This document shows, in pieces, positions 1 through 46,019 of a stretch of DNA of 46,019 nt. The notes under the pieces were generated by a model. That model searched no databases and was not told the DNA's origin. It saw only the letters and a list, made by a program, of their open reading frames with translations. The stretch is from NCBI GenBank assembly GCA_947177635.1, contig CAMWVQ010000015.1, positions 1 through 46,019 on the forward strand, read 5' to 3'. Source of the stretch: an uncultured Porphyromonadaceae bacterium (lineage in GTDB: Bacteria; Bacteroidota; Bacteroidia; Bacteroidales; Muribaculaceae). Both the position numbers and the translations under genes were made by a program. Numbering within the stretch: position 1 is the first letter of the stretch; the number at the start of each line of letters is the position of its first letter.

Positions 1-821
1 CAATAGGCCTCCTCGGGGGAGGGGAAGGTGACAGCCTTGACGTCGGAGATATAATGGGTCAGGGCTTCGTTAATGGCCTCACCGAGGTCAGCGTAAAGGC
101 GCAGGAACTTCGGCTTGAAGCCTTTGTTCATGCCGAGCATGTCGTTGACCACCAGCACCTGGCCGTCGACGCCGCTTCCGGCTCCTATGCCGATGACGGG
201 GATGGATACCGACTCGGCTACCTTGCGGGCGAGATCGGAGGGTATTTTCTCCAGCACCAGGGCGAAGCATCCGAGTTCTTCAAGCATCTTGGCGTCGGCG
301 AGCAGACGGGCAGCCTCGGCGTCCTCTTTCGCGCGGATACCGTATCCGCCGAACTTGTTGACGCTCTGGGGGGTGAGGCCGAGATGGCCCATCACGGGGA
401 TTCCGGCCGAGAGGATTTTCTCTATCGATTCACGGATTTCCGCGCCCCCTTCGAGCTTGACGGCTTCGCAGCCTGACTCTTTCATCAGGCGCACGGCGTT
501 GTGGAGGGCGGCGTTGGCGTCCCCCTGGTAGTAGCCGAAGGGCATGTCGGCAACGACAAGGGCGCGGTCGGTTCCGCGCACCACGCAGCGGGCGTGGTAG
601 ATCATCTCCTCCAGGGTCATGGGGAGGGTGGTCATATTGCCTGCCATGACATTCGTGGCGGAGTCGCCGACGAGGATGACGTCCATTCCGGATGCGTCGA
701 CAAGACGCGCCATGGAGTAGTCGTAGGCGGTCAGCATCGCGATTTTCTCACCGGCGGCTTTCATCTTGCGCAGGGTCGCGGTGGTCACTTTCTTGGGTTT
801 GTCTATCGTGTTTGTTGACAT
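1..821 (-). CDS. panB: 3-methyl-2-oxobutanoate hydroxymethyltransferase (partial at 3' end)
   Basis: PanB transfers a hydroxymethyl group from methylenetetrahydrofolate to 2-oxoisovalerate, giving ketopantoate for pantothenate and CoA synthesis in the cytoplasm. Translating the minus strand from the ATG at 821 gives 273 codons that stay open to the window edge. Family signatures are visible: LTAYDYSMARLVD near the N terminus, ILVGDSATNVMAG (metal-binding Asp region), GHLGLTPQS in the middle and IPVIGIGAGSGVDGQVLV in the C-terminal third. The last readable residues, YISDVKAVTFPSPEEAY, match the usual end of the family, so only a few residues should be missing. It is separated by about 90 bp from the upstream TPR gene on the same strand. 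Identification is firm; the 3' end is outside the window. Confidence 0.95.
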   Translation of the reverse strand, partial: MSTNTIDKPKKVTTATLRKMKAAGEKIAMLTAYDYSMARLVDASGMDVILVGDSATNVMAGNMTTLPMTLEEMIYHARCVVRGTDRALVVADMPFGYYQGDANAALHNAVRLMKESGCEAVKLEGGAEIRESIEKILSAGIPVMGHLGLTPQSVNKFGGYGIRAKEDAEAARLLADAKMLEELGCFALVLEKIPSDLARKVAESVSIPVIGIGAGSGVDGQVLVVNDMLGMNKGFKPKFLRLYADLGEAINEALTHYISDVKAVTFPSPEEAY

Positions 822-846
822 AGTGTCTTTTTTTCATACAAACTGA

Positions 847-883
847 AAGGCCGTCCACCCCCGGAAACGGGGAGGGAGGCCTT
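847..883 (-). other. GC-rich hairpin between TPR gene and panB
   Basis: The arms AAGGCC (847-852) and GGCCTT (878-883) enclose a second complementary pair, CCCC and GGGG, giving a stable stem between the two minus-strand genes. No clear T-run follows on the minus strand, so it could be a weak terminator, an attenuator or a processing site before panB. The function is inferred from structure only. Confidence 0.35.
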
Positions 884-914
884 CCATGATATCTATTGGC
901 TTTAAGGTAGTGTC

Positions 915-1598
915 TTATTTGGTTTCAGACTGAAGCTTGGCACGGTCGTAGAGTTTCTCCGCGTCGATGTTGTTGGCGGTGCCATAGGCGGGATAGTCGG
1001 CGAGCACCTCCTTGTACATGGCAGCCTCGTCGGCGTGGTTGCCGAGGGCGGCGTACACACGGGCGAGCTTGAGCATGAAGTAGGGGGTGTAGGCGGGGTT
1101 CTTGTCGCTCTGGGCGATGGCGTCCTTGTAGCACTTCACGGCTTCCTGGAGCTTGTCGAGGTTGACATAGCAGTCTCCCTTGAGGGAGTATGCGGCCGAA
1201 CCGATGATTTCCTCTTTCGCGGAATATTTCGAGAGATATTCGAGGGCCTTCTCGTAGTCGCCCTTCTGGTAGAGGATGATGGCGCTCTGCAGGGCGGCGC
1301 GGTTGGCGGCGTCATAGCCGTATTCGTCGGCGACATTCATATACTGGGCGAGGGCCACGGAGTCGTTGCCCTGGGCCAGGGTGAGGTCGGCGGTGCCGAT
1401 GGCGTCGTTGGCCTTGTTGATGCCGGGACCGCGGAAGAAGTAGAAGTAGGCGAGGATGATTACCACCACGGCCACAACTGCGAGCCCTACGGTGGAGATG
1501 AGCTTCTTGTTGTCCTGTACCTTGGTTGTCATCGAGGTCAGGGAGTCGTTGAGGTTCTCCAGCCCTGATTCAGTCGTTTCGGTTTTCTTTGTAGACAT
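915..1598 (-). CDS. Membrane-anchored tetratricopeptide repeat protein
   Basis: A 227-residue protein. Residues 1-32 are polar and probably cytoplasmic, and one transmembrane helix follows at about 34-55 (LISTVGLAVVAVVVIILAYFYFF). A soluble domain built from TPR-like helix pairs comes next (for example ALAQYMNVADEYGYDAANRAA, and pairs around DYEKALEYLSKY and KLQEAVKCYKDAI). The layout resembles YfgM-like ancillary proteins of the Bacteroidetes, which have one N-terminal helix and a TPR domain outside the cytoplasm. The partner is unknown, and a chaperone or scaffold role is only inferred from TPR repeats. A TAnnTTTG promoter element lies upstream at 1671-1678. panB follows downstream on the same strand. 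The start is the first in-frame ATG after that promoter. Confidence 0.85.
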   Translation of the reverse strand: MSTKKTETTESGLENLNDSLTSMTTKVQDNKKLISTVGLAVVAVVVIILAYFYFFRGPGINKANDAIGTADLTLAQGNDSVALAQYMNVADEYGYDAANRAALQSAIILYQKGDYEKALEYLSKYSAKEEIIGSAAYSLKGDCYVNLDKLQEAVKCYKDAIAQSDKNPAYTPYFMLKLARVYAALGNHADEAAMYKEVLADYPAYGTANNIDAEKLYDRAKLQSETK

Positions 1599-1670
1599 GG
1601 ATTATGATGTTTTTGTTTTTTCACGGGGAACAAGCCGCGCCACCTGCCGGCACACGCTGCCTTTGAAGCG

Positions 1671-1678
1671 CAAAATTA
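1671..1678 (-). promoter_or_regulatory. Promoter -7 element of the TPR gene
   Basis: TAATTTTG on the minus strand matches the Bacteroidetes -7 consensus TAnnTTTG. A TTTG (1691-1694) lies upstream, slightly closer than the usual -33 spacing. It sits about 70 bp before the start codon of the TPR gene. Confidence 0.5.
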
Positions 1679-1828
1679 AGCAATTAGCCGCAAACAGCCA
1701 AAAAAATCATCCCCAATTCGGCTTTTTTTCATAATTTAGCGTTATCTTTACGGGGTGATTCGCCATACGGCTACCCGCTCGCGTGGCAGCCGGCGCGACT
1801 CCCCGCCTCATACCCCATACCGAATCCC

Positions 1829-2302
1829 ATGGAAAAGAAAACCATATCGATCCCTTATGAAATGCTGTCGCCGGGCGAGCTGTCGGCCGACGACGCCCTG
1901 CTGGTCGACACCGCCCGCGAGGCCTCTTTCCGCAGCTATGCCCCCTACTCGCGCTTCTCTGTCGGAGCGGCCATCCTGCTCGACAACGGGGAAATCATCC
2001 CGGGCAGCAACCAGGAGAATGTGGCCTTCCCGTCAGGCACCTGCGCCGAGCGGTCGGCCTGTTTCTACGCCCATGCCCGCTATCCCGAGGCCAGGTTCCG
2101 CAAGATAGCCATCGCCGCGCGCGGCACCGACGGGGAGTTCACCGCCGTCCCGACCGCCCCCTGCGGGAGCTGCCGCCAGGCCCTGCTCGAATATGAGATG
2201 CTGGCCGGCGCGCCGGTTGAGGTGCTGCTGGCGGGGAAAGATGTCATCTACCGCCTCCCCTCGGTGGTCTCCACCCTCCCCTTCGCCTTCACCGAGTTCT
2301 GA
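1829..2302 (+). CDS. cdd: Cytidine deaminase
   Basis: Hydrolyses cytidine and deoxycytidine to uridine and deoxyuridine in pyrimidine salvage. The 157-residue protein has the full zinc signature: TCAERSA with Cys72 (zinc ligand) and Glu74 (proton shuttle), and PCGSCRQ with Cys112 and Cys115 (zinc ligands). The substrate-side segment YAPYSRFSVGAAI at 38-50 is also typical. Its length fits the small homotetrameric class. The gene stands alone on the plus strand, divergent from the TPR gene. A TATCTTTA, one base off the TAnnTTTG consensus, lies at 1743-1750. The start ATG at 1829 gives the usual N-terminal length. Confidence 0.95.
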   Translation: MEKKTISIPYEMLSPGELSADDALLVDTAREASFRSYAPYSRFSVGAAILLDNGEIIPGSNQENVAFPSGTCAERSACFYAHARYPEARFRKIAIAARGTDGEFTAVPTAPCGSCRQALLEYEMLAGAPVEVLLAGKDVIYRLPSVVSTLPFAFTEF

Positions 2303-2385
2303 CCCCACAGCCTTCCGGATGCCATTCCCATGCCCCCCGGCCGACGCGCCCTGCGCGGGAATTTGGGAATATCCCGAATAATCTG

Positions 2386-2393
2386 TAACTTTG
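2386..2393 (+). promoter_or_regulatory. Promoter -7 element of gldE
   Basis: TAACTTTG is a perfect TAnnTTTG element. TTTG at 2362-2365 is a possible -33 element. Transcription should start near 2400, upstream of both candidate gldE start codons (TTG 2419, ATG 2446). Confidence 0.6.
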
Positions 2394-2418
2394 CAGCCAG
2401 AACCAACTGACAAAAGAA

Positions 2419-3759
2419 TTGGACACAGACCCCTTACCACCTTTGATGATCTCGCTTGAGGCCCTCCCTTTCGGAGCGGCCCAGATTGTGGCGTTGTGTT
2501 TCGCCGGGATAGCCCTGCTCATTTCCGGTTTCGTGAGCGGCAGCGAGATCGCGTTTTTCTCGATAACCCCTCAACAGGCTGAAGACCTCGACGAGTCGGA
2601 GCGCTCAAACGCCATCCGGCGGCTGCTTGACATGCCTGAGCGGCTGCTTGCGACCATCCTTATCGCCAACAACCTGGTCAATGTGACCATCGTCGTGCTG
2701 ACCTCCTTCGCCCTCACCCCGCTTTTCGAGCAACTGCCCGGCTGGGCCAACTTCCTGCTCCAGACCGTCTGCCTGACATTCCTCATACTCCTGTTCGGGG
2801 AAATACTGCCGAAACTGGCCGCCAACACCAATCCGTTGCGCTGGGCCGGCTTCGCCACCGGCGGCATCAACTTCCTGATGAGGCTTTTCTGGCCGCTGTC
2901 GTCGGTGATGGTGAAATCAACCAAACTTGTAAACAAGGTGGTAACCCGCCAGAGCCGCAACATCACCGCCGACGAGCTGGGGCAGGCCCTCGAAATCGCC
3001 GATGTCGAGAACCGGCCTGACAAGGAGATGCTCCAGGGCATCCTGCGCTTCGGCGACACCAACGCGGCGGCCATCATGACCCCGCGCGTCGACATCACCG
3101 GCCTTGACGCCGACATGGACTTCGGGGAGGTGATGGATATAATCGTCACCAAAGGATATTCCCGCATGCCGGTGTTCGGCGAATCACAGGACGACATCGT
3201 CGGTGTGCTGTATGCCCGCGACCTGCTCCCCCATATCCCCGACGGGAATGACGGCGGCAAATCCGGCGATGAAGGCTTCCGCTGGCAATCGCTTGTCCGC
3301 GAGCCTTATTTCGTGCCGGAATCCCGCATGATCGATGACCTGCTGGAGGATTTCAGGAAACTGAAGATACACATCGCCATCGTGGTCGACGAGTTCGGCG
3401 GCACCCGTGGCGTGGTGACCCTCGAGGATGTCCTTGAGGAGATTGTCGGCGACATCAACGACGAGTATGACGAGGAGGAGATAACCTACCGCCGCCTCCC
3501 CGACGACACATACATCTTCGAGGGGAAAACCCTCCTAAACGACTTCTTCCGCATCACGGGCCTGAACGCCGATGACTACCGCCAGGTTGCCGAAGACTGC
3601 GAGACCCTCGCCGGAATGCTGCTGGCCATCAAGGGGGATTTCCCAAAAGAGAAGGAGCCGCTGGTCTATGGCCGATGCCGCTTCCTGATTCTCGACATCG
3701 AGCATCACCGCATCACCTCGGTGCGTGTCAAGGTGATGCCCCAGGAGCAGACAGCCTGA
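2419..3759 (+). CDS. gldE: Gliding motility-associated protein GldE (CNNM/CBS/CorC_HlyC)
   Basis: An integral membrane protein of the CNNM/CorC superfamily. The 446 residues contain a CNNM transmembrane domain (about 15-190, with SGSEIAFFSITPQQ at the start and LFGEILPKL in the middle). A CBS pair follows (about 205-345, with MTPRVDITGLD and VVDEFGGTRGVVTLEDVLEEIVGDI), then a C-terminal CorC_HlyC transporter-associated domain (about 355-440). GldE is required for gliding in flavobacteria together with GldD; in non-gliding Bacteroidales its role is unclear, and metal transport is possible by homology. The TTG start at 2419 gives an MDTDPLPPL N terminus that resembles what I recall of relatives. 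An in-frame ATG at 2446 is the alternative. The next gene encodes a phosphopantetheinyl transferase, a common pairing in this order. Confidence 0.9.
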   Translation: MDTDPLPPLMISLEALPFGAAQIVALCFAGIALLISGFVSGSEIAFFSITPQQAEDLDESERSNAIRRLLDMPERLLATILIANNLVNVTIVVLTSFALTPLFEQLPGWANFLLQTVCLTFLILLFGEILPKLAANTNPLRWAGFATGGINFLMRLFWPLSSVMVKSTKLVNKVVTRQSRNITADELGQALEIADVENRPDKEMLQGILRFGDTNAAAIMTPRVDITGLDADMDFGEVMDIIVTKGYSRMPVFGESQDDIVGVLYARDLLPHIPDGNDGGKSGDEGFRWQSLVREPYFVPESRMIDDLLEDFRKLKIHIAIVVDEFGGTRGVVTLEDVLEEIVGDINDEYDEEEITYRRLPDDTYIFEGKTLLNDFFRITGLNADDYRQVAEDCETLAGMLLAIKGDFPKEKEPLVYGRCRFLILDIEHHRITSVRVKVMPQEQTA

Positions 3760-3828
3760 CATCAACCTGCCGACGGGATGGTTCATTTTCCACACCTCCT
3801 CCCACAAATCTGACACCAGTCTGCAAAC

Positions 3829-4464
3829 GTGATTATATTCGACAAATACGGCATAAAGGTTTTCGCCCGCGAGCTGCCCGGCGACACTCCGCGCTGCGGC
3901 CCCGGCCGCGCTCTGGCCGAACGTGCGGCCGTGAAACGGCTGCTCCGGGAGGCGTTCCCCCTCGACCCCTCCATGTCAATCGCCCACATGCCGTCGGGCG
4001 CGCCGTTCCTGACCCGGGGAGACGACGGGGAGGAATCCCCCTCTCCATCACCCCTCCTCCCCTCGATTTCAATCAGCCATTGCTCCGGGATGGCGGCGCT
4101 CGCCATAGCCCCATCGGGAATGAGAATCGGCATAGACTGCGAGGGGGGTGACCGCATGGCCTCGCTGCAACGCACAGCCTCCCGGTTCCTGTCGCCGGCG
4201 CAGATGCCCCAGTGGGGCGAGTACCCCTCATCGCTATGGGCCTGGTGCATCAAGGAAGCGGCCTACAAGGCTGCGATGCAGCCGGGACTGCCGCTGGCCT
4301 CCATCCCCCTCCCGCTGGAGATACCCCTGGGGGAGACCACCCCTGACGCAGTCATCGAAATCTCAGGCACGCGCTACTATGTGGTGCAGGCCGACACACT
4401 GGAAATCCCCGCCATACTGATGCTCGCCTTCGCCGAAGAGACTCCCGGGCTCGACAAGAAATGA
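3829..4464 (+). CDS. 4'-phosphopantetheinyl transferase superfamily protein
   Basis: Transfers the phosphopantetheine arm of CoA to a serine of acyl carrier or peptidyl carrier proteins. The 211 residues carry the Sfp/AcpT-type magnesium and CoA signature: GIDCEGGD with Asp103 and Glu105, and WCIKEAAYKA with Trp139, Lys142, Glu143 and Lys147. The start is a GTG at 3829, 69 bp after gldE on the same strand, so the two may be co-transcribed. No carrier protein or NRPS/PKS gene is in the window, so the target cannot be named. Identification rests on the two motifs and the length. Confidence 0.9.
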   Translation: MIIFDKYGIKVFARELPGDTPRCGPGRALAERAAVKRLLREAFPLDPSMSIAHMPSGAPFLTRGDDGEESPSPSPLLPSISISHCSGMAALAIAPSGMRIGIDCEGGDRMASLQRTASRFLSPAQMPQWGEYPSSLWAWCIKEAAYKAAMQPGLPLASIPLPLEIPLGETTPDAVIEISGTRYYVVQADTLEIPAILMLAFAEETPGLDKK

Positions 4465-4506
4465 TTATTTAGTAAGAGCTCCCTTTGGAATTCACGGATT
4501 TATTTC

Positions 4507-4514
4507 TAACTTTG
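4507..4514 (+). promoter_or_regulatory. Promoter -7 element of the exo/endonuclease-family gene
   Basis: TAACTTTG matches TAnnTTTG, with TTTG at 4484-4487 as the -33 element 23 bp upstream. It lies 45 bp before the ATG at 4559. Confidence 0.65.
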
Positions 4515-4558
4515 CCGTTCACAAACGACACGTCTACAAATACCTTACAGTATACCTA

Positions 4559-5653
4559 ATGAAACGATTACTCCTTCTTCCCCTGCTGGCGGTGATGGCC
4601 CTGGCCGCAATCGCCCAGAAACAGGCCGGGACAGGCTCAAAGTCCTCCGCCAATGCCCAGTATCAGGTTTTCGGGGTGGCTTTCTACAACCTCGAGAATC
4701 TCTTCGACACCATACCCAACAACCCGCTGGGACGCGACGCCGAGTTCACACCCCAGGGAGCGCGCCAATGGACCGGCAAACGCTACTGGTCGAAAATCAA
4801 CAATCTCGCCCGCGCCATCTGCAACTTCACCACGCAGACCACCCCCAACGGCCCGGCGTTCATCGGCGTCAGCGAAATCGAGAACCGCTCGGTGCTTGAA
4901 GACCTCGTGAAGGCTGTCGACAACCGCCTGAAGGCTGAAGGGAAAGCCCCCTGGAACCTCCAGATTGTCCACCACGACTCCCCCGACCGCCGAGGCGTGG
5001 ATGTCGGCGCGCTCTACAACCCGCGTTACTTCCGCCTGTTGAATGTCTCCAACACCCTGCTCACCATCGAAGGGATGCCCAACTTCCGCACCCGCGACCA
5101 GATGTGTGTGACCGGCGTGATGGGCAGCGACACCGTCAGCGTGATTGTCAACCACTGGCCATCACGACTGGGAGGGCAGGAACAGAGCAGCCACCTGCGC
5201 GAGGCTGCCGCCGCCACCTCCAAACATATCGCCGACTCCCTCTGGCAGCTCCGCCCCAACCAGGGTGTCATTATAATGGGCGACCTCAACGACGACCCCC
5301 ACGACAAATCCTGCGCCAAAGTGCTCGGAGCAACCAAGAAGCCCAACGGAGTCCAGCCCCACGGATTCTACAACCCCTTCTGGTCGATTCTCGACAAGGG
5401 GATAGGCACCCTCGCATACCGCAGCTCCTGGAACCTCTTCGACCAGATTATCGTCAGCGGCACCCTGCTCGAAGACAACACCGGCAAGCGTAACCTCCAT
5501 TACTGGAAAGCCCAGGTAAACAATTTCGAATTCCTGCGCGACACCGAAGGCTCTCGCCAGAACTACCCCCTGCGCACTTATTCCGGCGGCGTATTCCTCG
5601 ACGGCTATTCAGACCACTTCCCCACCGAGATTTTCCTCATCCGCCAGCGTTGA
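4559..5653 (+). CDS. Endonuclease/exonuclease/phosphatase family protein, secreted
   Basis: A 364-residue protein with an N-terminal signal peptide (MKRLLLLPLLAVMALAAIAQ, cleavage likely after about residue 19). The DNase I/EEP fold follows. Family motifs are FGVAFYNLENLFDT (first metal-site Asn/Glu), SEIENRSVLEDL, VNHWPSRLGG, IIMGDLNDDPHD and a late DGYSDHFPTEIFL (catalytic Asp-His). This subfamily is common in Bacteroidetes and is usually exported to the periplasm. The substrate is not predictable from sequence and could be nucleic acid, phospholipid or another phosphodiester. A rho-independent terminator follows at 5729-5758. Confidence 0.9.
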   Translation: MKRLLLLPLLAVMALAAIAQKQAGTGSKSSANAQYQVFGVAFYNLENLFDTIPNNPLGRDAEFTPQGARQWTGKRYWSKINNLARAICNFTTQTTPNGPAFIGVSEIENRSVLEDLVKAVDNRLKAEGKAPWNLQIVHHDSPDRRGVDVGALYNPRYFRLLNVSNTLLTIEGMPNFRTRDQMCVTGVMGSDTVSVIVNHWPSRLGGQEQSSHLREAAAATSKHIADSLWQLRPNQGVIIMGDLNDDPHDKSCAKVLGATKKPNGVQPHGFYNPFWSILDKGIGTLAYRSSWNLFDQIIVSGTLLEDNTGKRNLHYWKAQVNNFEFLRDTEGSRQNYPLRTYSGGVFLDGYSDHFPTEIFLIRQR

Positions 5654-5728
5654 CCCGCGCCATCACCCTCTTCACCTCCAATACGCTAAAAAATCTTATA
5701 AACCCTGACGGTTTGTTACGAAATAAGA

Positions 5729-5758
5729 CATGGCCATTGCACGATGGCCATGTTTTTT
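5729..5758 (+). terminator. Rho-independent terminator
   Basis: A perfect 9-bp stem CATGGCCAT / ATGGCCATG (5729-5737 with 5744-5752) with a 6-base loop is followed by six T. It ends the endonuclease-family transcript and lies directly upstream of the nhaC promoter. Confidence 0.85.
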
Positions 5759-5759
5759 A

Positions 5760-5767
5760 TATCTTTG
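5760..5767 (+). promoter_or_regulatory. Promoter -7 element of the NhaC-type antiporter gene
   Basis: TATCTTTG fits TAnnTTTG immediately after the terminator T-run. It argues that translation starts at the ATG at 5860 and not further upstream in the same open frame, which begins at 5650 and overlaps the previous gene. Confidence 0.6.
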
Positions 5768-5859
5768 CGGCCAATTATCCGAAGTCAGTAACGTTGCTCT
5801 GGGACTTCACTGGTTTCCACATTTCCAACATCAGAAAAATTCCAAAATTGAAAAGCACT

Positions 5860-7290
5860 ATGTTCGGCAAGCCCAACCTCCCCTCCCTGGGCATATCAGC
5901 CATCCCCCTGATTGTCCTGCTGGTGGCCCTCCCGACTGTGATTATCCTACACGGCGCCGATGCCGTGGGCGACACGGGACCCTGGATTCTGCTGATATGC
6001 GCCGCCCTCTCCGTCTCGCTGGCATATATCGGACGCACACTCACGCGACGCAGCCTCCGGTTCGGCATTCTGCGCAGCGCGGGCCAGATACTCCCCGCCA
6101 TCCCGATACTCATCTGCATAGCGATGGTGGCCACCACATGGATGGCCTCGGGCGTCGTGCCGACCCTGATATGCTATGGTCTCGACATCCTTTCCCCACC
6201 CCTCTTCCTGATGCTGGCCTGTATTGTCAGCGCCGCCATATCGGTGCTGACAGGCAGCTCCTGGACCACAATCGCCACCATCGGCGTTGCATTCATGGGC
6301 ATAGGCGAGGTGATGGGCTACTCCGCCCCATGGATTGCCGGAGCCATCATCTCCGGGGCTTATTTCGGCGACAAAGTGTCGCCCCTGAGCGACACGACGG
6401 TAGTGGCCTCATCAGCCGCCGGCGTCGACCTCTTCCGCCATATCCGCTACCTGATGGTCACCACCGTGCCATCCATCCTGATTGCCCTTGTGGTCTACCT
6501 GCTGGTCGGCATCCTCGGCGACCACTCCAGCGCAGCCATCAATCCCGGCCAAATGACAGCCGCGATACACTCCACATTCAACATCACCCCCTGGGTGCTG
6601 CTCATCCCGGCCCTGACAGTGATGCTTATCGTGCTGCGGGTCAACACGATGCTGGTGCTGTTCATCAGCGCTCTCCTCGGAGGCGCGGGAGTCTTCATCT
6701 TCCAGCCCCAGTTCGACATGGGAGCCGGCGAAATACTGCTTTCGTTCTGGAAAGGGGTGAATTTCTCGACCGGAGTGCCGTCGCTCGACGACCTTGTGGC
6801 CACCGGCGGCATCCTCGGCATGACCTCCACGATATTCCTGGTGTTCTGCGCAATGATTTTCGGAGGGGCGATGATCGGCACCGGCATGCTGTCGCGCATC
6901 ACAGCAGCCTTCACCGCGTCGCTGCGCAAGCGCACATCTATCGTCGGGGCCACCGTCTCAAGCGGCCTGGCGATGAACTGCCTGACCGCCGACCAGTATC
7001 TCTCGCTGATAATAACCGGCAACATGTACCGTGGTCTCTACCACCGTTTCGGTCTTGAGCCGCGTCTGCTCAGCCGCGCCATGGAGGACTCCGTGTCTGT
7101 CACCTCCGTGCTGATTCCCTGGAACTCCTGCGGCATCACCCAGTCTACCGTGCTGGGAGTCTCGACGCTCGCCTACTTCCCCTTCTGCATCTTCAACATC
7201 CTCTCCCCCGCCATGTCGGTACTCATCGCCTGGATAGGCTACCGCATCCCGACACCCGCCCATTCCGGCCTGCGCGCGGCCCGCGCGTGA
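5860..7290 (+). CDS. nhaC: NhaC-family Na+/H+ antiporter
   Basis: A polytopic inner-membrane antiporter of the NhaC family, exchanging sodium for protons. From the ATG at 5860 it has 476 residues and about eleven or more hydrophobic segments. Family landmarks are SVLTGSSWTTIATIGVAF, GAIISGAYFGDKVSPLSDTTVVA and the late SVTSVLIPWNSCGI segment. The open frame extends upstream to 5650, but that stretch contains a terminator and a promoter, so the later start is preferred. The stop codon is followed after only 7 bp by a large palindrome (7298-7593). Some NhaC relatives exchange organic acids such as malate for lactate, so the substrate is inferred. Confidence 0.88.
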   Translation: MFGKPNLPSLGISAIPLIVLLVALPTVIILHGADAVGDTGPWILLICAALSVSLAYIGRTLTRRSLRFGILRSAGQILPAIPILICIAMVATTWMASGVVPTLICYGLDILSPPLFLMLACIVSAAISVLTGSSWTTIATIGVAFMGIGEVMGYSAPWIAGAIISGAYFGDKVSPLSDTTVVASSAAGVDLFRHIRYLMVTTVPSILIALVVYLLVGILGDHSSAAINPGQMTAAIHSTFNITPWVLLIPALTVMLIVLRVNTMLVLFISALLGGAGVFIFQPQFDMGAGEILLSFWKGVNFSTGVPSLDDLVATGGILGMTSTIFLVFCAMIFGGAMIGTGMLSRITAAFTASLRKRTSIVGATVSSGLAMNCLTADQYLSLIITGNMYRGLYHRFGLEPRLLSRAMEDSVSVTSVLIPWNSCGITQSTVLGVSTLAYFPFCIFNILSPAMSVLIAWIGYRIPTPAHSGLRAARA

Positions 7291-7297
7291 CCATTAC

Positions 7298-7593
7298 TCA
7301 CGCAGATTAAATTATCTCACGCAGATTACGCAGACAAGCAGATTAATCGCAGATTATTTTAAGAGATAAGCAAGATTAAGCCGATTTTCGGGAAAGGTCT
7401 CGCAGATTACACAGATTACACAGATGCCCTCCGGATGGAAATCCTACAACATTCCATCCGGATGGCATCTGTGTAATCTGTGTAATCTGCGAGACCTCCT
7501 TTAATAATCTCGTTTAATCCGAGTCATCCTTTTATAATCTGCGATTAATCTGCGTATCTGCGTAATCTGCGTGAGATAATTTAATCTGCGTGA
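7298..7593. repeat. Large palindromic intergenic element, copy 1 (9-mer CGCAGATTA units)
   Basis: Two arms of about 145 bp are nearly perfect reverse complements around a short centre near 7442-7450. Each arm is built from 9-mers such as CGCAGATTA and CACAGATTA. The outer arm motif TCACGCAGATTAAATT (from 7298) and the inner motif GGTCTCGCAGATTACAC (from 7397) recur in reverse on the other side. The element starts 7 bp behind the nhaC stop codon and would form a very long hairpin in RNA. The rest of the 7291-7757 gap holds only the promoter of the next gene. A related copy lies at 14888-15160. Confidence 0.9.
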
Positions 7594-7670
7594 AATCTTT
7601 TTCCCATATCGCGGGAGCCTCCCTGAGACCGATTCCGTGTGATTTTGGCTCCATTGTCGGCTTTTTTTCT

Positions 7671-7678
7671 TACTTTTG
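7671..7678 (+). promoter_or_regulatory. Promoter -7 element of the DUF308-like gene
   Basis: TACTTTTG matches TAnnTTTG, with TTG at 7654-7656 as a possible -33 element. It lies 80 bp upstream of the ATG at 7758. Confidence 0.5.
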
Positions 7679-7757
7679 CGTTAATACATTACGGAGGCCC
7701 CCTTCCGCGGGCTTCACGTTATCATCCCCTACACGCTAACAATTATTTATTTCTGAC

Positions 7758-8579
7758 ATGGATACCGAAAAAACTAACCTGCCCGAGTCTACTGCCGATG
7801 TGACAGCCGCTCCTCAGGCCTCCGCCACACCCGCTACCGGACTTGCACCGGATACAGACGGGACGAAGTCTCCTGCAATCGAGGAGAAAGAAGCGGAGAG
7901 ACGCATCGAGACCGAACTCCGCACTGAGCCGATTCCCTCACAGGCCGGCAACATCATACTCTCCCTGATAATGGCCATACTTGGCCTGACATTCATCTGG
8001 CTCTGTGACCGCCATGTGGTCGGTTCGACCGTCCTGATTGTCGGAGGCCTGGCTTTCATCATACCCGGCGCCGCGCTGATGCTGTCGCTGCTCGCCCGCC
8101 GCAAGAACAAGTCGCGCGGGTCGGTGATGACATTCATCACCGCTGTGTGCGGCCTGGCCGCCATAGCCCTCGGTGTGGTGATTCTCGTGGCGCCCGACTC
8201 ATTCCGCCATCTTCTGGTCTACCTCTTCGGCGCACTGCTGATAATCTCCGCCGCCTGGCAGTTCGATATGATGATGCGCAAAAACCGTGGCATCCTCTAT
8301 CCGGCATGGCTGACCGTCGCCCCTGTGGTGATTGTTGCCCTCGGTGTGGTGATGTTCACGATGGAGGCCTTCAAGGGTGAGACCAACGAGAAATGGATGA
8401 TGCTCGCCACCGGCTGCGGGTTCACCCTCTTCGGCATCATCGGCCTCTTCATCAGCTACTACGCCATAAAGGCGTCACACACCGCCAAGAAGCTCGCCAA
8501 GGCGGCGGCCAAGGCGGCGAAAGCCGCCACCACGGCCTCAGGCACAACCGCCGCGAAACCGCAGGCTGACAAGCAATAA
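7758..8579 (+). CDS. DUF308 / HdeD-like membrane protein
   Basis: A 273-residue protein. Residues 1-65 are polar and rich in Thr, Ala and Glu. Six hydrophobic helices follow in pairs between about 66 and 235 (for example NIILSLIMAILGLTFIWLC, VLIVGGLAFIIPGAALMLSLL, LLVYLFGALLIISAAWQF). An Ala/Lys-rich tail (KKLAKAAAKAAKAATTASG) and a basic end close the protein. The paired-helix pattern with small residues resembles the DUF308/HdeD family, whose function outside acid resistance in enterobacteria is unknown. The gene is monocistronic, with its own promoter at 7671-7678 and a strong terminator at 8597-8629. Confidence 0.75.
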   Translation: MDTEKTNLPESTADVTAAPQASATPATGLAPDTDGTKSPAIEEKEAERRIETELRTEPIPSQAGNIILSLIMAILGLTFIWLCDRHVVGSTVLIVGGLAFIIPGAALMLSLLARRKNKSRGSVMTFITAVCGLAAIALGVVILVAPDSFRHLLVYLFGALLIISAAWQFDMMMRKNRGILYPAWLTVAPVVIVALGVVMFTMEAFKGETNEKWMMLATGCGFTLFGIIGLFISYYAIKASHTAKKLAKAAAKAAKAATTASGTTAAKPQADKQ

Positions 8580-8596
8580 CAGTTTTCAAAACACAG

Positions 8597-8629
8597 CAAG
8601 CGCGCTTTGACTGGTTCAAAGCGCGCTTG
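8597..8629. terminator. Bidirectional rho-independent terminator
   Basis: A perfect 14-bp stem CAAGCGCGCTTTGA (8597-8610) / TCAAAGCGCGCTTG (8616-8629) with a 5-base loop lies between the convergent DUF308-like gene and the purD/pdxB operon, and may serve both. The flanking tracts are only partly T-rich. Confidence 0.8.
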
Positions 8630-8682
8630 TTTGCTGTTTACCGGGCGGTAAATCCGCAAGGCTACGGAGGGAGTCCGGAAAA

Positions 8683-9399
8683 TCAATCCTTGTCAGACAG
8701 CGGGTTGAAGCCCAACCTCCGCTCCATATAGCTGGCGAGCACATCGACCATCCCCTCCATCGTCAGCAACGAGGAGTTGAGGCAGAGGTCATAGGAGGAA
8801 GCCATACCCCACCGCTTGTCTGTGTAGAAATTGTAATAGTTGGCCCTGAGCTTGTTGGTCTTCTCGGCCAGCGCGCGGGCCTCCTGCTCCTTGAGCTTGT
8901 CGCCACGGCGCAGTATGCGCTTCACGCAGTCATCCATGGCCGCGTGGATGAAGAGATTGACAGTGGTCACACCGTGTTCGCGCAGCACATAGTCGGCCGA
9001 ACGTCCCACAATCACGCAAGGCCCGCGGTCGGCAATATCCTTTATCACGTCAGACATGTCGCGGTAAATCGACTCGTCGGATATAGAGGAGGGGGTGTAC
9101 CAGGGCATCGAGTTTATCCCCATGTTGAATGAGAATCCGCCCCCGGTGAATGTGGGGAATTTCTCGTCAGACCTCTCGAAGAACCCTGCGTCGACCCCGG
9201 CGTGGCGGGCCGCCTCAAGCAGCAGTTCCTTGTCGTAATAACCGATGCCGAAGGCGTCGGCTATGTGACGGGCAAATTCGCGGCCTCCGCTGCCAAACTG
9301 GCGTCCGACCGTTATCACATATTTCCGGTTGTCGTTTTTCTCTTTCAAGTCTGTCATGGCGTGGTAAATTTTGTTTGGTAGGAAAGGAAGCATCATCAT
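8683..9399 (-). CDS. Cytidylate kinase-like family protein
   Basis: A P-loop nucleotide kinase-like protein of the AAA_26 / cytidylate-kinase-like family. The glycine-rich loop is in YVITVGRQFGSGGREFARHIADAFG, and a lid-type Arg/Lys region follows (DDCVKRILRRGDKLKEQEARALAEKTNKLRANYY). The substrate in this family is not settled. From the ATG at 9399 it has 238 residues. The ATG overlaps the pdxB stop codon (ATGA), which suggests translational coupling. An ATG at 9357 would give 224 residues beginning MTDLKEKN and is also plausible. It is the last gene of the purD > membrane protein > pdxB series, ended by the terminator at 8597-8629. Confidence 0.85.
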   Translation of the reverse strand: MMMLPFLPNKIYHAMTDLKEKNDNRKYVITVGRQFGSGGREFARHIADAFGIGYYDKELLLEAARHAGVDAGFFERSDEKFPTFTGGGFSFNMGINSMPWYTPSSISDESIYRDMSDVIKDIADRGPCVIVGRSADYVLREHGVTTVNLFIHAAMDDCVKRILRRGDKLKEQEARALAEKTNKLRANYYNFYTDKRWGMASSYDLCLNSSLLTMEGMVDVLASYMERRLGFNPLSDKD

Positions 9400-10430
9400 A
9401 CAGCCCCGACCTCGTGGCGCAGGGGGTAGGTGTTGCGCAGATGCTCGAAGTCGGCGGGTGATGATTTGAGGGGTATGCTGTCTGTCAGGGGGTCATAGCT
9501 TTCGGTTATGGCACGGGCCGTGACTGCGGCGGGGGGAACCATCGCCACACCGGGGTCGATGCGCTTGTCTGAGCCGAAGAACTCAAGCACGGCGTTGAAT
9601 GTCACCGTCGTGGCGCGTTTTTTCCCCTCTATCGAGTAACCGGCGATATGTGGGGTGGAAATCTCGGCCAGGCGCAGCAACTCTGTGGAGATTGCCGGTT
9701 CACCCTCCCAGCAGTCCATTGCCAGGTGGGCCACCTTTCCTCGCTTCGCGGCCTCGATGAGGGCGCGGTTGTCTGCGACAGGCCCCCGGGCCGAATTGAT
9801 TATCATCGCCTTTGAGGCAATGCCGAGGAAATCGCGGTCGACAAGATGGATTGTGGGATGCTCCCCGCCACGCGACAGGGGGGTGTGGAGCGTCACGACG
9901 TCGGCCTTGCGGGCGATTTCATCCATAGTCACAAACCGGGTGTCGCCGGGATTGAACGGCGCCGAGGCATCCCAGCCGCCATCCCTCTGCCGACGGGGAG
10001 GGTCGCAGGCAAGCACCTCCATGCCGAGGTTCGCGGCCCAGGAGGCGACTATCGAGCCGACATGGCCGAGTCCAACCACTCCGAGCCTCATCCCGGGCTG
10101 TCCAAGCCCGAGAGCGAATACAGACGACAGCACATACTGGGCGACGGCCGGGGCGTTGCATCCGGGAGCCGACACGGTCTTTATCCCACGTGAAGCGAGC
10201 CAGGGGAAGTCGAGGTGGTCTGTGCCGATTGTCGCCGTGGCCACGATTCCGACCCGCGAGCCGTCGAGGAGCCCGGGGCCACACTTTGTGCGCGTTCTGA
10301 CAATCAATGCGTCGGCGTCTCTGACGGCGTCGGCGGTTATCTCATCAGGCGCGAGCCTGACCATTTCCGCTATCCCCGCGAAAGGCTCACCTTCGAAGGG
10401 GATGAACTTGTCTATGACTATTTTCCTCAT
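9396..10430 (-). CDS. pdxB: Erythronate-4-phosphate dehydrogenase
   Basis: PdxB oxidises 4-phosphoerythronate in the DXP-dependent pyridoxal phosphate pathway. The 344 residues show the D-2-hydroxyacid dehydrogenase layout: an N-terminal catalytic half, then the NAD-binding glycine loop VVGLGHVGSIVA (about 118-129), VVTLHTPLSRGGEHPTIHL, INSARGPVADNRALIEA, and LAMDCWEGEPAI followed by STPHIAGYSIEGK, where Glu and His belong to the catalytic set. The C-terminal PdxB dimerisation part is present. It overlaps the downstream kinase-like gene by 4 bp and follows the membrane protein gene by 28 bp, consistent with one operon. Confidence 0.93.
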   Translation of the reverse strand: MRKIVIDKFIPFEGEPFAGIAEMVRLAPDEITADAVRDADALIVRTRTKCGPGLLDGSRVGIVATATIGTDHLDFPWLASRGIKTVSAPGCNAPAVAQYVLSSVFALGLGQPGMRLGVVGLGHVGSIVASWAANLGMEVLACDPPRRQRDGGWDASAPFNPGDTRFVTMDEIARKADVVTLHTPLSRGGEHPTIHLVDRDFLGIASKAMIINSARGPVADNRALIEAAKRGKVAHLAMDCWEGEPAISTELLRLAEISTPHIAGYSIEGKKRATTVTFNAVLEFFGSDKRIDPGVAMVPPAAVTARAITESYDPLTDSIPLKSSPADFEHLRNTYPLRHEVGAV

Positions 10431-10458
10431 ATACTTGTTTCCGTGAGACCGCGCCGCC

Positions 10459-11439
10459 CTAAATCACTCCCCAAACGTAGAAGCCAACATACGCCCCGAC
10501 TATCAGCAGAATCGGTATGTAGCTGCGACGGTTGCGCCGGTAGGTGAAGAAGTGCGCAATCTGATACGCCGTCAGGCAGTTGAGCAGGGGGATATAGAAC
10601 GCGAAGTTGTTGAAATTCAATATCGAGAACAACCCGGTTGTGAACAGCAGCAGGGTCAGGAACCCGTTGAAGGCCCTGACTCTGGAGTTGTAGCTGAGTA
10701 TCTTGAGCAGGTTGGCGACCGTGAATCCCACACCTACAGCAAGGGTGAATCCGGTGACCACCAGGGCGGTGATGACATCAGGGTCGCTGAACATCGACCA
10801 AGCCACCACCAGCTCGGGCCAGTGGAGATCCGAAGGATCGACCAGGCCGAACCCGAACAATATCCACGCCGGGGTTATGACCCCCATGCCGGCGGCAAGG
10901 AAGGTGCGCAGGTCAAAGACCCTCATCTGCACACATCCGACAAGGAACACCGGCAGATACAGCAGATATGACAAATCGGTGAATCCGGCCAGCGCCATCA
11001 GGAAGAATATCAGGAATATGCGACGCTGACACGCCCCGTCTGACCAGGAGCTGAACAGCAGCACGACGCATATCATCATCATCACCCCCATAAGGTCGCC
11101 CCCGTAGAAACGGTCCATGACCGACGGGAGCGCGGTCTGCATTATGAAAAACAGCCCCGCCACCAGTGAGGTTAGACTCCTGAAGACATTGAAGGCCCTG
11201 TTGACATATATTATCAGCACCCCCATCGACACCGTGCAGGCAACCGAGGCCACAAGCGACGAGAAAGGTGAGCCGGTCCACTCCCTCGCCGGGGTCAGAC
11301 CGATGCCGAGGGGGCCTCCGAGAGGCACCACCCCACCTTTGACATATGCCACCCATGCCAGGACACACGCCACCCCAAGCATCACCATCGCGCAGGCGCG
11401 GGTGTGGAGGAAAGCAGACAGGTCACGTTCAGACAACAT
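10459..11439 (-). CDS. Polytopic membrane protein of unknown function
   Basis: I do not recognise a defined family with certainty. The 326-residue protein has about nine hydrophobic segments from residue 12 to the C terminus (for example ACAMVMLGVACVLAWVAYV, VASVACTVSMGVLIIYV, VMMMICVVLLFSSW, VITALVVTGFTLAVGVGFTVANLL, IPILLIVGAYVGFYVWGVI). It has no signal peptide beyond the first helix. DUF6427-type proteins of Bacteroidetes have a similar appearance, but this is only a resemblance. It lies between purD (32 bp upstream) and pdxB (28 bp downstream) on the same strand, so it is probably co-expressed with them. Nothing in the sequence links it to either pathway. Confidence 0.75.
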   Translation of the reverse strand: MLSERDLSAFLHTRACAMVMLGVACVLAWVAYVKGGVVPLGGPLGIGLTPAREWTGSPFSSLVASVACTVSMGVLIIYVNRAFNVFRSLTSLVAGLFFIMQTALPSVMDRFYGGDLMGVMMMICVVLLFSSWSDGACQRRIFLIFFLMALAGFTDLSYLLYLPVFLVGCVQMRVFDLRTFLAAGMGVITPAWILFGFGLVDPSDLHWPELVVAWSMFSDPDVITALVVTGFTLAVGVGFTVANLLKILSYNSRVRAFNGFLTLLLFTTGLFSILNFNNFAFYIPLLNCLTAYQIAHFFTYRRNRRSYIPILLIVGAYVGFYVWGVI

Positions 11440-11471
11440 CGTGGCTCAGGGGGATAATGGGCTAAGGGGAA

Positions 11472-12755
11472 TCAGACAAACTCGTTGCCGATGTCGCAGC
11501 GGAAGGTCTTGCCGTCGAAGCCTACCTTCTCAACCATCGCGTAGCTGCGCGACAGGGCCTCCTGCAAGTCTTTGCCGTAGCTGCTGACAGCAACCACACG
11601 GCCTCCCGAAGTGACGGTCTCCCCGCTCGCGGGGTCAATGGCGGTGCCGGCATGGAACAGGATAGTGTCAGGATTGCCGTCGGCGGCGTCAAGTCCGCTC
11701 ATCACTTTTCCTTTGGGGTATGAGCCGGGGTATCCACCCGAGACAAGCATCACGGTGGCGGCGGCGCGGGGATCGTGGTCGAGGGGGAGGTCTCCCAGGT
11801 CACCCTTGGCGGCGGCGGACAGAAGGGGCACCAGGTCGGAGGCCACACGCAACATCACCGCCTCGGTCTCGGGGTCACCCATACGCACATTGTATTCTAT
11901 CACCATAGGTTCTCCACCCACATTGATAAGCCCCAGGAAGATGAAACCCTTGTAGTCAATCGAGCGCTTGCGCAGCCCCTCGATCGTGGGCTTGATTATG
12001 CGGTTCTCAACCTTCTCCATAAAGGCCGCGTCGGCGAAAGCGACAGGAGTCACCGCTCCCATGCCGCCGGTGTTGGGGCCTTTGTCACCCTCGAGGATTC
12101 GTTTGTAATCCTTGGCCACGGGGAGCACGCGGTAACCGCCGTTTCCGTCGGTCAGCACGAACACGGAGCATTCGATGCCGCTCAGGAACTCCTCCACGAC
12201 AACCGTGGCCGACGACGCGCCGAACATGCCGCCGAGCATCTCGGCCAGCTCCTTCTGCGCCTCCTCAAGGCTGTCGAGGATAAGCACACCCTTTCCGGCG
12301 GCCAGGCCGTCGGCTTTCAGCACATAGGGGGGAGTAAGGGTGGCCAGGAACTGCTTCCCCTCCTCAAGGGTCTCGGCGGTGAAGCTGCGGTAGCGGGCGG
12401 TGGGAATCCCCTCCGCCTCCATGAACTGCTTGGCGAAGTCCTTGCTTCCCTCAAGGCGCGCGCCCTCCTTGGAGGGGCCCACGACGAGCACTCCGGGAGC
12501 CTCCTTGGCGAGGAAGTCGGTGATGCCGGCCACAAGCGGGTCCTCGTTTCCGACAACCACCATGTCAATCGAATTCTCCTTCACAGCCTGCAGCACAGCC
12601 TCCAGGTCAGTAGGCTTCAGCGCGAGGTTGCGTCCATAGCGGGCTGTGCCGCCATTTCCGGGAGCGATGATGAGGTTGGTACAGTCGGGACTCTGACTGA
12701 TTTTCCAGGCCAGTGCCGATTCGCGGCCGCCTGAACCGAGCAGGAGAATGTTCAT
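11472..12755 (-). CDS. purD: Phosphoribosylamine--glycine ligase
   Basis: PurD joins 5-phosphoribosylamine and glycine with ATP to form GAR, the second step of purine synthesis. The 427-residue protein has the GARS layout: the N-terminal NILLLGSGGRESALAWKI, then the ATP-grasp segments VLKADGLAAGKGVLI and VVVEEFLSGIECSVFVLTDG. DYKRILEGDKGPNTGGMGAVTP and YNVRMGDPETEAVM (metal-binding Glu and Asn) follow, with the C-terminal GARS domain ending at FRCDIGNEFV. The length is standard. It follows the THUMP methyltransferase gene by 56 bp on the same strand. I see no clear TAnnTTTG element in that gap, so read-through from the upstream gene is possible. Confidence 0.96.
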   Translation of the reverse strand: MNILLLGSGGRESALAWKISQSPDCTNLIIAPGNGGTARYGRNLALKPTDLEAVLQAVKENSIDMVVVGNEDPLVAGITDFLAKEAPGVLVVGPSKEGARLEGSKDFAKQFMEAEGIPTARYRSFTAETLEEGKQFLATLTPPYVLKADGLAAGKGVLILDSLEEAQKELAEMLGGMFGASSATVVVEEFLSGIECSVFVLTDGNGGYRVLPVAKDYKRILEGDKGPNTGGMGAVTPVAFADAAFMEKVENRIIKPTIEGLRKRSIDYKGFIFLGLINVGGEPMVIEYNVRMGDPETEAVMLRVASDLVPLLSAAAKGDLGDLPLDHDPRAAATVMLVSGGYPGSYPKGKVMSGLDAADGNPDTILFHAGTAIDPASGETVTSGGRVVAVSSYGKDLQEALSRSYAMVEKVGFDGKTFRCDIGNEFV

Positions 12756-12811
12756 AGGGGGTATATGGTTGTTTTTTTCTTGAATAATCCGTCGGAACTA
12801 TTCTGAAATTG

Positions 12812-14518
12812 TTATTCCTCTTTGTTTTTTCGGGGACGCATCACCGGCAACGTGGGCTGCTTTCCGGTGATTGACTTCAGGGCGTCGGGATTGCGGCGCA
12901 GAGCGAGGGGATTCTCTGAGGGACGTGGACGGTCAGCCACCTGACGGCGGTCTCTGTCGAAACCGCGCTTCTCTCCCTTGTCGAAACCGCGCTCCTTGCG
13001 GTCAGAATCCTTCCGGTCGTAATCCTTGCGGAAATCTTTCCGGTCGAAGTCTTTGCGGTCGAAGTCCTTACGGTCACGGTCGGCGCCGAAACGCTTCCCT
13101 CCGGGACGGTAACGCTCCTCCAGTTTGTTGCGCGGCTCCTTGGCACGGTTCTCGCGACGCTCCGACCTCTTCTCGCGGAAGGGACGTTCCTCTCCGGGCT
13201 TGCGGCGGTCACGCGGAGCCGGGCGACGGTCGTCGTCGCTGTGGCGGGATTCGCGGCGGAAGGCCTCACGCTCACGTTTGAAATCCTTGCGACGGCGGTC
13301 TTTGAGCGAACCGACGCGCTGTTCGGTCTTCTCCTCGATGTCGCGCAGGCGTCCACCCTGACTGCGGAAATGCTTGTAATCACCCTCGAAGATGATATAC
13401 TCGCGCAGCTCACACTCAAGGGCACCGTTGAGAATCGGCATCTTCACCGAGGGGGCAAGGCCGATACGGTGGAAATACTCCTCGCGGTAGCCGATTATCC
13501 AGGCGTGGTAACCTTTGAAGACATTCTTCAGCTTGCTGCCTATCAGCTCGTAAAGCCCCTCCATGTCGTCAGAGGAGATTCGCTCGCCGTAGGGGGGATT
13601 GGTCACCAGCACACCATTCTCGGGGGCTTCGGTCCAGGCCGACAGGGGCTTTGACTCAAGCTCTATCATACGCCCCACCCCGGCGCTCTTTATGTTTCTT
13701 TCGGCAATCTCGACAGCCTTGGGGGAGATGTCGCCGCCGTATATCTTGAAGTTGAATTCCTTCTCGTTGGAGTCGTCATTATAAAGACGGTCGAAAAGCT
13801 CCGGGTCGAAGTCGCGCCAGTTCTCGAAAGAGAAATGCTTGCGGTAGACACCCGGATTGATGTTGGCGGCGATGAGGGCGGCCTCGATGAGGAATGTGCC
13901 TGAGCCACACATAGGGTCTACCAGGGGGCCGTCGCCGCGCCATCCGCTTTTCAGGATGATGCCGGCGGCCAGCACCTCATTGATGGGGGCTTCGGTCTGG
14001 GCCACACGGTAACCGCGCTTGTGGAGCGACTCACCGGAGGAGTCGAGCGAGAGGGTCACGCGGTCTCCGGCGATATGGACGTTGATCATCACATCCGCGT
14101 CCTGAAGGCGCACACCGGGGCGCACGTCATCGCCATACCGGTCTTTGAACCAGTCGACAATCGCGTCTTTCACGCGGTAAGTCACAAAACGGGAATGGGT
14201 GAACTCGTCGCTGTAAGCGACTGTGTCGATGGCGAACGTGCTTGAGGGGGACATCAGTTTCCCCCAGTCGAATTCCTTGGCATATTCATACAGCTCGTCT
14301 GTGTCACGCGCTATGAACTTGTATATCGGCTTGAGAATCCTCAAAGCCGTGCGGCAGCTCAGGTTGGCACGGTAAAGCATTTCGAGGTCTCCCTCGAATG
14401 ACACCATCCTCTTGCCAGGTTCCACATTCTCGGCGCCCAATGCGCGCAATTCCTCGGCAAGCACATCTTCCAGTCCCTGGAAGGTCTTAGCCACCATTTC
14501 AAAACGTTCGTTCGCCAT
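12812..14518 (-). CDS. THUMP-domain class I SAM-dependent RNA methyltransferase with long charged tail
   Basis: Probably methylates a guanine N2 in 23S rRNA, as do the RlmL/RlmK and TrmN-like relatives. Residues 1-160 hold the RFF/THUMP region. A Rossmann methyltransferase domain follows at about 165-385 with the SAM motif DPMCGSGTFLIEAALIAANI and the catalytic VLVTNPPYGER. Residues 390-568 are very rich in Arg, Lys, Asp and Glu and include repeated DRKDF units; this tail looks disordered and could bind RNA. The core is complete, and the tail makes the protein longer than the usual 380-500 residues. A TAnnTTTG element lies at 14544-14551. Confidence 0.9.
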   Translation of the reverse strand: MANERFEMVAKTFQGLEDVLAEELRALGAENVEPGKRMVSFEGDLEMLYRANLSCRTALRILKPIYKFIARDTDELYEYAKEFDWGKLMSPSSTFAIDTVAYSDEFTHSRFVTYRVKDAIVDWFKDRYGDDVRPGVRLQDADVMINVHIAGDRVTLSLDSSGESLHKRGYRVAQTEAPINEVLAAGIILKSGWRGDGPLVDPMCGSGTFLIEAALIAANINPGVYRKHFSFENWRDFDPELFDRLYNDDSNEKEFNFKIYGGDISPKAVEIAERNIKSAGVGRMIELESKPLSAWTEAPENGVLVTNPPYGERISSDDMEGLYELIGSKLKNVFKGYHAWIIGYREEYFHRIGLAPSVKMPILNGALECELREYIIFEGDYKHFRSQGGRLRDIEEKTEQRVGSLKDRRRKDFKREREAFRRESRHSDDDRRPAPRDRRKPGEERPFREKRSERRENRAKEPRNKLEERYRPGGKRFGADRDRKDFDRKDFDRKDFRKDYDRKDSDRKERGFDKGEKRGFDRDRRQVADRPRPSENPLALRRNPDALKSITGKQPTLPVMRPRKNKEE

Positions 14519-14543
14519 ACGGTGAAAGTCATCAAATTTTGTG

Positions 14544-14551
14544 CAAAGTTA
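14544..14551 (-). promoter_or_regulatory. Promoter -7 element of the THUMP methyltransferase gene
   Basis: TAACTTTG on the minus strand fits TAnnTTTG, about 26 bp before the ATG at 14518, implying a short leader. Just upstream (14557-14587) is a hairpin with arms AATCCCCGC and GCGGGGATT. Confidence 0.6.
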
Positions 14552-14755
14552 CAAAAATCCCCGCAATCGCGGCTCCTCGGCGGGGATTGTTTGATTTTTC
14601 CCTTAAAGATTTTTTTAGTAAAAACAAATCGACATAGTCATCCACTGATGACCGATACCTCTTCAAATGTTAACAAACCGGCAAAAACAGCAGTTTTAAG
14701 TACTATAATTGTTAAACAAGGTTAATAAAACACATTTTCTTGCCCCAAAATTATG

Positions 14756-14852
14756 TTGCACAACATAAAAACTCTACCTTTGCATCAGTTTTTCATGGTA
14801 TTAGATTTAAGGTAAGAAGATTATTCGTCGCGACGACGAGTAATTTTTTTTT
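14756..14852 (+). ncRNA. Candidate small RNA: orphan promoter plus terminator
   Basis: On the plus strand a TTG at 14756-14758 and TACCTTTG at 14775-14782 are spaced 19 bp apart, as in Bacteroidetes promoters. Transcription would start near 14789. After roughly 30 bases comes a strong terminator: ATTATTCGTCG (14820-14830), loop CGA and CGACGAGTAAT (14834-14844), followed by nine T to 14852. No normal ORF lies between. The only in-frame start gives a six-codon mini-ORF MVLDLR with a stop. The transcript would be about 60-65 nt. It lies in the 14519-15197 gap between two minus-strand genes. The call rests on promoter and terminator signals only. Confidence 0.55.
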
Positions 14853-14887
14853 ACACCTATCTCAACCACATCGCTCCGCGCTCCAAA

Positions 14888-15160
14888 TCTCACGCAGATT
14901 ACGCAGATACGCAGATTTTTCGCAGATATAATTCAGAATCCCCCAGATATAGCAGATATACTCTCAGATATAAAGGGAGGTCTCACAGATTCCACAGATT
15001 CCACAGATGCCATCCGGATGGAATGCTGTTGGATTACCCATCCGGATGGCATCTGTGGAATCTGTGGAATCTGTGAGACCTCCCCCCTAAATCCATTTAA
15101 TCTTCATTAATCTTAGAGGTATCCGCGGGATATCTGCGTATCTGCGTAATCTGCGTGAGA
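14888..15160. repeat. Large palindromic intergenic element, copy 2 (9-mer CACAGATTC units)
   Basis: A second long inverted repeat of the same family as 7298-7593. The outer arms TCTCACGCAGATTACGCAG (from 14888) and CTGCGTAATCTGCGTGAGA (to 15160) are perfect complements, as are the inner arms AGGTCTCACAGATTCCAC (from 14978) and their partners up to 15080. The central palindrome CATCCGGATGG is shared with copy 1. Where copy 1 has CACAGATTA in both arms, copy 2 has CACAGATTC in both arms, so the arms change together. It lies 37 bp behind the stop codon of the acyl-CoA synthetase gene. Confidence 0.9.
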
Positions 15161-15197
15161 CCAAAAGGAGGAAGCGTATAGACCTTGGTGGGGTTGC

Positions 15198-16913
15198 TCA
15201 GGCGTGGATGATGCCCTTGTTGGGCGGGGTCTGCGGAATCTTGATGGCGGAGTTGGCCGCGTCGGTGGCGCGGATTGCCACTCGGCGGATTTTGCCGGAG
15301 ATGGTCTTTGGCAACTCCTTGACAAACTCTATCACGCGCGGGTATTTATAAGGAGCGGTGATACGCTTGACATGGTTCTGGATGTCCTTCACCAGATCGG
15401 CACCGGCCTGCTGCACGTAGTCAGCCGCCAGGACAATGGTGGCCTTGACTATCTGGCCGCGCACGTCGTCGGGAACAGCGGTGATGGCACACTCCACAAC
15501 GGCCGGGTGGGTGAGGCATGCGCTCTCGACCTCGAAGGGGCCGATACGGTAGCCCGAAGACTTGATGACATCATCCTTGCGGCTGACAAACCAGAGGTAA
15601 CCGTCCTTGTCCCGCCAGGCGATGTCGCCCGTATGGTAGAGTCCGTCGTGCCAGGCATTGTCAGTCAGCTCCTCATCATCGAGATACTCCTTGAAGAGTC
15701 CGGCGGGCTTATGCCCGTCGCGGTCGGCACGGATGACAATCTCGCCGTTGACATTGTCATCGACCGAATTTCCATCCTCATCCACGATGTCGATGCCGTA
15801 AAGCGGGTTGGGAAGCCCCATCGAACCGGGACGCGGCTCTACCCAGGGGAATGTGCCGACGGTGAGGGTGGTCTCGGTCTGGCCGAAACCTTCGCGCATT
15901 GATATGCCTGTCAACTCCTTCCATTTCTCGAAGACAGAGGGGTTGAGGGCCTCCCCGGCGATGGTGCAGCGGTCGAGCGCCGAGAGGTCGAACGACTTGA
16001 CATCCTCACGTATAAGGAACCTGAACACTGTCGGAGGGGCGCAGAATGAGTTGATCCGGTATTTCTCCATTATTGCGAGTAGGTCTTTCGGCACGAACTT
16101 GTCGAAGTCGTAGACGAAGACATCGGCCCCGCATATCCACTGGCCGTAGAGTTTCCCCCAGACAGCCTTCCCCCAGCCGGTGTCGGCGAGGGTCAGGTGT
16201 ATGTCGCCCGGACGGAGGTTGTGCCAGAAACGGGCAGTCACGATGTGACCGAGGGGATATGTGAAGTCGTGGGCCACCATCTTCGGCTCCCCGGAGGTGC
16301 CGGAGGTGAAGTAAAGCAGCATCACGTCGGAATTGTCGTTGACATGGGCCGGGCGCCTGAACCCGGGAGCTTTCTCTATTCCCTTGCCGAAATCGAGCCA
16401 GCCCTTCGGAACGCACGGCCCCGTGGAAACCAGCCACTCCAGGCTCTTGCAATGGGGCCTCGCCTCATTTATATGTTTGACCATATCATCATCCCCCGCG
16501 GCCACAATCACCTTGATGTCGGCCATGCGGCAACGGTATTCGATATCCTCGGCGGTCAGCAGGTGGGTGGCGGGAATGGCCACAGCCCCGAGTTTGTGGA
16601 GGGCCATCATCGAGGGCCAGAACTCCCAGTGGCGTTTCAGCATCAGCATCACCCGGGTACCCTTGCCGACACCAAGACTCTGGAAGAATGCCGCCGTCTT
16701 GTCAGACAGCTCCTTCATGTCGGCGAATGTGAACCGGCGTTCCTCCCCCTCGGGATTCGTCCACAGCAGGGCCTCACGCTGAGGTTCCTCCTCGGCCCAC
16801 GCGTCAACCACATCATATGCGAAATTGAAATTATCGGGGATTACCAGCCTGAAACCGGCGGCGAAGTCGGCATAGCTCTCAAAGTCTGTCTTGTTGGTGA
16901 AACGTTCAATCAT
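15198..16913 (-). CDS. AMP-forming acyl-CoA synthetase (medium-chain / acetyl-CoA synthetase-like)
   Basis: Activates a carboxylic acid as acyl-AMP and then acyl-CoA in the cytoplasm. The 571-residue protein has the adenylate-forming enzyme motifs: the P-loop-like LYFTSGTSGEPKMVAH (about 206-221), GEALNPSVFEKW, GFGQTETTLTVG (about 340), the TGDIAWRDKDGYLWFVSRKDDVIKSSGYRIGPFEVE hinge region (about 440-475), and the C-terminal catalytic lysine in ELPKTISGKIRR. The N-terminal part resembles ACSM-type medium-chain synthetases more than long-chain enzymes; the exact acid is not predictable. A weak promoter (TAACTTGC at 16964-16971, TTTG at 16985-16988) lies upstream. The 3' end is followed by the palindrome at 14888-15160. 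Confidence 0.92.
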   Translation of the reverse strand: MIERFTNKTDFESYADFAAGFRLVIPDNFNFAYDVVDAWAEEEPQREALLWTNPEGEERRFTFADMKELSDKTAAFFQSLGVGKGTRVMLMLKRHWEFWPSMMALHKLGAVAIPATHLLTAEDIEYRCRMADIKVIVAAGDDDMVKHINEARPHCKSLEWLVSTGPCVPKGWLDFGKGIEKAPGFRRPAHVNDNSDVMLLYFTSGTSGEPKMVAHDFTYPLGHIVTARFWHNLRPGDIHLTLADTGWGKAVWGKLYGQWICGADVFVYDFDKFVPKDLLAIMEKYRINSFCAPPTVFRFLIREDVKSFDLSALDRCTIAGEALNPSVFEKWKELTGISMREGFGQTETTLTVGTFPWVEPRPGSMGLPNPLYGIDIVDEDGNSVDDNVNGEIVIRADRDGHKPAGLFKEYLDDEELTDNAWHDGLYHTGDIAWRDKDGYLWFVSRKDDVIKSSGYRIGPFEVESACLTHPAVVECAITAVPDDVRGQIVKATIVLAADYVQQAGADLVKDIQNHVKRITAPYKYPRVIEFVKELPKTISGKIRRVAIRATDAANSAIKIPQTPPNKGIIHA

Positions 16914-17062
16914 AATCTACCTAATTCTATCATAATGTACCTGATTCGTAGTTGGAAACACCCGCAAGTTACGAAAAGATTTTGCAAACCCCGCCATGAT
17001 TACACAGTTTAGTATTCTGCACACACAGTGTTAACGCGTGTTAAATCACCGCATCACGCGGT

Positions 17063-19228
17063 TCAGGCGTAGGAATGGAGACCGCTCAGGAGATAATTGA
17101 CCCCGAAATATGTCATCAGCACCGACAGGAATGCCAGCATCAGGTAGATGTCAAGAGTGCGTTTTTTGCGGAACATCGGAAAGGAATCGGCGTGGAGGGG
17201 AAAAGCGTAGACCAGCAGCGTCACCAACGCCCATGTCTCCTTCGGGTCCCACCCCCAGTAACGTCCCCACGACTGGTTGGCCCACACCGCCCCCACAAAG
17301 ATTCCCGCCGCGAGGAGGAACACCGCCGGATAAAGCAGCAACTCAGGCTGCGACGTCGCGCGCTCCGGCCTGAGGAGGTTGGCAACAGACAGTATGGCGA
17401 TAATCGCCATCAGTGAATACGCCACCATCACCAGCAGGACGTGGATAGACAACAGCGGTGACGACAGCACAGGCATAAGATGGGAGACCGTGGAGGCTCC
17501 TCTCCCCATCATCGCCACCATAAGCGACAGGCCGCCGACTGTGAGGGCGGCATAGCCTGCCACACCTCCCCCCTTCCGGGTAAGGAACAGGAGGGCCAAT
17601 ACGACAGAGAGCCATCCCATAAGCAACATGGTCTCATAGCCGTTTGACAGCGGTATGTGTCCTCCCACATACCACCTCAGCCCGAGAATCCCGCTCATCC
17701 ATAGCGACAGCCCCGAGGCCACGCCGATGAAAACCCACCGCCGTTTCCCCCGGAAAATGAATCCGGCTATCCCGGCCATAAGGAGGATTACGCCGGGCCA
17801 AAGCGGACTGCCCACACGGTTGTAAAGCAGCTCCGCCTCAAGACGGCGACCTGAGGGGAGCGAACCCACAGGAGCCATACGCGACTGGAACTCACGCAGG
17901 CGCGTAATCTCATCATCGGCGTTTTTCCACTGCCGCCCGGCGATTTCGCGCGAGAGGCGGTCGAGTATGGTGGTGATGAATATGTAATCCTCCTCAGGAA
18001 TGTCAGACGGGGGACGGTCGGCGAATGAGAGCCATCTGACGGGAGCATCATACCCATCCCCCCGAATCGGGAAGATGTCGAAGGCCGCCCCGGTGCATGC
18101 CATCGTCACAAGGGCCACCCTTGAATCGGTATCGCGAAGCTTCCGGTCGGCGAGGTCTGCGGCCACGGCACACTCAAGCTTGTATCCTCTGTTTGAATAG
18201 AAATCCTTTATCGAGGCGAAGCGCGAGTCTCCGATGGAGAGGAGCCTGGCGGCTTCCTCCCCTTCCACCTTTATGAATGGTTCGTTTTTCCAGGAATCGT
18301 AATAGAAGAGCCACCCGGCCACCACCTGCTCGGGGGACAGGCCCCGGTATGAGTCTGACCCGTTGACTTTCAGGCAGAAATCGCGGGCCATCGTCTGGAG
18401 CGGCATCACCCGGCCTCCCCAGCAGACATTCACCTTCCCCAGCCTGGCGGCCAAAGGACGCGGTATGGTCTGAGGTACCGGGGTCGGCCCGGCGGAGGCA
18501 CAAACCGGCACAAACAGCAGCAAGACAACAGCCGCCACCTTACGCGACAACCGACTGGAACGGCTCCTGCGGGAGAAAAAGAATGCGGCCATCGAGACAA
18601 ACAGCAGAAGATACCCTCCATACGTCACCCCGATGCCCCACGGGTCGTATGAGACCGACAGCGTGGAGCTGCCATCACCCATCGAAGTCTGATAGAAACG
18701 GTAGCCCTGAATGTCAAGTATGTTGTTCATCGACAAGCGGTGGGAAGCGGTTTTCCCGTCAGCATCCGACACCATCACCACAGAGGCGTAATCCATCGGG
18801 GTCGGCGTACAGGGATAATACTCGATTTCCGTATGGTCGAGGGCTATCGAGAATGGCAACGGCTCCCATCCCCCCTCATCGAGGGTGAAGCCACTCGCGG
18901 GGGATTCCCCCTCCGAGAGGGTCAGTTTACCCTGCTTTCCCGAGAGGAATGTGACAGCCGCCCCAGCGAGGATGACCAGGAGGGCGACATGGAGACAGAC
19001 GGCAGGGACTGAGAGACCACGCCGACGCACCACGACATACGCCGCTCCGCACCCCGCCGTGACCGCCCACAGGGCAATCATCCAGGGGGAGTGATAGATG
19101 GCGGCGAAGGCCACACCGCTTCCGGCGACCCTCTCGATCAAAGTAGCCGCGACGAGAGCGACAGTGAGCAGGGCGGCTGTCCCGAAAGCGAGGTCACGCA
19201 ACAGACGGCTGTTTGATTTCAATCTCAT
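17063..19228 (-). CDS. ccsA: Cytochrome c biogenesis protein, ResB-CcsA fusion (CcsBA)
   Basis: Exports heme and attaches it to apocytochrome c at the outer face of the inner membrane (System II). Residues 1-215 resemble ResB: hydrophobic helices and the segment GYRFYQTSMGDGSSTLSVSYDPWG. A periplasmic region of about 200 residues follows. The C-terminal 250 residues are CcsA, with eight or so helices and the WWD heme motif WANQSWGRYWGWDPKETWALV. The 721-residue fused form is usual in Bacteroidetes. It is the last gene of the series porin > imelysin > di-heme cytochrome > CcsBA, 72 bp after the di-heme gene. That neighbour, with two CxxCH sites, is its obvious client. Confidence 0.9.
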   Translation of the reverse strand: MRLKSNSRLLRDLAFGTAALLTVALVAATLIERVAGSGVAFAAIYHSPWMIALWAVTAGCGAAYVVVRRRGLSVPAVCLHVALLVILAGAAVTFLSGKQGKLTLSEGESPASGFTLDEGGWEPLPFSIALDHTEIEYYPCTPTPMDYASVVMVSDADGKTASHRLSMNNILDIQGYRFYQTSMGDGSSTLSVSYDPWGIGVTYGGYLLLFVSMAAFFFSRRSRSSRLSRKVAAVVLLLFVPVCASAGPTPVPQTIPRPLAARLGKVNVCWGGRVMPLQTMARDFCLKVNGSDSYRGLSPEQVVAGWLFYYDSWKNEPFIKVEGEEAARLLSIGDSRFASIKDFYSNRGYKLECAVAADLADRKLRDTDSRVALVTMACTGAAFDIFPIRGDGYDAPVRWLSFADRPPSDIPEEDYIFITTILDRLSREIAGRQWKNADDEITRLREFQSRMAPVGSLPSGRRLEAELLYNRVGSPLWPGVILLMAGIAGFIFRGKRRWVFIGVASGLSLWMSGILGLRWYVGGHIPLSNGYETMLLMGWLSVVLALLFLTRKGGGVAGYAALTVGGLSLMVAMMGRGASTVSHLMPVLSSPLLSIHVLLVMVAYSLMAIIAILSVANLLRPERATSQPELLLYPAVFLLAAGIFVGAVWANQSWGRYWGWDPKETWALVTLLVYAFPLHADSFPMFRKKRTLDIYLMLAFLSVLMTYFGVNYLLSGLHSYA

Positions 19229-19300
19229 TGTTTGACTGTTAGCCGCCGACTTGCCGGCTTGTCATCCGCAAGCCGACGGCATATAAGGGTATTTGACAGA

Positions 19301-20935
19301 TCAGATGGCGTCAAGGAAAGTGATGACCGCATCACGGTCGGCCTTCGGGAGGAGACGGAATTTCTCAACCGAGAAACGTGCGTCGCTCTGCGGGGAGACT
19401 CCATGCCACATCACAGCTTCCATGGTGGTTCTCGCGCGGCAGTCGTGGAGACGGTCGGCGGTGGCCGAACCGGTCACACGCTGATGGAGTCCGCGCCCCC
19501 AAAGCGGGGTTGTGCGACACCAGCCGGTGCGGATGTCGTTGGTCATATGAAGCTTGTGCTGCACCATGTCGGTATAAGGCCAGATGGTCTGGTAGGGGTA
19601 GCGGGGCAACTCGTTCCCGGCGAAGAAACGGGCAGGGTCACGCACATTGTCGGCTCCGGTCTTCCAAGAGGGACGGTGGCAATAGGCACACCCGATTTCC
19701 TCGAAAACCTCCTTGCCACGGGTTACGGCGGGATTGTCGATGTCGCGGACAGCAGGGACAGCCAGACCACGGTGCCACACCATCAGGTCGGTATATTCCT
19801 CGTCGGTCATCTCCACATCAAGCTCCTTCGAGTTGAGGTAAGCCAGGATACGGCCCTCTATGTCGCCGTTCCACCATTCGGGGTGCTTGCGTCCGGGGTC
19901 GATGGTCGACAGGTAATCATCGAAACCGGCCTGCACCTTGGGGTCTTTGGCGGAATAAGCCGCCCAGGTTCCGGCCCCGTCGAGATAATGGTAACGGCGG
20001 TCTGAACGGGTCACATTCGTGATGTTCCAGATTGCGTTTGCCCCGGCGGCATCCTGGAGCGGCCCGCGCGAGAGGGCGTAAGTGAAACGGCGCGGATAGG
20101 GGGTGCCGTCACCCTGGAGGGAGTTGGCATACTGGCTCTTCCACTGCCCGTCGGCGAAGAATGCCGGATTCAGGCCGTTGGGGAGGAAGCCGTCAGCCTC
20201 CTGCTGACGGTACTGGGCCAGCAGGTCGGCGTCGTCGATAGCGTCAAGCAGCCCGGTACCATATATTCCGATAGTGCTTTCAAGCCTCACAACATAAGAT
20301 TCGGGGAGGCGGTAGCCCTGGCGCACGACATAAATGGCATCCTCAGGCATCGTCACCTCGGGGTATTGCAGCTCGTAGGTTTCCCCGTCAGGGAAACGGT
20401 TGCCCCAGTCATCAGTCTGGTCGAGCCATCTGACCTGTATCTTGTTCTCATCCACGGGGGCCGAAAAGGGGGCCACGGCGTGGCTCTGCGGCATTCCGGC
20501 GAGCCAGCTCACATACCCGTCAGTCTCAGGGTTATAGACGACGAGGAGACAGCCGTTGCCTATCTGGTCGGTCTTGAACGCCCCCGCCTCGACACGCTTT
20601 CCATGGCCATAGCCGGGATGACAGTGGATGCAGGAGGTGCGGATATACACCGGGCCGAGGCCGGAGCGCACACCCGTGGCGTTAGACATGAAAGGCTTCT
20701 CGAAAATGGCCTCACCATTCTTGAAACTCAGGTAAAGCCCCGCCTCCTCGACAGCCGGCGCGGGCTGTTCAAGGGCGTTTGAGGTTGAGAGGAAAGCGGT
20801 GCCGAGTTCCCCTCCGGCATAATACCATTCAGGGAAATCAGTTCCTTTCTGTTCCTCATTCAGGATAGGCTCTTCATCAGAACAGGAGGGGAGCAGCGCG
20901 GCCAGCGGCAATGCGGCCAAAAACAGTTTTTTCAT
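19301..20935 (-). CDS. Di-heme oxidoreductase family lipoprotein (DUF1111-type, putative peroxidase)
   Basis: A 544-residue c-type cytochrome. It begins with a lipoprotein signal (MKKLFLAALPLAALLPSC, lipid-modified Cys18). Two heme sites are visible: CIHCH (Cys102, Cys105, His106) and CAYCH (about residues 414-418). The family (DHOR, or thiol oxidoreductase) is related to di-heme peroxidases. It is often encoded beside imelysin genes and has been proposed to handle iron or peroxide in the periplasm, but substrates are not established. The start lies 6 bp after the imelysin stop, so the genes are co-transcribed. CcsBA for heme attachment follows. Confidence 0.9.
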   Translation of the reverse strand: MKKLFLAALPLAALLPSCSDEEPILNEEQKGTDFPEWYYAGGELGTAFLSTSNALEQPAPAVEEAGLYLSFKNGEAIFEKPFMSNATGVRSGLGPVYIRTSCIHCHPGYGHGKRVEAGAFKTDQIGNGCLLVVYNPETDGYVSWLAGMPQSHAVAPFSAPVDENKIQVRWLDQTDDWGNRFPDGETYELQYPEVTMPEDAIYVVRQGYRLPESYVVRLESTIGIYGTGLLDAIDDADLLAQYRQQEADGFLPNGLNPAFFADGQWKSQYANSLQGDGTPYPRRFTYALSRGPLQDAAGANAIWNITNVTRSDRRYHYLDGAGTWAAYSAKDPKVQAGFDDYLSTIDPGRKHPEWWNGDIEGRILAYLNSKELDVEMTDEEYTDLMVWHRGLAVPAVRDIDNPAVTRGKEVFEEIGCAYCHRPSWKTGADNVRDPARFFAGNELPRYPYQTIWPYTDMVQHKLHMTNDIRTGWCRTTPLWGRGLHQRVTGSATADRLHDCRARTTMEAVMWHGVSPQSDARFSVEKFRLLPKADRDAVITFLDAI

Positions 20936-20941
20936 GTCTAA

Positions 20942-22105
20942 TTACTGTCTGGAGAGTTCGGAATAGACTTTTTCGAGGGTCTCGACAAGTGTGTCACCGA
21001 CAACCTCAACGGCATTGGCGGCCTCAGCTCCGGAGGCATTGAGGGCGAACGGTTCGGGGATAGCACCAATCGCAGATATGGCATTGTCGATGGCCGCCCG
21101 CATCTCGGCGTCGAGAGCAGGGTTGACGCTGCGGATATAATCTGAAATCGAGGGGTCTCCGGCGATCGCGCCGCAGTAAGAGTTGCGTATCGAGCGGATG
21201 TTGTCCTGGAAGTCCTCGATGGAGTTGAGGCTGTAGGGAGACTCGATATAGTTGCGGTCATCAAGGGTGCTGCCGTTGTGGGGACGGCCGATTTTGGTGT
21301 TGCCGACCTCGTCGGCGATGTCGATGCAACCCTGGATGATCTCCTCGGCCACCTCCTGGAAGGTCTTGTAGATCGACCCGGCCTGACCGGCGTTGGCCAT
21401 CATCCAGCCGTGGTTCTTACCCTTGTCAAGGTCAGCTTCGTCGAGAATATCCTGCTTCTCGGAAGAGACAGCGGAGGTCCCGGCCCAGCAAGCCTCAAGA
21501 CACACACACTGGTTGCGGAGGTCTTCGGCCACCATAAGGAGGTATTTGATTTCCTCGGGGGTATAGTTGAGCGAATGATAGTTTGAGGTGCTGCCATCAG
21601 CCGAAAGCTCGAAAAGCATGTATTCGATGGAGTGGAAACCGAGCAGACCGTAGCCGAAGTTGTTGTCGAGGCTGTAATCCGCCCCGTTGCGGATTTCGGT
21701 CAGCAGGCGGTCCATCGCGGCCTTGTCAAGGGGCCAGGAATCGATATGGGGGTCGATGTTGTAGTCGGCGGCGGGGCCGAAGAGAAACGCCTCCGACAGC
21801 TCCCAGTAACGGCGCGATTCCTTCCAGGCATTCGCTGCGGCAGCGACATCGGCTGTGGTCAGCGAACCTTCGGCATGGTGGCGGCTTATGGTCTCGCAGT
21901 TGTCATACAGCTCTATGGCGGCGTCGGCCATCCCCTTGTAGGTGGGAAGCACGGTATGGTCCACATAAGCCTCGGCTGCAGCCCGAAGGGTTGTTTCCTT
22001 TGCCGACTGTTCGGGTTCATCGGGGTTCCCGCTGTCAGAGCAGGAAGAGATGCCGACCGAGAGGAGAAGAAGAGGGAGGAGTCTGAAAGTTTTCTTGAGG
22101 TTCAT
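20942..22105 (-). CDS. Imelysin family lipoprotein
   Basis: A periplasmic or surface iron-uptake-linked protein of the imelysin (ICMP/EfeO-like) family. From the ATG at 22105 it has 387 residues with a lipoprotein signal (MNLKKTFRLLPLLLLSVGIS, then SC, Cys22). An open frame extends 36 codons further upstream but overlaps the porin gene and lacks a signal sequence. The imelysin hallmark GxHxxE is present in LLGFHSIEYMLFE, and there are long helical stretches. It starts 25 bp behind the porin gene and ends 6 bp before the di-heme gene. The shared operon suggests that iron or heme is handled together by these products; the direct ligand is not proven. Confidence 0.9.
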   Translation of the reverse strand: MNLKKTFRLLPLLLLSVGISSCSDSGNPDEPEQSAKETTLRAAAEAYVDHTVLPTYKGMADAAIELYDNCETISRHHAEGSLTTADVAAAANAWKESRRYWELSEAFLFGPAADYNIDPHIDSWPLDKAAMDRLLTEIRNGADYSLDNNFGYGLLGFHSIEYMLFELSADGSTSNYHSLNYTPEEIKYLLMVAEDLRNQCVCLEACWAGTSAVSSEKQDILDEADLDKGKNHGWMMANAGQAGSIYKTFQEVAEEIIQGCIDIADEVGNTKIGRPHNGSTLDDRNYIESPYSLNSIEDFQDNIRSIRNSYCGAIAGDPSISDYIRSVNPALDAEMRAAIDNAISAIGAIPEPFALNASGAEAANAVEVVGDTLVETLEKVYSELSRQ

Positions 22106-22130
22106 ATAAGGATGTTTTGTTGTTTGACGA

Positions 22131-23450
22131 TTAAAGGAACCAGCCGGAATAGGCCACACCGAGCGACACCGAAGGCTCGTTGTTGTATTTGCGGTCAAGC
22201 AGCCCCACGGCATACTCCCCCTTTATGACAATCTGGGGGATAGGGTAATAGTTGAGACCCACGGCCACACGCTGGCGGCCACACCAGTCGTAGTCGAGGT
22301 CTCCACCCTGCATCTTGTACATGGAATCGTAATAGTCGTAACGGCCGAACAGGTAGAGACGCTGATTGGCGGCGCGGAGTTTCGGCGACAGCGAGAAGAA
22401 GTCATACCCCGCCTCCACACCGGTGGAGATGGCGTCTGAGGCCACCTTCTGCTTCTTGGAGGGTGACTTGCTCGACATGTTCATGTTGAAAGAGGAGATA
22501 TGCTTCGCGTCGCTGAGATGGCCGTAGTCGAAATGCCCACGGGCGAGGAAACCGTAGCCCTCGTAACGGAAATCGAAGGTGCCGATGGTGACAGTGCCGT
22601 GCACACCGTTGTTCTTCTCGCTCGAAGTCGGGGCCATGGTGTTGCGGAAAGAATTGCCGACATATCCGGCCAACGAGAGCCGGAGCCCCTTGACGGAGGT
22701 GTTGTCGACGCGGAACGCCCCGGCGTAGACGTTTGCGATTTTGTATTCATACGGAGAGGCCGAACCGTCGTGAATCCACCCCTGCGAGCCGAACCGCTCG
22801 CTGTCGAGTCCGGGCATGAACATCACCTCATACCGCCAGGCGCCGGCCTTTCCCCAAAGCGAGATACCGATTTCGTGCCAGGTGCAGGGCATGATGGTGT
22901 TCTCCCCCTCCGGGCGGTAGACCCCGAAAAACTCGGTCGGCATATGATGTGAGTTGGTCTGCCCTACCGGCACCACCATCATACCGGCCCTCACATTCAG
23001 CTGTGGCATGAAGGATTTCTGAATCCAGAACTGCTCAAGGGCTACCTCGCCGCCCCTTTCGACCTCACTTTCATATTCGCCACCTTCCTCATTCTCAAAC
23101 TCCACGGCCGATTCCGTGCCGCCATGCTCGAATTCGATTTCGGTGCTCATCGACCACCCTTTTCCGAAATCATAACCGATGAAAATCACGGCATGGGGGA
23201 TGTCAAAACGTCCGTGGCTCGGGGCGTCGCGGTATTGGTCGGGGGTTATGTAACGGAGGTAACTGTCGCTGTAAAAGTTGCGGGTCATCGCAACCTCACC
23301 GTATCCTCCGACATGGAGGCGGCTTTTCCAGGTGTTTTTAACTTTTGAGGACAGAGCCGTGGTGTCGGCCACCTCCGGGTGGGCAGAAGCCATCGGTATG
23401 CAAGCCGCTGAGAGGGAGAGCATTGCGGCAAACGCGAAATGTCTGGTCAT
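22131..23450 (-). CDS. Outer-membrane porin-like beta-barrel protein
   Basis: From the ATG at 23450 the protein has 439 residues, with a signal peptide (MTRHFAFAAMLSLSAACIPMASA). A barrel-like sequence of alternating aromatic and polar strands follows (for example LHVGGYGEVAMTRNF, VIFIGYDFGKGWSMSTEIEFEHG, LNVRAGMMVVPVGQTN, RQRVAVGLNYYPIPQIVIKGEYAVGLL) and ends in the typical C-terminal aromatic residue pattern (YSGWFL). It resembles phosphate-selective or general porins of Bacteroidetes; the substrate is unknown. An upstream extension of the frame to 23642 has no signal peptide and overlaps divergent promoter DNA, so it is rejected. It is the first gene of the imelysin operon, driven by TAACTTTG at 23483-23490. 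Confidence 0.85.
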   Translation of the reverse strand: MTRHFAFAAMLSLSAACIPMASAHPEVADTTALSSKVKNTWKSRLHVGGYGEVAMTRNFYSDSYLRYITPDQYRDAPSHGRFDIPHAVIFIGYDFGKGWSMSTEIEFEHGGTESAVEFENEEGGEYESEVERGGEVALEQFWIQKSFMPQLNVRAGMMVVPVGQTNSHHMPTEFFGVYRPEGENTIMPCTWHEIGISLWGKAGAWRYEVMFMPGLDSERFGSQGWIHDGSASPYEYKIANVYAGAFRVDNTSVKGLRLSLAGYVGNSFRNTMAPTSSEKNNGVHGTVTIGTFDFRYEGYGFLARGHFDYGHLSDAKHISSFNMNMSSKSPSKKQKVASDAISTGVEAGYDFFSLSPKLRAANQRLYLFGRYDYYDSMYKMQGGDLDYDWCGRQRVAVGLNYYPIPQIVIKGEYAVGLLDRKYNNEPSVSLGVAYSGWFL

Positions 23451-23482
23451 GATAATTCTTTGCAAACTGTGAAAATATGTTG

Positions 23483-23490
23483 CAAAGTTA
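23483..23490 (-). promoter_or_regulatory. Promoter -7 element of the porin-imelysin-cytochrome-CcsBA operon
   Basis: TAACTTTG on the minus strand is a perfect TAnnTTTG element, placing transcription start near 23476, about 25 bp before the porin ATG at 23450. Confidence 0.7.
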
Positions 23491-23620
23491 CGGGCACCTG
23501 TTAAAGCCCGCAATCCTCCAATTCGGGTAATTTTCTCCTCCTCATCCACCTGGAAGACCACCATCACATACCTACTTTTGACTATTTCCTCCCTGATGAA
23601 GACTGGCCGCCCATTATATT

Positions 23621-23650
23621 TTGCCACAGGAAGGATTTTCATTAAATTTG
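23621..23650 (+). promoter_or_regulatory. Promoter of the esterase lipoprotein gene
   Basis: TTTG at 23621-23624 and TAAATTTG at 23643-23650 are a well-spaced -33/-7 pair. The ATG at 23672 lies 22 bp further. This supports that start over the more upstream in-frame one at 23621. Confidence 0.65.
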
Positions 23651-23671
23651 CATCATCTTAAGAGACAAGCC

Positions 23672-24661
23672 ATGAAAATATCAGACACCATGAGAATCTG
23701 CCTGCTCCCGCTTTTGGGCGCAATGCTGGGGATGGGATGCTCCCGGCAAGACAAGACAGCTGTCGACACAGACGAAGACACCGGAAAATCACCATTGCAG
23801 GTGGCTTCGGCCGGGCATATCGACCGTCATTACATATACTCTCCGGAGATGGGTGACACCATCACTGTCGACGTCTGGACTCCGGAGGGGTATCCGGCGG
23901 CTGACGGCCACCGCTATCCGGTGATATACATGCACGACGGCCAGAACCTCTTCGACGCCTCCACCACCTGGAACCATCAGTCATGGGAAATGGACTCCGT
24001 CACCTCGGCCCTTGTGGCCTCGGGGGAAATCGAGGCTCCGGTGATTGTCGGGGTGCACAGCGTGGCCGCCACACGCACAGGAGACCTTATGCCTGAGAAA
24101 GCGAAGGATTATATCAAGGGGACTCCTGACTCCACCCTGCGCCGGTTCCTGGAGGAGACACCTATTAGAGGCAACGCCTACGCGGCCTTCCTGGTCAAGA
24201 CCCTGCGTCCGGCGATGGATTCGGTTTACCGCCTGACCGCCAACGCTGATTCCACCTTCGTGATGGGGTCGAGCATGGGTGGCCTGATGTCGATATACGC
24301 CATGTCGGAACATCCCGATGTCTTCGGGGCCGCAGGCTGCCTGTCGACCCACTGGGTAGGGACCCTCGACGGCGACCCTGCATTTCCCGACGCGATGTAT
24401 GACTACCTGGCGGAGAAAATGCCCCGCGACGGCCGCCACCGAATCTATTTCGACCATGGGACCACCTCAATCGACAGTCTTTACGGCCCGTCGAACGAGC
24501 GTATGGTGGAGCTCGCCCGGTCGCTCGGCTACAGTCTGACACCTTCCCCCGGAAGCAGCCGTCCCTCGCTCGACAATTTCGTGGATGAGGGTGCGGGCCA
24601 CGAGGAACGTTACTGGGCGGCGCGTGTGGCCCGGCCGTTGCGCTTCCTCCTGGGCAAATAA
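23672..24661 (+). CDS. Alpha/beta hydrolase-fold esterase lipoprotein
   Basis: A 329-residue predicted lipoprotein (signal MKISDTMRICLLPLLGAMLGMGC, lipid Cys23) of the putative esterase family (Fes/esterase D-like). The nucleophile elbow GSSMGG has Ser201 as the catalytic serine. YPVIYMHDGQNLFDASTTW is the oxyanion-side segment common to the family, and the His is likely in DEGAGHEERYW near the C terminus. Relatives cleave siderophores or acetyl and feruloyl esters; nothing here decides between them. It is divergent from the imelysin operon and has its own promoter at 23621-23650. The proximity to iron genes makes a siderophore esterase role conceivable but unproven. Confidence 0.85.
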   Translation: MKISDTMRICLLPLLGAMLGMGCSRQDKTAVDTDEDTGKSPLQVASAGHIDRHYIYSPEMGDTITVDVWTPEGYPAADGHRYPVIYMHDGQNLFDASTTWNHQSWEMDSVTSALVASGEIEAPVIVGVHSVAATRTGDLMPEKAKDYIKGTPDSTLRRFLEETPIRGNAYAAFLVKTLRPAMDSVYRLTANADSTFVMGSSMGGLMSIYAMSEHPDVFGAAGCLSTHWVGTLDGDPAFPDAMYDYLAEKMPRDGRHRIYFDHGTTSIDSLYGPSNERMVELARSLGYSLTPSPGSSRPSLDNFVDEGAGHEERYWAARVARPLRFLLGK

Positions 24662-24731
24662 CCCCGCCATTATGGCCAACGCGAGGCGACGTCCCCCCTT
24701 CCAGCGATTTTGCAATTTCTCCGGATTTCCG

Positions 24732-24739
24732 TAATTTTG
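24732..24739 (+). promoter_or_regulatory. Promoter -7 element upstream of the truncated MATE gene
   Basis: TAATTTTG matches TAnnTTTG, with TTTG at 24709-24712 spaced 23 bp upstream. It would drive the MATE remnant at 24860. Confidence 0.5.
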
Positions 24740-24859
24740 TATGCCGATTCCAAGCAGCGTTTTGTAATCCTCATCGGAGGGCACTGTTGATTGACGGATA
24801 AGATGACTGGGTGAAACCTCGATTCTGTTCGGCGATACTCATGTCCAATCCTTATCATT

Positions 24860-25262
24860 ATGAAACGAGACTCTATTGACTTGGGGAAGGCAGAAATCCC
24901 CGTATTGTTCAGGAAATACCTGTTGCCGACATTGTTCGGCATGCTGTCATTGTGCGCCGTGACGGCGACAGACGGCATATTCGTCGGACGCGGCATAGGC
25001 AGTGACGCGCTGGCGGTCTCCGAGGTGCTGACCTCCCTGTCGATAATCGGGTATTACCTCCGTCAGCGTCAGCACCGTTAAGGTTGGGGGGGTCAGCGAA
25101 GTGGCGACGAACCTATCTTTACAGCCTGGTTGGCGAAACGCTTGTTTTATCAGGGAGAATGAAACCTGTCAACAGATTGAATCGCAAGATTTTTTTGAAA
25201 AACAGATATTGATGCTGAACAAACATTATGGCAACGCTGTTATGTTCTCAGTGTTTAACTGA
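24860..25262 (+). pseudogene. Truncated MATE-family efflux transporter with unrelated downstream coding tail
   Basis: Residues 1 to about 50 from the ATG at 24860 match the start of MATE transporters: LGKAEIPVLFRKYLLPTLFGMLSL and TDGIFVGRGIGSDALAV. The frame then ends at 25081, leaving one or two of twelve helices. In another frame, the stretch from about 25056 to the stop at 25260-25262 reads as a plausible coding tail (...LQPGWRNACFIRENETCQQI... to ...NKHYGNAVMFSVFN) that I do not recognise. The junction lies near 25045-25060. It looks like a gene cut by rearrangement close to the left end of the mobile element. The first part is secure; the second is tentative. Confidence 0.6.
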
Positions 25263-25266
25263 TTAT

Positions 25267-25467
25267 ATGGACCTGATTACACAAAACAGCATGCAATTGC
25301 TCGGCACTATGTCTGTCGGATGCAAGTACACCTATCGCGAACTCCAGAAAAAGAGCGACCTCCCGGAGACCCAACTGTGTTTTGCCATACTCAGCCTTAT
25401 CCGGGACGGCGTCATACACCAGTACCGCGACACCGACGTGGTCTACGAGCTTATCCCCCGCAGCTGA
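25267..25467 (+). CDS. Small winged-helix-like protein
   Basis: A 66-residue protein from the ATG at 25267 (an in-frame ATG at 25228 would give 79 residues but overlaps the preceding coding tail). The pattern TYRELQKKSDLPETQLCFAILSLIRDGVIHQYRDTDVVYELI looks like a short winged helix: a recognition-helix-like segment followed by a beta wing. No family can be named. It starts 5 bp behind the tail that ends at 25262, as if co-transcribed with it, and its codon use is host-like. Regulatory function is inferred only from the fold-like pattern. Confidence 0.5.
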   Translation: MDLITQNSMQLLGTMSVGCKYTYRELQKKSDLPETQLCFAILSLIRDGVIHQYRDTDVVYELIPRS

Positions 25468-25672
25468 CCCCGCCACCTCCTCATCCCCCGGAATAAATTC
25501 CAGAAAAGGTTACATCTATACAACCTTTTGTACCTTGTAAGCCTGTTAGATTAATAGGTAACATACCACTTTCATCCTAATATACCACTTAAGAAGTAGT
25601 ATATTATTTCAGACCATATTTTAAATCCGCTGACCCAATATTCTGCGTAGAAACGCTGGTTGGGGATAACGA

Positions 25673-25707
25673 AAAACCTCTGAAATACGCTGTATTTCAG
25701 AGGTTTT
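25673..25707. terminator. Strong hairpin terminator at the left junction of the element
   Basis: A perfect 16-bp stem AAAACCTCTGAAATAC / GTATTTCAGAGGTTTT (25673-25688 with 25692-25707) with a GCT loop and A/T tracts on both sides. It sits 20 bp left of the attL-like repeat, just as another hairpin sits left of the tRNA-Lys 3' end at the other junction. It may be the original terminator behind the tRNA before integration. Confidence 0.75.
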
Positions 25708-25727
25708 CTGCATTTTGACTTTCTGTC

Positions 25728-25742
25728 TTGTGACCCCGGAGA
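25728..25742. other. Putative attL: direct repeat of the tRNA-Lys 3' end
   Basis: TTGTGACCCCGGAGA is identical to 45965-45979, which covers the 3' end of the tRNA-Lys gene plus three flanking bases. GC-rich host-like DNA lies to the left and AT-rich cargo to the right. It is the expected scar of tRNA integration by the tyrosine recombinase at 44265-45494. Confidence 0.65.
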
Positions 25743-26401
25743 ACTCCGGAGATATTATGTTATAGCACTGATGATGAACTGATTAGAGAGTCGTTGCGGA
25801 CTATCCTCCACTAATCTGTCACCACACAATTTCAATGTTCTGCACCGATTTGATACAATCGGCTACTACAAAGTTACGAAATCCCCTCCAATCCCCCAAT
25901 ACTCAGACTGTTAAAAATAATTTTGCCAGTCATAATCTCTCCAAATTCCGATTCTTTGCCGTAGTTCACAACTACTACATGTAATTTACGACTACTACGT
26001 CTAATTTATGGCTACTACATATATTTCAACTCAAAAAGGATAGAAAAATCAACTATCCATTTACTATCCTTTTTTAGTCATATTTTTCGACTACTGTACA
26101 TTTTTAGTCGTAATTACGACTATTTTTGAAGTGGTAAGCCGTTATTTCAAAGCCAATTGGTTAAAATGTACAGAAAAACGAACTGTACATTTTACGCTAC
26201 TACATAAAATTATATGAGTACTACGTATGCACTACATGATATTGGTATCTAAGCTGATATAGTAGTAGTTTTATACCTTGAGTTATTTGATACTCATAAT
26301 ACTGCTAAAGCACATCATAGTTGTATTATAAACGAAATGAGTAGAAGTAATCTTACTACTCATTTTACTACTTATTTTTTAGGTAGTACTTATTTTACTA
26401 C
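25743..26401. other. Non-coding left end of the element, rich in repeats and hairpins
   Basis: No convincing gene lies here. It holds 20-bp iterons with the core CTACTAC (25971-26020) and a palindrome AGTCGTAATTACGACT (26106-26121). It also holds three hairpins with A-rich or similar loops (26033-26075, 26163-26193, 26335-26365) and a 17-bp direct repeat ATTTTACTACTTATTTT (26362-26378 and 26392-26408). It is AT-rich and could be a recombination, replication or regulatory region. Confidence 0.6.
25971..26020. repeat. 20-bp iterons with CTACTAC core
   Basis: Units begin at 25971, 25991 and 26011 with an exact period of 20. The first two are complete (ACTACTACATGTAATTTACG; ACTACTACGTCTAATTTATG) and the third keeps GCTACTACAT. 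The CTACTAC or GTAGTAG core also occurs scattered nearby on both strands up to 26400. Confidence 0.75.
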
Positions 26402-28093
26402 TTATTTTGGTGCTCGCCATAGTTTTCCATCTGAAGATATAAGATTACTACTATTCATATCTTTAAGAATGTTGCTTACTAATTGGGTGTTCTGCTCCTT
26501 GGTGTTGCGGCTGGGGAGGGTGCCTTCAAGATATTCCATGATGGCATCGCGTTTGGCTCCGTCTGTTCCGGCATTCTGAATGTATTGCAGAATCATCTGC
26601 TTGATTTTGTCTCGTTCAAGCCCTTTGACTTTCGTATAGCCTGTGAGTTGCTTGGATGCTTTTGCTACGCCGAGGGAGATGGTGTAGTTGGGAGCTTCGC
26701 CTTCAATCAGTCCGCGTTTCAGCAGGTCTTGCGCGATTTCCTCATCTATGCGATGTCCTTTTTGTATGGCATCGAGAGAGATGCAATCGTGCAGGGTGAG
26801 GTTGGAGTTTTCTTTAAGGAGCTTGGTATAGCGTTCGTTGATGGTGTTGCCATAAATGCGAACTGCCACCTCCTTCTTTTCGTTGTCAATCTCATAATCG
26901 GGCATCGGGAAACGGCGTTCCATCTGATTGGTAAACATCTTCTTGATGCCACGGCTTACGGTGTCAATCATATTGAAATGCACCATCGCGCGACACAAGC
27001 ATGTGTTGCGGAAGAATCGCTGAGGGCCTTGCGTTTCCAGCGCATTCTCCAACGTGCCGGGAATGAACGATCCGCCGTTTGCATAGTAGAGGAATCCGGG
27101 ATTCTCCACCAAATTGATGCGCTGCTGGAGGGTATAATCTTGATGGGCGATGCAGTTATGTAGTGCCTCACGGATTGTGTAGTCATCATATTGCTTCATA
27201 GTGTCGGGAAACAGCGTTCCGCCCGGCATTTCGCGCAACGTCAGATTATGAATTTTGGCAAGAATCTCATCGACGGTCAGGATGAATGGCACGGAGAAAT
27301 GCTCGTAATCGACCACGTCTTTCTTCTCATCTCGCAATGTCCACGTAACTTCCACAACCGCCGGACGCAGTTTGCTGTCAGAAAACATCTTGCCGAGCAA
27401 AATGATGGCGGCACGGCGCAACTTGCCGTCAACCATAAGCTCGCACTTGTTCAGGAACTCTTCCGTTGACCATTTGTTTACCTCTTCCGCCGGAATACGG
27501 TTGTGCACCTTCTTGAACATCATCTTCGCTTTGGCGATAGCCACCTCGTCAAGGTCATCAATCGTGGCGTTCGGTACAATCTCCGCCGACCAATCAGGTT
27601 CGGGCGTTTGGTGCCTAATTTCATCTTGCTTTGACTGATTCAGCGGTTTAAGACTCTCGCCGTCACGACCGTAGGCAATACCTTTCCACTTCATCACGAT
27701 ATTGCGCGGCGAAGCCGGAATCTTGAACATAAGGACGCGCTTACCCTCAACCTCTACCGACACAATCTCGCGGAAAGTCTGCCCGTCGGTAGTATGTTGG
27801 GAAAAATCGTGTTTGAGCTTATTGAGCGCACCTTCGCCATCCTTGAACGAAGTACCGACAACCGCATGCTTCTTCTCATCATAGCCGAAAATCAGCCACG
27901 CGAACTCCAGCCCGCGCAAATTCGCCTCATTGCTCAACGCCGAGAAATACTTGCCCAAGTCATCGAAGTCGAAGCTATTCTCCGCCCTCTTAAACTCCAC
28001 CACCTCACTCTCAGTTCTAAGAATGAGGCTATTGAATATATTGATATCCTGTTCTTTCAAAGCATCTGAAGTGTTTATATCATTATTTGTCAT
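26402..28093 (-). CDS. AlbA_2/Schlafen-type ATP-binding protein
   Basis: A 563-residue protein of the widespread RNA-binding-domain / ATPase type (RecG-like HATPase_c_4 proteins). The N-terminal AlbA_2 (Schlafen) domain at about 25-150 has ESEVVEFKRA and the glutamate/lysine set of that fold. The middle region at about 280-420 has REALHNCIAHQDYT and the NPG turn in LVENPGFLYY, resembling the C-terminal ATPase module. The C terminus looks like winged helices. Such proteins often sit in restriction-modification and defence loci; their mechanism is not settled. It begins 12 bp behind abiH on the same strand and is the last gene of the hsdM series. Confidence 0.85.
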   Translation of the reverse strand: MTNNDINTSDALKEQDINIFNSLILRTESEVVEFKRAENSFDFDDLGKYFSALSNEANLRGLEFAWLIFGYDEKKHAVVGTSFKDGEGALNKLKHDFSQHTTDGQTFREIVSVEVEGKRVLMFKIPASPRNIVMKWKGIAYGRDGESLKPLNQSKQDEIRHQTPEPDWSAEIVPNATIDDLDEVAIAKAKMMFKKVHNRIPAEEVNKWSTEEFLNKCELMVDGKLRRAAIILLGKMFSDSKLRPAVVEVTWTLRDEKKDVVDYEHFSVPFILTVDEILAKIHNLTLREMPGGTLFPDTMKQYDDYTIREALHNCIAHQDYTLQQRINLVENPGFLYYANGGSFIPGTLENALETQGPQRFFRNTCLCRAMVHFNMIDTVSRGIKKMFTNQMERRFPMPDYEIDNEKKEVAVRIYGNTINERYTKLLKENSNLTLHDCISLDAIQKGHRIDEEIAQDLLKRGLIEGEAPNYTISLGVAKASKQLTGYTKVKGLERDKIKQMILQYIQNAGTDGAKRDAIMEYLEGTLPSRNTKEQNTQLVSNILKDMNSSNLISSDGKLWRAPK

Positions 28094-28105
28094 TTTACCT
28101 TTCTC

Positions 28106-29107
28106 TCACCAAGAATGCTTGTTATTTGAATTTCTCCTTCCAATAACTATTGGAGGTTGCGGTTTGAGACCCTCAAGAAATGAATTATAATTATTAGAGA
28201 CTGTTGAGTCCCATTCAATTTCCTTTACAGGAATAATTCTTAATTCAAGCCCATTGTTAAGTCCCTCTCGCGATAAACCCATTGCTCGCAAATTACGCTG
28301 TATATATTTGACGGAGTTTTTATCATAAGTTATAATGGTAAAGCGAGGTTTTGGTTGAGTAGAGATTTTTGAGGAAAGTTGCTTTAAGAATGGCTTAAAA
28401 TAACTTCCGTCAATCTGTCCAAACGACAATCCATAAACGATAATATCGTCTGCATTGATCAAATCATTTGCTAAGTTATGCGGTTCGATTTTATCACACT
28501 TAAACATAAAATCATAGTCTTGCAATAGGGTTAAATCCTCATTAAACCCTAAAACAATATTCTTATCTTCAAGGGAACCATGCATATACTTAATATCCGG
28601 TATTTCATTATCAGAAAACCCCGCAAAATGCTTTAATATATACGTTGGGTCGGTATAATTGAAAGTGTATATTGCGCTGAAATTTCCATTTTCCCTTATG
28701 GACTTAAGAATTTCTAAAGGTATAGTAATGTCAATATCGGCATCTCGTCTGTACGGATAAACGGCAGATAAATATTTCTGAAGCATCCATACTAATAAAT
28801 TATAGCTCTGTTCATCTTCACTGATTAACTCTGATGTAACAGGTTCCTTTTTATTTTTTACATAATTCAACAATTCACCCTCTATGTCAATCCATCTAAT
28901 ACGACCTAAATTATCAAGGTTATTTTGAACATAGGTATAAAAATGATTATGCAATGATTCGTTCTTAAATCTGCCTTCGGGTGGATTTCTGAAAGGCCAA
29001 AAACCTCCATCACCTCCGGCTCGAACATTTACAAGATTTTCATAGGATGTCCAAAATCCAAAGGCAAGGTCGAACCCATTACCAAGTATCAATAATTTCT
29101 TTCTCAT
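28106..29107 (-). CDS. abiH: AbiH family abortive-infection protein
   Basis: A 333-residue protein with the hallmark N terminus KLLILGNGFDLAFGFWTSYENLV (AbiH family). Two further conserved points follow, YTFNYTDPTYI and KYMHGS, then LGFNED. AbiH was first described as a lactococcal phage-abortive protein; the biochemical action is unknown. The gene is notably AT-rich compared with hsdR. It lies 126 bp behind the nucleotidase gene and 12 bp before the AlbA-type ATPase gene. The 126-bp gap shows no clear TAnnTTTG element, so read-through from upstream is likely. Confidence 0.88.
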   Translation of the reverse strand: MRKKLLILGNGFDLAFGFWTSYENLVNVRAGGDGGFWPFRNPPEGRFKNESLHNHFYTYVQNNLDNLGRIRWIDIEGELLNYVKNKKEPVTSELISEDEQSYNLLVWMLQKYLSAVYPYRRDADIDITIPLEILKSIRENGNFSAIYTFNYTDPTYILKHFAGFSDNEIPDIKYMHGSLEDKNIVLGFNEDLTLLQDYDFMFKCDKIEPHNLANDLINADDIIVYGLSFGQIDGSYFKPFLKQLSSKISTQPKPRFTIITYDKNSVKYIQRNLRAMGLSREGLNNGLELRIIPVKEIEWDSTVSNNYNSFLEGLKPQPPIVIGRRNSNNKHSW

Positions 29108-29233
29108 ATTTATAGCATGATTAAGGATACTATTTTAATATCATGGTCGGATGAACATGAGCCAACTCCATTATTTATAAGTAGGATTCTATTCATTATC
29201 AATTTTTTGAATGAAACATGTAAATTAATAATT

Positions 29234-30157
29234 TTAAGAATTTGCTATACCAAAAGGGATATGGACAGCTGGGACGTTCTTTAGATTTTTAAGGTGTGTC
29301 ATTTGATCATCGAAAAAGATATGTGGACGTATTATTTCTAATATTCTCGCCTTTTCGATTCCACCAAGAAAAAACGCCTCATCTACCTCTACACCCCAGT
29401 CCTTCAAAGACGTTATCACACGTTCGTGTGCAGGTGCATTTCGAGCTGTTACGATATATGTTTTAATTATACGATTATAAGTCGAATCAGACTTTCTCAT
29501 TAACTTCTCTCTCCTTTGGTAATATGAAATCTTACGTAGGAGCTTTCCGATAGGACCTAAATGTAACGGTTCATTTGCATGTTCATGCTCGTGAGTAAGA
29601 TAGCTTTCTAAGCCATCAGTCTTATAGACTTTCTCAGACGCATCATCAGCTAGTACGCCATCAAAGTCAAATGCGATTCTCAACTCTTGATCATTTTCAT
29701 CATCCTTTATCACCTCGTCATTAACGACACGTCCAGCCGCAAATCCAGCATTTAATGCTTCTATAACATCTTTCTGATTAGCAGATAGAAAAAGTGACGC
29801 ATTGAACCCGGGTAAATACTGACAGTTTGAATTACCGGATGTAAAGGACGCGCGTGATATATCTAATTTATAATGTTCGATGGATCGGAAGGCTCTTAGT
29901 CCGGTTTCAGGACTATTTCGGGACATCAGAATCACTTCAACCGGCTTATTGTCAGCAAGGGCTTTATTGAGAGACAGCATTCTTTTGATAAAAGGGAAGG
30001 CGACTCCCGGAGGGAAAGGGATATTGATATTCTTATTCTGATATGTCCTATACTTCTCCTCTCCTTGCGTTTTGAAGATTGCATCAGACTCCGTCAAGTC
30101 AAATAAAGCACTTGATGCAATTGCGATGACTAATTTGTTTTCTATTGGGAAAGCCAT
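29234..30157 (-). CDS. 5'-nucleotidase (cN-I-like, PF06189 type)
   Basis: A 307-residue HAD-related 5'-nucleotidase similar to cytosolic nucleotidase I. Visible landmarks are LVIAIASSALFDLTESD at the start, VEVILMSRNSPETGLRAF around 74-90, and the DFDGVLADD motif at 164-172 with nucleophile Asp164 and Asp166. FFDDQ follows near residue 287. Enzymes of this type dephosphorylate nucleoside monophosphates. It lies between hsdR (72 bp upstream) and abiH, an unusual place for a salvage enzyme, so a role in defence, such as lowering nucleotide pools, is possible but unproven. Confidence 0.85.
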   Translation of the reverse strand: MAFPIENKLVIAIASSALFDLTESDAIFKTQGEEKYRTYQNKNINIPFPPGVAFPFIKRMLSLNKALADNKPVEVILMSRNSPETGLRAFRSIEHYKLDISRASFTSGNSNCQYLPGFNASLFLSANQKDVIEALNAGFAAGRVVNDEVIKDDENDQELRIAFDFDGVLADDASEKVYKTDGLESYLTHEHEHANEPLHLGPIGKLLRKISYYQRREKLMRKSDSTYNRIIKTYIVTARNAPAHERVITSLKDWGVEVDEAFFLGGIEKARILEIIRPHIFFDDQMTHLKNLKNVPAVHIPFGIANS

Positions 30158-30229
30158 ATTATTTGTACGTTTTAATTAGACGTTTCATTGTTTATGATGC
30201 TTCGTCTTATAAACAAGGAATGCCTTAAT

Positions 30230-33200
30230 TTATCTTATCCCGCGGACTCGGGCATCATACAATTCGTTGAACCACATTTGCTTGAAGAGGGTGTTGACGC
30301 GGTCTTCTGTGAGTTTGTTGTACAATTCAAGTTTGGAATTGATGAACTCCAACAGTTCATTGTCAACTTCCTCGTCGAAGCGTTCACGTATATTGTCGCG
30401 GGAATTATCAGGATTGAAAAATTCGAGCAATTCTTCATTGTTTGTCAAGCGGTCTCGTAGACGCTGGAGGTCAACTTTGTCTTCCTCAGTTAGATCAACT
30501 CCATAGGTATCATTAAGGGTTTTGATGATAACTGATAGATATTCTTTATCCTCCTGAGGCTGGGCTGTAACTCGCCCACCTCCCATACCTTGTTCCTCGG
30601 AGTCATTGCTTTCGAGTGCAATCTTTTTGATGCCGTCAAATTTTAACTTGTAGCTGTCAAGGATGGTGCCGTCAAATATCTCACGTTTCTCCGCCTCGGT
30701 CATTTGAGAGTTCTCTATGCGTAGCTTCATAACCAATAGGCTTACAAGTTCATAGAGTTTAAGCAGTTCGGGGTCGTAGAACCGCTTAATCTGGCTCAGC
30801 AAATTGAACAGAGATTTATAACTTTGACAGTCTTTTCGGAACTCCAGATAAAGGTCTTTTGGATTGCGTTCAAGTCGCTTTGCGCGATCAACAATCCGGT
30901 CGAGAATGGGATATACTTTATCCTTATCCTCCTCCCAATTGTCGCCCCAACGAAGAGAAGTAAATTCATCAAGATCGTTGGCGGTAATGACGCCTTGATA
31001 GTTATCGTCGTATAGAATTTTGCTTTTTAGCTGAAGCAGTGAATCCGCATCGGTCTCATTTTCTTCCGGCATATAGTTTTTGCCATAGAAGCGCATAAAG
31101 TCTTCACGAAGGTCGTCCGGCTCGTTGACAAAGTCAAGAACCATTGTTGAAGTCTTCTTTTTACCGTATTTTCGGTTCAGTCGGCTCAGTGTCTGCACGG
31201 TAGATGTACCTCCAAGTTTCTTATCGACAAACATGGTGTGCATCAATGGCTCATCAAAGCCGGTCTGATACTTATTGGCAACAATGAGCAGACGGTATTG
31301 TGGTAATTTCAAAGCATCAGGGATGGATGTCTTGCCGGGCAGATTGTTCATTGACTGCTCGGTGTATTCCATGTCTCCATCTTTGACCGTTCCGGAGAAA
31401 GCTACCAGTGCCTTATAGGGGAGACGCATTTCCTGCATAATGCGGTCAAACTCTTGTTTGTAACACACTGCATGAAGTCGTGAACGGGTAACGAGCATAG
31501 CGCGAGCCTCGCCATCAATTTCCTTTGAGGTTTGCGAAGCAAAGTGTTCCACCATTATCCTGCTCTTACGTTCAATGGCTGTCGGACTGATGTCAACATA
31601 GCTGCCGAGCAATGCCATAGTCTTCTTTCGGTCATGTTCATTGTCGGGCACATCATTGTTACGCATCAATTTGTAATATCGTTTGAACGACATTACATTT
31701 TCCAATGGATTGAGAATGAAACCCTCGTTGATGGCATCTTCCATTGAATAGAGGTCGAAAGGCTCCTTTGTGCCATATTCACGTTCACAGAAGATTTCGA
31801 TTGTCTTTGGCTTAGGGGTTGCAGTGAAAGCAAAGAATGAGATGTTACTATGGGGCCCGGTTGATGCAAGATCTGCTTCAATGCGGTGGGCCAACTTGTC
31901 CACTTCATCGCCTTCTATAGCTGCAGCGGCTTCATCGGCTGCCTCCGCCTCTTCAAAAGACAGTGCCTTACGCATCTGGCGTGCTGACTGACCTGATTGG
32001 CTCGAATGAGCTTCATCAATGATTACAGCAAACTTACGGTCTTTATACTTTTTTATGTCCTCGGCTATTACCGGAAACTTTTGGAGAGTCGTGACAATAA
32101 TGCGACGACGCTGTTCAATAGCGGTTTTCAGGTCTTGCGATGTACATTTGTCATCAATGTAGCACACTTCTCCGGCTGTATGTTCAAATTGCTTGAAGTT
32201 GCGTTGCATCTGTGTGTCGAGTGCCACACGGTCATTTACCACGATCACGCTGTCAAACAGCGCATTCTCGTCAGTGTAATGCTGATGCAGACTGCTCAGA
32301 CGATATGCTAGCCATGTGATAGTATGGCTTTTGCCTGAACCTGCGGAATGCTGAATCAAGTAGTTGTGTCCTGCACCTCGTTCAGTAATGTCTACGAGTA
32401 ATTTTTTCACTGCACGACGCTGATGCCAGCGAGGAAAGATAAGTGACGTGGATTCCTTCTCCCTAAGCTGCCCAGATTCTTTGTCGTAAATCTTTTTCTT
32501 TTCAGTGTGCAAATTTACATAATGGCTCACCATGTCTATGACTGAATCACGACGCAGCACGTCTTTCCACAGATAATTTGTGCGATAATCCTCACTCACA
32601 ACACCTATGTTGCCATATGTTTTATTGTATGGCAGGAAATATGTATCTTCACCATCGAGCTTGGTCGTCATAAACACCTGTTCTGTGCCAACAGCAAAGT
32701 GCACTAAGCAGCGTTTGAATGCCAAAAGCTTCTCCCCGGCGACCTCTCTGTCCTTCATATATTGCATTACGGCATTATGATGCGTCTGCCCAGTAAGCTC
32801 GTTTTTCAATTCGAGTGTCATTATAGGGAGACCATTGAGGAAAATGCCCATGTCAATGCTAAGATCCGGATTTTTGGTAGAGTAATGTACTTGTCGCATT
32901 ACTCCAAGACGATTCAGTGAGTATAGTGTAAGATGTTCGGGGGTCTTGTCATTTACCGGACGGGGATACATCATTGTGAACTTCGGACCTTCCATTGTAG
33001 ATACCTCTACTTCGCGAAGTACTTTGATTATGCCATGGTGATCAATCTCTTGGCTCACACGTTGAGCTAACGTCATCATAGCTTTTTCTTTGGTGCCACA
33101 ACGCTTCACAAGTAGATTCCACTGCTTGGGCTGAGTGCTGCTCACAAACGCGGCTATCTCTTCCGGCACGAGGGCGAGCTTGGCATTAAACATGGTGTTG

Positions 33201-33352
33201 GGCAGTGACCGATACTCATATTGAGGAGTGCCATAATGCGCTTCGGGTTCAGCCGCCATATTTCCGGATGAAGTTACAAGCGGCTTTTGTTCTTGCGATG
33301 TCAGGAACTGCTCGATGCGTTCCTCCATATATCTTTCGTCAGGTTTCGACAT
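30230..33352 (-). CDS. hsdR: Type I restriction endonuclease subunit R
   Basis: The translocase-nuclease subunit of a type I restriction-modification complex. The 1040 residues contain an N-terminal nuclease core of PD-(D/E)XK type (Asp167 and Glu181-Leu182-Lys183 in IMTLELKNELTG). The SF2 motor motifs follow: HSAGSGKSHT (Walker A, about 333-342), IIDEAHSSQSG (about 443-453), FTATPKPKT, and late helicase motifs with QTGFDEP and QTLSRLNR. The C-terminal part is helical and HsdM-binding in the family. Its length is normal. It starts 6 bp behind hsdS, so hsdM-hsdS-hsdR form one transcription unit. Confidence 0.95.
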   Translation of the reverse strand: MSKPDERYMEERIEQFLTSQEQKPLVTSSGNMAAEPEAHYGTPQYEYRSLPNTMFNAKLALVPEEIAAFVSSTQPKQWNLLVKRCGTKEKAMMTLAQRVSQEIDHHGIIKVLREVEVSTMEGPKFTMMYPRPVNDKTPEHLTLYSLNRLGVMRQVHYSTKNPDLSIDMGIFLNGLPIMTLELKNELTGQTHHNAVMQYMKDREVAGEKLLAFKRCLVHFAVGTEQVFMTTKLDGEDTYFLPYNKTYGNIGVVSEDYRTNYLWKDVLRRDSVIDMVSHYVNLHTEKKKIYDKESGQLREKESTSLIFPRWHQRRAVKKLLVDITERGAGHNYLIQHSAGSGKSHTITWLAYRLSSLHQHYTDENALFDSVIVVNDRVALDTQMQRNFKQFEHTAGEVCYIDDKCTSQDLKTAIEQRRRIIVTTLQKFPVIAEDIKKYKDRKFAVIIDEAHSSQSGQSARQMRKALSFEEAEAADEAAAAIEGDEVDKLAHRIEADLASTGPHSNISFFAFTATPKPKTIEIFCEREYGTKEPFDLYSMEDAINEGFILNPLENVMSFKRYYKLMRNNDVPDNEHDRKKTMALLGSYVDISPTAIERKSRIMVEHFASQTSKEIDGEARAMLVTRSRLHAVCYKQEFDRIMQEMRLPYKALVAFSGTVKDGDMEYTEQSMNNLPGKTSIPDALKLPQYRLLIVANKYQTGFDEPLMHTMFVDKKLGGTSTVQTLSRLNRKYGKKKTSTMVLDFVNEPDDLREDFMRFYGKNYMPEENETDADSLLQLKSKILYDDNYQGVITANDLDEFTSLRWGDNWEEDKDKVYPILDRIVDRAKRLERNPKDLYLEFRKDCQSYKSLFNLLSQIKRFYDPELLKLYELVSLLVMKLRIENSQMTEAEKREIFDGTILDSYKLKFDGIKKIALESNDSEEQGMGGGRVTAQPQEDKEYLSVIIKTLNDTYGVDLTEEDKVDLQRLRDRLTNNEELLEFFNPDNSRDNIRERFDEEVDNELLEFINSKLELYNKLTEDRVNTLFKQMWFNELYDARVRGIR

Positions 33353-33358
33353 AAGGGT

Positions 33359-34714
33359 TTAGTTTTGAAGTTCCCAATCACGCACGTCAACCTTTCCCGT
33401 AACGGCTTCGGAAATTACAGCTTTTTTATATTCAGCCAATTCTTCGAGTTGTTTTTCCAACTCATTAATCAGCGTATCAATCTTCTCGGTCTTTTCATCA
33501 AGAAACTCAGCAATGGCTTGCTGCTCGGAAAAAGAAGGCAAAGGAATAGTGAAATTTTTCAATTGCTCAAAGTTAAGACCTTCTCTATTACCCCCTGTTT
33601 GGTACATAGCAATTTGCTCCTGACCTATATTTGAATTTATTACATAACATAGGAACATATTGTTAATAGTATCAGGTAGGGGCCTGATAATGCATACATG
33701 CTGATTAACATTAGCATTCTCGGGTAGAGAGTATACGCAACATCTACCAATTGAGGCACCTGTAATATTTAATAAAATATCACCTTGATACACTCTTGTG
33801 TTGCACATTGTTTCATCAATTTGTTTGGAAATATATTTCGGGTCGTCTAAATGTAGACCATTGGGATATACATTCTGACTCCTAATAAATAATATCCCCT
33901 CATCAGAATATACCTCGGAGCCGCCTTTTGGTGTTACACCACTTCCGATTTTTGATGTAATATACTTTAATTTTGTCGTTTCCCAATGTTCTGGGATATC
34001 TCCAAGCCAATCGATTCCGGAGGGACGGAGGGGTGCATTAGGATTGAGGCCGCGAGTGACGGTCTCGGTGATAAGTGATGTGCGATAAGAGCGTAAATCT
34101 TCCACCTGTTTCTGCTTCTCCGCAATCAGCTCATCGATCTTCCCAGTTACAACATCCAAATATGCCGCAATCGCAACCTGCTCTATTAAAGGAGGGACTA
34201 TAATCCTGATATTTCCCAACTTTAATCTACTGATTCTTTTCATAGTTGCACCACTACTCAAACCTGATGCATTAAACCAAAAATCATGAGAATTCAGTTG
34301 GTACATCATATAATGTTTGTTGAAAACATTATTCTTTGGACGGTATATCACATTATCCACACACGTGACAATTTTATAACCCAGTTCTGGAACTTCGCAG
34401 GTTCGCGCTATAGGCTCATTTAATCTCGAAATTAACAAATCTCCGGGTTTTACTTCGATACAATTAAGGTCATCAAATGTATTGTGGGATATAAATCCTT
34501 GGCCTTGTTCCTTATAGACACCTACACCCACATTGCCAGATGTTAAATAACGAACTCCCGAATCTGTAATAAAAGGTGATTCAATCCAATCCCCGTCTAT
34601 AAAATCTGTGTCGGGATTATCTACAGTGTATTTTAATGGTATGGTATTCCAATGACTCGGTATTTTATCGAGCCAGTCTATGCCAGAGGATTTATATTCT
34701 GGATATGCCTTCAT
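33359..34714 (-). CDS. hsdS: Type I restriction-modification specificity subunit S
   Basis: HsdS recognises the bipartite DNA target of the type I complex. The 451 residues show two target-recognition halves, each beginning with a conserved phrase: SGIDWLDKIPSHW (about 10-22) and SGIDWLGDIPEHW (about 233-245). Each half ends in a coiled-coil-like conserved region (LDVVTGKIDELIAEKQKQVEDL; LDEKTEKIDTLINELEKQLEEL). The target cannot be read from sequence. Its ATG overlaps the hsdM stop codon (TAATG), indicating coupled translation. No second hsdS or inverted recombination partner lies in the window. Confidence 0.95.
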   Translation of the reverse strand: MKAYPEYKSSGIDWLDKIPSHWNTIPLKYTVDNPDTDFIDGDWIESPFITDSGVRYLTSGNVGVGVYKEQGQGFISHNTFDDLNCIEVKPGDLLISRLNEPIARTCEVPELGYKIVTCVDNVIYRPKNNVFNKHYMMYQLNSHDFWFNASGLSSGATMKRISRLKLGNIRIIVPPLIEQVAIAAYLDVVTGKIDELIAEKQKQVEDLRSYRTSLITETVTRGLNPNAPLRPSGIDWLGDIPEHWETTKLKYITSKIGSGVTPKGGSEVYSDEGILFIRSQNVYPNGLHLDDPKYISKQIDETMCNTRVYQGDILLNITGASIGRCCVYSLPENANVNQHVCIIRPLPDTINNMFLCYVINSNIGQEQIAMYQTGGNREGLNFEQLKNFTIPLPSFSEQQAIAEFLDEKTEKIDTLINELEKQLEELAEYKKAVISEAVTGKVDVRDWELQN

Positions 34715-36438
34715 TAGTTGAATAGTTGGGAAAGAAGTGATTGGATAGACTTCTCGCTGGAGCGAATATCGGAGGCTATTTCAGTGGATGGACGCAGAGC
34801 CTCATGCTTGTAGAAATAGCGTGAGAAGTTTATTTCGTAACTTATACGGGTCTGGGATATGTCAACCCATGATTCGGGGTCGATGTGCGGGAGCACCTCT
34901 TTAGCGAAATGCTCTTTCCAGTCGGTGCCAATGGCAATTGTTTCAGTATCCTTCTTCACAATTTCTTTCTTGCCTTTCTTCTCAATCACGTTTCCTTTGG
35001 CATCGCGCTTGGGCTGACAGATAGTTAGTTGATAGCTACCAAAGAAGTTATTCGGATAGATTCGGCAGAAGTCATTCTCCTCAAAGTCAAGGTAGAGTTT
35101 GAGAATCTGCTCGACATCGGCTTCAGTAATGTCCTTACGCTTATTGCCAAGACTTTTCTTTGCCTGATGGAATATGCTTGAGGCATCGATAAGTTGAACT
35201 TTACCTTTTCGCTCCTTTGACTTATTATTGGTGAGGAACCATAGGTAAGTCTGAATACCTACGTTATAGAATAGGTCAGTGGGGAGAGCAACGATTGCTT
35301 CAAGCCAGTCATTTTCAATAATCCATTTGCGGATATTACTTTCGCCACTCCCGGCTCCGCCGGTAAAGAGAGGAGAACCATTAGTGACGACACCTATACG
35401 TGCGCCATCCGGTTCCATCTTGCTGATCATATGTTGGAGGAAAAGCAACTGACCATCGGAGATTTTCGGAGTCCCGGCCGAGAACCGACCATTGGGGTCA
35501 AGGCTTTCGTTCAGCACAAACGACTGGTCTTTCTTCCATGTTACACCATAGGGCGGATTTGCCATGATGTAATGGAATCGATTGGATACAAATTGATCGT
35601 TGGAGAGCGAGTTACCTAAGCGTATATTTCGGGCATCCTCACCGGTTATGAGTGCCTCGGATTTAGCAATGGCGTATGATTGCTCGTTAAGTTCCTGTCC
35701 GAAAGTTTGGATTGTGGGCTGTGTGTCTGGGTCACAAAACTCGTGTATGAACTGCTTGCCGAGGTTAACCATGCCTCCGGTGCCACAAGTGGGGTCAAAG
35801 ATGGTGCGAATGATTCCACGGCGGTTGAGATCATCCTTGTCGGGAGTGAAAAGTATAGCTGACATAAGACGGATTACGTCGCGTGGAGTGAAGTGTTCAC
35901 CGGCAGTTTCATTGCTCTGCTCGTTTGAGATACGTATAAGTTCCTCAAACACAGATCCCATATCGTGATTGTCGTACTTCTCCGGCGAAAAATCAAGAGC
36001 CGATACAGCTTGTATCATCTGATACAAGAGTCCATTGCGAGTAAGACGTGCTACGACTTTATCAAACTGAAAGTTACGTAAAATTTCCTTAACCTCCGAA
36101 GAAAAGCCGTTAAGATAGTTATCGAAATTGATGCCGATGTTCTTAGCATCGTCAATAAGAGAAGTAAGAGTATGGCGAGAAGTGTTGTAGAACTTCAAAC
36201 CACCGGCGGCTTTCCGCAGAATGGGGTCAAGTTTATCATCCGCAACCTTATCTTTGAAGTTTTCGTAAGCGGCGCGAACTTTTGTATTGACCGGAGCAAG
36301 AATGCAGTCAATGCGACGCACTACCACGAAAGGGAGCATTACCTCTCCAATTTCATTCTTCTTGAACGTATCGCGAAGCACATCATCGGTGATGCGCCAC
36401 ACAAATCCTATGTCGGGTCTCTTATTATTCTGTTCCAT
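34714..36438 (-). CDS. hsdM: Type I restriction-modification DNA methyltransferase subunit M
   Basis: The SAM-dependent N6-adenine methyltransferase subunit. From the ATG at 36438 it has 574 residues (MEQNNKRPDIGFVW...). A frame extension to 36471 would run into the promoter and is rejected. Helical N-terminal HsdM_N precedes the SAM site FDPTCGTGGM (about 220-230) and the catalytic NPPYGVTW (about 300). A preserved C-terminal segment follows. It is the first gene of the restriction series and is driven by a TAACTTTG promoter (36469-36476) with an upstream TGCAG-N5-CTGCA operator (36488-36502), both shared in arrangement with the AAA ATPase gene. Confidence 0.95.
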   Translation of the reverse strand: MEQNNKRPDIGFVWRITDDVLRDTFKKNEIGEVMLPFVVVRRIDCILAPVNTKVRAAYENFKDKVADDKLDPILRKAAGGLKFYNTSRHTLTSLIDDAKNIGINFDNYLNGFSSEVKEILRNFQFDKVVARLTRNGLLYQMIQAVSALDFSPEKYDNHDMGSVFEELIRISNEQSNETAGEHFTPRDVIRLMSAILFTPDKDDLNRRGIIRTIFDPTCGTGGMVNLGKQFIHEFCDPDTQPTIQTFGQELNEQSYAIAKSEALITGEDARNIRLGNSLSNDQFVSNRFHYIMANPPYGVTWKKDQSFVLNESLDPNGRFSAGTPKISDGQLLFLQHMISKMEPDGARIGVVTNGSPLFTGGAGSGESNIRKWIIENDWLEAIVALPTDLFYNVGIQTYLWFLTNNKSKERKGKVQLIDASSIFHQAKKSLGNKRKDITEADVEQILKLYLDFEENDFCRIYPNNFFGSYQLTICQPKRDAKGNVIEKKGKKEIVKKDTETIAIGTDWKEHFAKEVLPHIDPESWVDISQTRISYEINFSRYFYKHEALRPSTEIASDIRSSEKSIQSLLSQLFN

Positions 36439-36468
36439 CTTTGTGGAGTTGTTTTTTGTTTTACGATA

Positions 36469-36502
36469 CAAAGTTAATTACGATCTGTGCAGTCTTTCTG
36501 CA
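36469..36502 (-). promoter_or_regulatory. Promoter-operator cassette 1 (hsdM)
   Basis: On the minus strand the -7 element TAACTTTG lies at 36469-36476. After exactly 11 bases comes the inverted repeat TGCAGTCTTTCTGCA at 36488-36502, covering the place of the -33 element. The same spacing occurs in cassettes 2 and 3. The flanks ATCTG and CAGAT lengthen the inverted repeat, with one base offset. Confidence 0.75.
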
Positions 36503-36512
36503 TCAGATTATG

Positions 36513-37550
36513 CTAGTTTAGCAAACGGTTTCGTATTGACTTGTCTTTTTCGGTATCGCCTATTATTTTTTTCGTCGGATCCTTGACACCTCCTATTATT
36601 TGTTCACGAAGAGTTGAACATCCTTTACGTATTTTAGCAATATCTTTATACGAAATAGCTAAGACTGTATCACCAGATGTATTCCGCGTATCATGTAGTA
36701 CGGAGGTCAATGTGACTTCATTTTCATCATGAACAATTGTTTTATTTTGAGGGTGAAATAACTGAAAGCCTTTATCGCAAACAAGTACGAAATAATTGCT
36801 TATTAACTTACGTGGATGAATCGTATTGTTAAACACAAATTCTAACTGTACCTCGTAATCGCGAATAGTCCTTAAATATGCCTTTAACATTCCATTAAGT
36901 TGGTCTGCTTTCTCTGGACTAATCTTTTGAGGCATAGGAGTGACAATCAGCAAATGGAAAACAGTACACAAATTTTTGGGCAAGATTGCATTTAGAATCA
37001 TTTTAACATTCTCAAATCCAATCAATTTACCTTCCACATCGTTTTGAAAGAGATAATTGTCTGTAATAATCAAACTATTGCTTGGAGGAAGCGTTTGTCC
37101 GTTTAACATGTTTGACCAACCGTCGGATATTCCAGAAAGGTTGTCTCCTTTATCAAAATTTCTTTTGAATGATAATTGCAGAATATTATCATTCATTTCG
37201 GTTTCGCTCTGGATTATAACTCCATATTTTTCGGACAATACATCAGCCTCTTTCTTAGATATGTCAAAGAAAAACATCGCACGAGGCTTTTCAATTACAA
37301 TAGATTGGTCCTCTTTTAATGCCTTGAAATAATCTTTTAGAGCAATAATGGAAACATCATTTCGAGATAATTGACTTAATTCGCTATCCTCATCTGACAA
37401 TATTTCATCTAATTCTGGGTCAGTTAGATTTACACACAAAACCGCATGATTATTAAAAATATGATGAAGATTAGGGTATGAATCATCACATATCAGAATC
37501 TCTTCCAATGCGTCTTTTCCAATATATATGTGCAGCTTAGTTTCAGCCAT
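36513..37550 (-). CDS. Unrecognised partner protein of the AAA ATPase
   Basis: I do not recognise this 345-residue protein. It has no signal peptide or membrane helix. The N-terminal half is acidic (LTDPELDEILSDEDSELSQL). The second half has alternating beta/alpha segments (NSLIITDNYLFQND, VFHLLIVTPMP) and the phrase IHPRKLISNYFVLVCDKGFQLF, which reminds me of degenerate phospholipase-D-like folds; this is a weak resemblance. The gene overlaps the ATPase gene by 8 bp, so the two are made together and probably act together. It ends 36 bp before the hsdM promoter. No known two-gene defence system is confidently matched. Confidence 0.7.
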   Translation of the reverse strand: MAETKLHIYIGKDALEEILICDDSYPNLHHIFNNHAVLCVNLTDPELDEILSDEDSELSQLSRNDVSIIALKDYFKALKEDQSIVIEKPRAMFFFDISKKEADVLSEKYGVIIQSETEMNDNILQLSFKRNFDKGDNLSGISDGWSNMLNGQTLPPSNSLIITDNYLFQNDVEGKLIGFENVKMILNAILPKNLCTVFHLLIVTPMPQKISPEKADQLNGMLKAYLRTIRDYEVQLEFVFNNTIHPRKLISNYFVLVCDKGFQLFHPQNKTIVHDENEVTLTSVLHDTRNTSGDTVLAISYKDIAKIRKGCSTLREQIIGGVKDPTKKIIGDTEKDKSIRNRLLN

Positions 37551-39204
37551 TTATCTTACGCCTTTCGAGTTTAGATATAGTAAGTGCAGCCGATGATGCC
37601 TCATCAAAGAAGCCTTCGCCAAATTTATTTTCAAAACGACCAGAGGGAAGGTATTTCATATCGTAAGGCATTCCTTCTGCTGGGAAATAATATACCTTGA
37701 ATGGATTTTGCTTTGCAAGTTCTTCCTCGCTTTCAATATTCATTTCGGCAACGAGTACCTGTGTACGACGAATGAAATACTCGGAATGAGTTTCAATCAA
37801 GAACTTATAGCTATCGTCCATCGCAACTTCTGAAATCAGATCAGCGAGTTTGCTTTGCAAACGAGGATGTAGGTTTTGTTCAGGTTCTTCTATAATAATG
37901 AATTTCGGAATAAAGCTTTTGCCACCATCCTTTCCGTGATGTCCTTCTTCAAACATGATTGTTGCCAAACTGAGCAATAAAACCATAAGCTGATTTGTAC
38001 CCATACCCATATCAGCAAGATTCATCGTACCATTCTGGGTGATAACTTTGAATGTATAACCTTCTCCTCCGATAGATTCAATCTCATAGTCTGAACCAAT
38101 TCCAAACTCATTCATCCATTTACGGATAAAGATATCAGTAAATGAACCGCGGACTACACCTCTTCGTGCATATTCATGAATCGCCTGAGCCATAAAGTCA
38201 TTCTTATCGTCAATCGTATAGAGCATTTTTTGAGATACTCCATGAGCTTGAATATAATAAACATGAGGCCTTCTTAGTTCTGATTCGAGAGCGGATGCAC
38301 TTTCAAGTATAAGAGATCTCTTATCTGCTAAAACTTGTTCGTTAGCTCGATCATCTTCCGACCCATTCCATACTTCTTCTGAAGAATCGGTTTCATTTTC
38401 TACCTCATCATCTGTGAGTCCGGTCACACTTACTGCTCTAGCTCCAATTGTTGAAGTATAAGCTTCAATATTTTCTATATACCCAGGGAGTGCTCCACTT
38501 GTAATGCGACGTTCACCTTTTACTCCAAGGTAATTATTTATGTCTGTTTCGGCTGAAGTAGATTCATCTACCTCATGTGTGTCATGAGCGAGTGCATTCC
38601 GAACTTTCAATAATTTTTCAAGCTCCTGATTAGCCATAGCAGCCTCAAATGCGTCATCCTCCTGTGCGAGTTTTCTGCGTAACTCTTCTATGCGCGACTG
38701 AATCTTGTCAAACTCTGGAGAACCATTCCCGTTGATTTGCTCAAAATCTACACGCATTCTTCTTGTGTTGAAATTAAATGTGTAGAGAATATGCCTCTTT
38801 GCATCTTTTACTTCAATCAATGCCACCTTTGCGACGGGGAGGTCTTCGCCATTTGCATCAGGTTCAACAACTACATGAATTGGGAAATTATCAATCTGTA
38901 GAGTAAACTCCATTTGTTTAACTTTAGATCCTGTAAATAGAGCGCGCTCAAATGTGCCAAGATTTAGGTCGTGGAATTCATTAGCGTCGAAACGGAATTG
39001 AGGCGTTTCAAAACCATTGTCGAAGATATTAAAAGCAGATACTTTTTTTCGTAGAGATCGAATATTATCGAATACAAGAAGTAATGCTTTTTGTAAAGTA
39101 GATTTACCGGCATTGTTACCTCCGACAAGTATGGTGATGTCGCCGAACTTGAATTCGGGGAAATCGGCGAAGCGGCGGAAGTTTTTGAAGCTGATTGATT
39201 TCAT
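37543..39204 (-). CDS. AAA family ATPase (RecF/OLD-like, without visible TOPRIM)
   Basis: A 553-residue SMC/RecF-like ATPase. It starts MKSISFKNFRRF and has Walker A at 28-36 (GGNNAGKST). A long charged middle follows, with a coiled-coil-like stretch around 160-215. The signature-like MGMGTNQLMVLLLSLAT lies near 400, Walker B in FIIIEEPEQNLHPRLQ near 435, and the H-loop in IETHSEYFIRR near 470. The C terminus (GRFENKFGEGFFDE) resembles AAA_15/DUF3696-type ATPases. No TOPRIM nuclease motif is visible, so an effector is expected from the overlapping downstream gene. Cassettes 2 and 3 precede it; promoter 2 would give an almost leaderless message. Confidence 0.88.
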   Translation of the reverse strand: MKSISFKNFRRFADFPEFKFGDITILVGGNNAGKSTLQKALLLVFDNIRSLRKKVSAFNIFDNGFETPQFRFDANEFHDLNLGTFERALFTGSKVKQMEFTLQIDNFPIHVVVEPDANGEDLPVAKVALIEVKDAKRHILYTFNFNTRRMRVDFEQINGNGSPEFDKIQSRIEELRRKLAQEDDAFEAAMANQELEKLLKVRNALAHDTHEVDESTSAETDINNYLGVKGERRITSGALPGYIENIEAYTSTIGARAVSVTGLTDDEVENETDSSEEVWNGSEDDRANEQVLADKRSLILESASALESELRRPHVYYIQAHGVSQKMLYTIDDKNDFMAQAIHEYARRGVVRGSFTDIFIRKWMNEFGIGSDYEIESIGGEGYTFKVITQNGTMNLADMGMGTNQLMVLLLSLATIMFEEGHHGKDGGKSFIPKFIIIEEPEQNLHPRLQSKLADLISEVAMDDSYKFLIETHSEYFIRRTQVLVAEMNIESEEELAKQNPFKVYYFPAEGMPYDMKYLPSGRFENKFGEGFFDEASSAALTISKLERRKING

Positions 39205-39208
39205 GCTG

Positions 39209-39242
39209 CAAAGGTATTATCTATTTGTGCAGTGTAGCTGCA
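39209..39242 (-). promoter_or_regulatory. Promoter-operator cassette 2 (AAA ATPase, proximal)
   Basis: The -7 element TACCTTTG (39209-39216) is followed upstream after 11 bases by TGCAGTGTAGCTGCA (39228-39242). The expected transcription start falls at or within a few bases of the ATG at 39202-39204, so its message would be leaderless or nearly so. The WYL gene ends inside this cassette. Confidence 0.75.
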
Positions 39243-40375
39243 TCGTTAAAAATTACTTTATTTGAGTTGGCAGAATGTTTCGTTGAACGGCTGACATTTC
39301 TTTGAACACCGCAAAGGTATGAACTATCAGTGCAGTCATTCTGCACGGAATAATATTTCTGATAAGTATCTTTGATTTTCTTAGCTATATTATTCCGAAG
39401 AGATTCTGGTGCTAATACTTCTACGTCACTACCAAACGAGAGAAGGATTGACTCCAACTCTTTATTTGGAATAACATCAAGAGTTATAATTCCGGCGTCA
39501 GTATCTTTGATTTTTTGAGAACCATGAATAGGTTTTGCCTTAATATATGGGAATCTATTTTGAGAAAATCGAAGAATGATATTCTGTATTGTACCCTCCG
39601 CAGGAAAGCTGACACCAATAATATCTTCGAAATAATCATCGAAATCTTCAATAAGAGTATTTTCAATGAATGTGACATTCGCTTGCTCAATAGATATTAT
39701 TCGATCAAGGGCTACATTGGTTATACTCTTGAACTCATCATTATTTAATCCGATAAGGAACCATCTGTTATTATATTGCTTAATATAATATGGATGAATT
39801 ATCCAATCGAAGGATTTTTTATTGAATGTGGTATATTTTATGTTTAGTGGGGTCTTATTAAGGATAGCATTGAATAATGGGGTGATATGTTCTATCCCGT
39901 CCGCATAGACTATTCCATCAAGGCCTATTACTGAACGCCCTGCGCTCTTCAGATGAAATTTATCCTCAAGATTAGTAATCATTGAATCAATCCATTCAAA
40001 TTGAGGCAGCCCCTTGAAACGACTGAGCATTAACATCGTCTCTCTAAGTTGAGCAATTTCTTCATCTGTAATGGGTTGATTATTTATAGTGTATTCCGGG
40101 TTTTCATATCGGTAATAAACCCTGCGGCCATCCTTAACTCTATCAATCAACGCACCCCATCCGGCTTCACTCTCCATAAAATCAATGTCGACAAGAACTT
40201 GTCGCCGACTTATCCCGGGATTAAGTGGGTCGGAATATCTGCTGTCTCCAGTAAAGTCATACAACGCATCATTACACGCCGAGATAAGGTCCTCAATATA
40301 GAACCTTCGAGCAAAGTTACTGAAACACTTGTCAAGTGCTTGGTAACGTATTAGTGCATGCTTATTTGTTGCCAA
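39221..40375 (-). CDS. WYL-domain transcriptional regulator
   Basis: A 384-residue protein of the HTH-WYL class (BrxR/CapW-like) that often controls phage-defence loci. The N terminus (about 1-95) looks like a winged-helix DNA-binding part, with ISRRQVLVDIDFMESEAGWGALI. The WYL domain is at about 150-220, with IKYTTFNKKSFDWIIHPYYIKQYNNRWFLIGLN, and the C-terminal WCX-like region ends near residue 340. The last 40 residues (from VQNDCTD) are encoded by two promoter-operator copies and look like an accidental extension. It lies 16 bp behind the XRE gene and is probably co-transcribed. It is the best candidate to bind the TGCAG-N5-CTGCA operators, but binding is inferred. Confidence 0.85.
   Translation of the reverse strand: MATNKHALIRYQALDKCFSNFARRFYIEDLISACNDALYDFTGDSRYSDPLNPGISRRQVLVDIDFMESEAGWGALIDRVKDGRRVYYRYENPEYTINNQPITDEEIAQLRETMLMLSRFKGLPQFEWIDSMITNLEDKFHLKSAGRSVIGLDGIVYADGIEHITPLFNAILNKTPLNIKYTTFNKKSFDWIIHPYYIKQYNNRWFLIGLNNDEFKSITNVALDRIISIEQANVTFIENTLIEDFDDYFEDIIGVSFPAEGTIQNIILRFSQNRFPYIKAKPIHGSQKIKDTDAGIITLDVIPNKELESILLSFGSDVEVLAPESLRNNIAKKIKDTYQKYYSVQNDCTDSSYLCGVQRNVSRSTKHSANSNKVIFNDAATLHK
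39312..39345 (-). promoter_or_regulatory. Promoter-operator cassette 3 (AAA ATPase, distal)
   Basis: TACCTTTG at 39312-39319, 11 bases, then TGCAGTCATTCTGCA at 39331-39345. It lies inside the 3' end of the WYL reading frame and about 100 bp upstream of the ATPase start. It is a near duplicate of cassette 2 and would give a leadered message. Confidence 0.7.
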
Positions 40376-40391
40376 ACTATTTTGAAAGACT

Positions 40392-40604
40392 TTATTCAGA
40401 AAATATGGGTTCGTTAAGTAAATCGCGTACTCGTACGTTAAGATGTTCTGCTATTGAGAACAAAGTTTCCAATCCCGGCTGAGCCGTATTGGTACACCAT
40501 TTGGAGACAGTCGCTGGATCTTTTCCTAATTGTTCTGCCAACCATTTATTGGTTTTCTTTTTCTCAACTAATACGAGTTTTATCCTATTTAGGTCACGTT
40601 CCAT
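40392..40604 (-). CDS. XRE-family helix-turn-helix regulator
   Basis: A 70-residue protein that is almost entirely a Cro/C1-type HTH: NRIKLVLVEKKKTNKWLAEQLGKDPATVSKWCTNTAQPGLETLFSIAEHLNVRVRDLL. The recognition helix lies in DPATVSKWCTN. Proteins of this size act as dimeric repressors. It is the first gene of an XRE > WYL series and has a TAAATTTG promoter (40627-40634) on the minus strand. A divergent promoter for the GHKL protein lies 44 bp away. The XRE protein could control this divergent pair; no operator is assigned to it. Confidence 0.9.
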   Translation of the reverse strand: MERDLNRIKLVLVEKKKTNKWLAEQLGKDPATVSKWCTNTAQPGLETLFSIAEHLNVRVRDLLNEPIFSE

Positions 40605-40626
40605 ATCTTCAAAATTGAATTTGACG

Positions 40627-40634
40627 CAAATTTA
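40627..40634 (-). promoter_or_regulatory. Promoter -7 element of the XRE-WYL genes
   Basis: TAAATTTG on the minus strand matches TAnnTTTG and lies 23 bp before the ATG at 40604. Confidence 0.6.
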
Positions 40635-40677
40635 CTGAATTTTTCCGAACTTTCATAAAATATCAGGAAATTTTTTG

Positions 40678-40685
40678 TAACTTTG
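40678..40685 (+). promoter_or_regulatory. Promoter -7 element of the GHKL/PD-(D/E)XK gene
   Basis: TAACTTTG on the plus strand lies 73 bp before the ATG at 40758. The leader holds a direct repeat TTTATAGAAG (near 40693 and 40727) around the element AGTGTAATCTGCACT, which is only loosely similar to the TGCAG-N5-CTGCA operator. Confidence 0.6.
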
Positions 40686-40757
40686 CATTGTATTTATAGA
40701 AGATGTGAGTGTAATCTGCACTTCTTTTATAGAAGTTAAACTTAAATTCTAAATAAG

Positions 40758-42629
40758 ATGGAAGTTAACGTTAATCAGGCGATAAAGATATTCTTCTCGA
40801 AATCATCATTTGAGATGATATATATGGAAGCATTTGCGAATGCTTTAGATGCTAATGCGACTGAGTTCAATGTATCTGTTGATCTGGACGATTACTCCAA
40901 TTTACAGAATTTAAGGATTATGATTGAAGATAATGGGGAAGGTTTTACTGATAAGCGTTATTCAAAATTCTCCAAATTATTAGATGTCGAAGAAAAGACG
41001 CACAAAGGGCTGGGAAGACTGGTATATCTATGTTATTTTGATAGAGTTAATATAACTAGCTATTACGACAAAGGGAAGAAACGGACATTTGAGTTTACAA
41101 ATGATTTTGATGGTAAATCAGATATCGTTAAATCGTCATCTTGTAAAAAAAGCGGATCGACATTTGTTCTTTGTGGGTTTAATGGAGATAAGCTTAGTAA
41201 AAATATTAATATCAAAAGTACGTATATTAAACGAGTTATTCTTGAAAACTTTATAATGCGTTTCTATGAAGCAAAAATTAATAAGAAGAATATAACCGTA
41301 AACATACGTTCCACTATCAGCGGAAAGACGGATACAGAGAGCTTTGATTGCTCGGCACTTCCAAACTTTAAGATAGAGCCAATTGAAGGCGCAATTGACT
41401 TGTTTGATTCGATGGAAGTGTATTATCATATCTCTGATGCATATGACAACATATTCAATGATGGACGTAATACTTTTATCACGGCTCTATCCATTGACGA
41501 TCGTTGTTTCCCAGTTGACTTATTATCAGGATCGCGTATGCCTGATAAATATAACATGATCTTCTTATTAAGATCTTCTTCCTTACAGGGGACTACAGAT
41601 GGCTCACGTCAATCAATTAAAATGGCAGAAACAACGCAAAGGGCACTTATTAGTCTTTTTAAGGCGGCTGTTTTCCATATTATTACTAGAGAGGTGCCTG
41701 AAATCGCCGAATCTAATAAGAAGCAATATAACTATATTCAGGAAAGATTCCCTCATTTGATAGGCATGATAGATGAGCAGTCTATTGGATATGTACCTCA
41801 TCATGAGACAATAAAACAAGCGCAAGATAAATTTTTCAAAACAGAACGAGAGTTATTGGGCGCGTCTGAATTAAACGATGAACAGCTTGAAAAATCAATT
41901 GAATTTTCAAGTAGAACACTTGCGGCATATATTCTCTATCGTCAAAAATTGATCGAAAAAATGCTGACACTTGACAAGTCGGCTTTGGAAGAGGATTTAC
42001 ATAACTTATTAGCTCCTCGTTTCAAAGCATTTTCTGGAGATGATTTTGAAAAGGACGCGTACATTAATAATCTATGGGTTCTTGATGACAAGTTTATGAC
42101 TTATGAACATGTCTTGAGTGAGGCAGACATGGTAAAGGTTATTGGGCATCTTAACCCGATATCAGGCAATAATGGTGATAATGATAGACCGGATATAACC
42201 ATTTTCTTTTCTAGAGACCCAGAAGCAGATGGAGAAAAGTTTGATATGGTGATTGTTGAATTAAAAAGATTAGGTCTTTCTCCTGAAATGAATTCAATCG
42301 TTGAAATACAATTAGATAAAAGGACACAACTTTTATCCAAGCATTATGGGAATCGAATTCAACGAGCTTGGTATTATGGCATTGTTGATATGACCGATGA
42401 CTATAGAATGCATCTTAAGAATAATGAATATAAGCCATTGTTCTCTCATGGCAATATTTATTATAAGGTAAAACCTGTATATCGTGATTTGAATGATGAT
42501 ATAGGAGTAATTCAGCATTCATATATATTGGATTATAAATCTATAGTTGAAGATGCAAATGCTAGGAACTCTGCATTTTTAAGGATTCTCAAAGATAAAT
42601 TTTGCCATTTAAGCACTCCTCCTTTCTGA
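40758..42629 (+). CDS. GHKL ATPase fused to a PD-(D/E)XK nuclease-like domain
   Basis: A 623-residue protein. The N terminus is a Bergerat-fold ATPase: the N-box EAFANALDANA (Glu24, Asn28, Asp31), the G1 motif EDNGEGF (57-63) and the G2 motif HKGLGR (82-87). The middle (about 130-430) is helical and transducer-like. The C terminus contains RPDITIFF with Pro478-Asp479, then, 22 residues later, VIVELKR with Glu501 and Lys503, the PD-(D/E)XK pattern, and further QLDKRTQLL. This suggests ATP-gated DNA or RNA cleavage. It is alone on the plus strand, divergent from XRE. It is not one of the well-known GHKL families I can name. The C-terminal call is from motif spacing only. Confidence 0.75.
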   Translation: MEVNVNQAIKIFFSKSSFEMIYMEAFANALDANATEFNVSVDLDDYSNLQNLRIMIEDNGEGFTDKRYSKFSKLLDVEEKTHKGLGRLVYLCYFDRVNITSYYDKGKKRTFEFTNDFDGKSDIVKSSSCKKSGSTFVLCGFNGDKLSKNINIKSTYIKRVILENFIMRFYEAKINKKNITVNIRSTISGKTDTESFDCSALPNFKIEPIEGAIDLFDSMEVYYHISDAYDNIFNDGRNTFITALSIDDRCFPVDLLSGSRMPDKYNMIFLLRSSSLQGTTDGSRQSIKMAETTQRALISLFKAAVFHIITREVPEIAESNKKQYNYIQERFPHLIGMIDEQSIGYVPHHETIKQAQDKFFKTERELLGASELNDEQLEKSIEFSSRTLAAYILYRQKLIEKMLTLDKSALEEDLHNLLAPRFKAFSGDDFEKDAYINNLWVLDDKFMTYEHVLSEADMVKVIGHLNPISGNNGDNDRPDITIFFSRDPEADGEKFDMVIVELKRLGLSPEMNSIVEIQLDKRTQLLSKHYGNRIQRAWYYGIVDMTDDYRMHLKNNEYKPLFSHGNIYYKVKPVYRDLNDDIGVIQHSYILDYKSIVEDANARNSAFLRILKDKFCHLSTPPF

Positions 42630-43440
42630 GTACACAGAAAACAGTGGATATAATTCTGCTATCATAAAAATATCTTAATTTTCAACAACTTAAATAAACA
42701 AGCGCGGTATGAGTTATTCTCACCCATCTGTAGTTTTTTTCTCTTGTCCGATATGACGAAAGTCATCCGTCTGCACGTATGCAGATGGAGATGGCTGCAT
42801 TTATCCGACACTTCGCAGAGACGCTTCCCTCACTGCCCGGAGGGGATTCCGATGCTCACTCATCATTGGTTGTTGACGGCCTAACGGCCATAGGGCTATA
42901 GATACCTATCTATATATGTAATTAGATTGAAAGCTATATTGCTATATATCAAGAAAGATAAATCACAAGACCGTTGCATACATCGTTCGATAAGAAGTTC
43001 CCAACAAACATAAATCCAAAATAAGGTTGAACTCTATGGAAGGATATACACAGGCAGTTTTATGGATAGACCTGTCTCTACATACATTCAAATAACTCTC
43101 TTCAGCAATCTTCCCAACTACGTGTCTAACGATGTCCATCCGTGTGTATCTTCATAATTATATCGTGACATGAAGACAGATATTTGGGTCAAATGCTATA
43201 TAAAGATAACAAATTTTCTGCGGAATTGCAAACTGATATTTTTATCAAAATATTTATATTCAGCAACTTGGCGCGTTTTGGCGCGTTTTGACAAACGAAA
43301 AATGAAATATCAGGCCAAAACTTTAACATTTGGAGAGCGAAGATTTTTTCAACGCGTGGTTGCCGTTTGGAAATGTCATTATTTTTTCGTATCTTTAAGG
43401 TAAGCATCCGTACCGCAAAAGCACACTTCTATCGCGCGCA
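42630..43440. other. Non-coding region between the defence cargo and the integration module
   Basis: I see no convincing gene. It contains a hairpin CCGTCTGCA / TGCAGATGG (42767-42775 with 42780-42788, loop CGTA), a doubled GGCGCGTTTT at 43270-43290, and a promoter-like TATCTTTA near 43390 pointing to the HTH genes. A 77-codon open frame at 43170-43403 has unlikely composition and is not called. Confidence 0.5.
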
Positions 43441-43459
43441 AAAGTGAGTGTATCAGGGT

Positions 43460-43603
43460 GTTCACATGAACACAGCAAGGTGTCTTTTGAGTAACTCAAA
43501 AGGTTTTGAGGAACCCATAACCTCAAAACGTCCTTGCAGGGTCGGGCACACTCCAAAGTCGTGTCCCCCATTTTCCAAACTGCGTTGCCGTAGGAGTAAC
43601 GGA
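43460..43603 (+). promoter_or_regulatory. Hairpin-rich leader of the small HTH genes
   Basis: Five stem-loops follow one another within 150 bp: TGTTCAcaTGAACA (43460-43473), CTTTTGAG-taa-CTCAAAAG (43485-43503) and GTTTTGAGG/CCTCAAAAC (43504-43530). The fourth is GGG-c-ACAC/GTGT-CCC (43545-43568) and the fifth CCGT/ACGG (43589-43603). They lie between a promoter-like TATCTTTA near 43390 and the ATG at 43630, so they would be in the transcript leader. They may be a regulatory RNA or a DNA site for recombination or transfer. Confidence 0.55.
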
Positions 43604-43629
43604 TGTGAAACCGTTGAAACTGTTTTTCA

Positions 43630-43920
43630 ATGGCATTAGTTCAAATTGAAGAGAGTCTGCTTCTGGAGATTCTCAACCGCGCTAACTACCTTACGTCAGT
43701 CATGCAGTCCCTATATGAGCGCGTTAGAAATCGGGAGGCAAGTGACTGGCTCACGCTTGAAGACCTTTGTGGATTGTTGAATATATCCGCAACTAAAGCC
43801 CGCACATTGAAGACTATCGGCAAGATCGGCTTTGTTAAGTGCGGCAAGAAATGCCTCTACCATGCCGGCGACGCATGGGAGCTGCTTGAACGAGTTGACC
43901 ACCGAAAGAACAATGAGTAA
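43630..43920 (+). CDS. Small helix-turn-helix protein (excisionase-like)
   Basis: A 96-residue protein with an N-terminal coiled-coil-like helix (IEESLLLEILNRANYLTSVMQSLYERV). A HTH of the MerR/excisionase type follows at about 40-90 (DWLTLEDLCGLLNISATKARTLKTIGKIGFVKCGKKCLYHAGDAWELLE). Pairs of such proteins beside an integrase are typical of Bacteroidales integrative elements, where they regulate or assist excision. It overlaps the next HTH gene by 8 bp and follows the hairpin leader. A role in excision is inferred from context. Confidence 0.85.
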   Translation: MALVQIEESLLLEILNRANYLTSVMQSLYERVRNREASDWLTLEDLCGLLNISATKARTLKTIGKIGFVKCGKKCLYHAGDAWELLERVDHRKNNE

Positions 43921-44203
43921 GATTTATTCGCGAGAAACGGCGGAAATTGAGCGGTTCTTCTCCGACACATTGACAATCCTCCATGTAGCAGAGGAGTTGA
44001 AGCGGCATTGTCGCCCGTCGTTACATGGGAAGAGATTTCTTACCGATGCCCAGCTCTCAGAAAAATTAGGCATCTCCCGGCGTACACTTCAGGACTTCAG
44101 AGGTCGCGGTGTTATCCCTTTCTATCGGCTTGATGGTAAAGTGCTCTATGAAGAATCTGATATTGAGGATTTCCTGATGAGTTCCTATCACCCCAAATTC
44201 TAA
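43913..44203 (+). CDS. Second small helix-turn-helix protein (excisionase-like)
   Basis: A 96-residue protein from the ATG at 43913 (MSKIYSRETAEIERFF...). The open frame extends further upstream in a different frame of the preceding gene and is not used. The HTH_17/MerR-like part LTDAQLSEKLGISRRTLQDFRGRGVIPFYRLDGKVLYEESDIEDFL covers about residues 45-90. Together with the previous gene it forms a translationally coupled pair facing the integrase gene. A terminator (44206-44245) separates it from the integrase. Confidence 0.85.
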   Translation: MSKIYSRETAEIERFFSDTLTILHVAEELKRHCRPSLHGKRFLTDAQLSEKLGISRRTLQDFRGRGVIPFYRLDGKVLYEESDIEDFLMSSYHPKF

Positions 44204-44205
44204 TC

Positions 44206-44245
44206 AAAATGCGGCCACCGGATTTGTTTCGATGACCGCATTTTT
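44206..44245. terminator. Bidirectional terminator between HTH genes and integrase
   Basis: AAAATGCGG (44206-44214) pairs with CCGCATTTT (44236-44244), flanked by A-rich and T-rich tracts. It sits exactly between two convergent genes and can serve both. Confidence 0.75.
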
Positions 44246-44264
44246 CTTTGTAGTATGATGCTAT

Positions 44265-45494
44265 TTAGAGACTGACACCGTCAAATTTGCGACGCATTTT
44301 CTCCATGTCGTCATAGATGGCTTGATCCTGCATCTTTGCGTAAATTTGAGTTGTTCTGATATCGGAGTGACCGAGCATTTTAGAAATCACCTCGATGGAA
44401 ACATGGTTGCAGAGGCTCATTGACGCGAAGGTATGCCGCGCAACGTGTGTCGTCAGATGCTTCTTGATGCCAGCGAGGTCGGCAATCTCCTTGAGATAAG
44501 CATTCATTTTCTGATTTGTAATTACCGGTAGGACTACGCCTGTCGAAACCACAGTGGGATGCTCACTGTATTTCCGGAGTATGCGCAACGGTATTTCAAG
44601 CATCGGGATTATGCTCATTTCGCCGGTCTTGGCGCGTGCCTTGCGAATCCAAGTGTGTCCTGAATCATCCGTCGTAATGTCAAAAGTCATCAGGGCTTTC
44701 ACATCACAGAATGCCAGCCCTGTAAAACAGCAGAATAAGAAAGTGTCACGCACAATCTCCAATCGTGGTAACTCGGTGAAATCGAGGCTCATGATTGTTC
44801 GCAGTTCTGGCTCGGTCAGAAACTGACGCTCGTTATATTTGCGTTGGTATTTCTTTCCGATGAACGGGTCATGGTCAATCCATCTGTGTGCTAACGCGTA
44901 TTGTATGATATTTTTGACGGAACGCATATAACGTACCGCAGCATTATTGGCACATGATTTCTTCATGCGTAAGAAATGCTCGAAATCATCCAACAGTCCC
45001 GATGTCACCTCTTTAATGGGGATGTCTGTCGTGTTGTAATTGAGGAGAAAGAACTCCTCCAGATAATCGACGCATCGGGTCCAACGCTGATAGGTAGGCT
45101 TGACTATATCTCCACGGTCAAGTTCCTCCTTGCGCTTCTTGTTGGCTTCGCGGAAAACTTCACACATCATCTTCGGTTTTTCGATGGTGCCGAGAAAGTG
45201 AGCTTTCATCACTGCCGGAGTGATAAGCTTTTTCTCCCGTAGAAGCATGTTGTGAATCTCGAGAAATCTTGCCCTGACAAGTTCGAGATACTTGTTCAGT
45301 TCGAGGTCTCTGCGTGTACGACCTCTGCTCATGCCGCGTGTCTGGTCCCAGTTGTCGGGCACTACTGTTCTGCCAATCTTGAACTCTATGCGCTGACCGC
45401 CCACAGAGACTCTCACGAAGAGCGGCCAATCGGCACGCTCGGCGTAGGGCTTCCTTAGAAAGAAGTGAAGTTTGAAATAATTGTTCTCTGTCAT
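44265..45494 (-). CDS. Tyrosine-type site-specific integrase
   Basis: A 409-residue tyrosine recombinase of the Bacteroidales element type. It has an N-terminal arm-binding region (1-90, FKLHFFLRKPYAERADWPLFVRVSVGGQRIEFK), a core-binding SAM-like domain (about 105-205) and the catalytic domain. The HVARH box (second Arg region) and GHSDIRTTQIYAKM with the nucleophile Tyr are clear. The usual first Arg position reads FTGLAFCDVK, as in many Bacteroidetes integrases that lack it. It sits next to the tRNA-Lys gene whose 3' end is duplicated at the far end of the element, which fits integration and excision by this enzyme. Confidence 0.93.
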   Translation of the reverse strand: MTENNYFKLHFFLRKPYAERADWPLFVRVSVGGQRIEFKIGRTVVPDNWDQTRGMSRGRTRRDLELNKYLELVRARFLEIHNMLLREKKLITPAVMKAHFLGTIEKPKMMCEVFREANKKRKEELDRGDIVKPTYQRWTRCVDYLEEFFLLNYNTTDIPIKEVTSGLLDDFEHFLRMKKSCANNAAVRYMRSVKNIIQYALAHRWIDHDPFIGKKYQRKYNERQFLTEPELRTIMSLDFTELPRLEIVRDTFLFCCFTGLAFCDVKALMTFDITTDDSGHTWIRKARAKTGEMSIIPMLEIPLRILRKYSEHPTVVSTGVVLPVITNQKMNAYLKEIADLAGIKKHLTTHVARHTFASMSLCNHVSIEVISKMLGHSDIRTTQIYAKMQDQAIYDDMEKMRRKFDGVSL

Positions 45495-45964
45495 TTGTTT
45501 GAATGTTAATTAAATATACGAAATTTTCGCGTGATTTCCAAATGGCGAAGAACATCGAACGTAGTCTGATAACAAGATTATTGCCCTCAGTGAACGGTAT
45601 ACACCGGATTTCGGGGTGAAGTTGGCGCGATTTGACCGGAAAAGGCAGATATGGAGTTAAAGTGTCTTTCAAAAGTTAAAAGATGCTTATCTTTTCTTAA
45701 AAGCACAATCCCAACAGAGGTCGGAGGTTCAAAACCGCACTGCGAGCCCCTTTTGTGAAGATGGGAAACGGACTAACAACAATTCTATCAGTTCACTCAC
45801 TGACAGAGAAACCCTCCAGTGAATGATTTTATTCACTGCGCGACCATTCACTCGTCATTCACCACAGTGCTTCTGTATTGTGCAGTATTCTGCAAAGCGG
45901 CAAAAAGAAAAAGCACTGAGAATCAACTGATTTCAGTGCTTTGCGACATCTTGCCTTTTTCTTG
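45495..45964. other. Non-coding right end of the element
   Basis: No gene is seen between the integrase start and the tRNA. It contains TTGGCGCGATTTGAC at 45622-45636 (also in similar form at 43278-43292). A hairpin CAGTGAAT/ATTCACTG lies at 45817-45838, followed by more CATTCAC repeats, and a tRNA terminator-like hairpin at 45910-45942. These are likely integrase or accessory-protein sites. Confidence 0.5.
45910..45942 (-). terminator. Hairpin behind the tRNA-Lys gene
   Basis: AAAGCACTGA (45910-45919) pairs with TCAGTGCTTT (45933-45942). On the minus strand it follows the tRNA 3' end by about 25 bases and is followed by an A/T tract, so it is a plausible terminator. The left junction has a hairpin in the same relative place (25673-25707). 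Confidence 0.55.
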
Positions 45965-45979
45965 TTGTGACCCCGGAGA
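45965..45979. other. Putative attR: direct repeat at the tRNA-Lys 3' end
   Basis: TTGTGACCCCGGAGA is identical to 25728-25742. Here it covers the acceptor-stem end of the tRNA-Lys gene plus three bases downstream. It marks the right boundary of the element, 20,237 bp from the left copy. Confidence 0.65.
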
Positions 45980-46019
45980 GGCTCGAACTCTCGACCCACT
46001 GATTAAGAGTCAGTTGCTC
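45968..46019 (-). tRNA. tRNA-Lys (CTT), 5' part outside the window
   Basis: On the minus strand the visible part holds the anticodon stem-loop CTCTTAA (46009-46003) with anticodon CTT (46007-46005). The T-arm GAGAG-TTCGAGC-CTCTC and the acceptor 3' strand CGGGGTC plus discriminator A follow. No CCA is encoded. The D arm and 5' acceptor strand lie beyond the window edge. It is the integration target of the element on its left. Confidence 0.9.

Follow-up and report, generated by a model that had tools for sequence, protein, structure and literature searches.

The described systems closest to the locus analysed here are mostly WYL-domain regulators. BrxR, reported from Acinetobacter and from E. 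fergusonii pEFER, is a wHTH-WYL-WCX regulator encoded beside phage-defence genes, and its inverted repeats have a 5-bp spacer, features that the present locus shares (PMC9122601, PMC9122589). Two R-boxes control one BrxR island, so both WYL control of defence islands and the presence of more than one WYL box per island are already known (PMC9122601). The pEFER protein is reported to be a repressor, with R-BOX1 lying between brxR's own promoter and brxR. Unlike those boxes, the sites described here follow the WYL gene at one rigid distance from a -7 box, and the WYL protein is more remote in sequence from BrxR. CapW, another WYL regulator, likewise controls a defence operon and has a palindromic site about 20 bp long, but that site overlaps the -10 box and CapW is described as a strong repressor (PMC9122588).

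Other parallels come from WYL activators. The DriD dimer site lies at a constant distance from the -10 element, over a poor -35, much as the sites do here (PMC12340889, preprint). DriD is also the best fold neighbour of the WYL protein and, after PafBC, its best sequence-profile neighbour. However, DriD controls DNA-damage genes in Caulobacter, and its activation and sensing of single-stranded DNA have been shown, whereas at the present locus both would be predictions. PafBC is a WYL activator that works by sigma adaptation, inserting between sigma-4 and promoter DNA (PMC11804915); unlike the present case, it is a mycobacterial heterodimer in which PafB alone touches the promoter, near -24 (as described in PMC12340889). 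SiwR, also an activator, uses a 19-bp palindrome that lies between the WYL gene and its target and spans -10 to -35, yet it is mycobacterial and targets DinB-like genes (PMC10693628). Finally, RptR is a dedicated regulator of a type I restriction island, but its abstract describes a small repressor that binds TAGCTA repeats and mentions no WYL domain (PMC12255303).

The locus compared with these systems is a defence island in the window, the whole 46,019-nucleotide stretch of DNA analysed. Its features are as follows.

26402..30157, minus strand: 5'-nucleotidase, AbiH and Schlafen-AlbA genes (domain matches), downstream, regulon membership uncertain
30230..33352, minus strand: hsdR, restriction subunit (domain and PADLOC matches)
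33359..34714, minus strand: hsdS, specificity subunit (domain and PADLOC matches)
34714..36438, minus strand: hsdM, type I methyltransferase subunit, first ATG at 36438 (domain and PADLOC matches)
36469..36502, minus strand: cassette 1, TGCAGAAAGACTGCA, 11 bp, TAACTTTG; inverted repeat 36488-36502, -7 box 36469-36476
36513..37550, minus strand: ATPase partner, weak similarity to the phospholipase D-like MIT_C domain (below the Pfam cut-off)
37543..39204, minus strand: AAA_15/AriA-like ATPase, first gene after cassettes 2 and 3 (Pfam, PADLOC)
39209..39242, minus strand: cassette 2, TGCAGCTACACTGCA, 11 bp, TACCTTTG; inverted repeat 39228-39242, -7 box 39209-39216
39312..39345, minus strand: cassette 3, TGCAGAATGACTGCA, 11 bp, TACCTTTG; inverted repeat 39331-39345, -7 box 39312-39319
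39221..40375, minus strand: WYL regulator, 384 aa (wHTH, WYL, WCX), proposed cassette binder (Pfam WYL 3.8e-08, WCX 1.8e-12)
40392..40604, minus strand: small XRE-type protein, 70 aa, just upstream of the WYL gene (named by eye)

The WYL regulator adjoins defence genes and palindromic sites in the promoters of those genes. Its wHTH was read by eye from the DSSP line of the predicted model, as N-terminal helices and a wing, and a viral sequence scan found no viral relatives of the protein. The best PADLOC matches of the ATPase are NsnB and AriA. Its partner has no PADLOC match, and partner homologues are detectable between the ATPase and hsdM in four related loci (L122, L123, L052 and L037). 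The type I restriction-modification set is complete, with HsdM, HsdS and HsdR all present, and the hsdM, hsdS, hsdR, nucleotidase, AbiH and Schlafen genes are co-directional.

All three 34-bp segments lie on the minus strand exactly where the original prediction had placed them, each consisting of TGCAG-N5-CTGCA, exactly 11 bases and TAnnTTTG, the -7 box of Bacteroidota sigma-ABfr. By itself, the 15-bp inverted repeat is unremarkable for a window of this size: with one mismatch allowed, three are found against 1.35 expected, and at least three occur in 19 of 100 shuffles of the window. The composite of repeat, 11-bp spacer and box occurs three times in the window and in none of 200 dinucleotide shuffles, which bears out the earlier view that the identical spacing is unlikely to be accidental. 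The bacterium's own genome (2.64 Mb) contains six exact inverted repeats, three of them inside the window, and carries the composite, with a spacer of 6-16, only at these three sites.

Cassettes 2 and 3 do precede the ATPase gene, as predicted, but not in a clean intergenic gap, since cassette 2 overlaps the WYL stop and cassette 3 sits inside the last codons of the WYL ORF. In five relatives (L037, L039, L042, L083 and L123), the WYL stop codon is the TAA of the -7 box; the box in the window reads TACC, without a TAA, so the WYL ORF runs on. The tandem arrangement is paralleled by a tandem pair in L122. Only 4 bases separate the end of the cassette 2 -7 box from the ATPase ATG, a distance that is identical in L122 and L123. 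This spacing predicts a leaderless mRNA from cassette 2, whose transcription start would be the A of the ATPase ATG with the -7 box placed at -12 to -5, the position reported for this element (PMC9723704). Leaderless mRNAs are reported to be uncommon, amounting to 5.5% in F. psychrophilum (PMC9723704), and leaders shorter than 10 nt are given for 3.7% of mRNAs in B. thetaiotaomicron (PMC7366714). Cassette 1 leaves 30 bases between its -7 box and the first ATG of hsdM (36438). A corresponding cassette precedes hsdM in L123 and L046, and in L122 one with a single -7 mismatch does.

Comparison with related loci shows that this layout is widespread. WYL homologues were gathered by protein similarity only, ignoring the cassette, and 389 of 397 family genomes contained a WYL match. 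All 56 further WYL loci from named species genomes and 37 stretches of family genomes were used; together with the window these 94 sources were reduced to 87 by removing five without a WYL match at E 1e-20 and two duplicates, leaving 1.14 Mb of scanned sequence. Across the 87 loci, TGCA-N7-TGCA occurs 95 times (mean 26.6 and maximum 37 in shuffles). Combined with TAnnTTTG, it occurs 37 times at spacing 11 and at most three times at any other spacing from 0 to 60, while 20 shuffled locus sets give none at spacing 11. Allowing one -7 mismatch yields 73 at spacing 11, 11 at 8 and 9 at 10, with 0-3 at each of six more spacings. Under a looser palindrome definition, 64 of the 81 loci with a complete WYL ORF of at least 300 aa pass at spacing 11, against 8 to 28 at 25 other spacings (5 to 30). 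The remaining 17 have no cassette by this test, with a degenerate one in L082, L060 (by eye), L052 and L088. The search of related loci suggested by the original prediction thus finds the same layout beside WYL homologues across Bacteroidota, with exactly 11 bp in 37 of the 42 cassette matches at spacings 4-20, although these loci share ancestry and their counts are not independent events. One site in the window and one in L122 fell outside the near-stop range of that scan, -120 to +400. Judged from sequence, recurrence of the layout beside related regulators suggests that one regulator probably controls both defence sets together.

The palindrome itself changes between lineages at constant geometry. 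In 45 loci a single strict -7 box lies between -60 and +150 relative to the WYL stop, and 13 of these loci carry TGCA-N7-TGCA at spacing 11. In 25 of the other 32, another palindrome, with at least 5 of 7 arm pairs, is centred for spacing 11, while none of the other spacings between 2 and 44 has more than seven. The half-sites form uneven groups: TGCA; TGAAG/CTTCA; GTTCA/TGAAC; and TTTTGAAG/GCAAAA-like. Compared by eye, the recognition helices of the GTTCA-group WYL proteins are clearly distinct; between the TGCA and TGAAG groups the proteins are less different, and they overlap in sequence. That half-sites drift while only spacing 11 stands out is the strongest evidence of a WYL protein reading the site in contact with the promoter machinery.

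Cassettes also recur before both modules. Six of ten composite loci, distant relatives included, carry them upstream of both the ATPase and hsdM; in the other four (L127, L070, L072 and L037), one or both cassettes were not found. This test was loose, allowing one -7 mismatch, 5 of 7 pairs and 330 bp upstream, and the match at -211 in L037 looks like chance. Downstream of hsdR, the gaps of the hsdR-nucleotidase-AbiH series contain no TAnnTTTG on the coding strand, so these genes could be reached by read-through. The nucleotidase and AbiH have no match in the related loci compared, several of which end before such genes, and the Schlafen gene is matched only in L131. Since the nucleotidase and AbiH are unmatched in the relatives compared, the regulon is taken to be the ATPase, its partner and hsdMSR, and membership of the nucleotidase and AbiH in the conserved unit is unsupported. 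The single regulon originally proposed is therefore supported for the ATPase pair and the hsd genes and uncertain for the nucleotidase and AbiH.

The comparison gives good support to a putative WYL regulon covering the ATPase pair and the hsd genes: cassettes accompany WYL homologues at a fixed geometry, their half-sites vary from one WYL group to another, and they are found repeatedly before both modules. We infer that a WYL dimer would bind the cassettes directly. The preferred reading, with a rough probability of 0.6, is that the three segments are WYL binding sites in sigma-ABfr promoters that would form a small regulon. The palindrome centre would lie about 31 bp upstream of the predicted start, at the -33 position, with the -7 box following after exactly 11 bp. 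On this reading, transcription would begin near 36464 from cassette 1, 39204 from cassette 2 and 39307 from cassette 3. Cassettes 2 and 3 would drive the ATPase and its partner, and cassette 1 hsdM-hsdS-hsdR. As for DriD and PafBC, a nucleic-acid ligand, for example single-stranded DNA from infection or DNA damage, may change the WYL dimer, which would then retain RNA polymerase at promoters lacking a -33 box and so turn both modules on together. The association with WYL genes, the rigid geometry, the change of half-sites between WYL groups and the cassettes before both modules are what the comparison shows.

Sites of similar form also occur away from WYL genes. Across the 397 family genomes, TGCAG-N5-CTGCA with a spacer of 6-16 and TAnnTTTG occurs 15 times. 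The ten at spacing 11 are all in WYL loci; eight have a WYL gene in the fetched flanks, and the other two, at 2.7 kb (window) and 3.4 kb (G164) from the WYL gene, are second copies. The five exact-form matches at other spacings have no WYL homologue in the fetched flanks. The loose TGCA-N7-TGCA form is not WYL-specific: among the matches listed, 17 have spacing 11, and at least five of them (G035, two in G176, two in G183) lie in WYL loci, but three of the remaining 12 that were checked (L160, L161 and L176) have no WYL gene in their flanks. The bacterium's own genome, which encodes a second WYL protein, has GGCA-N7-TGCC at spacing 11 before recA and before a gene for a small protein, and the flanks of both contain no WYL gene. 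Family recA promoters have TGTGCA-N7-TGCACA or GGCA-N7-TGCC 11-12 bp before the -7 box; the best palindrome (at least 5 of 7) is at 11 or 12 in seven of 24 recA loci with a -7 box, and a pattern search adds eleven recA loci with spacing 12. Metal-efflux-like genes have palindromes at spacing 12-13. The regulators at these recA and metal-efflux palindromes may be repressors, or a core WYL protein may act there.

The -33 region bears on whether the WYL dimer would activate or repress. The original prediction had placed the operator where the -33 element should be, and the larger set agrees: none of the 22 cassettes has TTG 19-21 bp from its -7 box, whereas 59 of 184 generic -7 boxes that precede ORFs do (Fisher p 0.0007; 23, 32 and 4 at spacings 19, 20 and 21). 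This generic set includes chance boxes and some non-TGCA WYL sites. Among the 37 cassettes, one has a TTG, at 18. The -33 box is indeed missing at the three window sites, none of which has TTG at 19-21 bp, though all 25 TAnnTTTG boxes between 26000 and 43500, the cassettes among them, lack it too, and only the larger set provides the contrast. A -33 box is reported for B. fragilis and was not identified in F. johnsoniae (PMC7366714).

The protein itself provides further evidence on this point. Searching with the single WYL sequence by phmmer matched no solved structure, and a WYL profile matched PafBC and DriD at 1.3e-07 to 1.5e-05, a PafC chain at 0.13, one BrxR entry at 2.9e-04, and CapW with another BrxR entry at 0.05-0.23. 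In the predicted model (mean pLDDT 81.4, pTM 0.51), DriD is the best structural match; a second fold comparison also ranks DriD first, with PafBC tied with BrxR and CapW. Over the full length, the matches show rmsd values of 12-16 A with low TM-scores, and it is therefore the WYL-WCX part that carries the fold comparison. By sequence profile and predicted model, the protein is nearer to the DriD/PafBC activators than to the BrxR/CapW repressors, and the cassettes have the site characteristic of DriD and PafBC, at a constant distance from the -7 box and over a poor -33. The missing -33 box and this nearness lean towards activation by the WYL dimer, which, on the analogy with DriD and PafBC, may be put at about even odds. 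Constant spacing was set aside as a sign of activation, since the palindromes 11-13 bp before recA and metal-efflux-like genes make geometry alone indecisive; at such sites a geometry like that of the cassette may serve repression.

The strongest competing explanation keeps the same regulon but makes the WYL dimer a repressor of the BrxR/CapW type, which would block RNA polymerase at -33 until an infection ligand releases it. This is a realistic prospect, though short of probable. The known WYL regulators of defence loci, BrxR (PMC9122601) and CapW (PMC9122588), are reported to repress, and Acinetobacter BrxR also lies over the -35 element, at -51 to -27 (PMC9122589). The -7 boxes are strong and near consensus, with C and A after TTTG in 30 and 31 of 37 cassettes, so they would also suit repressed promoters, and the palindrome 11-12 bp before recA may be a repressor site of the same geometry. 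Yet the described CapW sites overlap -10 and BrxR R-BOX1 is downstream of -10, while the cassettes hold one rigid position; the -33 box is absent, and sequence and fold are nearer to DriD and PafBC. The regulator's own promoter also has no cassette in the window, where none with a spacing-11 palindrome occurs within 600 bp upstream of the WYL gene, although some relatives (L140, L084 and L072) have one there.

Two further candidates for the binding protein are very improbable. The first is the small XRE protein encoded upstream of the WYL gene. XRE proteins commonly bind palindromes, and a search covering whole loci, not just the WYL neighbourhood, found an XRE homologue in 11 of 81 loci, the window included, next to the WYL gene in several. 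The cassette is present in 10 of these 11, but also in 54 of the 70 loci with no detected XRE homologue; the XRE protein is therefore not needed, and it was set aside as the binder. Equally hard to credit is a site for a host DNA-damage (SOS) regulator in place of the island WYL protein. Related palindromes do stand 11-12 bp before the recA -7 box in the family, but the bacterium's own recA has the half-site GGCA/TGCC, not TGCAG/CTGCA, and in its genome the TGCAG-N5-CTGCA cassette is restricted to the island. A LexA box was likewise rejected, as the three sites match neither GGA-N5-TCC nor CTAA-N5-TTAG, the forms reported for Bacteroidetes LexA (PMC8565304). An accidental coincidence of palindromes and -7 boxes, through chance or composition, has negligible probability, for although the inverted repeat alone is not rare in the window, the composite is absent from 200 shuffles and 37 matches over 87 loci fall at one spacing.

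No description of a Bacteroidota WYL operator, of the 11-bp grammar or of its drifting half-sites was found in the open-licence papers searched. A WYL-controlled regulon at this locus raises a broader and more tentative proposal, with odds a little under even. Bacteroidota may have phylum-wide defence promoters that lack a -33 box and would need a WYL activator of the DriD/PafBC kind at one invariant position, with half-site specificity drifting between lineages while the 11-bp geometry is kept. The cassette would be copied as a unit before separate modules (the ATPase pair, type I restriction, MTase-HATPase and reverse transcriptase systems), and a nucleic-acid signal of infection or damage would turn these modules on in step. 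A core WYL protein may even use the same grammar at recA of Bacteroidales, for which LexA has not been reported. Little is known of how defence islands are switched, and a rigid operator-promoter grammar would make WYL target genes findable by sequence and allow prediction of which defence genes act together. It would also offer a clean way to test whether defence is switched on or off by WYL proteins, and the half-site series next to paralogous WYL proteins provides ready data for reading a recognition code.

Because comparison locus L041 carries a second, partial WYL 3' end (residues 316-356; 10782-10904) at its second cassette, that is, the palindrome, 11-bp spacing and -7 box proposed as the target of the WYL regulator, its sequence suggests that the cassette and the terminal part of the WYL gene were copied as one piece. 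A fragment similar to this partial 3' end occurs in L231.

In several MAGs, a WYL cassette is directed away from WYL, toward an ORF 160-350 bases beyond. Loci L053, L055, L057 and L085 each have two such outward-facing cassettes, about 110 bp apart, and the arrangement also occurs in L054, L058, L069 and L079. Pfam identifies the ORF in L085 as a reverse transcriptase, and most of the other ORFs start similarly to it. The gap between cassette and ORF leaves room for a non-coding RNA, and these loci may represent a retron or a DRT system.

Two further window genes are of note:

40758-42629, plus strand: HATPase-domain gene, divergent from the XRE-WYL pair
44265-45494, minus strand: XerC/D-like tyrosine recombinase, close to the window end

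The HATPase-domain gene has a -7 box at 40678 without a cassette. The recombinase gene suggests a mobile island. In L122, a gene weakly similar (23%) to this recombinase lies upstream of WYL. Elsewhere in the window, short imperfect repeats (aagtagtaaaat) lie within 26250-26401, 3' of the Schlafen-AlbA gene.

Judged from sequence, TGCAAC-N3-GTTGCA-like palindromes 12-13 bp before TAnnTTTG make up a further class of operators, whose distance to the -7 box varies little. They precede genes for heavy-metal P-type ATPase-like and His-rich proteins, names assigned by eye from the sequence start (L093, L095, L097, L098, L100, L101, L102, L108, L118 and others among the matches listed).

In the Bacteroidales family of the window, recA promoters carry a palindrome 11-12 bp before the -7 box, with drifting half-sites (GGCA-N7-TGCC, TGTGCA-N7-TGCACA and others). 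The window's own genome, G000, has two palindromes of this type:

C72:4167-4200 (L224): palindrome of the recA promoter
C61:7883-7916 (L223): recA-type palindrome at a small-protein gene, spacing 11

Further examples occur in L163-L165, L170, L172, L173, L175, L177-L180, L190-L194, L196 and L198. Palindromes of the recA kind also recur ahead of a gene for a small protein (about 80-90 aa), in L162, L168, L169, L174, L176 and L187 as well as L223. PMC8565304 reports LexA orthologue groups as absent from Bacteroidales; candidate regulators of the family recA palindrome include a core WYL protein and an S24 protein.
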